A stretch of 64,000 nt of DNA. Origin: Lunularia cruciata (taxonomy: Eukaryota > Streptophyta > Marchantiopsida > Lunulariales > Lunulariaceae). This document shows positions 1 through 64,000 of this stretch, one piece after another. Under the pieces are notes generated by a model, which did not search any database, was not told the DNA's origin, and saw only the letters and a program-made list of their open reading frames with translations. Both the position numbers and the translations under genes were made by a program. Position 1 is the stretch's first letter, and each line of letters opens with the position of its first letter. The stretch lies in assembly GCA_948567375.1 (NCBI GenBank), contig OX419762.1, positions 43,443,034-43,507,033 on the forward strand, given 5' to 3'.

Positions 1-720
1 AGAGACATAGTGTTTTCTATGGCACAAGAGAGTGGATACTTAGCTTGAAGGGAGCGTTCGTATGTGTTCCAGACGACACGTGTTAGGGCAGACTTATACT
101 TGGTCCGAGATGATCAAGTGACAATAGCGGATGCGGTGGTCACGGACCCTACACGGGATATAGTTTTGGAGGGAGTGATTACCCATCCCCCTGGATGGGC
201 GGCGAGTGCAGCAGCAGGTCGCAAGGTCTCCAAGTATAGGGGCATGCAGCGAGGTCACCTCTTTGTTCCTCTAGCCTTGGAGTTATATGGAGCGATGGAT
301 ACGGCATTTGACACATTTGTCAAGGAGTGCACGAGAGCTTATCATGTTAGGCGTCGAGGGGTACCACTCTCACTCTTACACTTTGTTGCTTACTTTAGAC
401 AGCGTGTGTCAATTGCTCTACAGAGTGCAGTGGCTGGTGCAATCCATAGGAGACCAATCACATTAGGTGATATTTCTTCGGATGCTCCAGTTGTGTGTAG
501 ACTGTACGACTTGCATAGCTCAGATATCTTAGGTGCGGTACGGCTAATTTCTCATACAAACTCTATTGGGGCTTAGCCCCATGTTACCTTTTTTGTCTCT
601 CCCTTGTACGGCTTGATTGATGGGGGTCTTCACATCCTTCATTTTTCCTATGCGGTTGCCTTTTTCCCTAACATATCCTCTTACCTCACTTTCCCTGTAG
701 AACTGAACAAGATTTCTTTT
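1..720 (+). mobile_element. LINE (non-LTR retrotransposon) 3' end, 5'-truncated by the window edge
   Basis: The reading frame at 64-576 resembles the region that follows the reverse transcriptase in many non-LTR retrotransposons (see the next entry). About 140 bp of 3' sequence follows, with blocks such as CTCCCTTGTACGGCTTGAT and TATGCGGTTGCC. The same blocks recur at 9,668-9,798 and 50,249-50,358, and in reverse orientation at 1,521-1,620. The 9,668 copy includes the last codons of the frame, as expected for 5'-truncated LINE insertions sharing one 3' end. The clade (L1, RTE or other) cannot be assigned because no RT core is visible. Confidence 0.6.
64..576 (+). pseudogene. C-terminal region of a LINE ORF2-like protein (fragment)
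   Basis: About 170 residues with the layout seen downstream of RT in many LINE ORF2 proteins. There is a short strand with 'VVTDPT', then an Ala-rich helix ending in a Lys/Tyr motif ('GRKVSKYRG'), then 'FVPLALELYGAMDTAF', and a closing Arg-rich helical part. The frame has no ATG at its left edge and an in-frame stop lies just upstream (46-48), so it is a remnant rather than a full ORF. It ends in TAG at 574-576, and the 3' tail follows directly. Family assignment rests on motif memory, not a search. Confidence 0.5.
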
Positions 721-721
721 C

Positions 722-1035
722 ATTTCTTAGGGCCGAACTACTCGTCGAACCACCCGAAAGATTAATTTCGTCTGTTGAATTATCAGCCCGATTTCTCCAT
801 AAGGTCCGAGAGGTCTAGTTTCTTTTGGTTGAATTCCTGGCCCTGAATCTTTTTTTTCCCCGGTTGAATTCAAACCCGAACTTCCCGTCGAGCCCGAAAG
901 TCTAGTTTCTTTTGATTGACTTCCAATCCGGCAGGAACTTGGGGCCAAAATCCCCATCTACGTCGAGAATCTACATTTCTCTAGCTGAACTCCGGTCATG
1001 TCTTTAGGTTGAATTTCATTTCGGCCGGTAACTTG
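722..1035. repeat. Degenerate minisatellite of about 65-80 bp units
   Basis: Phrases close to 'GTCGAgcCCGAAAGtcTAGTTTCTTTTGgTTGAaTTCc' recur about four times, from the block at 735-790 to the one at 960-1030. Units are diverged and of unequal length. The tract lies just after the LINE tail and may be part of its 3' flank. The short reading frames here are by-products of the repeat. Confidence 0.45.
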
Positions 1036-1520
1036 GGTGCAAAATTTAAGGTTACAGTTAAGTTCATATTGGGAACAACGGAAACCATTACAAGAATAAC
1101 TATACATGTCACTTAAATATTGAAAGTTTCTAAAAGGTCTCTCCTTAGCTAGATTTCTACTCCTCAAATGTACAAATACCTTGTACATAAAAAAAATTAT
1201 ATGGGTGCGACATCGTGAAAGAAATTATAGATCAATTATCAAAATAATATTACATTTCAAATTATTTATATCTTTTGTCAAATTTGGTATATTCGGTATG
1301 TGTATTATTCATTCTAGCTATAGAATAATTTTAGAATAGCTACGAGCTATCTAAATAATCTATACTCTGTGTAGATGTATTTCTATTTAGATGTATAATG
1401 TGTTGACTAGAGAATCAAAACATTTTAGCAAGAGTAGTATAAGAGTACATAGTAAAGTTTGTTCTTTCAATCATGAGAGTTAACAAAATGATCAACACTT
1501 CAACCTAAACAAGGAATCGA

Positions 1521-1620
1521 CGACCGCATAGGATAGCAAGAAGGATGGGAAGACCCGTCCGGGGTATTCCGGACGGACAAGGGTAAAACACACGAGATAA
1601 CATGAGGCTAAGCTCGGATA
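1521..1620 (-). repeat. LINE-tail copy (reverse orientation)
   Basis: Read on the minus strand, this matches the LINE 3' end in order: a diverged TAGCC block, TTACC, a diverged middle, GGTCTTCCCATCCTTC and TATGCGGTCG. It is more diverged than the copies at 9.7 and 50.3 kb and carries an extra short palindrome (CCGGGGTATTCCGG-like) in the middle. Confidence 0.45.
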
Positions 1621-1624
1621 GTAT

Positions 1625-3935
1625 CGGTATGAGAAATCTATCCTATATGTATGATATTTGAACTATGCTATGCTAATCTCAATTAGTGTGCAATAAATGG
1701 ACAAACTAATCTCTCATTTAAATTTTATTCATTTATTTTCATCTTTATTTTAGTTTTACTTCTTTTACTTTGATAATGCATAGGAAAAGTAATACACCAA
1801 ATATTTTAACAATTAGTATCAAAACCCAAAAACGAACTTAATAGATATTGAAATGATACTAAATTATACTGTTAAATTCTTCATACCAGGATATATTTTT
1901 TAATTTTATAGTTTTGGTTATTTTCAATGGTATTTACTTAGAAAAAGGTTAACTATAATAACAGGTAATATAACAATATCCTAATTTCGGCATTAGATTA
2001 TCCTACAGGTTACAAAATATCATATCACCATACCTTATGTGGTGCGTTAGTCAAGGTTTCTACAACAAAGAAAATTTTTCTTTCAAGAACTTCAAGGGTT
2101 CATTTCTCTTGGAGATCATGACTTTATAATCCGACAGTTGCAAGATAGAAGTAGATTGAAATCTGGTTAGTTTCCAAAATTTGATCGCGGTAAGATAGGA
2201 GTAAATAACTCTCGTTGATAGCCCTCTCTTTCTTTCTTGATTTCAAGGGTCAGCCAATTCAACTTAAGGATGGTGAGATTTCTGTATGTTTTTAGGTCAT
2301 CTGCCCAATGCCTAATTTTTGTTTAATAATGGCCAGATCTACTAGAACTCACTTAAGAGGTTGTAAGTTAGGTGACAATAAAGACTTTATTTTTATTTTG
2401 TCTTTTTCTATGAAATTTTAAGACAAGATCAATTCTTATAATTCTTTTGATGCAGAACAGAAGTATTTTCTTGATAATTGATGTAGTTTTGGTTGGATAA
2501 TGATAAGTAGCTACTGGTCAAAAAAGATCAAATCTAATTTTTTGGTTAACTTTAAATCTTAAAATTAAATTTTTCTGAAAATTAATGTAAATTACTTTCA
2601 AAATAATTATGGAAAAAACGTAATTTTGTATTGTTAAAAATATTGGCTTCTATATGATAAGAAAAGTAGACCATTTAAAGGTAGAAACCCTAAATCTAAT
2701 ATAGATTTTATGGAATTGTAGACAATTAAAGATACAAGGTAGTTTATAAGTTTTCAACTTTGGAATTCTGAAGTAAAATTGCAACATATTTTTGCTCTTG
2801 TAAAAGGTTACTGAAAGGGGAATAAATATCACATAAATTTTAGAGAAATAAAAGAAATATTTTATTATTATGAATTACTTAGTTTATCTTTTTTGAAAGA
2901 ATTTCATAAAAAATTTAAATTTTTTATTCAACTTTATATCAGACTTATTTGATGAAATACCATCAATATGAAAGTTAATTATTCATTTTCATGTTGACAC
3001 AACTTCTTCTCAAGCTAAAATATACCTTTACTTCTTTTTGGTAATAAAAGAATATAGAACATCACTACATCAAAATATATAATGAGCATAGAGTGCAGAT
3101 GTACATAATCTTGTGATGATGTGATTCGAAAGCAAAAGTTACAGTTGTTAATGGTTCCATTTAACAATTTTCACACTATGTATACTGCAATAGCTAAAAT
3201 ATCAAAGTGTAATCTTGTCTAAAAGAATATCACAATCTAAATGAAAAAAGAGACTTTTTGCAATATAAATTGAAGTATAAATAATATGGAATTTTTCAGT
3301 TCTCAGCACAGTATATGTCAGTTTATTATATTTGGTATAGTCTTGGTATATAATATTTGGAAGGAAAAAATATTCACCACTTAAATATTAAGAAATTATC
3401 ATAAAGACACTTTAGAAAGAAAGGTGTATTTAGAAATTAATTAGTATGATTTATATATAAAAATTATATTAAACTTCTTGCTTCCATTATTAAAATGGAT
3501 CCTTAATTTAAAAAATGCAATGTGAATGTAAGGAGAAATTGAGTTATATGGAATAATGCTTTTGTTTTTAGTTTTATTTTCTAATATTTGCTAATATTTA
3601 ACATAAGAATATCAGTCAAGCTTATATAATTAATTATATAAACATAATCTATGCTGAAAAGATCCAGTTACAAAAGAGAACCATTAGCACAAAAGAGAAA
3701 GAGAAAAGGCATAAATGGAAGAGAGATTTTGCAAAACTTGCTCAATTTTAATTTTAAAGCAATGAAGAACATTATTCTCTTCAATGTTTAGATGTTCTAG
3801 GTATATTTGAATAAGTAGAATATTCTTTGCACATAAATAAGATGAATTATTTTGGTATTGAAGGATGAGTATCTTAATGAGCAATAATATTCTCCATCTC
3901 TCTTGTTCAACTTCAATCTACTTGCATTATTAGTT
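1625..3935. other. AT-rich spacer, no gene seen
   Basis: Very AT-rich with only short chance reading frames (up to about 70 codons) of biased composition (Ile, Lys, Phe, Leu). No domain, RNA gene or clear repeat was seen. Confidence 0.6.
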
Positions 3936-3939
3936 TGGA

Positions 3940-4338
3940 TGTAAAAGACCGAATCCAAGGAGAGAAATAGAAGAATGGAAACTCGCATTGGGACACTTGA
4001 ATGAGGGAAAACTCCGAATGCCTAGCATGAGCTTCGGCTGTGGTATTTATAGGTAGCATACAAGACCTTGAAGTTTCTCAAGAAGCTTCCTTGAGCCACT
4101 TTCTTGGAGTGCAAGCCAAGTTAACCAAGAAACTTCTCAAGAAGCTTTCTTCTAAAAGCCGCCTACTTTGCGTGCAAGCTAAGCTAGTTAGAAGCTTCTT
4201 TCTAGAAGTTACCTGCTTAGGGCACAAGTTAACTTCCCAAGAAGATTCTTAGATACTTCTAGAATATTCTAGGCTATTTTGTCTTATTCTCTACTTTGTA
4301 AGCCCGACTAACTTTGTCGCAAACTCCATATTGTTACA
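3940..4338 (-). repeat. 3' LTR of G0
   Basis: Pairs with 9,123-9,535. Rich in AAGCTT-centred palindromes (GAAGCTTC), with three degenerate internal units built on 'GCAAGCCAAGTTAACC...GAAGCTTC'. Confidence 0.93.
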
Positions 4339-4674
4339 TATTCCCCCGCCGATAGTTGGTGACGTCCTCGTCGCCAATGAAGCTTTAAATTCGTTGATGG
4401 CCATATGTGTATTTTGGAGGTGGGAAAGAGGTTCCCATGTGGCATCATGAAGGGGATACTCTTTCCAAAGGACCTTGTACTCCGTATGTTGGCGACGGCC
4501 TCGTTGAATATGACGACGTGCAAGGATACAATCAACTTCGTACTCCTCATGATCATTGATAGGGACAGGAAGAGGGGGAGGTTGGACTTGAGAGGAAAAG
4601 GAAGAGGGGTTAGGAACAAAGGGTTTCAACTTGGAAACATGAAAGACAGGATGGATACGCATGTGACAAGGCAA
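4291..4674 (-). pseudogene. G0 chromodomain region (end of pol)
   Basis: Shows the integrase C-terminal tether 'HPVFHVSKLKPF' followed by a chromodomain core ('YEVDCILARR...YKVLWKEYP...ATWEP'). In chromoviruses this domain steers integration toward marked heterochromatin. Part of the broken element. Confidence 0.85.
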
Positions 4675-5025
4675 GGCAAGACGATAAGCAACAAGGGAGA
4701 CAATTTGGGTGATATCAAAGTGTCCTATCCAATTAGGGGCAAGTTTACGAACTTAGGTATCAAGAGGGAGAGGGAGTTTACTAGAGGATAGCATGACTTT
4801 ATCACCAACTTCAAAGGTGAGATCTTGACGATGGTGGTCCGGATATTGTTTTTGGTGATACTGAGCAACAAGGAGGTGAGACTTGGCTTGTTGGAGAGAT
4901 TGGGATTTAGTGGTCAAGAATGTGGAAGTATGAGGAACCTGAGATGGAGGGGGAGCAAGAAGAGAATCTGGAACAAGCAGATCTTGACCAAAATTGAGAA
5001 AGAAAGGAGAGAATCCGGTGCTTGC

Positions 5026-5955
5026 CTATTTGGAATTATTGTAGGCAAATTTGGCAGTGGCAAGACATTCATCCCAATTGATATGGTGGACTTTGACAAA
5101 GGCACACAACATATCCTCCAATGTACGATTTGCACGTTCGGTTTGTCCATCAATTTGAGGATGATAGGCTATGGACAAAGCAAGCTTGGTGCCGAGTATC
5201 TGGAAGAGTGCTTGCCAAAACTTCTCAGTAAAACAAGGGTCACAGTCGGAGATGAGTACGCGTGGCATTCCATGATGCTTGAAGACATTGTCGAAGTAGA
5301 TTTGCGCTAAGGTTGGAGCATCCACGGTATCATAGGTTGGTGCCAAGTGGATTTGCTTACTAAGCTTATCCACAAACACCACAATGGCGGTGTGTCCTTG
5401 TTTTGTCTTTGGCAAGGATGTGATGAGATCCAAGCTCACATGCTCCCAACGAGCTGATGGAATGGCAAGCGGTTGAAGGAGTCCACCCAGCTTCTGGTTG
5501 CTGGCCTTGTTATGTTGGCAGCTCTCACAAGATCGGACAAATTCTTGAACATCTCGTGTCATGTTGGGCCACAACCATTGACGTTGGAGGGTACCTAAGG
5601 TCTTGTCCACGCCCATGTGACCAACAATGGGTAAATCATGGGCTTCTTGAAGGCACACAAGTCGAAGATCACCTTTGGTTGGAACATAGATCCAGTCCGC
5701 ATGGAATAGAAGGCATTCCTTGAAGGAGAAGGTGTTGTACTCCTTGTCACCTGTTGTTAGCCGACCATCTACCATTTGGAAGAAGGGATCTTGCTGTGGA
5801 GCTAACCAAAACTTGTTATGGATCTTGGGATCAATTGACACCGTTGTAATTGCTGCCGCGATCAGAGGAAGAGACTTCAAATTAGGTCGTCGTGGTAGAG
5901 CATCAAGGATGACATGGAACCGACCTGGTTTGTACTCAAGTTTGATGTTGAACAA
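5026..5955 (-). pseudogene. G0 integrase region
   Basis: Zinc-binding HHCC-type domain ('HMGVDKT', 'CESCQHNK') followed by a DDE core of the Ty3 type ('SLDLITSLP', 'FVDKLSKQIHLAPT', 'LISDCDPCFT', 'AYHPQIDGQTERANRTLEDM'). Part of the broken element. Confidence 0.9.
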
Positions 5956-5982
5956 TTGGAGTTGCTCTTTCCATCAATGATG

Positions 5983-7199
5983 TCAACTCTTCATGTGCTC
6001 TAGGTGTAAGGTCTGCAACAATAGCTCGTAATCAGTTTGCATGATCACTTGTTTCCCCAAGAGATAATGCCTCCATATCTTGGTGGCATATACCATTGCA
6101 AGTTGTTCTTGATCTCGAGTAGAGTTATTTCTTTCAGCTGTATTTAGTTGGCAAGACACAAAGGCAATAGGATGTAGTCCATCTGGAAATTCTTGTTGCA
6201 ACACAGCCCCAATTGCAAAGTTAGAAGTATCAAAATCAACCACACAAGGTAGTTGAGGATCATATGGTTGAAGAATGGGTCTTGAAGATACCATATGCTT
6301 TAACTTTTGGAATGCTTCTTCATGCTTGGTGGTCCATTGGAAGCTCAAGTTCTTTCCCAAGAGGTCAATCAATGGTGCAGCCACATGAGCATAATAGTGG
6401 ATGAACCGTCGGTAAAAATTGGCCAATCCATTGAATGCTTGTACTTCGGTAGCATCCTTTGGGGTAGGCCAATCAGTAATGGCCTTGATCTTCTCTTCCT
6501 CCATCTTGATCCCCTCTGATGAGATCTTATGACCCAAGAAGGTAACCTCCTTCTGCCAAAAAGCACACTTTGACTTCTCGCAGTAAAATTTCCACTGTCG
6601 TAGTCGTCTTAGGACTTCTTGCATATGATTCATATGTTCTACCTCTGTCTTGCTATAGATGAAGATATCATCTAAGAACACTACCACGGACTGATCCAAT
6701 AGTCCCGCCAACACCCGATGCATTTGATCCATGAAGACTGCTGGAGCATTAGTGAGTCCGAGAGGTAGAACTCTCCACTCAAAATGTCCATACCTTGTGC
6801 AAAAGGCAATCTTTTGCACATCCTCTCCTTCAATAGGAATTTGCCAATAGCCGCTACAAAGATCTAGTTTGGAAAAGTAGCGTGCTCCACTTAATTGATC
6901 AAGCAAGTCATCGATCCGAGGCAAGAGATATGCATTCTTCATGGTTTGCTTATTGAACCCATGGTAATCAATACTGAAACAAAGTCCTCCATCCTTCTTT
7001 GGAACAAATAGTTCCGGTGCTCCCCAAGGAGAGGTACTATGTCGTATGACTCTGTAAGTGTTGTTTGCAACTCCTCCAACTCCTTTGGTGAGAGTCGATA
7101 GATTGGTCTACTCACTGAAGTACTCCCTAGCAATAACTCGATCTTGAAAGGCATACCTTGATCAGAGGGTAATCCCTTTGGCATATCATCCAGAAACAC
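5983..7199 (-). pseudogene. G0 reverse transcriptase and RNase H region
   Basis: Typical Ty3/gypsy RT blocks: 'LPRIDDLLDQLSGARYFSKLD', 'GYWQIPIEGED', 'PLGLTNAPAVFMDQM' and the catalytic 'VFLDDIFIYSK'. These are followed by the connection and RNase H ('VVDFDTSNFAIGAVLQQ', 'YLLGKQVIMQTDY'). Part of the broken element. Confidence 0.93.
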
Positions 7200-7216
7200 A
7201 TCTGCAAACTCCTGAA

Positions 7217-7921
7217 CTATCGATCAACCATTGCTTGATGCGGCACTTGGCCCTCCTCAGATTGTTCTTGTGCAATCGGCTTGATCCACACCACGAATAC
7301 AAACTTATCTTCCTCCAAAGCTTGCACTATGGCTGCTTCATTAACAAACTTCCCTTCTAAGGACTCATCTCTCTTCCAAGCTTGCTCCATGGTTGCCTTC
7401 TTGGCAAAATTCTCATCTTGGGACTCATCTCCCTTCCAGATTTGCTCTATGGCTACTTTCTCGACAAACTTCCCATCTTGGGACTGACTATTCTTAGATG
7501 TCTTACTTAGAGGGGCCAGACAACCTAATCGGAAATTCCTACCTTGGTGTTGTACTTGAATTTGGCGTCGGGTCCAATCAAATTGAACCTTATGACGTTC
7601 AAGCCATGGTAGACCCAAAATGATATCATAGTGTAGAGGTGCCACTACAAACCTCATACACTCCAAATACTCCTTCCCAATCTTGAAGGTAACAGGATAT
7701 GAAGTGCAGAATGCAAAACCTTTTCTACCATCCACCATCATCAAACTACTTCCAATCATTGGCTTGATAGGAATACCCAATTCCTTTGCTACTTGCATAG
7801 ACATGCAATTCTCTGAACTTCCAAAATCAACCAAAATCCTACAACCCTGATTAGATATCATGCCTTGCAAGTGAAGCAAACTTGCATAGGTCGAGCCTTC
7901 AATCCCATTGGAACTAATCAA
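7217..7921 (-). pseudogene. G0 aspartic protease region
   Basis: Retropepsin-like signature 'ILVDFGSSENCMS' and the downstream 'DIILGLPWLERH' block usual in Ty3/gypsy proteases, followed by a low-complexity linker of repeated 'KFVEKVAIEQIWK'-like units. Confidence 0.85.
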
Positions 7922-7959
7922 GCTCCCAATAGGCGGCTCAAAATCTCCTATTGGGATTC

Positions 7960-8860
7960 CGCATTTCCCTAATCATTCTGCTCCACAACCTCTACTTGGG
8001 CAACTTGTCGAGGTCGTCCATTCTTGAGTGGACATTCAACAATGCAATGCCCCAACTGGCAACAATAAAAACAACCACCATTTTGTCACAGTTTCTCCCT
8101 GTCTGCCATGCCCAGTGGTCTTCATTGAATTGCATCAATCTCCATTGGTGCTGACTCCTCCACTTGTGTGTAATGTATTGGTAGGCTTTGTGGAGGTCGA
8201 GGTCGAGACCAAGTTGTTGCCACCAAGGAATCAAAACGTTCGGCCAATTGCATGGCTTCCTCCAAGTGTTGTGGCTCTTGCATGGTTACCTCTAATTTGG
8301 TTCTTGCTTTCAAGCCCCTCACAAATCGATCTAGAGCTTCACCTTCCAAAATATCTGGGATTTGCATGATGGTGTTTTGGAACTGCGTGATGTAACTTCT
8401 TATAGAGCCAATCTGTTTCAACTCTGCCAACTTATCTCATGCAGCTCGTGTGGCATTTATAGCTTGGAACTGATTGATTATTGCACTCTTGAATTTTGCC
8501 CATGTCAAGATCGGTGCAACCATTTGTCGTTTGGCTTGCTCCACTCGGAATCTCCACCATAGCTTTGCTACTCCATCCAATTGGCTAGAAGCCAAGAGAA
8601 TACTTTTTTTGCTCATCTTGTAGATTGGTAGCTTCAAAATAACGTTCACAATCAAACACAAAATTCTCCACTACACCCGAGAGATTCTTACCTTCAAATA
8701 CCTTGGGTTTAAGGAATCTGATTCAATCTTCTCCTTCTTGAATTGATACTCTCTCTACTTGCTCTTGTCGTTGAAGATCTTGTTCATCCAACAATCAAGT
8801 AAGGTGCTAGATTTGTTGTTGCATAACAAGGATAACGTCAGGTATTGCCGCCATGGTTGC
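7960..8860 (-). pseudogene. G0 gag region
   Basis: Contains the retrotransposon gag block 'AKLWWRFRVEQAKR...TWAKFKSAIINQF', then 'IQYITQFQNTIMQIPD'-like and 'DRFVRGLKARTKLEV' motifs. A CX2CX4HX4C zinc knuckle (C-F-Y-C...H...C) lies near 8,025-8,070. Part of the broken element. Confidence 0.85.
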
Positions 8861-9103
8861 TCCTCTATCACACCACTCCCAATCTATCTAATTTAATCAC
8901 ATAGAAACAGCACGTCCACCGTTCTCCATAAGTTACAACCAGAAGCACCAATGGTTCCTCAGATATGGTGATCATATGCAAAAATCTTGTCCAAAGTGCG
9001 AGGTGATGAACTGTGTGAAACGATGCTTGGGTAGTATTTGGACGCAAAAATCCCAATGGTTTGGTGGAAGTGGATTTGGTGGTCCATAAATTCCATCCAT
9101 CCC

Positions 9104-9122
9104 ATTCCTGCTCTGATACCAA
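9104..9122 (-). other. G0 primer-binding site (initiator tRNA-Met type)
   Basis: Directly inside the 5' LTR the minus strand reads TTGGTATCAGAGCAGG, the usual plant PBS complementary to the 3' end of initiator tRNA-Met. Confidence 0.85.
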
Positions 9123-9535
9123 TGTAAAAGACAAAATCCAATGAGAGAAATATGAGAATGGAAACTCACATTGGCACATTTGAATGAGTGAAAACTCTGA
9201 ATGCCTAGCATGAGCTTCGGCTGTGGTATTTATAGGTAGCATACAAGACCCTTGAAGCTTCTCAAGAAGCTTCTTTGAACCGCTTTCTTGGAGTGCAAGC
9301 CAAGTTAACCAGGAAGCTTCTCAAGAAGCTTTCTTCTAAAAGCCGCCTACTTTGCGTGCAAGCTAAGCTAGTTAGAAGCTTCTTTCTAGAAGTTACCTGC
9401 TTAGGGCACAAGTTAACTAGTTGGGAAGCTTCCCAAGAAGCTTCTTAAATACTTCTAGAATATTCTAGGCTATTTTGTCTTATTATCTACTTCATAAGCC
9501 CAACTAACTTTGTCGCTAAACTCCATATTGTTACA
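9123..9535 (-). repeat. 5' LTR of G0
   Basis: Pairs with 3,940-4,338. The repeated GAAGCTTC palindromes and the three internal degenerate units are more complete here than in the 3' copy. Confidence 0.93.
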
Positions 9536-9667
9536 TTGGATTCAAAAAAGAAAGTGGTACCAAAATTCAACATAATTTTCACCTCCTTTCTTTACTTGGA
9601 TGGAAGTTATCTTGTGCGGTACATTTTGATTCACAACCCACTGATACAACTTTGGTAAACCTCATAG

Positions 9668-9798
9668 GTGCGGTAGGGCAGATTTCTCATATAGACTCTA
9701 TAAGGACTTAGCACACTTTACCATTTTTGTCTCTCCCTTGTACGGCTTGATGGTGTCTTCCCATCCTTTGCTTTTTCTATGCGGTCACCTTCCCCTTA
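9668..9798 (+). repeat. LINE-tail copy (5'-truncated LINE)
   Basis: Begins with the last codons of the LINE frame (GTGCGGTAGGGCAGATTTCTC) and continues through TTTTTGTCTCTCCCTTGTACG to CTATGCGGTCACC. It lies about 130 bp beyond G0. Confidence 0.6.
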
Positions 9799-9799
9799 C

Positions 9800-10515
9800 T
9801 TTGATAAACCTCATAGAATATATGCACAATCATTCCAAATAACTCATTCATTTTCTCATCATTTTTTGCAATGGGAATGTGATGATTCAGATGATTGTTC
9901 AAAAGAAATTTTGAGCAAAATAAATCAAGAGAGGTTGAGATCAAAATAATACTCTAGGAGAATGAAACTTATTTCTCTCTTTGAATCACTAATTTTATCT
10001 TTGAAGTTATCTCAATTATCACTACTAGAAGAAACTGGAAAAACCTCATTGAAGTTAAATAAATCTTTTATAAGTCACAAATCTTTTCAAAGAATCACTT
10101 ATATATTTTATGCTTCTTATATTGATAATAAGTTTTTAAAATAGATAAATGTAATTATTTGTATATATGACTTTATCAACAACCAAGATATCTTATATAT
10201 CTTCTTTTATATACATGGAATAAATTATTATTTTTATATTAAATCATAAATACAAGTTCATATTTAGAAATAGGTAAGATAGTTACATATTTACAACTTC
10301 TTTGTAACATTATGCATCTTTGCTTACAAATAAGTCATACAATTTGCCATAGTTATAACATGATTGATTTGATATATTTACCAGAACCTTAGTTTGATAT
10401 ACTAAAAAAACTTAATTATGTGTCTTGAAAGCTAGGGACAACTCATAAAAGAGAACTAAATTATAATGCAAAACTTCAACTAGATTTATCATTCTTAAAT
10501 TTACTATCACTATTG

Positions 10516-10592
<77 letters not shown>

Positions 10593-12955
10593 TATGAGAA
10601 AATTTCATTTGTGTTATCCTATCTCATGTCTTATCTTATTTGGGATATAGTTTTGCTATATTTGAATGAATATACTTACTTCTTATTCTTCAAATATATT
10701 AATTCATGCAATTATTTATTTAAACTGTATGATTTACATCCTTGAAGAAATTTTCATTGTTCAATGGTTTTAATATTATTGCTTAGCCTCACAGGGCAAT
10801 ACTTGCAAAGTAAAGATATATTCTCTTGGATGCAAATAGAGTTGTGATGTTTGCTTTTCTCTATTTGATCTATAAATTTTAAAATCCATAAATAATATAC
10901 TTAACTTACAAAAAGGAATTCAGGTTCTAGAAACCAAAGATTGAGTTCAAAAAATGTATAAAGTGAGGACCTTCCATAGAGAGCTTAAGTAAAGTTGAAG
11001 AAGATTCTTTAAAGTACAAAGAAGATTACTATGAAGTTAAACAAGTTTCTACAAAATTTTCTTGAAAATAATCAAAATATTTATTAGATGACACACCAAA
11101 GGTGATGCAATTAATTATTATGTAAAACAGATTTTATCTTTATTTTTTTTAAGACTGTATGCTATGATTATCAATGGCATAAGCATGAATACAACTTAAA
11201 ATTGTTGATACACAGGAATGATATCAAATTTAAGAACGGAAATAAAAGCTATTTCAACAAGGACAATATTCAAATGTTAAGCATCTCTATAAGGTGGACT
11301 TTAGTATGTTCTAATCAAAATCTTAAACTTACCATAGAAGAACTTAATTCAAGAGATAAAAGAGTATAAAATATATGAAGTTAAATTTTACTAATTATAT
11401 TGCTTCAGAGTGCAATTTTCTTTCTTATTCATTCTAGTTTCCAAGATATTACAGAGGCACTTTGATTAACAGAAGCTATTTTGACTGGCTGTACAGGTTT
11501 ATAATTGTAAAATATTATTTATAAATTATTTCATAATTTTTTCTTCAAGAGTAATTTCTTTTACAATACTCTCTAAAATTGGAGTCTAAAAAACAACTGT
11601 TATTTTTGTGAACGAAAATAAGATTGACTAGTTTAATTAGTCTAATCTTTTTTTATATATCATTGTAATCTACACTTTTAAAGAAAATATTGAGTAACTA
11701 ATAGAACAGTTGCACATTATTAAAATTCTTTATCAAGACTACGTTCTATTCAAATATGATTGTTCTATTATTCCAGTGTAATATGGTCTCCAGTGAATAT
11801 GTAAATAATATACTTTTGATCCTTAGATTGATAAATGTATAAATAAATCATAATTGATAAAAGTAAATGAAATTTTCTTGCAAATAGATACGTAAATGCT
11901 TATGAAGTATCATTTTGTAAATTCAAGATCACTAATCTATAATAAAAGTCCAAATTAAAGTCTTTAATTTCATAAAATTCTAAATCAAATTCCTTTTTTG
12001 CCTCACAATAAATAATGAAGTGAAACTTGTAGTTTGACTATCACTCATTAGTACTTAATTATATCTTGAGCTTTCCAAATTTAGTATGTTGAATTTGTGA
12101 TTTTTCCAAGTTCGCCTTCTAAATTTTAAACAGCCACCCCAGTATCAATAACTACTTTGTTTGACATTGCTAATGCAATAACTGTAAAATTTCAAATGTG
12201 CACCCATCTCTATACTTGTATAAGTATAAGTATACTCTTCACGGAATTTTTTTTAAAGAATACCATTTAAGAGTGAACAAGCATCTACAATAAAATCAAA
12301 TTCTGCAAAACATTCAAACTTTTGTCCATTTGCAAGCAATCACCGTCTTATTTCAATTTCTGATCCCTTCTACTTTATATGTCCTGTCCAAAAGCACTAG
12401 CTCCAGACATGAATAATCATTATTGACCAAATATTGCCAGCTTTTCCAATCTCTCGTTCTCGTCCATCATACATATTGTTGATCGTCATTAACCCTCTAG
12501 ATTAAACTAATCAATTTTGAGTTTGACAAGGTAATGAAATAAAGAACTCACACAAACACATAGTACCACATGTTCATCTCGTACTGCATCTACTTCATGT
12601 GCAAAATTGCAAACTATTATTTTATGAAAAAAAAACTCCCATGTATATGCAGACAGGCGCCACATGCCCATCTCCTCTATCTTCTACTTGTATGACATCT
12701 CCTCTAACTCTACATTTATGACGTGAATTAGACAAGTACTATCTCGAGAGAAAAAGAATTCCCGCGTGCACAGTTCTATTGCAATCGCCTATGTCGGGTC
12801 TATTTAGCCTATCATGCGTCAAGTAAGGAAAAAGTAAAATTCCTGGAACTGATTAAAGTTTTTTATCAGAAAATGACGTACTCTAATTAAAATTTTAAAT
12901 TTATCTTGCATTTACAGCAGAATTTTCTTCCCAATCTAAATATAAATTAACTAAG
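9800..12955. other. AT-rich spacer, no gene seen
   Basis: Long AT-rich stretch with no reading frame of coding quality on either strand and no recognised element. The only clear structure is the (AT)n tract at 10,521-10,588. Confidence 0.6.
10521..10588. repeat. (AT)n microsatellite, about 34 units
   Basis: Uninterrupted AT dinucleotide repeat. Confidence 0.97.
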
Positions 12956-12959
12956 TATA

Positions 12960-13930
12960 TCCGACCTGTCAATATGGCACGACGGTCCGACTGCGTTGAC
13001 GATAAGAGCCCGTCTTCTTCTGTTGTGTTTCTATCCGGCTCGACGGTGGATTAAGATTAAGCCTAACCGGCCGACGGCGAATGATGGTATGAACCCGACT
13101 TGTGGCTATGTGTCTCCCCGTCTCGACGTTCGAGTAAGGTCAACCCTGTCCGGGTTGAAGTTAGTTACAGAGTTGTTAACTTTTCTAGGGAACGTATGCA
13201 ACTTGTGGTGAATGCATTTCATACGTGCTGAGGTCGTTTGATGTTTGGATAAGAGTCATGCTTGCCAACTTTCGTTTGATGTTTCTGGTTAAGAATCATG
13301 CTTGCCGACGTGTATCAAACCTTACCGTTAAAGACTACAGGTAAGTCTTCAGGCTAAATCGACGTACTAGTAAGTTCATCTGTGATTTGATTCGGTAGAG
13401 TGTTGAGTCTGTCTCTGACTTGATAGGTGAGACTTGATCTTGTGTTCTATGCGGTCGCCATTCCAAAACTTGATAGGTGACAGGTTTCATAAAGCTATTA
13501 GTATGATCCACTGAACTGGGACTAAATTTCACGCGTTGAAGTTCGACAATAAGATCCTCAAGGTATACAGCTGTTCACCTTCTACACCAGAAGGACGATG
13601 ATGCGAAAGTCGATGCCGAGGTCAACTATGAGGAGGTGACCAATTTTCTGCAGAAAGATGCTTTCAATATGTGCGTGGCTATAAAGAAGACCAAGTCCAC
13701 CCACCGCAGAGGATGAATTTTTGTCGAATTGCTGGACTTCTGTAACAGCCGAGTGCGAGGAGAGTACTTAAAGCAGTCCATGTAAGAGGTGAATAAACAT
13801 AATTGCCCTCGAAATTTCTGACGGTAAAAAGGGGACTGTCAATCTACTTGCAACGACCCTAAGATTCACAACGGGGTTTAATCGATTATTCCCTGGTAAT
13901 CTCGCACTTCCTGTATCATCCTTTACATCA
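12960..13930. other. GC-richer island, unrecognised
   Basis: Composition shifts abruptly from AT-rich to mixed, with many CG dinucleotides (GACGGTCCGACTGCG, CCGGCCGACGGCG). A direct repeat of about 40 bp ('TTCGTTTGATGTTT...ATCATGCTTGCC') occurs at 13,227-13,272 and 13,271-13,310. A frame near 13,590-13,716 on the plus strand reads 'DAEVNYEEVTNFLQKDAF' then 'VAIKKTKSTHRRG' before a stop. I do not recognise a family; it may be a remnant gene or transposon exon. Confidence 0.35.
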
Positions 13931-14153
13931 ACGTTTTAAATCTCCTGGGTGAAGTGGCCTGTTGATGTTGGTAATTAGAAGTGAATACTCACCGACATAA
14001 TTACACAAGCGTAGCATACAATCAATCACTGACTATTAGTGCGTCAGTTGAATGTTTCCTCAACGGAATCCACAGTCGTCTAAAAAAACCGGCAAATCAA
14101 ATGTGGGCGATAGAACATGTACAAGTCGGACTACGGAGAATGATTTACATGTA

Positions 14154-17100
14154 TTACGGGATCACCGCATGGTTGTAATCATGGTACTCGAAGGTTTTCT
14201 CCACCCATTTAGACAAGTAAATTTTAGCTATTGCACTTGCTACTGCTAAACATACCAAAGGTACACTAAGACGGCTAAGCCCACGCCACGAGTTCAAGGC
14301 GGCAACTGCAACCAATCCCACCAGCGCGAACGGTAAAGCGTGTAGAACTGACTCCAGTAACCTGAATTTGGCAACAGCATTGGAGCATATCGAACATTTG
14401 GCCACATGGGCCGTGTGCCTGCAAGGAGACATGATAACAGAAGAAATTATAACTCATTGTAAGAGCAGAAGAAACGATGCGTTCCAACTTGAAAGCAAGA
14501 AAACCATCATCTAGTTTGAGGGACAAAGTAGAGTGGTGCAAAAGAAGGTTTGAGCATGTGTAGACCTAAACCTCATCCTTGAAAGTTTGGCTGACAAGTA
14601 TATAAGCAAGTACAAGATCAAAATGCCTCAACCTCAAGAAGCGACACCTGGTAACATCTACTCTGCGATCTTATATTAACAACTGTGAGAAACTTTTGAA
14701 CAAGTATATAGACAAGTACAAGATGAAAATGCCTGTACCTCAAGAAAAGAGACCTGGTTACATCTACTCATGAACTAGTCTTAACAAGTTTCTCTTTAAG
14801 AAAATATCTATCCAGTTTTGACAGTGCCCAGTCTACACAAAAGGTGTAGCTCCGTTATATAACTAATGGAAAAAGTTTAGTTAAGGATGAACATGATAGA
14901 TTGTTACCTGTCAAAAACCACCTTTCTAAGGGGACTAGGTGGTAGTGGGGATGATTTGGCTCCATAATCAACAGAATTATTCGCGAAGTTTTTGAGCCAC
15001 TTGCGGAACTCCAATACATACGCATCCACTTGAGCAGGTGTATAGTAAAGCGTATTAACGTCACCACCACGTTCCTCGATCCGATGTTGCTGCTTAGTGC
15101 AAGAATGCAAGATATTCAGCAATGTAGAAGTACGGATCGAACAAGCAAAGTTAAAACTGAAATTGAACAGTTATGCGGTCAATACCGAAAAGGAACGTAC
15201 CATTTTGTGCAGCAACCACAGATCAGAGTCTATGACCAACATGTGTTTGACATGGCCTAACCATCGCGGAGTCAACTTGAATACAATTTGGGCAAAATTT
15301 CTGGGGAAAGAGAAAATAAGTTTGCTCTTCCCCGGAGACGATGGTATGCAGTAGAAGATTGTGGAAATTTCCCTCTTAGGTTCATCCGGTTGGGCCTTCT
15401 TTCTGGACATTATCCATTCACGGAGCTTCAAAGCTAGAGGATGTCCTTTGGGCTGCATATCGAGTGATTTGTGAGTATACCGATGAGTATATATCTTTCT
15501 CATTATGCAACATTTTTGTCAACAATGACGACGCGACACGAACACTACCCACAAACCTATAGCAAAGTTCAAGGAAAGAACACATGCGCAAGGCAAAGGT
15601 TTGGTGGTGGTTAAGTCGAGTCCTGAAGAACGACTTACAGCTTTAGGAGGTTGCAGCTGGAAAACCGTATATGCCGTGACAGGAGCAAAGAATCTTAATG
15701 GCATTGTTCCATCTCTTATGCCAGCGAAGCCCTGGGCATCCGAGTGTGTGACTTCGAATTCCAAGGGTTTCGCTAAATTTCGTTTGCCCTGTAAATAATA
15801 ACCGCCGCACAAAAGTCAGCAACTCTCATTTCTTCATTTATTGGTGGAAATCCAGAGCATGACTGATGACAGACGACATAGCGTATGAATGCAGACATAA
15901 CAGGAACTTGCCTGAAGTCCGTGATGGGCAAAATGAACATGAGATGGATCCAGTAGGTTTTCAATAAGAGCTTCGTATCTGTTTAGAACGACAGAAGAAA
16001 GTACGAAAATTGCGAAAAATCTGGGGTGAGTAACATGCAGTGGAGCCCCAAAAGTGCAGCGTCTGCTAAATGAGACATATTCGTAGGCACTCTAAATTTG
16101 TTAAATGCAGTAGAGGAAAAAGTTCCTATTCCTTCCCATATACTCATTTGCGTTCCAGCAGGCAACCCTGCTTCCTGATTGTTCTCCATTTTGATCTACT
16201 GCACCAATTGCCCTAGAAGTGACATTTCAGTAATTCTCAACAAGTACTGTTTTCTCATTAAGTTCATTCTCAAGTAGATCAAACCTTAGATACTGAAAAA
16301 ACCAAGACGTACCCATAAGTCAGATCAAGCATGCCAAGATCATAGACAACATTCGGATCGTCCAGGGCCGGTACAGAAGGAGGAGGATTAGCAGCAGAAC
16401 GCTCCTCGGCACCTTCGGCCCTATCCATCCAGACCCAAATCATGCCTTGATGTTCACGACAAACGTAAACCTTTGCACACGCGCGTTTAGATTGAAGTGC
16501 CTGAAACAAAATACTGTCGGCTATTAGTCGACGGGGACGGAGTGGTGTCAAGGAGAACTGGATTGAGACTTCACATAACTGAAGCATTTATATGCAGAGT
16601 GTGGAACTTTCAGACAGATATTTAACGCAGATTATGCATATCGTTCAAAAGATGAGCGACATAACGATTGGAATAAATGGAGTACCGCTTCTCGACCCTT
16701 GTCAAGTTGAGGAATCATAGTGCAAGAACCAGAAGTAGGAGCGAAAGTCCAGCCATGGTATGAACATTGCAGGTGCCCACTTTCATGGATTCTTCCTTCT
16801 GAAAGAGGAGCCATCCGGTGAGGGCAAGCATCATCAAAAGCCTGCCACTGATTTCCTACTCGATCCCACCAGATGACCAAGTCCCGTCCTATGATAGTTT
16901 CTGCAAGAGGCTGCTGCTTGTCGACGTGCTTGACAATTGCCACAGGGTACCACTGCTCAAGCCAATTGAACTTGCCTGAAGTATCCTCTGCAGTGGACGT
17001 TTCTTTGTTGTCGAATACATCCTGAATTCCAGATCTACTCTCGCTTCCTTTTCCAGCCGTGGGGACTTCCACCATGCTTCCCCTCGGCCCAGGATAGACT

Positions 17101-17300
17101 CTATGCCATTGATTCGATTTGGATACCCGAGTGTTAATCTTTACGTTCAAACCCCCTGACAGACTCACCAACGCCGACGAAGAATTAACACTTTGGACTC
17201 GGAAATTCGTGCAAGACGAGTGTAGTACCCCGATACTGGAGCGAGCCGCAACTTGAGTTGCCAAGCTCTGCATCCTTGTTCTGCCCCAACAAAAACACAT
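14154..17300 (-). CDS. Chloroplast Rieske oxygenase, PAO/TIC55/PTC52 (ACD1-like) family
   Basis: Seven exons join in frame to a 572-residue protein: 17300-16686, 16500-16313, 15978-15912, 15788-15639, 15452-15201, 15089-14908, 14418-14154. Exon 1 gives a Ser/Arg-rich plastid-transit-like N-terminus and the Rieske [2Fe-2S] ligands (CPH...CSYH, about residues 178-200). Exon 3 carries the mononuclear-iron motif 'ENLLDPSHVHFAHH'. Exon 5 has 'FYCIPSSPGKSKLIFSFPRN'. The last exon has the family's redox CxxC (CSIC) and two hydrophobic segments near the C-terminus. Relatives sit in plastid envelope or thylakoid membranes and oxidise chlorophyll-related or protein substrates using ferredoxin. Which member this is (PTC52-like preferred) is inference from 'LDSDL'-type and 'YYTPAQVD' regions. 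Intron 3 has a GC donor (CAG|GCAAGT). An alternative start is Met at 17,273. Every junction preserves phase, and no break was seen. Confidence 0.9.
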
Positions 17301-18000
17301 AAATACTTCACGCCATGAAAAATTCCTCGCTCAATCCCTCTGCACTAGTTCTTGTTCACCAAAATTGTCACGCACAAAGATTACACACTCTACATATCGA
17401 TTATTTTTAACAATGTCCGTCTACATCTCTGAGCAATCTCAGAATTGTGATGGACAATTTGTCCATAATTTGGCACCATCTACGGCATGCCGAAAACATC
17501 AATCCCGAGCGAACGCCAGAAATGAAAGAAAGCTCACTGAACCAACTCCTAGTGCTCAAGATTACTATTCCAGAATATTGCCATTGCCCCCTCAGAATCG
17601 ATTTCAAATCAGAATTTCCATTAGGGCAACTTTTCTCGGCCTTGGACAAACAGAACAGAAACACCCTTAATCTGACGACCAGCTCATAGAATTTAATAAA
17701 ATCTCATAAACACCTCCAAGAATTCGTCAGGCTAAAATAGACCCTGTAGCAGATTCCCTAATCAGGGGCGAAAGGAAAATCTACAATCCTGACAACCTCC
17801 ACCATTGAGTTTCACTGCACGGAAGTATCATACCACAGATTGGTCAATATTCTCCGTCTCCGAATATCAACACCTAGATCGAGTCATCAACCTCAAAAAC
17901 TGATTAAAATCTCGTAAACACCGGAAAGCGCGAGTGCAGAATCGTTCCAACCCAGGATTCTGCAATCCTCGAGAGCTTCCGTCACTCACTTCACTCGGAA
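17301..18000. promoter_or_regulatory. Upstream region of the Rieske oxygenase gene
   Basis: Moderately GC-rich sequence before the minus-strand start at 17,300, probably holding the 5' UTR and promoter. No TATA box or named element could be assigned. Frames on both strands at 17,365-17,690 overlap each other and look like chance. Confidence 0.3.
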
Positions 18001-18034
18001 TTCCAGTCACTGAGATCCTGGACAGAGGACTAAT

Positions 18035-18298
18035 GTGGTAACTTTATCGTTAAGAAGGAAACCATACCCTCCACTCATCCACAACAGCCACGATGGCATT
18101 TATGTGACCAAAGGTTCCACTGTGTACTTTAGGGACTCTTTTACCGGCGCCAAGTGTCTAGAACCCATTGGCAGGAAAGCAATAATGGTAAATTGGGCCG
18201 AGGATGATAAGCTGGAAACTAGTGTGTGGTTACCGCATCAAGCAATATATTTTTATAATTTAAATTTATTCATCCAGAAAGTATCATATGAAAATTAA
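18035..18298 (+). CDS. Short unrecognised reading frame
   Basis: A plus-strand frame of 87 codons. Its first 67 codons have mixed, protein-like composition ('DGIYVTKGSTVYFRDS', 'IGRKAIMVNWAEDDKLE'); the rest runs into AT-rich sequence. I recognise no family. It could be an exon of an unseen gene, a remnant, or chance. Confidence 0.2.
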   Translation: MVTLSLRRKPYPPLIHNSHDGIYVTKGSTVYFRDSFTGAKCLEPIGRKAIMVNWAEDDKLETSVWLPHQAIYFYNLNLFIQKVSYEN

Positions 18299-18299
18299 A

Positions 18300-19700
18300 T
18301 ACACTAAATTAATTTTATTATTCTAAATTTAAAAATAAAATATCTTACCAGAAAAATATAGAGTATCATGTCCACGAGACTCTCCACAATGACAAGGGCT
18401 AACTAGTCATAAAGGAGATTATTTTTAACAATCCATGTTATAAATCAAATTGGGTATATATATAAATATTTTTTGTACGGAATTATTATTTTATATAATT
18501 ATAAACATAAATAAATAATTCATGTTTCTTTAAAAATGTAAGGCTTGCTTGATGGGGTCAAATCTTGTGTCAATACTGGGGCATATTAAAAAATATGTAC
18601 TGCTGTATATTATACAAGTAAATTCCACAATATGTATGATAGTATATTGAACATTATATATTATAAAATATTTTATGCACAATAGTGTATATTAGGCATT
18701 ATACACCTGAAGTAACGCACTAATATGTATTATGTTATGCATGTATAAAATGCTAAGTATGTATTAATGCATATTGAATTTACAATAACATGTAGAGTAA
18801 AGGGAACAAGTAAGATAAAAGATACAATCATAGTTTCATAGGATTTTCAAGCTAATTCAACAAGTTCTAATAAACAATGATATGAATATCTACATAGTCT
18901 CTGCTTGTAATTTATTGAGAAAAGCTCGATATATGTATATTGTAGAATTAATAAGGAGGATTGTCAAATAGCCACGTCTTTTGTTAAAATGACCCACTCC
19001 ATACTTGGGTTAATTAACACATGTGGAAATTGGCTTGCTTGTTGAAAGCCAATGGCTTGGGTCCGGGGTACCAAAATGTGTTGTTTTAACAACGATGGGA
19101 CGATTTAACAATCCCATTAATAAGAATATACCAGATTTACTAATGTTAAAATATAGAAAGATATGTAAACCTAATATTAATCCCCTAAAAAACATAAATG
19201 AACACTTTAGTCTTCTAACCTATAAATGTAAAGCAAAATATGACCTTATGCTCTATAAGTATTAATATTTTACTCAAAGTCTACAGCAATATATATGTTA
19301 ATATTATTTTCCCACCATTCTTGTTATTCTACATAGTTATCCACTTCTCTTAATATAAATTTCAGCATATTTGAAGGAAATTTTTTGGTATATAGTGATA
19401 CATATGCAATTCTTATGTGTAAGAAAAAGATTGGTGTTTTCAATTATTACTTATACTATACACTAAGCCTTAGTGTATTTTTTAAGCAATACTTACATAA
19501 TAGATAACATATTAAAATGTATTACATTAAGGATGCAAAATGCTCAATATACATAAGTGCACTTTGAGCATTATACATACAATAGGCAACATGCTAAAAT
19601 GTATCAAATTGTATATTATATATGCAATATACTCCAAGGTATATTGTGGTGTTCACTTTTTAAAGTTGTTTAGACTTTTTACTTATTTCACTATTCTTCA
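18300..19700. other. AT-rich spacer, no gene seen
   Basis: AT-rich, with irregular recurrences of phrases like 'TGTATATTATACA' and 'GCATTATACA' around 18,600-18,780 and 19,480-19,640, probably an old degenerate repeat. No coding frame. Confidence 0.45.
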
Positions 19701-19729
19701 CAAAGACATGATAGAGAAATTTCTTGTTT

Positions 19730-21778
19730 AGGGAGAAAAAATTCTCAGTGGAAGTATCCTTATGAGTTGTGTCTTATAAGAAATATTATGAAGGACACAA
19801 GTACAAAGCCGAGTGGATTTGGAGGAACGGGAAGAAGGCCAAATCAGAAATGATCCGAAAGGTTGGTCGGAGGTAAGGAACTCAAGTCCAAATAACTTTA
19901 GTGAGAAGACCTTTGGCCAGGACATAGCTGCACCTAAATATCATACACATATTTGAATGCACCACCACTTGGTTAAAGAACTATCATCAAAGACTATTCA
20001 CATTCAAAGAAAATTGCTTGCATTGGGCAAAGACCTCACATGGGTGAAAGGGACAAATAAAGGAATATTTCATATGTATGGAGAAGTACTACACACCAAA
20101 CACATGATAAGTATGGAGAAAGAGTGCTCAACTTTTCCCCAACCACTAAATGATTGAAGAATGACTGAAGCCTTTGCTTATAAAACCAAGAGGTCATTCT
20201 CCAATTTCACTTTTCATAGAGAATTTTGTCTTCAACTTAAATTTCTTAAAGTCTTTATAGTCTTTGTAGTCTTCCACACCTCTGAAGGCAACCCATATTT
20301 GCCTTCATACCTAGAATTCCTTTGAGATGCAACATGGTGTTTATACAAAAACGTGTGAGGAAAATACACAAAGCCATTCTCCAAAATCCTATAGTGAATA
20401 AGTATGCCATGTAAAGTAGAAATGAGGTGATCTAGAGCAATCATATGGGCTTCTTACTGTAGAATTGTGAGCTGAGTTAGTTGGGAATAATTCATGAGAC
20501 TAGAGGGAAGAGTGAAAGAACAATAGGGGATTTACAAGGCAATATCTACAACTGAACCAAAGAGAATGTGAAAAATGTACTTGGCCTAAATGCAGGACCT
20601 TCAAGAGTGATGACTCTTGATACAAAGTTTGCAAACAAGCCATTGACCAAAGATATCAAGGTAACATTTGTTGAAGAGTGACAAAAAAGAGAGGGGGTGA
20701 GTCAGAAGTTACAAAGATCCAGCCCAAAGAGCAATTGTTGATGCAATTATGAACGTGTTTTGACACAAGAAAACAACTTACTTCACCAACAACCAAGTAG
20801 TATAAAGTGGAACTAATGAATTGGTCCAACATGTTTCATCAATGAGTGAGGAGCTTGCACAAAGAGTTTGAAAAACATGGTGGAGTAACCTACTTGGCTC
20901 CCTTTCCAAACCATCTTTACATGGATCTTAACCTACTCACCAAGAAAGAGTGAAAGAGATTTTTTAGTCACTTTTAACCAAAGGGATGCTTTGCTTTGTA
21001 GATTGAAATCAAATTGATGATCAAGTATCTAGGAGCATATGCAATATTTGCAGCTAGTGGGGAGTTTGTCCTGGTAGAAGAAGAGAGAGTTACCACAAAG
21101 GCAAAGAAAAAATGAGCTTATCTAATAAAGAGACCAAAAAGAAATCCATAGGTAATTGATATATCTTTGAAGGACAAAGCCAAAGATTCCAAAGAAGAAG
21201 ATGAAGAAGAAGGAGAAGAAGAGGTGGAAGGATCATTTACCCTATAAGGATTGATAACGTATTTGGGCAAATAGAACATTACAAAGATACGCATTTGGCC
21301 CTAAATCCAAAGTTGAGTGCGGAGTAGAAGAATTGGGATGAAGACAAAGGGGATACATCCCTACAACCCAAATCCATATCAAGTCCTAATCAAGACCCCA
21401 AAGTGCCAAAAGAAGAGCAAGGAGATATGGAGGACTAGCTAGAACTTAGGATTTTGGCCCAAAATGGATGCAAAGGAAGAAGTCAGAGTTGAAGCTAAAG
21501 TTCAAGAAATGGAAGAATCTAAAGGAACTCCACTAAAAGTACTACACAAAGATGAAGGTAGAGTGAGCTAACCAATCTTAACACAAGTCAAGAAGGCGGC
21601 ACATTTTGTGATACATTAGGTGGAAGCAATCCTACATCTAAAGGAGCTCTTACTCCTCCAATGCTAGTAAGATTGCACCAAAATCATAGATTATACCACC
21701 TTAGTGCAAAGAATGCTCAAGGAGATCTGCACCAAAAAAGAAAAGGAGGATAAGGCAAGAGAAGAAACAACCAAGGCA
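19730..21778 (+). mobile_element. Unclassified retroelement-like repeat, copy L1, left part
   Basis: Heavily decayed sequence with Lys/Glu-rich frames and an acidic run (21,170-21,235). It is continued at 43,951-45,460 after the G1 insertion, where it resembles L2 (25,029-28,660). The left border is not clear. No RT, integrase or LTR was found, so it could be a non-autonomous LTR derivative or a decayed gene-like repeat. Broken in many places. Confidence 0.4.
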
Positions 21779-22298
21779 TGTAATTCCATTAGCTATAAAA
21801 ATTAACTAAAGGTGAAATTGGCTTGGTACTATCTTTTGAGATGTTATATATGATGTCTAAGTTGAGTGGATAGAAGAATGACCAAAAGTATAATTCCACT
21901 ATTAGAGCAAAGACCACAAACATATAAAAATTTAGAGCCAATTTTGGAGGCCTAAACAAAAGAATTAGGCCTCAAAAATAAAACAATACTCCCTCTTGGA
22001 GATAAAATTTTACGTTCATTCCCCTCAATTTATCTTGTTGAGATACTTCCAATGGTGCTTCTTCTATTCTATTTTAAGCTTTCTACAAATGAATTCCCAC
22101 AGCATTCCCTTTGGTCAAACTTGTTTGACAAACCAAATGAAACTAGGTTTTACATATCACCATTCTATATATCTACTCTAAGGGTGTAGCTCCCTTAGAG
22201 GGAATCTTCTCAATTATATAATAAAGTTGGAGTGCTACTCTAGAGCATTGGAGTATTATAAAATTTTAATTTTATGTTTTTTTGTCTTCAAACTATTA
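21779..22298 (+). repeat. 5' LTR of G1
   Basis: Starts TGTAATTCCATTAGCT, ends before a primer-site-like CTATGCTATCAGACC, and matches the LTR family shared by G1, G2 and G3. A conserved block 'TATATAATAAAG' near 22,215-22,226 probably marks the TATA/polyadenylation region of this LTR family. Confidence 0.75.
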
Positions 22299-22460
22299 CT
22301 ATGCTATCAGACCAAGTGTCTAATCCAAGTGAGTGGATCTACCCCTCTTGGAAGAACACAAGCTATTGAGACTAAGTAATTTCAAAGGTAGAGAGAGTAG
22401 TGTAGATTGAGAGGTTGTGTGTTTTGGAGAATAGAAAGGATGGATCATGTTGGATCATGA

Positions 22461-22550
22461 TTTTGAGCACCTAATTTTCCCTTCCTAAATCCCTTCCATA
22501 TCAGTGATTGATATGGAAGGGATTTAGGAAGGGAAATTAGGTGCTCAAAA
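22461..22550. repeat. Near-perfect hairpin with 42-43 bp arms and a 5-bp loop
   Basis: The left arm TTTTGAGCACCTAATTTT... (22,461-22,503) is answered by its reverse complement at 22,509-22,550, with a single extra T. It lies in the leader of G1 just past the primer site. Given how decayed G1 is, this fold-back looks younger than the element. Confidence 0.93.
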
Positions 22551-25028
22551 TTATGCTTATATATATTCAACACGAGCAAGTGAGAGTGTACATCATTCAC
22601 CATTTTGGAGTGAATTTTATGGACATAATAATGATTTTCCAGAGTTTTTGATTTTACTTGTTGTGATATATAATAAAGATTGAGATTTGCCAATTTACAT
22701 TAGATTTGCCAATGGATGAATATGCCAAATCCTTTCCCTTCCAACATTGAAATATAATCCCATTATGTGGTTAGGCCAAAAGTGATGTTATGAGATTTTG
22801 TGGTTTGCACCTTTGGTGAGGAGTATTATCAACAAATGATCCTCTTAGGTCCAAATCATCCGTGCTCCTTCCTAGGTGATCAAATTAACCCTTTATTAAA
22901 GTAGAAAGTATTTGTTGAGAACCCATCGTATGTATGAATCATGGAGCTATAATTGCAAGATCTGATGCAAGGAATATAAGGGATGTTGAATGAGTTCCAT
23001 GAGATCAAGATGACAATGGAGGCATTATAAAGTCAAGTACGTATATTCTGTAATAATAATGTAATGCAAGTAGGAAGATCATCCCTAAACCCAATGAGAA
23101 TGGCCAAAGTACCTATAAAGTCCCCCATAATGATGACATAGATCCCAATCAACAATGAAACCACATTGTAACTATAGATGACAAAGACATGTAACATCAA
23201 GCCTTACAAGAGATAATGCTCCATTAGATTAGTGAAGAATTGGATCTTGAAAATGAATTGATAATTTCAATTATTCATAACAGAGATCAAGGATAATTCT
23301 ACAAGTGTGTTCATATGTCTGTACTTGACAGATAAAGCTCTCACTTGGTAAAATGCTTAGGAACAAGTAATGTTGGTGGAAGGAAGAGAGATCACATGGA
23401 AAATGATGCAAGAAGGGTTGTGAATGAATTTCCAATCGGTGTATTTTATGGAGGTAGTTCAAACTTGACTATGGGAGTTGAGGTAAAAGAATAACTTACA
23501 AGAATACATGGAGATATTTCTTGATCTATAAATTGTTATAAATAAAATGAGCCTAGTGGAAGCTCGTGAAAAATTCAAATGGGGGTTAAAAAGGAAACTT
23601 CAACAAGAAGTAATGGTACAAAATCATTGTATAGGTTTTGAAGCCATTACGTGTGATCAAAGAATAGCAAGAGTACTTGGAGGAGGTGAAGTGGTAGTCC
23701 CTATCCCAACACAAGCAAGCTAAAACACTGCACTTTGGAGGACCAATTCCTATGGAATTGAATAAGATTCATTTTTGAGACCAAGGAGCTCAACCATTCC
23801 AATGAGGACATGTTGAAGAAAAGAGAGATGGAGTCTCAAGGGGAGAAGAAGGTTGAGTAGGATAAAGATGTTATAATTGGAGATGCTTTGGGCACGTAAC
23901 CATCAATTGTAATGCCTTCTTTCCTAAGGGCCTTGGCTTCTATACAAGCAACCTTCGAACAACTTGGAGAGATGTATGAAAGATGAGGATCCTAAAATCA
24001 CATTGAAAAAGGAAGATGGATAGTAAACATACCTTGTAACCTTTTTGGCTCAAAAGAAAGAAGTAAAATTTAGGAGAGGAAGAGGACAAGTGCACACAGA
24101 TTGAAGAAGATAACCACACAATTAATTGTCATAGATGAAGTCGGAGAAAGAAATCAAGTGAGAGAATTGATAGATCCTAGAGCAATAGAGAACTTCTTGT
24201 CTTGTATTGTTACAATAAGGATGGAGATGGAACTATAGAAGGATGAAAGCAAAAAAAAGAGTTATCTAATGGTTAGAGAGAGAAGATTGAGTTGTACTTA
24301 GAATGATAGCACTCTTTGTAAGAGAATATAAGAAAGAAATCAAGTGGCAAATGATACGGCTAGCTTGTTATGATATGATATTGGACATGCCATGAATGAA
24401 GCACTATGAACCAATGATAGATTGGGAAAGGAAAATAATGAGAACTAGTAAATCAAAGATACTAGAGATAGGATAAGATGGTTTATCTTCACAATAACCA
24501 TCTATAAAGAGAGTAGGGCATAAAATCAAGATATTTCTTGGGAATACACCTCCTTGTAAACCCTATATAGACTATTAATCAAAAAATCAAATCACCAAAC
24601 TTGATTTATGGAGAGGTTATAACCAAATCAAGATTGTGGAGGAAAATGTGCATAAAATTATCTTTCAAACAAGGTAAGATCATTTTGAGTGCCTAGTGAT
24701 GCCATTGAGTCTCACCAATGCACTGGGCCACTATCATGAGTTTGATGAATGATATATTTTGTCTATACTTGGATAACCTTATTATCATTTTAAAGATAAT
24801 ATCCTACTTTATTGTAGTAAAATGAAAGAGCATAAGCAACATTTTCAAGAAGTCCAAGTCTTATGAAAGAATCAATTGTATGCCTAACACTCACAATGCA
24901 AGTTTTGCAAGTCTGAAGTTGTTACTTGGGTCATACAGTAAGCACACGAGGTATCCAAGTTATAATAAATAAATTAAAGATGTCCAAAGCTAGAGTGCTC
25001 TATAAGATCAATCTCAACTCAAGAGTTT

Positions 25029-28000
25029 TTTATGCCGTAATTCTGCCTAAAATATAAATTTGTTTGGGCTATTTTGTAGATTATAGCTAGAAAAAGTATA
25101 AGAATAGTCATTTGGAAAAAAAATCAGAGAAAATGGTTCGCCAAGATAACCTTTGGCAAGGGAGCCATTTGCCCAAGAAGGCCTTTGCCTTGAAGATAAA
25201 CCTTATCTTGGGAAGACCTTCAACCAAAAATATCACGTACCTTGGAAGGCCCTTGACTTGAAGCAACCTGCATAAAGACAACAACAATAGATCAAGAGCC
25301 ATCAATTGAGATAGTTTGATCATTTTTTATTGGAAGACCAATAATGGTTGGTCTATCCCTGGAATTAAGGATCTTGCAAGGAGGATCTTGGTAAAATTGG
25401 TTATGAAGTTGTTCAAGTCCAAACAAACAACTTATCTTTCAATAGCTAGTATATCTTGTTTGACTACTTGTACCAAGGAAGACTTGTGATTCTCAGTGAT
25501 AGGTGGATTAATGATGTCTAATATAAAACATCACACTATGCTTGAAGGGAAAGCCCAAGGGGTATTGCAGCATGTGGGGACAAGGGGAAACCGGCATGAA
25601 ACTGGTAGCAAATTGGGTAGCAATGTTCCAAGTTGGGATGAGAGACCTTGTAGGAATTATGAACAAAGAAGGAAAAGTAACTCTTTTCTCTCCCTTTGTC
25701 AACTATTTCTACTTGGGCATGGGATTGTTGATTGCAAAAGAGAAGAAGAAGTTTCTTGACCACGTCTTCCCATAAGGACATTTTGATGAGCCTCAAGACA
25801 AGGCATCAAAGGTACAAAAATACACAAAGGTGGATGAGGAGTTTCCATGCATAGGAAAATATATGGAGGTGAAGGAAGCTTACAACACCTTGGGTTTCAA
25901 GAAGCAAAGGCAAGAGGAAATTGATGTGGAGTCAATACTCAAGAAATGACCCGCTACCCCTGCCAAGCCAAAGGCAAAGGCCACCAAGAAGACAAGAAGT
26001 ATCCTCTTAGAGGAGGAATAAGAAGTCTAAGAAGAAGGAGGAGCATGACCACAAGCAGATCCAACACCAACAATGAGCAAGCAGTCCTTTACCAGGATTG
26101 CCATCTCATTTGACACAACAAAAGATTGCAAAGGTGGATAAGTACAATCCAACCCAACCCCAAATCCTCCCCAAACAACCCATTTTCATAAAGAAGGATA
26201 AACCTTCACTCCTAGGCACTACAACCACAAAGTCTGACCTTCCAGCCCAAAGGAAAGCATGGTAGAGGCAAATTTGACTTTATTCTCAACCCTAGAGGAA
26301 GTAGAGTTAAGAGATGAAGGTGTCCTTCATGTAGAAGAATTATTTGAGGTGGAAGATGCAGGTTCATGAATACCACTCTGTAGGCCAAAGAAAAGATTCA
26401 ATAACACAATCAAAGGCAGAACAAAGGATTGTCATGGAAAGAGATACACATCCTAACCAGACTAATATCTAAGCACTAGGAGCTGATTGTCTTTGTAGAC
26501 ATCAAGAGAGTGTAGAGCAGGCCATTGGCCTCATTCCATTGGGAGAGGAAAAAGCTCAAGCAAGAAGAAATTTAAGCAGATTGTAGTAGTGGCACTTTCC
26601 CAATTAATTATATACAAAGTGAGCCCAACTTTCAAATTGATAGAGTAGCTTCTCCCCCTCTATGTAAAATCTAATAGGAGAATAATAACTAAGGGATCCT
26701 TATCTAACATCTTCACCAACTCATGCAAGGAGGAGCTAAAGAAAAAGATGAAGGCAAGGGAAGAATTGCAAGAATTGGAATTCTTAAGAATTGCAAGTAA
26801 TGAATTGGCACAAGAGGCATCCAAACTTAGGGAAGAAAGTCAGGCCTTGAGGGAGGAGATTGATAATGAATAGACATTGAGGAAGAAGACATCCAAATTG
26901 CAAGAGGAGGAAGCGTATCAATGCCTCAAGCTAGAAGAATAGCCAAAGGCTTAGGAGGAAGAAATGCACTTAAGGGAGAAGTAGAGAAGGTAGGGGTGTC
27001 TTTCATAGCAGAAGAAGTTTGCCATCAAGAGGATTTGCAAGTGGCGGATACCCAAGTAAAGAAGCTCACAAAGACCTTGCAGAAGGAGGACAAACACAAG
27101 AAAGAGAATACCATTGTTCAGGAGGAAAATCTGGCTAAGATGAAGGAACAAAAGAACCAATTCAATTTGGAGAAGATAGCTACTTTGGTGAAGATAGAGA
27201 TGGTACAAGACCATATGGAGGAGATCACAAAGTAGATAGTAGAAGTCTCATTGGAGAAATTGAGGGCTTGGGGTTCCCAATCCCAAGCACATGCTTTGAT
27301 TGTGAAGACCTACTTAAATGAGCAATTTTAGTAGTTAGTTGATAGGTTGATGGAGTACATGTCAAAGAAGTTTGAATAAGCCACAAAGTGTTACTATTGG
27401 AAATTTTTGGGTATCAAGAACAAATCAACCTACTAATTAAGATTTTCAAATGCAAAGGTAGCTCTTCAAATAAATTTTAGGAAGAAGATAATTGTTAGCC
27501 CAAGGGAATTTGGTAGAAATCTGTTAGGTATAGAATGCATACTTGGATTGAAATTCTCTTTGGCCTTGAGCTTTATCTTTGCTTTAATGTATATATTTGC
27601 CCAAAATTATTTTTTGACATAAGATAAATTTTTCAGCCAATGATTGCGGAAGTGTAATTACTTGTTTAGTAAACAACAAGGAATGGTTGATAGGCGGTGG
27701 AGGTGCAATCATTTCTTAATTGTGCTTGGATAAGATCAATTAGTAGGATTAACATTAAGTGGGGAAGGAGTAGTTAGGAGATGATAGGAGATGATGAGCA
27801 TTCTAGATAATTGATATTCTTTGTTTCATTTTTAGGAAACTATATATATATATATATAGGTTGCCATACACAAAAACAATATCCACTTCTTTTATGAATG
27901 AAGTATGCAGCTCAAACATCTCTTTTGAGTCTTTGTGTTGAATGGGTTTTGCTTTCATCTTTGATTATATATTTGGTCAAGTAGAGGTGAGGAATCTTGC

Positions 28001-28660
28001 AATAGGAGTGCATATTTGAGTACCTACTTATGAAATTTTCATTGAATCAAGGAAGGTACCCTTGACATTCAATAAGAATGAGTGCTTGAGTGCATCAACA
28101 AGAAATTTGTATACTATTGAGGAAGTTACTCTTGACATTCTGAACAAGCACATCAATGTGATGAAGGAATGATGGAGCATTGAGAGTACCATGAAAATAG
28201 GATTTTGGATTTTGGAACTGATTTTGGAATTGATTTTGGATTTCATTACAATTATATTTTTTGGAAAGAGATGCACATGATCAACAACACCATAAGGGTG
28301 AAAGAACCTTTGGTATAAAACCAAACTTTGGGGTGAAATATACCTACAAGAAGGGACTAGCCACCAAAGTACAAGAGGCTCTTTAGGAAAAAGAGACCTT
28401 TGACATGAAGTGTACCACCACTATCAAGGGCTTATTAGATTAGATCCTTCAACTGAGTAGTCATTAATTTCTCTTTTTGTAGGATGCCATTGTGGTCATC
28501 CCTACCCTCTTTGGGAAGTGGTTCTTTCCCAAGAGGTTAACATGCAAGAATATATAAGTAGTGACATTGTGAAGCTTGATCTTCATTTCTGGTCAATTCC
28601 AACTTGTTATCATTATGGTAACAACAAGTTCTTTCTATTTACAAACACTAGGTTATCACA
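25029..28660 (+). mobile_element. Unclassified K/E-rich retroelement-like repeat, copy L2, inserted in G1 RT
   Basis: Interrupts the RT of G1 between the equivalents of 'QLNS' and 'FLGL', with AGTTT on both sides (25,024-25,028 and 28,661-28,665). It holds Lys/Glu/Gln-rich, coiled-coil-like coding remnants (26,700-27,240) and a long 3' part with an (AT)n run at about 27,840. Its right half matches 43,951-45,460 phrase by phrase ('GCATTGAGAGtACCATG', 'TTAATTTCTcTTTTTGTaG', 'CTTCATTTCTgG'). No pol domain or clear LTR pair was found. Broken. Confidence 0.5.
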
Positions 28661-29468
28661 AGTTTCTTGGGATTAATTGTGTTCTATCATTAAAGTTTTT
28701 AAGGACTTCATTAGGGTTTCACACCCTTTTTACTTGGAAAAACAAAGAAATGGAAGTCAAGAATTTCATAAGAACTTGCATTTCAAGCATTTAAAGATGC
28801 ATCACTATATGCATAAATTTTGAAATGGTGTAGTATGATCCCAAACATCCAATCACATTGGTTAGAGATACATCAAGCATTGCAATAGGAGTAGTTTTAC
28901 AACAAGAATGAGATGATAGATGACACCTAATTATATATTTCTCTTGAAAGCTATTACTAATGGAGCAAAATTATCATACTAACAAATGAGAAGAGCTAGT
29001 TATTGTCCTTGCTACCAAGCATTAGAAGCACTACCTTGGCAAAAAAATTGTAATGGAGACATATCACAAACTACTAGTCTACCTAAAAACACAAAAGATA
29101 TCTCTTATAAATAGATTTGTTAGGCAGAGTAGAGACATGACTATCACATGTATGGATGGTAAGAAGCAACTTGCGGATGCATTAACTTGGATGCTTATGG
29201 TGAACAATATAGTTCTAGAGGTCATGATGAACCTAGATTTCTAGATATGGATTCTTGATGCTACAAAGATCAACTTGTAGATTGTAAGAGCTCAATCATC
29301 CAAAGGCATAACCAATACCCAAGGGCTCACTTTCCTTGATGGCAAGTTATGGATCCTTGATGTTGTAGATCTAAAAACCACCATTCTAGCTAAATGCCAT
29401 GATTTTGCAATTGCATATCATTTTGAGTGGACAAGACCTTAGATGCAATCAAATACAATTACTATAAG

Positions 29469-29833
29469 TGTAATACTCCGAGGACAAGAGAAGAGAGAAA
29501 ACACAGATTGCACACTTCAAAGATTTCAGGCATATTTTGGTTCCTACTCTATTAGTAGAAGTCCCCTTTTGGTGATACCTCTTTCTGATCTGTTTAGTCC
29601 ATCATGTGTAACATTCTTCTAAATGTTACCAAACCAGTTCTCACCTTTAAATCATATGTCTAGCTATTGGTTCTAAGGTTCTCAAGTCTATTTCGGTTTT
29701 TGCCCTATTAGTAGAAGTACTCTTTTGGTAATACTTATATCTTATCTATTTTGACCATCATGTATAACATCATTCTAGATGTTACCAAACCAAATTTCAC
29801 ATCTAGATCATATGGCTAGCTCTGGATATTACA
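29469..29833 (-). mobile_element. Solo LTR of the G1-G3 family inside G1 integrase
   Basis: Starts TGTAATACTCC and ends GATATTACA on the plus strand, flanked by the 5-bp duplication ATAAG (29,464-29,468 and 29,834-29,838). The body matches the G2 LTR in the same orientation. An internal block of about 140 bp ('TTGGTTCCTACTCTATTAGTAGAAG...' and 'TCGGTTTTTGCCCTATTAGTAGAAG...') is present twice. Confidence 0.85.
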
Positions 29834-30089
29834 ATAAGCCCAAAATCAACAAAGATTTGATGGAATATATTCAAAGCTATATAATGTATTAGCAACATAA
29901 GGTTCCTAATTAGGCACTTGTAGGTATCCTTCAACCCCTTATTACCTTGAAAAATGCTAAAAATAGGTCAACATGGATATAGTTTGTGAATTGCCTAAGA
30001 CTACCTTAAGTTTTGACTTCATTGTAATTTTTATAGATTGACTTAGTTAAATGATTCATTTGTGTCCTAAAACTAAGGATGTAACTACA

Positions 30090-30706
30090 TATAATATTCC
30101 AAGAATTGGAGAACCCTCAAGAGAAACACAAGAGAAGAAACATAAAGCTTTACACTCAATAATTTGATGTCCCAAAGGAGCACATTGTCATTATTATATA
30201 GCAAGGAGCATTCTCTCAAAGGACGCTCCACCCTTGGATTAGATATATGGGTTGGTGATATGTCAATGAGCTCCAACCTTAGATTTTTTGCATAGATGGA
30301 TGACATGTTAGTTCTTGTCCTATGTGGTTGGTCAAACAAGTTTGATTAGAGTGAATCTTGAGAGAATCTTCTTATAAGAAGTTCAAAATCACATGGATGA
30401 GGTACCATTGGAAAAATCTCAATGAGAAAAATAGGGGGGGGGGTAGGAGGTGGGGAAAGAAAGCAAGTCTTTTCTTCCAAAGGGGTGGAGAGTCTATCCA
30501 ATTTTTAAGGCCTAATTCATTTTTTTAGGCCTCCAAAATTGGCTCTAAAGTTTTCAAGTTGTTTTTGGCTCTTGCCTTATTAGTGGAAGTACTCTTTTGG
30601 GGACACTTCTATCTGATCTACTTAGTACATCATATACAAAATTCTTCCAGATATTACCAAGCCAAATTTCACCTCTAGATGATATATCTAGCTAATGGTA
30701 TTATAA
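30090..30706 (-). repeat. 3' LTR of G2
   Basis: Pairs with 41,890-42,449. Boundaries are set by the CTACA duplication on the left and the junction with integrase-derived sequence on the right. Includes a run of nine Gs near 30,436. Confidence 0.8.
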
Positions 30707-31345
30707 ACCTCCTTCCTTCTAAGATGCAACATCTTTGTGCAAAGATATAGCTCAAAAGATTGCACTAACACCGATGCATGGGTCAAGTTGACTACTAGCT
30801 CCCATGTTCCCTCATATAATAGGTTCTCTTTCCAATGTTTGAGATATTCCACATGCACATGACGGTTACCATGAATGCATTTCTAGAGAATGTGTTTGAC
30901 TTCATATCATTTTGTGCCATCAATGAGTGTTAGACAAGGTCAAATCTCTTGTATGGAAGGAAAGTGAAGTGGTCGAGGTGCATATATCTATGTAACAATG
31001 AACATGGAACTCTGGAACTCATGTGTGGTAGTAGCTCAAGGTGACAGGCCATTGTGCCAATTTGCCAAAGGATGGGAAAAGGCCCAATAAAACAAGGTTT
31101 GAGCTTACAAGGGCCAACTAACATGAGGTTGGTTGTAGATAACCAGACTTGATCCCCAACATTAACTCCATGTGCCAACAATATGCATTTGCATATTGTT
31201 TTTGTTAACTTTGGGCAATTTTTAACCTATGCTTGGTGTTCTACACACCCTCTAGAAACAAAAGTGTTAATAACATCAACCTTGGTAGCCATTGGGTGGA
31301 TCTTGATCAAGCTTGAAGGTGTGAAAGGATGCTCTCCAAACATGA

Positions 31346-31541
31346 GGAAGAGTGGAGCTTGTTGTCATATCACCAATCCATGTATTTGATCCAAGGATGG
31401 AGCCTCCTTTGAAAGGATCCTCTTTGCTATATAATAAAGACAAGGTGCTCCTTTTGGGCATTAGAGTTTTGAATGTGAAGCTTTGTGCTTCTTCTTCTAG
31501 GTTTTCTCTTAGGGGTTCTTCTACCCTCAAAACATTATAAT
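31346..31541 (+). repeat. LTR fragment inside G2 integrase
   Basis: Plus-strand match to the last 200 bp or so of the G1/G3 LTR ('CACCAATCCATGTATTTGATCCAAGG', 'CTATATAATAAAGACAAGGTGCTCC', 'CTCAAAACATTATA'). It opposes the surrounding G2 integrase. No target duplication could be fixed. Confidence 0.65.
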
Positions 31542-34500
31542 GTCCTATCTCTCTTGCTCATCTAAGGTGAAGCTCCAAAGCATGTCCTCAATAGTTTGAT
31601 TAGCCCGCTCTATTTGTCCAATGGTCTTGGTCTACAGATGGTAAGCCGTAGACATGGCCAATTTGGTTTAGAAAATGCCACAGGGTGTTCTCCAAAAAAA
31701 CTAGTGAATCTAGTGCCTCTATTGATGATGGGTACTCAGGACATGCCATAGTGAGAAAATATTGGATCCAAGTACAATTGAGCTAATTGTACATCAATTA
31801 CATCCTTGGTGGTAAGATACATATGAATCATTTTGCTAAGTTGATTGACAAAAGCTACAATGGAGTCAAACCCTAAGGTGGTCTTGGGAAATTCACAAAC
31901 CAGATCCATGCTTACCTATTCCCAATGTTGTGTAGGAGTAGGAAGGAGTTGAAGGAGTCCTACAAAAGCTTGATTAGAAGCTTTATTTTGTTTATAGAGT
32001 AGACAACTTGAACATATTCTATCACATTGTTGCTCATCTTGGGCTAATAGTAATGACGTTCAATTGCATATAAGGTCTTTTCCACTCCAACATGACCTGC
32101 AATAGTAGAATCATGACATTTTGCTAGGATAGTGGTTCTTATGTTAGTGGCATCTAAGATCCATAACTTGCCATCACGAAAGGTGAGCACTTGGGTATTG
32201 GTGGCACTTTTAATGAATGAGCTCCTACAATCTATGGGTCAATTTTTGTAGTAGCAAGAATTCTTGCCCAAAATTTAGGGTTCATCTTGACCTCTACCAC
32301 CAAATTTTTTATCATAGGCATTTGATTGAATGCATCTTCAAGTTGCTTCTTGCCTTCAATAGAAGTGATTGTCAAGTTGAACCATTGTCTCCACTTTACA
32401 CACCAAATCAATTGACAAGATAGATCTTTTTGTGTCTCAAAATAGACTAGAGGTTTGTGGTCTATCTCCAATACAAATGCCTTCTTGTCAAGATAGTGCT
32501 TCCAATTCTTGGTTGCAAGGACAATGGTCAACTCTTCTCATTTGATAGTGTGATAGTTGCATTTTGTCCGTAATAGCTTTCAAGAGAAATATACAACTAG
32601 ATGCCATTGATCATGCCACTCTTGTTGTAATATTGCTCTTATTACTACACCACATGCATCATTATAGCTAACTTGATTAGATATTTTGGGTCATACCATT
32701 TCAAGATTGGTGCATGTAGTAATACGTCTTTCAATTCCTGAAAAGACAATCCTTTAGTTCCCCATATCCACTTCTTCTCCTTGCCAAGTGGTGCCATTAA
32801 AGGTTGTGTGACCTTGGAGAAGTCCTTGAAAAATTGATGATAGAACCCTGTTAATCCCAAGAAACTATTGAGTTGAGTTTCATCTTTTGGGGCACACTAT
32901 TTTTTAATGACCTCTATTTTATTTATTAACACTTGGATACTTTTTGCACTTATTCTATGTCCTAAGTAGTCTACTTCAAACTTGCCAGACTTGCTCTTTG
33001 AGATTTTAGCATACAACTTATTTTGTTGCAAAATCTAAAGGACTTCTTGTAGATGTTGCATGTGGTTCTTCATAATCATGCTATAAACTAAGATGTAATC
33101 TAGGAAAATGATAATAGATTTATCCAATTACGGACAAAATATCATCATTTATCAAACTCATGAAAGTGGTTGGTGCATTAGTGGGGCCAAATGGCATAAC
33201 TAAGTACTCAAAGTGAGCATATCTCATTTAAAAGGTTGTTTTGATTACATCTTCCTCTGCAATCCTGATTTTGTTGTAGCCGCTCCGCAGATCAAGTGTG
33301 GTGAATTTTGTTGCCCTATTAAGTTGATCAAGCAAGTCATTCATGTGCAATAAGGGATGTTTGTTCTTCACCATTTTTTGATTTAGGCCTCAATAGTCAA
33401 TGTGCATGCACACTATATAGTCTTTCTTCTTCACAAACAAGAAGAGCACCATATGATTATATATTGGGTTAGATAAACCCTTTCTACAACATATCCTTGA
33501 TTTGAGCCTAACACTCCTCTAACTCATGAGATGATAGTCAGTATGGGGACTTACAAGGAGGTGTCTTCCTAGAAAGTATCTCAATTTTATGATCTACTTT
33601 CTTTTTGGGTGGTAGGGTTTAGTGTAGATCATCCAAGAAGACATCTTGAAACTCATATTGACCACATCTTTCAATTTCTCAAGAATTTGTACATTCAAGT
33701 TGTGAACTCTATACCTATCTTGTCAGGCCCATGAAACATCTATTTGTCTTACAAATAATTGTTGTACCTATAACGTAAAGAGGCAGATAATTGTTATCCT
33801 TTTAACATAAAGAGACAATTCTTGCTTGTGTGATCTTTCTTTAACCCCAATGTGGCAAGTTCTCACTACTTTCTTTCTTCAACTTATTATGGAGTTGTAG
33901 TGCTTCATCCATGATATGCCTAAGATTACATTGTAATGAGCTATTAATATCACTTGCCACTCAATTGCTTCTTGATACTCTCCTATAAAGAGTGCTACCT
34001 TTCTAGATAGCAAATCAATCCTCTTTGTTTGACCATTAGGTAAATTCACTTCTTCATTCTCATCCTTCTCCAGATCAATCTCCAACTTTATTGCAATAGA
34101 GTGAGACAATAAATTCTCTATTGCTTTAGGATCCATAAATACTCTCACTTAATTGCCTTCTAGGACTCCATTAATAACAATCAATTGTGATTGTGTCTTC
34201 CTCAACCTTTGCACACTTGTCTTCTTCCTCCACTCTTTTTCTCTTCTCTATTTAGGCAATAAGACTATAAGGTACATTTATTGGTAATGTTTGTTTTTCA
34301 ATGTGATTTTTGCATCCTCCTCTTCAATTTGTCTCTCCATGTTGTTCACATATTGCATGTATGGAGTCAGAGTGCCTCTAGGAAGACAAGCATGACAATT
34401 GATGACTATGTGCCCAACTCGGCTGCAATTGTAGCAATGATGTTGTTCCACTTAAGTCTCTTTTCCTTGTGGGATTCCATCTCTCCTTTCTTTGACCCAT

Positions 34501-34704
34501 CCTTGTTCTCTTTCAAGCAATTGTGCTCCTTGATCTTGGAACCAAATGTTGCACAATTCCATAAGAACCGATCCACCAAAGTATGGGGTCTTAGCTTGAT
34601 AATGTTGACTTGGGACTCCCCATTTGCCTCATCCAAGTGCCCTTACTATTCTCTAAGTGCAAGCAATGGCTTCAAAATCAACACGAGAGTTGTGTACCAT
34701 TACT

Positions 34705-35186
34705 TGTAATACCAATAGCTAGGACAATATTATCTATAAGTGAAAATTGGCTTGGTAAGGATATTACCAAGCCTTAAGAATGTATACATGTGTCTTTTAG
34801 GAAAATAATAGTTTGGCATCCCCTCCCTCTACTTGTCTTGTTAAGAGCTTTCCAACAATATCTCAACCATGTAATTTTGAGATTCTTACAAGAAGATTCC
34901 CTAAAGATTCTCTTTGATCAAAGCTTATTTGACCAACTAGATAAGGCCAAAACTAACATGTCACCCATGCATGTAACTAATCTAAGGTAGAGCTTTCTGA
35001 TATGTCACCAATCCATGTATCTGATCCAAGGGTGGAGCTTCCTCTAAAGAATCCGCTTTGCTATATAATAAAGACAAAGTGCTCCTTTGGAGCATTGGTG
35101 TATTGAGTGTGAAAGCTTTGTGTTTCTTCTTTTGAGAATTATCTTGGAAATTATCCTGGGGGTTCTTATGCACTCAAAACATTATA
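34705..35186 (+). repeat. 5' LTR of G3
   Basis: Starts TGTAATACCAATAGC and is followed by a primer-site-like TAGTATCATAGC. Pairs with 40,217-40,649. Confidence 0.82.
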
Positions 35187-38100
35187 ATAGTATCATAGCA
35201 AGTGTTTCAATCCAAGAGAGTGGATTACCCTTCTTCAAGGAACATGGGCTATTGAGACTGAGTAACTTCGAGGAGAGAAATTCATAGTGAAATTGAAAGA
35301 TTAGGAATGTTTTAGAGAGAGGATGGGATGGAGGCTCTAGAGGAAAATTATTTACACATGAATTTTTTTACTTGAATCCATCTCACATCAAGCTTATGTG
35401 TATCCAATGAGAGCAAGTGAGAGTACATCTTGTTTACCATTTTGAAGCAAATTTATGGATATAGTGATGAATTTACCAAACCCGGTAATTCTATATTTAG
35501 TGATCTATGATAGAGAGTGGGATTTGACAATCTACATTTTATTGCGATGTGTATGAATATATCAAATCCTCTCTCTCTCAACACTCAAGTAGAAATTTGT
35601 TATGTGATTAGACCAAAAGTGATATTTCGGGATTTTGTAATCTATGATTTTGATGAGGAATATTACCAACAAGTGATAGCCTTTGAAGCCCTAATAGTCC
35701 GTGCCCACTCCCAAGTGATCATATTAACTCTCTGTTGAAGTAGAAAGTAGCATTTGAGCATTACAATGTGTAGGAATCATGGAACCACAATTATAGAATT
35801 TGATGCAAGGAATGTGAGGGATGTTGAATGAGGTTTGAGAGATCAAGATGACCACAAGGGCATTGCAAAGTCAAGTACGTACCTTTAGGAATGATTAGGA
35901 AATGCAAGAAGTAGAACCCTTTCAAACTCAATACCAGCGGCTGAAGTACCTTCAGAGTCATTCATGCCAATGACACTAACCTTGGTAAAAAATGAAGCCA
36001 CATTGTTGCTACAAGTGAAGAAGACATGCAATATCAAGCCTTACAAGGGGACAAATAGATTTCAAGAATGAATTGGTACTTCCCATTATTCATAATAGAG
36101 ATCACCCATCATTTTGAAGGTGTGTTTGCATGTGGGTACTTGATCAATAAAGCCGTCACTTGGTACAGTGCTTAGGAACGAACAATGTTGGTAAAAGGAA
36201 GAGTGGTCACTTGGATGGAAATGCAAGAAAGGTTGCTAAAGAACTTCCAATCTGTAGATTATGTCCAAATGACCCAACTATGTTGAAGTAGAAGAATAGC
36301 ATACAAGAGTACATGGAGACATTTCTTGATCTACAAGTCGTAGTAACAAACATGAGTCTAGCAAAAGCTTTGGACCATTTCAAACAAGGATTAAAAGAGC
36401 AAATTCATCAAGAAGTAATGGTACAAAACTCTTGCACTATTTTTGAAGCCATTTCTTGCGCTAGAGGATAACAAGGGCAGTTGGAGGAGATGAAGAGGTA
36501 ATCTTAACTCAACATTATTGGGCTGAAACACATCATTTTGGTGGACCAATTCCTATGAAATTGGGCAATATTTGATTTCATGACCAAGGAGCATGACCGT
36601 TCCAAGGAGAACGAGGACAAGAGGAAGAAAGGAGAGATGGAGTCTCGTGAGGAGAAGGGACTTGAGCAAAACAATGTTGTTGTTAAAATGTGGCTGAGTT
36701 GGGTACATGGTCATCAACTGCCGTGCTCGTCTCCCTAGAGACCCTCAACCTCTATATAAGCAATTTATGAACAACATGGAGAGACAAATGGAAGAGTGGG
36801 ATGCGGAAATCACATTGGAAAATTAAGATCACCAATAAATGTACCTTGTGGCCTTATTGGCTCAATGGAAAAGTGGAAAAACAAAGGGAGGAAGAGGGCA
36901 AGTGCGCAAAGATCAAGGAAGACAAACTCACAATTGATTGTCATGAATGAAGTCCTATGCATAATCAGGTGAGAGTATTGATAGACCTTGGGGCAATAGA
37001 GAATTTCTAGAGAAGGATGAGAATGCATAAGTAGAGCTACCTAATAGGCAGATAGAGAGGATTGAGTTGTCACATAGAAAGGTAGCACTTTCTATAGGAG
37101 AGTATCAACAAGCAATTGAGTGGCAAGTGATATGGTTAGCTCTTTATGATCCAATCTTATGCATATTGTGGATGGAGTATTACAACCCGATGGTCAATTG
37201 GAGGGAGAAAGTAATGAGAACTTGCCAATGGAAATCATTGGGTTTAAAGAAAGATCATATAGGTAAGAATTGACTCTCTATTTCATAAGGACAATAACTA
37301 TTTATAAGACAAAGAGATGTTTCATGGGTCTAATAAGAGAAGTCGAAAGTGCACAACTCAATAGACAAATTCTTGAAAATTGAAAGATGTGGTCAATGAG
37401 TTTCAAGATGCCTTCTCAAATGATTTACTTTGGGATTACCACCAAAAATGAGAGTAAATCATAAAATTAAGATATTTCAAAGGAAGAATATTCCTTGTAA
37501 GGCCCCATATTGTCTATCATCTCATGAGTTGGAGGAGTGTAAGGCTCAAATTGAGGATATGCTGCAAAAGGAGTCTATCCAATCTAAGAGCACCATATCA
37601 TTATATGGAGCTCTTGTCTTGTTTGTGAAGAAGAAGGATGGTACAATGCATATGTGCATTGAATTAGGGCCTAAACAAACAAATAGTGAAGCACCCCTTA
37701 TACCAAATGGATGATATGTTATTGACTCAATGGGGTTAAAGACTTCACCAAACTTGATCTACAAAGCAATTACAACCAAATCTAGATTGCAGAGGAAGAT
37801 GTACACAAAACTACCTTTCAAACAAGGTATGGTAACTTTGAGTACCTATTGATGCAGTTTGGTTGCACTAGCCACTTTCATGTGTTTTATGAATGGCATA
37901 TTTTTTCCATCCTTGGATAAATTTATTATCATCTTTTGAGATAATATCATAGTCCATGGTAGGGCAACGATGGAACACAAATAACATCTACAAGAAGTCT
38001 TTTAGATTTTAGAATAGAATCAATTGTATGCCAAAATCTCAAAGTGTGAGGTTGACAAGTAAAAAATAGACTATTTGGGGCATTGAGTAAGTGTAGAAGG

Positions 38101-40216
38101 TATCCAAATATTAATAAATAGAACAAAGGTCTTTCAAAAATAAAATGCTCTAGAATATTAGACTTAGTTCAAGAGATTTTATGGATTGATGGAAGTTCTA
38201 TCATCAATTTGTCAAGAACTTCTCCAAGTTTGCACAACCTTTAACAACACTACTAGGCAAGAGGAAGAAGAGGATGTGGAGAACCGTACAAGAATTGACC
38301 TTTCAAAAATTGATAAAATCCATTACTACATGCACCAATCTTGAAATGGTATGACCTAAAATGTCCAATCAAGTTGGCTACAAATGCATCAAGTGTAGCA
38401 ATAGGAGCAGTCCTACAACAAGAGTGGCATGATAGATGACACTCAGCTGCATAATTCTCTCAAAAATTATTACCAACAAAAAAAAACTATCACACCACCA
38501 AACAAGAAGAGTTGGCCATTGTCCTTGCAACCAAGCATTGAAAGAATTATCTTGATGAGAAGGCATTTGTAGTGGAGACAAACCACAAACCTCTAGTCTA
38601 CCTCAAGATATAGAAAGATTTGTCTCATTGATAGATTTGGTAGGTAGAGTGGAGACAATGGTTCAACATGATATCACATATGTGGAAAGCAAGAAGCAAC
38701 TTGCAGATTCATTCACCCAAATGCTGATGGCAAACAATTTGGTGGTAGAGGTCAAGATGAACCTTGAATTCTGGCCAAGGATGCTTGTTGCTACCAAAGC
38801 CGATCCACAGATTGCAAGAGCTCAATCATCCAAAGGCATCACCAACACCAAAGGACTAACCTTTTGTGATGGTAGGTTATGGAATGCCATAGACATAAGA
38901 ACCACCATCCTAGTAGAATGTCATGATTCTACCATTGCAAGTCATGTTGGAGTGGACAAGACCTTGGATGCAATCAAAAGGCATTACTATTGACCCAAGT
39001 TGAACAACAATGTAATGGAATATGTTTGGAGCTACCTACTCTGTCAACAAAATAAAGCTTTTAATCAAGCTCCCACATGACTCCTTCAACTCCTCACCAC
39101 TCCTATGCAACGTTGGAAATAGATAAGCATGGATCTGGTTAATGAATTGCCCAAGATCACCTTTGGATTGGACTCCATAGTGATCTTTGTCAACCAACTT
39201 AGCAAAATGATTCATGTGCATCCTACCACCAAGGACATGTCTGCTCCACAACTAGCTCAACTATATTTAGATGCAGTTTTTTTTCACCATGGCTTGTCTC
39301 AAGTGCTCATCATCCATAGAGGTATTTAATTCACTAGTTTGTTTTGAGAACACTCTTTGGTTTCTTCAAAACCAAAATGGCCATATCCATAGCTTACCAT
39401 CCATAGACCACTGGACATATAGATTGGGTTAATTGCACAAATGAAGACATGCTCCAAGCTTTCATCTAAGTTGAGCAAGAGAGATGAGACCCGTAGTTCC
39501 ATTGGTGGAAATGCTTACAATACTTTAGTGAATGCATCCACATAGGTCACATTGTTCTTTGTCATGTATAGAGAGCATCCTTTCATACCTTTGAGATTGA
39601 TGAAGATCCGTATGGTGACAACCAAGGTTGACACAAGTCAACACTTTTGTATCTAGAATCTAATAAGGCATGGAGAATGCCAAGCACATGTTACAAATTG
39701 CACAAAATTGATAGAAGCAATATGTAGATGTACATTGTCAACATATTGAGTTGAATGTCAGGGATCAAGTTCTGGCTATCAACAACCAACCTCATGTTAG
39801 TTGGCCCTCGTAAACTCAATCCTTGTTTTATTGGACCTTTTCCCATTCTTTGTTGAATCAGTGTAGTGACCTATCATCTCAAGCTACTGCTACACATGAA
39901 GATCCATTTGATATTCCATGTTTCCTTAGTATGAAAATATGCCTCCCCAACTACCTCACTTTTCTTTCATACAAGACATTTTACCTTGTCCAACACTCAT
40001 TAATGGCACAAGGAATATGAAGTCAAACACATTCTCCAAAAACACATCCATGATACTTGCCATCCGTGTGTGGAATATCTAGTACGATGGAAAGAGTACC
40101 CACTATATGAGATGACATAGGAGCCAAAAACCAACTTGACCCATGAACTGATGTTAGTGCAATCTTTTGAGCAACAACTTTGCAATAAGAATATTGTGTC
40201 TTAAAAGGGAGAGGTT

Positions 40217-40649
40217 TGTAATACCAATAGCTAGATATATTATCTAGAAGTGAAAATAGACTTGGTAACATTTGGAAGGATATTATATATGATGGACAAA
40301 GTAGATTAGATAGATGTATCACCAAAAAAGTACTTCTACTAATAGAGCATAAGCCTAAATGAAGAAGATTCAAATAAGAAGATCCCTCTAGTGAAAGCTT
40401 GTTTGACCAACTAGATAGAGCCAAAACCAACATGTCACCAGTGCATGCAACTAATCTAAGTGTAGAGTTCATTGATATCTTACCAATCCATGTTATTTGA
40501 TTCAAGAGTGGAGCTTCCTTTGAGGGAATGTGCTTTGCTATACAATTAAGGTAAGGTGCTCCTTTGGGGCATTGGAGTAGAGTGTGAAAGATTTATGTTT
40601 GTTCTTTTGGGTTTTCTCTTGGAGATTCTCTTGTCCTTGGAACATTACA
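40217..40649 (+). repeat. 3' LTR of G3
   Basis: Starts TGTAATACCAATAGC and ends GGAACATTACA directly before the TTACT duplication. Confidence 0.85.
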
Positions 40650-41889
40650 TTACTTCTTGGTGAATTCACTCTTTTAACCTTTGCTTGAAATTGTCCAATC
40701 TTTTGTTCAACTCATATTGATTATTGTGACCTATAGATCAGGAAATACCTCCATGTACTCTTTAACATTGTTTTTTTGCTTCAACTCCTATAGTTGGGTT
40801 TGGGCTATATGCACAGAATCCATGGATTGAAATTATTTAGTAGTCATTCATGCATTGCCATCGAAGTGACCTATTTTCCTTCTACCAACAATGATTGTTC
40901 CAAAAAATTGTACCATGTGAGGACTTGATTGGTCAAGTACCTACAAGCAAGCACAAATGCAGAATGAATGATTGGTGACCTCAATTATGAAAAATGGAAA
41001 GTATTGATTCATTCTTGAAATCCAATTTTCTGCAACTCCCATGGAAGGTTATTCCTTGTAAGGCTAAATGTTGCATGTCTTCTTCATCTGTAGTAGTAGT
41101 AGCTTGATTGTTGACCAGGGTTGGTGTCATTGGTATGAGTGACTCTCCAAGTACTTTGGCCATTGGTATTGGGTTTGAGATGATTCTCCTTCTTGCATTA
41201 CCTGATTATTCTTAATGGTATGTACTTGACTTTGCAATGCCTCCATGGTCATCTTGATCTCTCAAAACTCATTCAACATCCCCTACATTCCTTACATCAG
41301 ATCTTGCAAGTGTAGATCCATGTTTCTTACACATGGAAATGCTCAATTGCTACTTCTTATTTTCAATAGAGAGTTAGTATGATCACTTTGGAAGGAGCAC
41401 ATTTGATAATATTCTTCACCAAAATTGTGGATTGAAAAATTTCTAAACATCACTTTTGGTCTTACCACATAATGGATTTCTACTGGAGTAATGAAAGGGA
41501 GAAGATTGGGTATATTCACATCCATTGCATCATAACAAAATGTAGATTGTACAATTCCACTCTTTATTGCATATCACCATATGTAAAATCATCAAGTTTG
41601 GTGAATAGATCACTATATCTATGAACTCTACTCTAAAATGGTAAAAAATATATACTTTCACTTGCTCATGCTATATGTACATAATCTTGATATAGAACAA
41701 ATTCAAGAATAGAAAGTGGGGTGCAAGAAATTGTCTTTTAGGAGCCTCCATTCCATCCTCTCTCTAAAATGCTCCTAATCTATTGATTTCATTATGGTTT
41801 CTCCTCTCAAAATTACTCAATCTCAATAGCACATGTTCCTCCAAGAGGTGATCCACTCCCTTAGATTGAGACCTAAGCTCTGATACCAT

Positions 41890-42449
41890 TATAATATTCA
41901 AAGATAAGAGAACCCTTGAGAGAAACACAAGAGAAGAAACACAAAGCTTCATACTTAATACTCCGATGTCCCAAAAGAGCACCTTGTCTTTATTATATAG
42001 CAAAGAGGATTCACTCAAATGAAGCTCCTCCCTTGGATCAGATACATGGATTGGTGAAATTCAGCAAGCTCCACCCTTAGATTTATTATATGGATAGGTG
42101 ACATGTCAATTCTTGTCCTATTTGGTTGGTCAAACAAGTTTAACTAGAGGGAATCTTCCCATTTGAAAGCTCTTGATGAGACAAATAGTGGGAGGGGAGA
42201 AGACAAGCCCTTAATCCCAAAGTGGAGAGGACCTATCTATTTTCAAGGCCTAATTCATCCATTTAGGCCTACAAAATTGGCTCTAAAGTTTTTAAGGTGT
42301 TTTCTACTCCTACCCTATTAGTGAAAGTACTCTTTTGGGTGACACCTCTATTTGATCTACTTAACACATCATATATAACATCCTTCCAAATGTTACCAAC
42401 CTAAATTTCACCTCTAGATAATATGTCTAGCTAATGGTATTATATTACA
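41890..42449 (-). repeat. 5' LTR of G2
   Basis: Ends in ATTACA before CTACA. On its inner side the minus strand reads TGGTATCAGAG, a tRNA-Met-type primer site. Confidence 0.83.
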
Positions 42450-43421
42450 CTACAATGGGCTCAATTGTACTTAGCAATGTTCTTTTCCCAACATGGACGG
42501 TCTTGGGTGTTCATTATAGATTGTGGTACTTAATTCACTAGTTTTGTTTGGAAAACACTCTTTGGAGTATTCAAAACCAAACTTGCAATATCCATGGCAT
42601 ACCATTCACAAAAAAATGGACAAATAGAGGGGGCCAATTGCATTATCAAGGACATGATACAAGGATTCACTCTAGAGGATAAAGAAAAGTCAGATACATT
42701 ATTTCCAATAGCCAAATTTTCCCATAACAATTCTTTGAATATATCTACAAGGATCATGCCATTCTTCTTCATTATGGAGAACACCCTTTCACACCCTTGA
42801 GCTTGGTAAAGGTCAACCTCGTGGCTACAAAAGTTAATGTTATCAACACTTTTATTTCAAGGATCCACTAGGGCATGGAGAATGCCAAGAATAGGTTATG
42901 GATTGGCCAAAGTTGGCAAAAATAATATGTAGATGCACATTACCCGCACATGAAGTTTGAACTTGGGGATCAGGTGTGGCTATCCATAACTTACATGACA
43001 TTGGTTGGCCCTTATAAGTTCAACCCTCACTTTATTGGCCCTTTTCCCATCATCTATCAAGTTTGAGCAATGGCATATCACCTCAAGCTACCTACACATA
43101 TGAAGATCCATCCAATTTTCCATGTTTCTTTGCTAAAAAGTTATGCACCCTGACCTCTGTAACCCGCATTCCTTAAAAGAAGTTCAATCTTGTCTAGACT
43201 TCACTGATGAAACAAAGGAATATGAAGTAAGTGCATTCTCAAGAAATCTACCTATGGTACCTACCATCAACATGTGGAGTATCTCATATAATGAAAAAGG
43301 TAGCCCTTATATGAGGCAACCTAGGAGCCCATAACTAACTTGACCAATGCACCAATTTTAGTGTAATCTTTTGAGCAACAATATCATAACAAGGATGATG
43401 CTTATGATATGAGGAGAGGTC

Positions 43422-43945
43422 TATAATACCACTAGTGTTTCAATTATTTATAGGTGAAAATTGGCTTGGTAATATTTGTTGAGATGTTACACATGATGGT
43501 CTAAGTTGGATGGATAGAGAAATCACCAAAAGCAAAATTCCACAAATAGGGTAGAGATTAGAAATACATTGAAAACTTTAGAGTAAAATTTGGAATGCTA
43601 AAAAAAGAATTAGGCCTCAAAAAGTGGAATTTTATTTTCCTTTGGAAGAGAGATTTTCCTTCATCCCACCTAAGTTTATCTCATTAAGTTTTTTCTAACT
43701 TTACCAATTCCATTCTTTTCTAAGCTTTCCAAAAAAAAAATCCTAAAAGATTCTCTTTGCTTAAACTTGCTTGACCAACCAAAAGGAACTAGGCTTGACA
43801 TGTCACCAATAAATGTATCTAATCTAAGGGTATAACTCCCTTGGAGGGGATCTTCTCCGCTATATAATAAAGTTAGAGTGTACCGTTGAGGCATTGGAGT
43901 ACTAAGGATTTCAATCTTATATTCTTTTGTCTTTGGTTTGCTACC
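43422..43945 (+). repeat. 3' LTR of G1
   Basis: Follows integrase/chromodomain-derived sequence of G1 and pairs with 21,779-22,298 (TATAATACCACTAG, AACTAGGCTTGACATGTCACC, CTATATAATAAAGTTAGAG). Confidence 0.75.
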
Positions 43946-43950
43946 AAGCA

Positions 43951-45460
43951 CAAAACTTGTACAAGGAGGAGGCAAAGAAGGTGAAATTTTTAATGCAAGA
44001 GCTCTTTGATGTAAGAAGACAAAACACCTTTTCATTGCAAGACAAAAAGAGCAAGATTTGGATCAAGAACTTGGATCTATAGTTAGCCAAATATTTGAAG
44101 GAAGTGACACTTTAGCTAGAGCAGATGGCCAAAGATTTAAAGAAGGAGAAGGTATATTAGGAATAAGACCAATCCCAAATACTAGAAGAACTGAAGAAGG
44201 AAGTGGGTATTTTGAACCAATACTTAGAGGAGGCAAAGTTGAAGGCTATTCAACAATTGGAGGAAGTGCAAGACCAATTCATGGAGATTTTGAAGGAAGA
44301 AACCAAAGGAAAAGAGAAAAAGATGAAGATATATGGATTGAAGCTGTAGGTCCCAAAGTTAGAAGGTCAAAATTATGAGGAAGAGTGAATTGACCAACTA
44401 GCAATTAAATTAAGGATGATTTGGATTGGAAATTCATAGAAGTCCATGAGAACTATCTATTAGAGATAGCCGGATATAGAGAATAGACCAAACTTCTCCT
44501 TAGAAATTTTAAGGGCAAAGGTAGTTCTTCAAAGCATAGCACTGAGCTAAAGATGCTTCACCTCCTTGAAGGAGTGATAACTGTGCTAGAGTACCCAAAG
44601 TCCTTCTTAGTTGTAAACATTATTCTAAGTTGTAAATATTTCTGGTTGTAAATTCTCCAAGAAAAATGATTTTGGTGTTATTCATGACTTCATTGTTGAG
44701 TAAGACTTCAGAGTTGAGTCCAAAGAATGCATACTCAAATTGACTTTAGGGAAGAGTTGACAACTTCCTTGGCACATATAAGGAGCTTAATTAGATTATA
44801 GAATATTAGGATAAGATAGGAGTAGAATGTTAAGTGAGTGATGTAGGAAAAGATAGAGGATTACAAAGAACCCGCTTAACCATTAAGTCTCTTTGGAGTG
44901 AAGTAGTAAATGTATATAAATTTTTGGCCCAATAATTTCCAAATCTCCTTCAAGTTCTTTGCAAGACTATAATACCTTTATTTTAAGTGTTGGTGAATGC
45001 TTGAATTGAGTAGTGATGAGGAATTTCATAGAAGGATCACAACTGTTAGAGTCTAGAAAGGTGTACTTGCACTTGATCAAGATGTTTGATTCTTGAGAGA
45101 GTCAAAGTAGTGAACCAATATGCTGAGGAATAAACTCAGATTTTGAGCATTGAGAGAACCATGGAATAAAAAGGCAAGTGCATTTGGCCAACAAGAAAAC
45201 ACCTCTGGGGTTGTGCCTTTGGAGAAGGGTAGTACATGCTTTTGGTGTAGACTTCGTTGGGCAAAGAGACCTTAGGTGTGAAGTGAGCCATAACCTTCAA
45301 GAGCAATTGGGAATCTACTTGTAATGAAGTGATTGTTAATTTTCTTTTTGTTGTATGTCATGGGGGATGACACTACACTCTTATTTGAGTAGTTCATGCA
45401 CAAGAGGTAAAATAGGAAATAATTAAATTGTGATATAGTGACACTTCCTTCATTTCTAGT
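43951..45460 (+). mobile_element. Right part of unclassified repeat L1
   Basis: Continues the Lys/Glu/Gln-rich coiled-coil remnant cut by G1 (43,950-44,350), then a 3' part that parallels 27,240-28,600 of L2. It includes the same closing motifs 'TTGTAT/GGATG', 'CACAAGAGGT' and 'TTCATTTCTAG'. Broken. Confidence 0.45.
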
Positions 45461-45479
45461 TATAAGTATAGTGATAAAA

Positions 45480-45604
45480 TAATTTGTTGATTTGTTGATT
45501 AAAAAGGTGTCATCTGTATTTAATACAAAGTATTATCATTTTCAAGGGTTTCAAAAAACACCAAATACTTATAGTCAATCTCACTATTCTACTCTTTAAT
45601 ATGA

Positions 45605-45658
<54 letters not shown>

Positions 45659-48500
45659 CATGTGATTTACCTTCAATTTAAAGTAAGAGAATTCTAAATT
45701 GCAATGGTTTATCCTATAAATTCTCAAAAATATTCAATCCATACAAAGAAATAAACACCTTATTAGCAAAATGAAAGATAAGAAAGCAAAAGATTGAAGT
45801 TTAAAGAAAAGGAAAAAGTACTCCAATCTAGAGTCAAATTTCCTCTTCTCATATAGATTTCAAAATCCAATTTAAAAGTGAAGCTGGAGATATGAAGTGT
45901 TTATTTATTTATTTGAGCAATGTTTGTTATAGAAAGATTGATGATAGAGTAACTAAGAATTTTTTCAATAATCTTCATTTATTTTTCTTAATTTGAAGAA
46001 GGGTAATATATACCACATCATTATAGACACATGTTCAGCTATTTGTACAGAAAAATAAAATAGAGTCAAAATATAGAACTTTAATATCACTCTTTGTCAT
46101 TCATATACTCTTAATAATCATAGATTTTTTGGATTTACTATACTTGTAACACATGAAGAAAAGAAGGGTAATGATAAAGATTTTGAGTAATTAGATCTCC
46201 TCTTGGAATTAGCATAAAAACATAAAGTCTGTATATTGATCATTCAAAATCATAAATTCTTTATATATGATAATTTATATTCTTCACTCAAAATGTAACA
46301 TATTTATTGGTATGGTATAGAAATTAGACCAATAAAAATATGTCTTAGATTGTCAAAATAGTAGATACAAGATAAAAAATAATAATTAATATTATAGTAA
46401 ATAAAAAATATTATTTGATCAATGCAAAAAAGTAAAAAAAATCATTGAATTGAAAGCATTTTCTTGAAAATTTCCAGATTATTTGAATGAAGTATTATAA
46501 GATGATATCTCAATTGAGATTATTTACCTTTACTTGTATATTCATATTCTAATTATAACAACTTGTACTTGTAAACTCACTGTAAATTTTTTTTATCATT
46601 TACAAAAGGAAATTATAAACCTAATAGCTATCAATAACAATCTCTTTTAAGTTAGCATGTCTATCCAATTTCAAACTCAAATTTTTTATGTTATTTCTTT
46701 TGACCTTTTTATAATCCAATTTAAGGGTTAATTTTTTTTATCTAGTTCTATTCAAGTACTCATCTTTATTCTAATCATATATTTTAAATAATAAAACTTT
46801 TCTTTTCCTTCTATCAATGTAATTATCATATGTGATATCAACCTTTGATGGATGTTTATTGTATATTTCATATTATATATTAGCTAAAGGGATATTTCTG
46901 CCTTGAACAAATTTTTTAGTTGAACTTATATGTATCCTTGCTAAAAATTATTCTGCATTTTGAATTCTGTTATGTACTTTTAGTGGAATCTAATCATTTG
47001 AGGTTAAATATGTATTTTTTAAAATTCTAGCCATTCAAGTAATATTAAAAAATATTTTTCATTATCTTTAATAAATTTTCACCTAAAAGGCTATAGAAAT
47101 AATTTTAAAATATAATTATAATAAACCTTCAAGTTCCAATAATGAATTTTATGAATCAATATAGATAAGAAATAAAATTTATACTAATAGAAAAAATCAT
47201 TTTATCAAAATTATATATTTAAAATAAGAAATAAGAAAACATAAATTTTCACTTTTTCCTAATTATATATCTAATATGATTCTTTTTTATATGATAGGTA
47301 TAGTATAGCAAATATATGGTATGCACATTCCTTTGAATTAAACCCATGATGTTTTCTAGTCATAAGAAAGATGTTAAGTTAAAAAAAATGATATACCTGT
47401 ATCCATATATATATTTAGAACAAATGATCTATATTTAGTTAATCTTTTATTGATTAATTTGACATGAATGTAGAAAGTTGGTATGTATGTTGGTACAAAT
47501 TTAAATGACCATAATTTTTTAAAAGATTAGAATAAATAGTTTGAATTTTTACATATTGTATTTAATTTTATTATAGTATTTAGTTTTATTGATAAAAATG
47601 AATAATTTTATGAATATTCTTAAATTAATGGAAAAATATATTTTATAAGTAATACTTATAATGTATATAGATTTATTATTAGAATGTTACAAACTAATTT
47701 GAATTGTATTCAAATTAGGAAATTATCTTTGAATTACAAGGAAGTTGTAATTCAAAACCTACAAGGATTAACCTTATTTTCATTATATTAGATAAATATT
47801 CAGATGATATAAAGGCTTGAATTCTAACTTGTAAGATTTTTAACTGGTCTAATAAAGTTCAGTTATTTTTTTGAGTATATATACTCTATATTCATAGCTC
47901 GTTGAAAGTAAGCTTAAAACACATTTATTGCAAAATTAGTAGAATATTTAGAAGTTTTACCATAAATTTGATGTTGAAAGTAAACTTAAAACACATTTAT
48001 TGCAAAATTAGTAGAATATTTAGAAGTTTTACCATAAATTTGATGTTGAATTAGGGGAAAATCACTAAACCGGACGTCCATTCCAGGGAAAACAAAACAT
48101 AGGAGACCTTCTAGTCTATGATTATAACGCAATTCTCTCAAGGTCTATAACAATTATAGAACATATTCGTATTTTTAAGCATATTAAAAACCAAATATTA
48201 TTGTGAATATATCCAGGTCTTTGAAGCTATAAAAATCACCTAACTAGATATTAAAAATATAAAATTAAATTAATTTTTTATTAATATTACATGAAAAGAG
48301 AGGAGTAATGTCAATATTATAAATTATTTATTATTAACCACCATATTATAATCATATGTGATATTTTTTCATATTTTATATTAAAATTCAATATATAGAT
48401 ATCCAATTTAACAGCTAATTATAAAAGAGGATACTATTCTAATATTTTTTGAACGTGTTAATAGTGTGTAAGTCATATAAAACATATGTTTTACATTATT
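45480..48500. other. AT-rich spacer, no gene seen
   Basis: AT-rich with no reading frame of coding quality. Contains an (AT)n tract (about 45,607-45,657) and a 72-bp tandem duplication (47,902-48,045). Confidence 0.6.
47902..48050. repeat. 72-bp tandem duplication, two units
   Basis: The unit beginning TTGAAAGTAAGCTTAAAACAC starts at 47,902 and again at 47,974, with one mismatch (AAGC/AAAC) seen. A stub of a third unit (TTGAA) starts at 48,046. Confidence 0.97.
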
Positions 48501-49117
48501 ATGATGTCTAAAATATCAGGGAACGGATCGGATCTCTTCCCAAATTATTTTTGTATCTAGGCCCCATCTTAACGCACTAGACTTTCACGTATACAATTTA
48601 ATAAAATCTTTAGTACTTTTTACTATTCTCCTCGCCCGCCACCCCCTCTCGGTCTTGATCGATAATTTGGGAAAAGATGTTTGTTTTTGGAGCGGTAGGT
48701 TTTAATCCACCCAAGGACCTTCACAAGACCAAGTTCAATCAACATGTGAACAGACGGAGTCAGAACTTACAAGCCCGGAGTGGTATGCTATGGCACCGTA
48801 TTAGTCTCTACTATGTTCAGATTTCTCGCACAGGTTGTTATAGCTAATTTACATAGATAGAGTACCTCCAAAATTGGCACCTTGACTTAACTCCTAAGTT
48901 GGGAAAAGGAGTTCACCAATCCCCTTGAAACCTCGATTGTCAATCTTATGTGAAAATGACACAACACACAGAATCATGGTTTCCAGCATGAACTCCTTCT
49001 ACACCAACTATAACTCACAAATACCACGTCTTGGCACTTTGGGTCGGTTAAGTCTTTCTCTGGGCTTATTCACAAGTAAATTCTTAGGTTCGCTCATTAC
49101 TTCATTAAAGTTCGGTT
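48500..49117. other. 3' flank of double-homeobox gene A
   Basis: Composition rises toward the gene. A plus-strand frame at 48,925-49,209 overlaps the last exon of gene A antisense and is treated as its shadow. No other feature was recognised. Confidence 0.4.
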
Positions 49118-52100
49118 TCATGAGAGCCCAACATCCCCACATCCCAAGCAGGTTCGACGACAATCTCTATGTGAGAACAAACGTGCAGTGGCTGCAAAAT
49201 AGGGTATGAATCTCTCGTCTGTGAGGCGCGGGGGATTCCCATCCCGAATCCTATCTTTTATGGTTGAATAAACATGTATTGTCTTATGTTCTCTTTTAAT
49301 CGTCGATATCATTTTACATGCATGTAAATTGCATAGACACCAACCGATCCACACATTAAGTTTCCTGCATCTTGGAAATTTTTTACGCAGTTGTTTGCAT
49401 CCACCTTTCACTTCCTATCACCTTAAATCGAGCCTAGTGTGTACAATTTGGGCGAATAGATGCGAAGGTTAACATCACTTTTCCTATCTAACTTTTGCGT
49501 TTCTTTCTCAGATAATTCATTTATAGAGGGATAGTACACAACGCTACATGCGCACATAATATCCAAGATGTGTAGGATGTTCCTGACGGTTAGATATATC
49601 GAAAGTTATTTGACCTGCTTCTCCTGGTTTACGAGAGGTGTGAGAGGTATACGTTTGGTGTATGGTGGTACAGTCACTCAGCAAGCTATTATAGATACTT
49701 CCCTCTTTTTCTCCGTCACAAATTGATGTACTGAAGGGGGTCAAACCTACCAAATTGAATATTTTGTTGTAAATATTCCTTTTTCCTTGGAATTAAGTTA
49801 GTCTTCTTTATCCATAGGGAAGGAACAAATACCTGAGCATATTCCAAATTTACTTGGGGCTGTAGTATCCTTGCTATGTCCTGCCCGACGAATGGCTCAT
49901 TAGCGTGAGCTATTAGCCAGTTCCTACACAAGGCAACTCCATGTCATATGATGCGTTTTTCGAATCTGTTTGAATTTGCGATTCACCACCGCAAATTGAC
50001 GATACAACAACTGGACGTGATTAACCGAGACGAGGACCAATAATGGAGATGATCTCTTTCCCCTCTTTTACGTGCATAGCTCATTAGCGTGAGCTATTAG
50101 CCAGTTCCTACACAAGGCAACTCCATGTCATATGATGCGTTTTTCGAATCTGTTTGAATTTGCGATTCACCTCCGCAAATTGACGATACAACAACTGGAC
50201 GTGATTAACCGAGACGAGGACCAATAATGGAGATGATCTCTTTCCCCTGCGATAGGGCAGATTTCTTGGGGCTTAGCCCCATGTTACCCTTTTTGTCTCT
50301 CCCTTGTACGGCTTGATGGGGTCTTCCCATCCTTCATTTTTCCTACGCGGTCGCCTTTTACTCGCTTATTGGTGGTTTATTTAGTGTCTACATTTTCATG
50401 CTCAGTCATGTGCAACTTTACAGTGAAAAGCACTTGAAAGGAATTTGAGGGTTTTTTGTGCTTTTGCGGAACTCTTAAGCTTCCAGAACTCACATGAATT
50501 GGTCAGCTCCATTCACTTCCATATTGGCGATGCGAGCATTTCCATCAAATTAAATGCAAAATCTACATAATATGCACGTGGTGATTGAAGTAATACCTCA
50601 TCACCTCTGTCTGCTCCGAAGTAAACTTAGTTGGTTTCCTTATTCGTCTAGCCTCCGGAGGTGCAACCCATCTTTGTACGCGGTACTTCGACAAATAAGT
50701 AATTACCTGTTCCACATAGATTTTTATAGTTTTGATAAATGAAAATTTCTATATATAATTCTATAGCGATATGATACAGCAAGTATTTGGAAAAGAAAGG
50801 GAAAATTCCTGCGAAAATTCAAGTCATGTAGACGCATGACTTGAAAGAGGATCGACATGGGGATAGGAAATGGAGTCCATGAGCAATGCCTAAAGCATCA
50901 AACCGGTTAAATTGTTCCTTGGACAGTTTGTACGTGGAAGTTCTATGACAAACTTATATGAATATAGCAGATCCTTGTTTTAATGTGTAGTAAATTACAT
51001 TCGTTCTTCAAGATCAGGTCTATTCCTACTAACCTGTCCTGCTACATGTCTACGAACTCTTTTTCCCTTTGTTTTGGATTTCTCAGCTTGGAAATGTATA
51101 TATTATGATTAGTTGGCTGCTTATCGATATCAGAAATATGAGCATATTTCGGGGGTAGACTAGCAAAGTAACCAGTACGGTCAGTCTTGCTACCGTAATA
51201 GACAAGACAAAGATAGCACATAAAAAAGATCTCAGTGAAACGAGTTGTGAGGGAACCGAGATATTAGGTGGGGGAACTCACAGATTTTTTAAGCATTCCT
51301 GTCTCCTCTACTAGAAGTCTGATTCTTTCACGATTGGGATATGGGTTGCCTTGGTTTTCGGCTATGAATTTACTGTATCGCACAAGGAAAAGAATTATTC
51401 GAAACACAAATGAGAAAACAACAGTTACAATGAATTTGAGAGAGTAAACTTATCAGATAAATTCAGATCATGATAAGGCATGTCTGATGTTATAGTAACT
51501 CTTAGGAGTATCTCTTATGTGATCACTATATCAAATTTCTTCACATATCAGTCTAAGTAGAGTATCATGTTACTTACTCAAGAACTCTCCTACAGAATCG
51601 CGGATAGTTCTTGCATTTGAGAGACTGTCCAGACCTAGGCTCGTTTCTTATGCATGTTGATATAGTTGTGACAAGATCCTGCTCGGAAATACAGGGACGA
51701 AACCAGTATTAGTACATATAAGTACGTGGATATCCATCTCACAAAATTGAGCATCAGCGTTAACCGTTTCTCAAAACATGAAATTATATCTATTTCCAAG
51801 GCTTTTTAGGTGGTGGTGCAAAACCTAGTCGATCTCGATTAGATATTACAAAGACTTTGTTTCTATAAGCAGAAAAAAAGTGATAACTGACAATACGCCA
51901 GTTATCACTCTAACTTGAACTGACTTTTTTGAAACAGAGCATGATGAAATCTGCTTTGCTCTCAGCATCTGGCGCTGCATCCACTTCCTGAAACTTTTTC
52001 CCCCAACAACATTGAACCGGATCTCTAGTCGGGTCACACTCAGGTGCACAGTGTCGAGGACGACCGATTATCCGGTCCTGCAAAATATCACCACGCGAGC

Positions 52101-53342
52101 TTCATCGAATTGGTAAAGCTACCAAGCAAACTTTAAGGCATCTAAGTCATTAATCGTGATGCACGAAACATCTCACAAAGCAATGGGCCTTCACTAGGCA
52201 AACAGAGCTCGCATTCAATTTTTCTTCTCAAGGTGAGTACAACTACGTGCAGTAGAGCAGTATTGTGCCTCAGGGTATTCTGGACACATCAGGGATTTAC
52301 CCTATACAGGTCGACAACAAACTGGCAGCTCTCCGTGAAAATCCGTGGATTTTGTAACAACTGATATCCCAACATAATATCTACGAAGGTCCATCTTAGT
52401 ATCTGAAGTGTATCTTGTTCCCTATAAGCATATATCGTCATGGTCTTAGGACTTGGCTGATCGGGAGAGTGAGCTCCTGTGTCGCTTTGGCGTGCTACGG
52501 CATTACGGGCATTGTTCAGGAGTGCAGTGTGAGCTCTTTCGAGCCATCCAGCTTCAACCAAGAACTCGTCGCTTTCTTCTCCTTGCGTAGGATCTCTATC
52601 CTGAGTCGAGTCCTCTGACTGATCATCTGAACTTCCAGTCGACGCTGACGGGGAGGCTGGTGGGAGGTGCCGATGTGATGGAGATCCTCGTTCTCCACGT
52701 CCAGCTGCTTGCCCTCTTCCACCTCCTGGTGCACGCCCACGCCCACGCCCACGTCCTCGTGCCAAGCCACCCCTCGCTGGTGGTTGCTGGTGTTCTCTTT
52801 CTTGTGGTGGCGGCGGGTTTGCACCTTGGGCAGCCACGGAATCAGTAGGACTGATGGGAGGCATATCTAGGCCATCCAGAGGAAAGAATTGATTTCCTCC
52901 CCTTTGCATCGCCATAGAGTCAGTGGGACTAATTGGAGGCAGATCGAGGGCCGAAAAGTCAGGAGGCGGAGGTAAATTGAGTTCATCTACAGCATAATAA
53001 TCACTCCCTCCCTCTTGGTACTCCTCAGGGTGGAAGGGTACCGGTACTGCAATTGCACGGAAATTGAAAAAGTCTGGGAGCTCTGCTCCGTCAAATGCAG
53101 GAATTCGATCGTTCATTTCAATATCTTCTGGAACTTCTTCGTCTCGAAAACCGAGCGGCAGCACTCGTGGATCTACGTTCTGGCCTCGAGGAAGAAGAGG
53201 CACTGCCATCCTCTCTTCGAATTCCGCCATATCGTCGGCGTAGTCATCAACGCTAATGTCGCCGAATTGGTCGTCGTTAATAGGTTGAACGTTGTTGTTG
53301 AGCCCTTGGTTTTGGTTATCAGGCTGGACCTGGCCGTTGGGT
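49118..53342 (-). CDS. Gene A: protein with Cys-rich module and two divergent TALE/BELL-like homeodomains
   Basis: Seven exons stay in frame: 53342-52301, 52077-51925, 51678-51578, 51372-51282, 50706-50597, 49923-49833, 49282-49118 (about 583 residues). Exon 1 (347 codons) is disordered: acidic start, two 'LD-PPISPTDS' repeats (about residues 140-180), an RGG-type run (about 200-230) and an acidic Ser tail. Exon 2 has 'RPRHCAPECDP' and 'CCW'. Exons 3-5 give homeodomain 1 ('YPRFC', 'NPYPNRER', 'YRVQRW'); exons 5-7 give homeodomain 2 ('NWLIAHANEPF'). Exon sizes 153, 101, 91 and 91 equal those of gene B. The first exon opens at a phase-2 acceptor without an ATG, so a short 5' exon is missing; a candidate lies just upstream at about 53,480-53,500. 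The last exon's acceptor is weak and was chosen by homology to gene B. Likely a nuclear regulator. No POX or MEINOX domain seen. Confidence 0.75.
49895..50248 (-). repeat. 170-bp direct duplication inside gene A, 14-bp spacer
   Basis: 49,895-50,064 and 50,079-50,248 differ at one base by eye (CACCACCGC/CACCTCCGC). The first copy contains the 5' 29 bases of exon 6 and its acceptor; the second copy repeats that acceptor and exon start inside intron 5, then ends exactly where a LINE tail begins. Confidence 0.96.
50249..50358 (+). repeat. LINE-tail copy in intron 5 of gene A
   Basis: GCGATAGGGCAGATTTCTTGGGGCTTAGCCCCATG through CTACGCGGTCGCC, antisense to the gene. Of the extra copies it is the closest match to the LINE 3' end at 560-670. 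Confidence 0.65.
50668..51618 (-). other. Homeodomain 1 of gene A (spans exons 3-5)
   Basis: Helix 1 begins 'YPRFCRRVL', the TALE three-residue loop reads 'NPYP', helix 2 'RIRLLVEETG', and the recognition helix 'VITYLSKYRVQRW'. Position 48 is Tyr, 51 is Lys instead of Asn, 53 is Arg. The end 'RVQRW' parallels BELL 'RVRLW'. Confidence 0.78.
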
Positions 53343-53528
53343 CTGTGTAAAAGATGTGCCACAGTTTCGTTGACTTAATTATTGAAGCTTGTTTCTGCTA
53401 AATAGACCTAGAGTGAATTCAAGAAAGTTGTATATTGAGTTCATAAATTATAGAATTGCAATATCGATGGGCTCTTAACGCCATCATTTGAAAACACATA
53501 TCCGTCTCTATAAGTGGTCGTAGGGATA
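53343..53528. promoter_or_regulatory. Short interval between gene B stop and the first recognised exon of gene A
   Basis: Only 186 bp separate the TAA of gene B (53,529-53,531) from the phase-2 acceptor of gene A. On the minus strand it holds ATGATGGC followed by GTTAAG, which could be a tiny first exon (Met-Met-GC, phase 2) with a possible donor. This is speculative. Any separate promoter for gene A must fit here, or gene A is transcribed from further upstream. Confidence 0.3.
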
Positions 53529-56500
53529 TTACTCTTCAATTGCATGCATACTCCTTATGGCAGCTTGACGAAAATCATCTGGTGTTAAGTACTTCCTCCT
53601 CGTACAGAGCTCTTTGTTTCTTTCTCGAAAAGTTAGCACCCATTCGCGAACCTGATTAAGATAAGGATGATGAACAGTTAATGCCTCAAAGGAGGTAAGA
53701 TCTAATAACGACCACTGTCTGTAAAACCCAATAAAACTACCAGTTGTCTACTCTAAGTACGCCTGTATGCCCAGGTTGTATTTAACATATAGTGCAGCCA
53801 ACATACAGGATGATATAGTAGAGAGGGAAAATGTGAAAATAAGTCCTTTGTATTATACCGTTGACATGCTGGATAGTACTTAGTAAGGGGGTAGCCAATG
53901 TAACACATTTTTCATCCTAGATACACAAAACACCTAGAAACAACGATCCTTGATCTTACAGGAGTTTCTCATGTGTTCTCTGAGATTAATTACAAGTAGC
54001 AGAAAATACATTATACTACTAGGACATATCATAGATATACTACGAAATGCACAGCGTATCCCGCGATTATATTATAAAAATGAGAAAAAAGCTTACGTTT
54101 GTGCACCGTTGTCATATATTTCAATATATGACAAGTTCCTTCAAGTTCCTTCAAGTTCCTAAACTATGCTCTATGCATGGGGCATGAGAAACAAATACAC
54201 CTTAACTTTGACTTCATTCATACCTTACGTTAGACCAGAAACATCAATTACTCTCATGAAACCGTCATAAATGAACATCATCAAGGTAAAGGTCTCATGA
54301 AGACTTAGGTAGGATAATAACCTAAGGTCGCTTTAGTTGCTTTTTAAAATTACTTTTATTATTATTATTAGAATTTGATCATCGTGCCACTGAGCTATAT
54401 TATTAAGTCGGCTGCTGATGAGCTTTCAACTTGAACTTTTCAGAGGATTCAGATCTTAATTATGCTTATAAGTTACTGGTTAAATATCATACTACCTGGT
54501 CCCAAGTTACACCAATTTTCTTTGCTATGGAAATTGCTTCCCATTTGCGCATATAAGGATCATCTTTCCTTTTCACAACCCAGTCCCTGCGAAGTCACCA
54601 GGAGTAGTAATCACGAGGACAGTTTCTGAAAGTTATGAATAGAAGCCATTCTGAGGATCAGGGATGTCTGGCTGGGTATACACAACTACTTCCAATAAGC
54701 TTTAGAGAAGAGATTCATTCCATTGATGTCTACGAACCATCCCTTATTTATACACGGAAACGAAGATTTATATTTTCTCACGATCGATCATCGTAAAAGT
54801 TGATCCGGCTGTCTACATGTACAGTTTGCAGAGAACAATATGATAGATATGCGCATGAACGTAGAAATTAACAGAACAATCAATTTGTAGTCGTACAGCA
54901 GTTCCCTTTGTGGTGGCCGTGGTGCTCTCTGGACTACGGGCGGGCTCAGCGGCAGTTGCCGCCTAACACTTGCTTCACTTTGTCGTGCAGTGGGAGGCAA
55001 CCATCGATTTATACGGAATCGCACTATATAGTTCTCGACCTGGATCAAGAAAATCATGCAACACAGATTAACGTGAATAACCTTTCAATGTTTCAAAGTT
55101 TAACGCTCCATGCTTTGCACCTACTACATTCAAGTTGATATCGAGTATTGGTCTCTTAGCTTCAGCCATCTGTCTTAGAACACAATTTGCGTGCAAATCC
55201 GTACTAGAAGAACTCTGCAATTCCACGAGCTTCATACTTGATTCTTGTGTGGATATTGTACTTCCTCTCGGTTCAAAGTTAACTTGACATTGTATTAATT
55301 CAGACAGTCATACATTTCTGCAAACGAGGCAAGGACACAAACCACACTACATTTTACTAGCGACGCCTTAGTAGGTCTCCGTCTTGATTTATTATTTTGC
55401 CGAGCAGATGTAATTTTGAAGAATAATACCTGAAGTGGTTCTAGGCCAGTACTAATTGCGAGGTTCTCCACATCACTTGGGGAAGGATATGGGTCGTTAG
55501 CGTGAGTGAGTATCCAATCCCTGTATTAACGAAAATGACACAAAACAGGTAGAAGCGGTTTCGTGTTAGAATGTAGCGCACAAAAGTGCAAGACACAAGG
55601 AGCGTAGCCTAATTTTTAAAGACGTCGTCCGGACGTGTGGCCAGATAATTTGACTAGACTCCGAGGAATTTTGATCATGTGAATTCTTTCCATAATTGAT
55701 TCTCGTATATCGTTCAAACATCAAAAATTCCGGTTGTCTATCTTTGATCTGCAAAGCATTTTCACTTACTCAAGCATGTCGGTACAGAATTTGGGGTAAC
55801 GTTTCAATCCTTGACGTCCAAGCTTCGTTGGGTCATCAGCAATATGTTTGCAAATAATTTTGACAAGAACCTGGAGGCGCAAAAGAGAAGATCGCCGTCA
55901 ACCAAAGACATGCATATATTCGAGGACTAATTCTGCAAAGATACAAAGCTTGAGAATCGCAACAAGAAATAGGAGGATGAAATCCCGCTTTTTGCACATG
56001 TTTCGTACATTGAATTTTTGTAATGCTGGACCTGCCAATTAGAGAGTATCCAACGTGAAGGTAAGAAAGAATAGAACAAAATTTCAGAACTCAAAATTTA
56101 ACAGTCATTCATCACAACGTGAAGATTGGAGCAAATGCATGCCATAAGTTCTAGAAGGTTTTAAAGCCGTGGAACAGGGCTCACTCTCTGGTACATAACC
56201 ATAAGGCAGTTCCAGCGTTCAGCAGGATTTTCAAGTGCTCTTAGGAATCCAAACGTTGGATTCCAGCAGCAGTCCATCGCATCCATATTTGGATCACATT
56301 GTGGGTAGCAGTGTCTCGGTCGATTGAGGTGAGCTGCCTGCACGACGTTACTTTATCGTTATGTCTTTACATACGGTGTGCGTCTAACTCTAAACATGGC
56401 CAATTGGCTACAATAATAGTTCATCAAGGCAAACAGACTTTGTTGTCCTCAACCTGTTTGCTGTTTCTCTATGCTGTATAATATTAGGAACAATGTCCGA

Positions 56501-57439
56501 TATTTCATGTGATAATGTACCACTAATAGGATGTACAACGTCTCTGTTGAATATTTGTGTCAATAACTAGTGTACTAATTTTCGCGTCCTGATACATAGC
56601 TATAGCAAATAGAAGTCAATTCCCTTGTTATGATATCTTGCATGATAACTTTATACCCAACGACTTCGTAAACTTCATTGACAGGTTGTAGAAAGGACGA
56701 GCAGCTTAAGAAACCGGTGATTATGCTGCAGGATGTGCGAAATAAACTTTGAAGCGGTAATGTATTTTCCGACTAGAGATACGCGGAACACACCTTGTAT
56801 AGTTCCACATAAAAGCCCAATTCGTGTAACAATGTCCGCTTCCGATCCATGGACCTTGATGAAAGCCACATATCGTCCAGGAAATCGTCCATAAGAGTTT
56901 CAAGGACATCCACGGACGGCTCCATTTCCCTTTCATCCGGATTTGGGTTTGCAGATGACGAACCAGCTACCCTCTTCCCCTTCCTTCGATGTAGGTCTCC
57001 GCCAGCACGTTTCTTGCCACGCGCAGCCACATTTTGTGCCACCTGCACTTGTGCATGCGGTATATTTTCAATGCGGTAATCTGCTCGAAGCCCTTCATCC
57101 CCAATCAAGTTTTGAGGATGTTGCTGTGCCTCAGGAACAGCAGCACCTTCGTTTTGTCCCGCGGGGAAATGTGGCTGCTGACCTTGGTTTGGTTGGATAT
57201 GGTATTCAGCTGCATGAGGTAGAGGTAGCGGACCTCTAGGCGCGTCTGGAGCTTGACGAGCAACGTTATCATATGGTGGCAACTGCTGGAACATGGCATC
57301 TTGGAAGACAGCGGCATTGTTTGTATCGTCCGGATCTATTATATAGTTCTCTTCCACTAAGTCTTGAATTGGTGCACCTTGTGGTGGTCGTTGATCAGCA
57401 GGATGCTGAGGGTCAGCGCAACCAGTGGCCATAGCTCCC
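53529..57439 (-). CDS. Gene B: protein with Cys-rich module and two divergent TALE/BELL-like homeodomains
   Basis: Seven exons join without a break: 57439-56794, 56337-56185, 55870-55770, 55520-55430, 55039-54897, 54586-54496, 53651-53529. From the ATG at 57,432 they encode 446 residues. Exon 1 is disordered, rich in Pro, Gln and Asn, with a basic nuclear-signal-like run ('GKKRAGGDLHRRKGKR', about residues 140-155). Exon 2 carries 'RPRHCYPQCDP' and 'DCCW'. Homeodomain 1 reads 'KRYPKFCTDML', 'HANDPYPSPSD', 'STGLEPLQ', 'VENYIVRFRINRW'; from the Trp to the final Trp its length equals that of BELL proteins. A Pro-rich linker leads to homeodomain 2 ('LLDWVVKRKDDPYM', 'VREWVLTFRERNK'), then 'YLTPDDFRQAAIRSM' and the stop. 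Exon 1 also opens at a phase-2 acceptor (GACAG|G), so more 5' exons may exist. Probable nuclear regulator; target and partners unknown. Confidence 0.82.
53613..54930 (-). other. Homeodomain 2 of gene B (spans exons 5-7)
   Basis: 'QRELLDWVVKRKDDPYM' gives helix 1 and the loop with 'DPY' kept. The recognition helix 'VREWVLTFRERNK' keeps Trp48 and Arg53 but has Thr at 51. The exon is again 91 bp, and both its introns have the same phases as those of homeodomain 1. Confidence 0.8.
55001..55810 (-). other. Homeodomain 1 of gene B (spans exons 3-5)
   Basis: Best-preserved of the four: helix 1 'YPKFCTDMLEDWILTHA', TALE loop 'NDPYP', 'LAISTGLEPLQ', then 'VENYIVRFRINRW'. Position 48 Tyr, 51 Arg, 53 Arg. 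Ungapped alignment to a generic BELL homeodomain from the helix-1 Trp onward. Confidence 0.88.
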
Positions 57440-58800
57440 CTGTCACATACCAAATTTACTTCAGTGATGCTTACTTTCGATTTTCATAATGTAACACTGA
57501 TCTGAATAAAACACATTCATTTCGTAGTGCTCAACATAGGGTTTCCAGCTGGTCCATGCGAATGTTAACGCACACGGACTAGTCTCAGGCGTCATTACAG
57601 AATCTGAGTTAATGTTAATCGTTTCTAATGTTGGAGGATACTTCCTATCTTGAGGGAATTCCAAATGTCTGAACAACTTTCGTCAACATCTTGTGTTGAA
57701 CGAGTTACCTAGCCGAAATCAAACTGTAGGTGTGATCAAAAAAATTTCTACTCTATAAATCGCTGCCTGTACCAGTTGCTGTCCTATTTTGAATTGCCTT
57801 TTCGGACTGATCCTGTACTTTCATCTGGCTCTTATCGGGCAAATTGTAAGCCTAGGCAAAGGTCATACAGCTGGACAAGACTGAGAGGTGTATGAGGTGA
57901 GATCTCCAGTTAGGTCATTAGCAGATTTACATGCTTATTTGATAGCGCAGACAGGACACTGTTACATTTGATTGGAAACTGATCAGGTTCTCTTGACAAT
58001 GACAATGGTCACAAATTCAATCTCCTACCATGGTTCGTTAAAGAGGTTCCAGACGTCGAAATTGTCATCTGTCCCGAACAAGAATCTCTGGAATTGATTG
58101 TTGTCTTTATTGTGTGGATCCATCCGTCAAATGCTATATCTTTCTTGAGGTCATTTATCGAGTCGCAAACTGTTTCGTTAGAAAAGGTATGTCTATAGAA
58201 ATCTTAGCTTGTCGCTTCCTGTTTGCTCCTGTGTCTAGGGAACTCAGATGGTTATCAATTTCCATTAGAATCCATTAACATGCACAATGTCACTTAGAAC
58301 CTTGTCAAACGTGAAGTTACTGCTCGAATTTGGGAACAGTTGAAGCATTATATAATTACTATCCTAAACTTGGACTCAAATCGGAAACGTGAGTTGTGTT
58401 GTTGAATTCAACAAGAGGCGGAGAAGAGCTCCGGTTTGTTCAGATGGTATATGCATGATCCAGGTGACGGCTCTAGCGTACTTAGCAGGGACAGCGAACT
58501 CTAGCGTTCTCAGTTTAACCTTTCAAGTTGCGACTGGGAATGTTTCGCCATCCGTGTCAAGCAATTCTTATTAGAGTCCGTGATCAGTTCATGCACATAC
58601 CTTGCTGGCATTGTTCAGCATCTGCCGTGAATCCAAATTCATGTTGATAACGCCTGTCGCCTCGACCGATTTAGTTACGTAAAAAGCTGTAACTGAGTTG
58701 AATTCTTACGTACCTTGGATACTCGCAATTCTTACGTACCTTGGATACTCGGCGTGAATGCTGCTCGCGGCTTGATAATATGAGGTACTAGCGCCTGCGT
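57440..58800 (-). other. Upstream region of gene B with possible 5' exons
   Basis: The minus strand holds strong donor sites without assigned exons: CCAAG|GTACGT twice in a 26-bp tandem duplication (58,701-58,751), and AGCAAG|GTATGT at 58,600 preceded by an ATG frame 'MNLDSRQMLNNASK' (58,642-58,601). Joining the last directly to the exon at 57,439 would not keep frame, so if used these are 5' UTR exons or need another exon between. Confidence 0.3.
58701..58751. repeat. 26-bp tandem duplication containing a splice-donor consensus
   Basis: AATTCTTACGTACCTTGGATACTCG occurs at 58,701 and 58,727. On the minus strand each copy contains AAG|GTACGTAAG. Confidence 0.95.
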
Positions 58801-59104
58801 AAATTTTACCTCGTAGGAATCTCGAATCTCAACGTCTGTATTCTTCTGCTGCGAAATGTTCATGCTGATGGTTTACCTAGGTTCTCCAATGACCTCATTA
58901 GTACGAATGGTCAAATCTGTCTAACTTACGAGTGCTTCGAATACAAGCATCTGTGAGAAACTTACAAGTAGTTCGTCTTTGAGTACGAACTAACATTCTC
59001 AATTTGTCAGAAACCTCATTGTCAACCTCATTGTCAGAAATTCTCCTTCCCTGAGACACCGTGAAGATCTTGCCGTATCATTCGTTGAACCTTTATTATC
59101 ATCC

Positions 59105-59548
59105 TTGGTCCTCGATAACGTTTCTTTGCGTCCGTTAAGAACGTCAATTCCTTTCTTTCTTGTGTTCTTGTGTTCTTGCGTACACAATCGTGTACGCAGT
59201 GAAGAGGTTCAGTTCTTGTTCATGGTTGTCGAGGTCAAGAGATCCAACAACCGATCATTTGATCAACAGACGCGTCTCTTCAGAATTGAAGAAAATGTAG
59301 GGGTAATCACTTCCATGAGTCACAATTTACAGTTGTTATCCTTTATATGTAGGAGATTCACTTGGATGGTTCATCTCGTAAGCAACATCCAAGCACAAGT
59401 CACCGAAATAGACCAGCTTACGGAGATGTTTCCCAACCGTTTCCAATGCATTGAGGTTCCTGGTTCAGGATATCATTGCTGGAAATTTTTGCAAAATTTC
59501 ATCAAATTGATTTCAGAGTCTCGTCCTCGCAGTATCCCCAACATCTGA
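59105..59548 (+). CDS. Unrecognised reading frame, 147 codons
   Basis: The longest open frame in this part. The second half has mixed composition with Trp and Cys ('ICRRFTWMVHLVSNI', 'RFQCIEVPGSGYHCWKF'). No family recognised. The first half is partly a low-value shadow. It could be an exon of a small gene or chance. Confidence 0.2.
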   Translation: MVLDNVSLRPLRTSIPFFLVFLCSCVHNRVRSEEVQFLFMVVEVKRSNNRSFDQQTRLFRIEENVGVITSMSHNLQLLSFICRRFTWMVHLVSNIQAQVTEIDQLTEMFPNRFQCIEVPGSGYHCWKFLQNFIKLISESRPRSIPNI

Positions 59549-59709
59549 ATAATTGTAAAGTTACTTCAATCTACTAGGCGTTGCTGGTCATCATTGATTA
59601 GTAAAAGAACAGGAAAGGCTCCACAACTTGCTCCTCTAAGGAGAACAAAGATGTCAGATGAAGTTATGAGTCAAAATCTACAATGATCTAAAGGCAACAT
59701 GCGGAGAGT

Positions 59710-60048
59710 GTGGCGCTCAGAAGAGTCTGTCGGTCCAAGTCCCTCCAGAATCGATTCCCTCTTTGCGGACCAGCTCAATTTGAAGTTGTTCATGCATCAG
59801 GCAATGCTACCTATGTGCTCAACTGCCTCCAAAGTATAAACTATTGTGTTTTTCTGTGTAACGAGAACACAGAGAACACAACCTCCAGAATGCTGCTTAC
59901 TGAGCCACTCAATTCCAGAAACACGGAAATTGCATTTCACTACTTATTCTGTAGTATGACCTGTATATGTGTATGTGACATGTTTGAAACTAGGTTCTGT
60001 CCTCGCATTAAGTCCATCAATGCATTGATCTTGGAGTCCTGCAATTGA
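59710..60048 (+). CDS. Unrecognised reading frame, 112 codons
   Basis: Downstream of and on the same strand as the frame at 59,105, separated by about 160 bp. Composition is mixed, with several Cys residues ('MTCICVCDMFETRFC'). No family recognised. The pair might be two exons of one locus, but no clear donor and acceptor pair was fixed. Confidence 0.18.
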   Translation: MALRRVCRSKSLQNRFPLCGPAQFEVVHASGNATYVLNCLQSINYCVFLCNENTENTTSRMLLTEPLNSRNTEIAFHYLFCSMTCICVCDMFETRFCPRIKSINALILESCN

Positions 60049-60239
60049 AGAGATAATTCGCCGATACAAACACGATTGATTGAGAGCTTACAAAGACTTT
60101 GAGGATAAATCCACAACTATTCTTAGGAAATGTGCCAAATCAATGACATGTCATCTTTCAAACCAATGTTCTACAAGGAAGAGTAACATGAAAAATGTGT
60201 ACATAAGATCAGTACTATTTGAAGAAGACGATTAATATA

Positions 60240-61250
60240 GTTTTAATACTGGAAATTTCATTCTAAATCTCATTCTAAATGTTATTTTTTATTATTTTAT
60301 TATTTTATATTTCTATTTAATTTTGTGGAATCTTTCCCATTCTGTAATTATTTTAAGTATAAAAGATACTATTTATTATTAACCATTTCATTGTTATTTT
60401 ATTTTATAAGAGATGTAAGTTTAATTTTTTGAGTTAGATACTTAATTATATTACTAACTTAGTGATTTTACAAATAGATTTGGATTTACTTATCTTTATT
60501 TGTTTAGAATATTTCTAGCTACTGAATGAAAATTCCTTAAATATTTTTTGGAATTTTAAGTTGTAAAACTTTTAAAATATTTTGAGCAATTGAAAGAGAG
60601 ACAACTAAACCAAAATTCAATTAATTCACAAAGTGTCTATCTTGTTAGTGTATATTTATACATCCACTTGCAAAGTGACCTGCATTCGCTATCGGATCGA
60701 AGTCCACCTATTTCCTTCGTTTGTGAGGGCAAACGTCATCGCTTGGGTATGAATACTTTGGAAACATAAAAAAGCAGGTGTAAACATATCAGTTTCCATA
60801 TTTTATTTTGAAATTTTAATATTAAGAGCATAATCATCTCTCATATAGATTCTATTCTATTTAAGTAGCCTAAATTCAGAAATTTTAGAATAATAGTAAG
60901 CGAGATAATCAACTCAAAGTAAATTAATAAATCAAACAGTTATACATAGAGAACTATACCAAACTTAACAATCATTAGATACTCCTTTGTTTCTCTACTC
61001 ATAATTTAGATTCAGCGAAGTGAAAAGTATGTTCAAATTAAATGTGTTTAAACAAGAAACTTGTGATTATTTTCTTTCTCGGTATCTCTCCTTATCCATC
61101 TTCCTTTCATTTCTTTTCACTTTTTATATTTCGTCTTCATAGATTTGCTTTTTTATCTCTAATTTCCTTTCATTTATTTTCTCTCATTGTATGTCATTTT
61201 CAAAATTATTATTAATTTTTTCTTTTTCGCAACGAGAATATATTTATCTT
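60240..61250. other. AT-rich spacer, no gene seen
   Basis: AT-rich, with pyrimidine-rich stretches near 61,080-61,210. No feature recognised. Confidence 0.5.
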
Positions 61251-61310
61251 CAATATCCTGATTATCACCATGTACATTTATCCTATATCTACCAAAATAG
61301 AACCAACTGA

Positions 61311-61366
61311 AAAAGGCGACCGACCACCACGCAGAACGCAAGAAGGGTGGGAAGACCCATCCTTCC
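61311..61366 (-). repeat. Possible LINE-tail remnant
   Basis: 'AAAGGCGACCGACCACCACGC' and 'AAGGGTGGGAAGACCCATCC' resemble the reverse complement of the LINE 3' end. Short and diverged. Confidence 0.3.
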
Positions 61367-61618
61367 ATCAAGAACCAATCCATAAGTATGTTATTCTTCA
61401 TTCACGCATTTTTCTTTTGTTTAAGTTCTATCCGTCCAGGCAGAACGCGAGAACTCGCATTGTAGGCCACGGGCAAGATGGTGATGAGGGATGTGCATTA
61501 CGGGATTTCAGTTGTAGGGCTCTAACTGCATACAACAAACATGCTAGAATGCTATTCTACATGCTACGAGCATGTAGAATAGGTAGGTCAATGCAAAGGC
61601 GACAAGCTATCGCATTTA

Positions 61619-61790
61619 AGAAGGCTAGTTTATATTAGAATCAAGGATCAGGAGCCAATAGATATTGATGGGTGACCTTGGGAGAAGACAGCCACTATCC
61701 GCACTTAGGAAGGCTAGTCTAAATTAAAATCAAAGATCAAGAGCCAATAGGTATTAATGGGGTGGCCTTGGGAGAAGACGGCCACGGTGG
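61619..61790. repeat. Degenerate direct repeat, units of about 75-90 bp
   Basis: 'AAGGCTAGTTTATATTAGAATCAAGGATCAGGAGCC...CTTGGGAGAAGACAGCCAC' is followed by a second copy beginning at about 61,708, with scattered changes. Confidence 0.8.
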
Positions 61791-62900
61791 AGGAAGGATT
61801 GGAAGGGTAGAAAAAATTATTCTCTTAGGGTTCAACCCCCAAGTATAAAAGGGACCTTGGGTCCACTATATGCAAGCTGGTTGATTGATGAAGGTGTTGG
61901 CTTAGTTGGGAATCAATCCAGAGCCACTAGAATGGAATAGGAAGCAGTACTTGGGCTAGGAGAGGAGGAGCCAAGAGCAATAAGGTCGCTCCTTCCCAAG
62001 CGGAGACAGGAATGGTCATCAGTTGTAAAGTGACAGTGCGCATTGAGGGTTATAAAGCTTAAGTGCCTTGCCTTATGTGGTTCTCAATGTAAGAATGCAC
62101 ACTTGTATGACTTCATGTTCTTGTTGATCCCCACTAACCTGTAATTTCACTAAAGGATGTCATGTAGTCTCCTAGACAGCATAAGGATTAGAAGTAGAGG
62201 ATGTCAACTGAGGATGCAGATGGGCTCTCATGGGTGAAAGTGTCCTAAGGTAGACTTGGTCCCACAAGACATCTATGTGTGCTATGTGAATCATTCTGCA
62301 GTTCCTCCCCAAACCCAAAGAAGAGCCCGCCCCATAAGAACTGTCCCGTAGTGTCCTGTATACAAACTACGGGTCAGGTCCCACCCAATGACATTTTTGG
62401 GTGCCACTGCCTGCTGACTCGCATGTTCTCCCGCACTACCTTCTACCACTTGCACAAGTTGCCAATATTCATTACCACTCCGCAAGGATGTAGCTGTTTT
62501 TTTCTTTGGGGGAAGCATTACCTCTTGTGTTAAGTATGGTACATACCTTTGAGTTTAGAGACATATTACCTCTCACTTAGAAAATTTCCGTTTTGGGAAA
62601 TACATTACCTCTCCGTCCCTCAAGATAGGTAGGCATGATGCGAAGGAAGCGCCACACCTTGTCTATGAAAATACTATAACTTTAAATCAGGAAGATGCAT
62701 CACCTTCCAGTACACTTCTGAATCCAAGAGAAGTATCACATCCAGAGTTTACAAACAACATTACAAACTCCCAACTTCGAGCACCATTTCTGTGCATGTC
62801 AAGCACTTCTGCCCAAGGGTTACCCTCTACTTTGACATTGTAGCCGATGACACCATTCACCACCCTGACACCTATAGTTTTTGGGAGAGTTATTAAAGAC
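61790..62900 (+). repeat. LTR-like or other repeat-derived sequence, unclassified
   Basis: Begins with a promoter-like 'CCCAAGTATAAAAGGGACC' (61,840-61,858) followed by mixed-composition sequence and a Cys/Pro-rich frame (62,279-62,533). Around 62,515-62,720 phrases such as 'CATTACCTCT' recur at uneven spacing. The layout recalls an LTR and leader, but no second LTR or pol domain lies in the window. Confidence 0.25.
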
Positions 62901-63650
62901 TATCAGGTATAAAGAATGCAAATTCTACTTAAGTCTTCTATTCGTTTGAAACAGATTTCTTTTGGTCCCAATGAAGTATCTAAAATTCTAATTTTAAAAA
63001 TTGAAATATTTTCAAAAACTAAAAGATATTTTTGGTGGAAGTAGAATGTGTAAATATAAAGAGCAAAATATCCAAATATAACTCTGATTTCCATCTGCTA
63101 CTAGTCAATACATTTTGTTTGTCTTCTTGCGATCAATCACATATCTAGTAATAGAATTCAAATCTCCTTTTTAAAATAATTCTAATATTAAAATTAAAAT
63201 TTATAAAAGTCAAATGAATAGTTTAGACACTCAAAGTACCATGGATTTTCAATAGAATTGCTGTCTAAACATATGAATTATATAGAAATTAGCTATTACA
63301 TATTTGTCAATATAGCTAATAATTACAGAAAATTTTTATATAGTAATATTTTGTTGATATGATAATTAAATTTTATATCAGCTAAAAGTTAATTATACAT
63401 ATAAAATTATATATGTGTTCTAAATTCTAAGTCAAGTTAAATAAGATATTGCATGAGATAGAACTTCAAACAATCAACTAAAATTTATAGAAGTTCATTG
63501 TTATGATCTAAACGTAATACAAGTACTATAATTCAGGAAGAATATTTGCTAATGGGAAAAAGAAAAATAAGGTGGAGGATCATAATAGACTTTTGCTTTA
63601 GAAGTTAAGAGTGAATCTAGAGCAACAAACAACAAATTTGGCATTGAGCT
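62900..63650. other. AT-rich spacer, no gene seen
   Basis: No reading frame or repeat of note. Confidence 0.5.
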
Positions 63651-63654
63651 CAAG

Positions 63655-63820
63655 TAAAGAAATCAAAAAAACTAGAATAAACTTATTATGATTCTAGAAA
63701 ATTCAACTTGAGTAAGGAGATCGAACAAAATATAATAAACTTATTATGATTTTATAAAATTGAACTTGAGTAAGAAATCAAACAAAATATAATAAACTTA
63801 TTATGATTTTAGGAAACCTA
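63655..63820. repeat. Tandem repeat of about 58 bp, nearly three units
   Basis: 'AATAAACTTATTATGATT' recurs at about 63,676, 63,734 and 63,791 within longer similar units that include 'AACTTGAGTAAG'. Confidence 0.92.
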
Positions 63821-64000
63821 AGTATTAAATACACTTGACTTCTTCATTAGTGTAACTTTCTTTCATGTTGGAGAATGGACTCCATATATATGTGATTTCG
63901 CTGAACTTGGATGTCAGATAATATATTGTCACAAATATTTTTATAAGGTAAATTTATATATGAGACTTAATATAAATAAATCAATCAGGATTCAGGAATT

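Follow-up and report, generated by a model that had tools for sequence, protein, structure and literature searches.

Judged by sequence comparison, the two genes described here (A and B, adjoining on the minus strand of Lunularia cruciata contig C12) belong to a family of ten or more members in this genome, and the family is probably a rapidly evolving, lineage-specific branch of the BELL class with double homeodomains known in Marchantia as "BELL-gamete." The explanation as a whole, in which this branch would act via KNOX partners in gametes or the zygote, is given a probability of about 0.45. The window, i.e., the whole stretch of DNA that was analyzed, comprises 64,000 nucleotides; A and B belong to an eight-copy cluster of ∼126 kb on C12 (the other copies are referred to as c1, c2, and so on), and an additional A'-B' pair is found on C7. 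In the fully modeled members, a Cys module is followed by two TALE-type homeodomains (HD1 and HD2, the latter degenerate in c6 and c7), and in A and B the module is preceded by a low-complexity N terminus.

The preliminary description assigned seven exons to each gene, which is the structure recovered here: the phases match throughout and all introns are GT-AG, in a splicing model built from the genomic sequence. Exon sizes of 153, 101, 91, and 91 bp are common to A and B, as had been stated. In gene A, exons of 639, 153, 101, 91, 143, 91, and 123 bp encode a protein of 446 amino acids (aa). Exon 1 (positions 56794..57432, with the start codon at 57432) encodes the low-complexity N terminus, disordered by eye, and ends in a conserved stretch, VDVLETLMDDFLDDMW...VELYK, which looks helical by eye and aligns with B. 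Exon 2 (56185..56337) carries the Cys module, H-x4-C-x8-C-C-W; exon 3 (55770..55870) carries a linker and helix 1 of HD1; and exon 4 (55430..55520) carries HD1 residues 17 to 44 with the TALE loop DPYP (Homeobox_KN, 4e-9; Meis2, 2.7e-7). Helix 3 of HD1 (Y48, R51, R53) and a further linker are encoded in exon 5 (54897..55039), HD2 residues 17 to 44 in exon 6 (54496..54586), and helix 3 of HD2 (W48, T51, R53), the C terminus, and the stop codon in exon 7 (53529..53651), which matches the yeast MATa1 homeodomain with an E value of 0.019. Between the two genes, a 37-bp block (53343..53379, minus strand) is identical at 33 of 37 positions, by hand count, to the corresponding A'-B' position on C7. 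This block is probably non-coding, since all four differences would alter an amino acid in B's frame.

Gene B (930, 153, 101, 91, 110, 91, and 96 bp; 523 aa) aligns with A at 31% identity across 175 aa (BLASTP E value, 2e-29). Its exon 1 (52301..53230) encodes an acidic, RG-rich N terminus, disordered by eye, followed by the conserved end, and the frame is open upstream to 53374. Then come exon 2 (51925..52077) with the Cys module, exon 3 (51578..51678), exon 4 (51282..51372) with the NPYP loop of HD1, exon 5 (50597..50706) with helix 3 of HD1 (Y48, K51, R53), a linker, and the start of HD2, and exon 6 (49833..49923) with HD2 residues 17 to 44. The 3' end of this gene had been placed near 49118, which proved not to be the last exon: phase-0 acceptors were listed down to 48600, and none near that position opens a helix-3-like exon. 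The actual exon 7 (48623..48718), which lies beyond the range first reported, encodes helix 3 of HD2 (W48, T51, R53) and the stop codon. The pattern V..W....R is opened in phase by 2 of the 3726 minus-strand AG sites in the window, namely, 53651 (A exon 7) and 48718 (B exon 7), and by none of its plus-strand AG sites; having been taken from A after the B frame had been noticed, this pattern gauges how rare such sites are and does not count as a blind test. Intron 5 of B contains a recent 184-bp duplication with a broken extra exon 6 start. On C7, the A'-B' pair repeats the phases of A and B, with exon sizes that are almost unchanged. Since C12 and C7 are separate contigs, each of chromosome size, A/B and A'/B' are paralogues rather than alleles.

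The claim that each gene encodes two homeodomains of the TALE type is upheld by a six-gene profile that, searched against PDB, matches Meis, PBX, Exd, and MATalpha2, with E values of 4.5e-8 for Meis2 in HD1 and 1.7e-8 for Extradenticle in HD2. The Pfam domain Homeobox_KN scores above the cutoff in A, A', B', c3, and exons 2 to 7 of B (26.6 bits, compared to a cutoff of 24 bits); the longer B protein without exon 7 (21.7 bits) and c1 (14.2 bits) stay below it. TALE homeodomains are defined by three extra residues between helices 1 and 2. The TALE length of 30 residues separating positions 17 and 45 is found in every one of the 10 homeodomains of A, B, A', B', and c3, and the six homeodomains of c1, c6, and c7 have 31 to 34. 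In a control that used a profile from four non-family homeodomains and 200 shuffles of each family homeodomain, 15 of the 17 modeled homeodomains, including all four of A and B, scored above all their shuffles; the failures were HD2 of c6 (7 of 200 shuffles as high) and HD2 of c7 (88 of 200). The preliminary description had put the 91-bp exons within homeodomains, and the opposite outcome, looked for in the profile matches and the shuffle control, did not occur. The DPYP/NPYP loops and R-RW ends that it listed are both present, and the TGLEPLQV block is found in A but not in B, which reads TGMLKKSV.

Both homeodomains of A, B, A', and B' contain introns at positions 17(2/3) and 44/45, the latter of which is considered the ancestral TALE intron (PMC6219170). 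Sharing of these two introns by HD1 and HD2 indicates that HD2 arose by internal duplication. In a homeodomain tree that excludes c2, the HD1s and the HD2s sort according to position, with 2 label changes each compared to 5.7 and 5.6 after shuffling. This tree is weak, with 10 of 17 inner branches unsupported and long branches meeting, and HD1 and HD2 are each recovered as a single group in only 34% of the bootstrap replicates. Canonical land-plant BELL proteins share the TALE homeodomain with A and B but differ in having a POX domain and an intron at homeodomain position 24(2/3) (PMC6219170); A and B lack both, carrying introns at 17(2/3) and 44/45 instead, and have two homeodomains. In agreement with the reported lack of POX and MEINOX, Pfam scans at E values of ≤10 list neither POX nor KNOX1/KNOX2 (MEINOX) domains in A, B, A', B', c1, and c3; these scans covered A, B without its exon 7, and exons 2 to 7 of A', B', B, c1, and c3. 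A whole-genome search for POX (PF07526) found nothing at E values of ≤1, but its controls gave no match either, so that absence from the genome is not shown. Pfam also lists no PBC-like (PBL) domain in the scanned proteins; such domains are very dissimilar among themselves, with very low mutual identity (PMC6219170), and the part preceding the Cys module may be such a domain.

The Cys-rich module is conserved as H-x4-C-x8-C-C-[WFY], with exact spacing, in all 10 copies, and this pattern has no occurrence outside them within 312 kb. The exon profiles include the first-seen copies, and independent exon 2 matches are limited to c6 and c7 (1.1e-6 each) and c3 (0.042). The family size is a lower bound: with A as the query, c2, c3, c6, and c7 escaped detection in the genome at E values of ≤1. 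In 8 of the 10 copies, c6 and c7 among them, exons 2 to 7 can be assembled into a continuous frame free of stops, although exon boundaries in the paralogues were chosen to fit the A/B phases, which makes "in frame" partly a matter of construction; for exons 5 and 7 of c1 and for exon 7 of c2, the choice relied on a helix 3 pattern. Only exons 2 to 4 were modeled for c5, and c2 lacks exon 5. An NPYT-containing frame considered as exon 6 of c6 starts within the intron, directly behind the exon 5 donor; a frame partly common with c7 took its place. A retroelement is found near the cluster.

Outside this genome, a six-member profile run against 5.8 billion proteins detected no relative at E values of ≤10 (1775 candidates), and neither did a search with the gene A protein (662 candidates), in a protein search limited to similar lengths and shared words. 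As a control, a Rieske exon from the window retrieved 45 proteins, including those from the seed plants Salvia, Ficus, Dovyalis, and Ipomoea but none from a named bryophyte. Viral contigs, a collection unlikely to hold plant genes, contained no match to the family.

The preliminary description held that a double-homeodomain plant family without POX was undescribed. This has to be corrected: a 2021 study of Marchantia polymorpha described BELL proteins that have two or three homeodomains, namely, MpBELL2/3/4 or "BELL-gamete" (PMC8476127). The accessible text of PMC8478417, PMC6219170, PMC13182070, and PMC7985065 contains no description of multihomeodomain BELL genes. Like MpBELL2/3/4, as portrayed in the accessible text of that report, the A/B family is TALE, probably falls on the BELL rather than the KNOX side, has internally duplicated homeodomains, lacks a canonical POX and an evident PBC domain, evolves fast, and includes some large members (here c6 and c7, whose last exons encode 1003 and 723 residues). 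Unlike them, it has a Cys module in every copy, for which the accessible text on Marchantia has no mention (PMC8476127), and it forms a tandem group of eight with a distant pair, whereas the gene numbers in Marchantia place the genes apart. The Cys module together with an eight-copy cluster and a second A-B pair is apparently new.

The same genome encodes, on C10, a gene that fits the published BELL-gamete description, with two homeodomains (HDa and HDb), of which the carboxyl one has the best score. Both carry introns at 17(2/3) and 44/45, as in A, B, A', and B'. HDa has an 88-bp exon, which leaves it one residue short of the TALE length, and in the tree it is HDa, not HDb, that falls within the family. 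In contrast to A and B, the C10 gene retains W48, Asn51, and R53 in both homeodomains and has no Cys module within 4 kb upstream and none by eye in the gene region, so that this locus offers no candidate source of the module. No second copy of it is seen among the Homeobox_KN matches listed.

Residues W48, Asn51, and R53 of helix 3 are near-invariant in homeodomains, Asn51 being the usual base-contacting residue. In the A/B family, Asn51 is lost from 16 of the 17 modeled homeodomains, the exception being HD2 of B', and it is present in all three other BELL-type homeodomains, C10 HDa, C10 HDb, and the one on C2. This nearly complete loss suggests that the family homeodomains may read DNA weakly or differently, in which case the proteins would work mainly through partners. 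The gametes and zygote of Marchantia are where MpBELL3/4 and MpKNOX1 act, and KNOX reaches the pronuclei only with BELL (PMC8476127, PMC8478417). As MpBELL3/4 of the BELL-gamete class act at fertilization, a reproductive role of the A/B family is reasonable to suppose. The end of exon 1 and the Cys module sit where relatives have POX or PBC-like domains, and they may constitute a partner-binding part that recognizes a KNOX-type protein. In gametes or the zygote, A/B-type proteins would then associate with KNOX, either to deliver it to the nucleus or as competitors of the C10 BELL, whose two homeodomains are intact. By analogy with Marchantia, such a role as KNOX partner or decoy at fertilization is put forward tentatively. 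Points against the BELL-gamete and partner reading are the weak homeodomain tree, the length of C10 HDa and its place within the family, the missing Cys module upstream of the C10 gene, the score of c1, the state of HD2 in c6 and c7, and the protein search that detected no relative.

A less probable but viable alternative is that these proteins are ordinary sequence-specific transcription factors that have acquired a new specificity through both domains, with a basic residue 51 in HD1 and Thr51 plus an aromatic residue 52 in HD2 compensating for Asn51. Among the nine modeled HD2s, W48 is kept in all, R53 and an aromatic residue 52 in eight each, and Thr51 in five (A, B, A', c6, and c7), although exon 7 of c1 and c2 had been picked by a pattern requiring position 48 to be aromatic and position 53 to be polar and is not independent for these positions. 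C10 HDb, which has Asn51, also has Phe52, and the dN/dS values below 1 (see below) fit this alternative as well. However, position 51 of HD1 varies freely (R, K, Q, A, H, K, Q, and G in the eight genes) and W48 is replaced in seven of the eight HD1s, which is unlike a maintained reading surface.

It is unlikely that the cluster is a decaying tandem array in which many copies, perhaps including B, are turning into functionless pseudogenes. The unrecognizable middle of HD2 in c6 and c7, the incomplete c5 and c2, the duplication in intron 5 of B, and the nearby retroelement would all suit decay, and the dN/dS values, which bear out the earlier suggestion of fast evolution, are high (0.61 for A/A', 0.61 for B/B', and 0.50 for c6/c7, without a significance test). 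Nevertheless, dN/dS is below 1 in all four paralogue pairs tested, the Cys spacing is exact in every copy, and the stop-free joining of exons 2 to 7, with boundaries fitted to the A/B phases, extends to most copies.

Still less likely is a mating-type-like or sex-linked recognition locus in which alleles or copies of the cluster set gamete compatibility. In mushrooms, tandem homeodomain genes decide gamete compatibility. The TALE genes studied here are clustered, divergent, and fast-evolving, and homeodomain pairs act at fertilization in fungi, algae, and a liverwort (PMC8478417). However, A/B and A'/B' are paralogues in the one genome compared, and the sex linkage raised in the preliminary description found no support: BPCU/BPCV are located in liverwort sex-determining regions (PMC13182070), and the only BPC gene found is on C15, not C12, a weak argument given that C15 is an unplaced 1.1-Mb contig. 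A very improbable fusion of A and B into one gene or fused transcripts with four homeodomains, to which the short distance from the A stop to the conserved block before B (∼150 bp on C12 and ∼175 bp on C7) and the good-looking splice acceptor at the end of this block on both contigs might point, was dismissed, as a junction between this acceptor and the conserved donor GGA/GTATG, which lies close to where A exon 7 ends, does not keep the frame of B (worked out by hand) and each gene has the complete layout.

Under the favored reading, the A/B family is a branch of the BELL-gamete class. It is a speculative and rather improbable extension of it that a gamete BELL has turned into a clustered, fast-changing double-homeodomain set that lost Asn51 base reading, gained a metal-binding or disulfide Cys module, and supplies copy- or allele-specific partners or antagonists at fertilization. 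If true, this would in effect give plants a counterpart to the homeodomain mating loci of fungi or to the DUX/Rhox clusters. In the accounts available, animal DUX4, a double homeobox protein encoded in a repeat array with a role in the zygote, and mouse Rhox, a set of clustered reproductive homeobox genes, are parallels in the way they work; they are not TALE and not homologous to A and B as a system.

KNOX/BELL pairs are a known haploid-to-diploid switch in green plants. The existence of a cluster of at least ten fast-changing BELL-type genes, with altered DNA-reading residues and a new module, suggests that rapid evolution, perhaps driven by conflict, can target a switch that is otherwise conserved, and the A/B family offers a concrete gene set for testing this. 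It also suggests that the BELL-gamete class described in 2021 is more varied than its Marchantia members.

Two adjacent minus-strand genes, each consisting of seven exons, were recovered when both strands of window positions 48500-58500 were re-read and the exon chains rebuilt: gene A at 57432-53529 and gene B at 53230-48623. All their introns are of the GT-AG type and all junctions are in phase, bearing out the preliminary description of seven exons per gene that join in frame; the exon sizes of 153, 101, 91, and 91 bp said to be common to both genes are exact. The end of gene B had been placed at 49118, which is incorrect, as its exon 7 occupies 48718-48623. An in-phase V..W....R opening follows only 2 of the 3726 minus-strand AG sites of the window, those of exon 7 in A and in B, and none of the plus-strand AG sites; having been derived from A after the frame of B was noticed, this pattern gauges rarity. 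Intron 5 of B carries a 184-bp tandem duplication (99% match, 49895-50248) that holds an additional but broken exon 6 start, reading RNWLIAHANE up to a stop. A 37-bp block between the two genes (53343-53379, minus strand) is identical in 33 of 37 positions to the block between A' and B', a second A-B pair on contig C7, and its flanks have diverged between the two contigs. Because all four differences would alter an amino acid if the frame of B were read, this block is probably a splice or promoter element.

Rather than a lone pair, A and B are members of a larger, unusual gene cluster. The window (C12:43443034-43507033) belongs to a 566-Mb assembly of 74 contigs, among them six chromosome-size contigs of 60-85 Mb that total ∼417 Mb. 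In the 312 kb assembled around it, the Cys-module motif and exon profiles identified eight copies within ∼43.407-43.534 Mb of C12, in the order c1 (-), c2 (+), c3 (+), B (-), A (-), c5 (-), c6 (+), and c7 (+). A genome search with A revealed A' and B' at 54.05-54.07 Mb of C7, in unchanged order, and weak matches to two genes on C2 (E values of 0.13 and 0.35). This search missed c2, c3, c6, and c7, so that the family numbers at least 10. In 8 of the 10 copies, exons 2 to 7 can be joined into an uninterrupted reading frame, the paralogue exon boundaries having been selected to match A and B in phase; the other two are incomplete, c2 lacking a recognizable exon 5 and c5 being represented by exons 2 to 4 only. 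Exon 2 is 153 bp long in seven copies. Single long last exons are seen in c6 (C12:43520785-43523796, 1003 residues) and c7 (C12:43531630-43533801, 723 residues), which share 47% identity across exons 2 to 7; a Pfam scan of the c6 exon gave no convincing match. Elsewhere in the window, minus-strand pieces of a retroelement (4291-7972), by reading of the Ty3/gypsy type, encode protease, reverse transcriptase, RNase H, integrase, and chromodomain, and a Rieske-domain exon (16632-17330, minus strand) resembles plant proteins annotated as flavonoid 8-hydroxylase 2, chloroplastic, and as protochlorophyllide-dependent translocon component 52.

Both halves of A and B are homeodomains, as the preliminary description had it. 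In A, the Homeobox_KN match (4e-9) is located in the first homeodomain (HD1), with Meis2 at 2.7e-7; in B, the HD1 match scores 21.7 bits on the longer protein, under the curated cut-off, and 26.6 bits, over it, on exons 2 to 7. The second homeodomain (HD2) of A matches by itself only yeast MATa1, weakly (E value of 0.019). It can nonetheless be assigned because its paralogues B' and c3 (whole-protein Homeobox_KN values of 8.7e-9 and 8.7e-8) have their strongest stretches in HD2; B' has a second matching stretch as well. The c1 protein stays under the cut-off (14.2 bits). Compared with solved structures, a six-member family profile matched Meis2 in its HD1 part (4.5e-8) and Extradenticle/PBX in its HD2 part (1.7e-8). 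With a profile built from four nonfamily homeodomains, 15 of the 17 modelled family homeodomains outscored all 200 shuffles; HD2 of c6 and of c7 failed this control (7 and 88 of 200 shuffles as high) and look degenerate. The distance from residue 17 to residue 45 equals the TALE length in both homeodomains of A, B, A', B', and c3 and exceeds it by 1 to 4 residues in c1, c6, and c7.

Helix 3 of HD2 retains Trp48 in all nine modelled genes and an aromatic residue at position 52 and Arg53 in eight of them each; position 51 is Asn only in B' and Thr in five genes. In HD1, position 48 is Tyr in 6 of 8 genes, Trp in B', and Phe in c3, and Asn51 is absent from all eight. A pattern that requires an aromatic residue at position 48 served to choose exon 7 of c1 and c2 as well as exon 5 of c1, so these are not independent there; position 51 was unconstrained. 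Asn51 contacts bases in nearly all known homeodomains. In this genome, the sequence NWFINQRKR is found in KNOX-type exons, on C11 and on C7.

The pattern H-x4-C-x8-C-C-[WFY] has exactly eight matches in the six frames of the 312 kb, one per C12 copy and none outside them. A 14.5-kb stretch of C7 holds two more, one each in A' and B'. When letters were shuffled within 1-kb blocks, none of 20 shuffled versions of the 312 kb contained a match. As the pattern was derived from these ten copies, they necessarily contain it, and the result proper is its absence elsewhere and its constant spacing in 10 of 10 copies. This module could bind zinc or form disulfides.

Introns interrupt both homeodomains of A, B, A', and B' at the same positions, 17(2/3) and 44/45. 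In the homeodomain tree, HD1s and HD2s need 2 label changes each, versus 5.7 and 5.6 with shuffled labels (2 and 1 of 500 shuffles, respectively, were equally low). Each set stays together as one group in only 34% of the bootstrap trees, support is lacking for 10 of the 17 inner branches, long branches meet, and HD2 of c1 falls among HD1s. These data are most simply read as a single internal duplication that predated the expansion of the family.

NG86 point estimates of dN/dS for exons 2 to 7 are 0.61 for A/A' (229 codons), 0.61 for B/B' (209 codons), and 0.50 for c6/c7 (893 codons); the A/B value of 0.38 (211 codons) is unreliable at a dS of 2.3. The family can be read as coding sequence that is somewhat constrained and fast-evolving for a transcription factor, and relaxed constraint could be behind part of this signal.

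The double-homeodomain class had been taken to be undescribed, the other error, besides the last exon of B, in an account of a real feature that was otherwise mostly good. A 2021 report (PMC8476127) describes five BELL genes in Marchantia: a canonical gene, a GLX-basal gene, and the "BELL-gamete" trio MpBELL2/3/4. Members of this trio are highly diverse in sequence, have two or three homeodomains, and lack a readily discernible PBC domain; related genes exist in liverworts, in charophytes, and in some mosses. This description of the trio fits a two-homeodomain BELL-type gene at 12.19-12.20 Mb of C10, including the better-scoring carboxyl homeodomain; that gene retains Trp48, Asn51, and Arg53 in both homeodomains, the first being one residue below TALE length, and is perhaps the MpBELL2/3/4 counterpart in this genome. 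The window family has the same layout and introns as the C10 gene but differs from it in its Cys module, the loss of Asn51, and its multiplication. A literature search, mostly at shallow depth and in partial texts, returned no counterpart of this combination. Other BELL-like genes include a closely similar tandem pair on C2, L003 and L004 (74.79 and 74.82 Mb), with a long exon terminating in one homeodomain and, by eye, no extra homeodomain within 4 kb upstream; L003 has an intron at 44/45 only and retains Trp48, Asn51, and Arg53.

The suggested sex linkage found no support: the one BPC gene detected is on C15, an unplaced 1.1-Mb contig, and is therefore weak evidence either way. Chromosome-size contigs, a plant-type Rieske gene, the two-homeodomain BELL gene, and this one BPC gene would be consistent with a liverwort. 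Two 2021 reports (PMC8476127 and PMC8478417) show that MpBELL3/4 and egg-derived MpKNOX1 act at fertilization in Marchantia. The sequence shows the layout, homeodomain assignment, duplication, clustering, and loss of Asn51 of the A/B family. As to partner, tissue, and direction of effect, we infer that its proteins most likely bind KNOX-type partners and function in gametes or in the zygote. The Cys module, together with the final part of exon 1, would mediate this binding, and these proteins may serve as KNOX carriers or as competitors of intact BELL.
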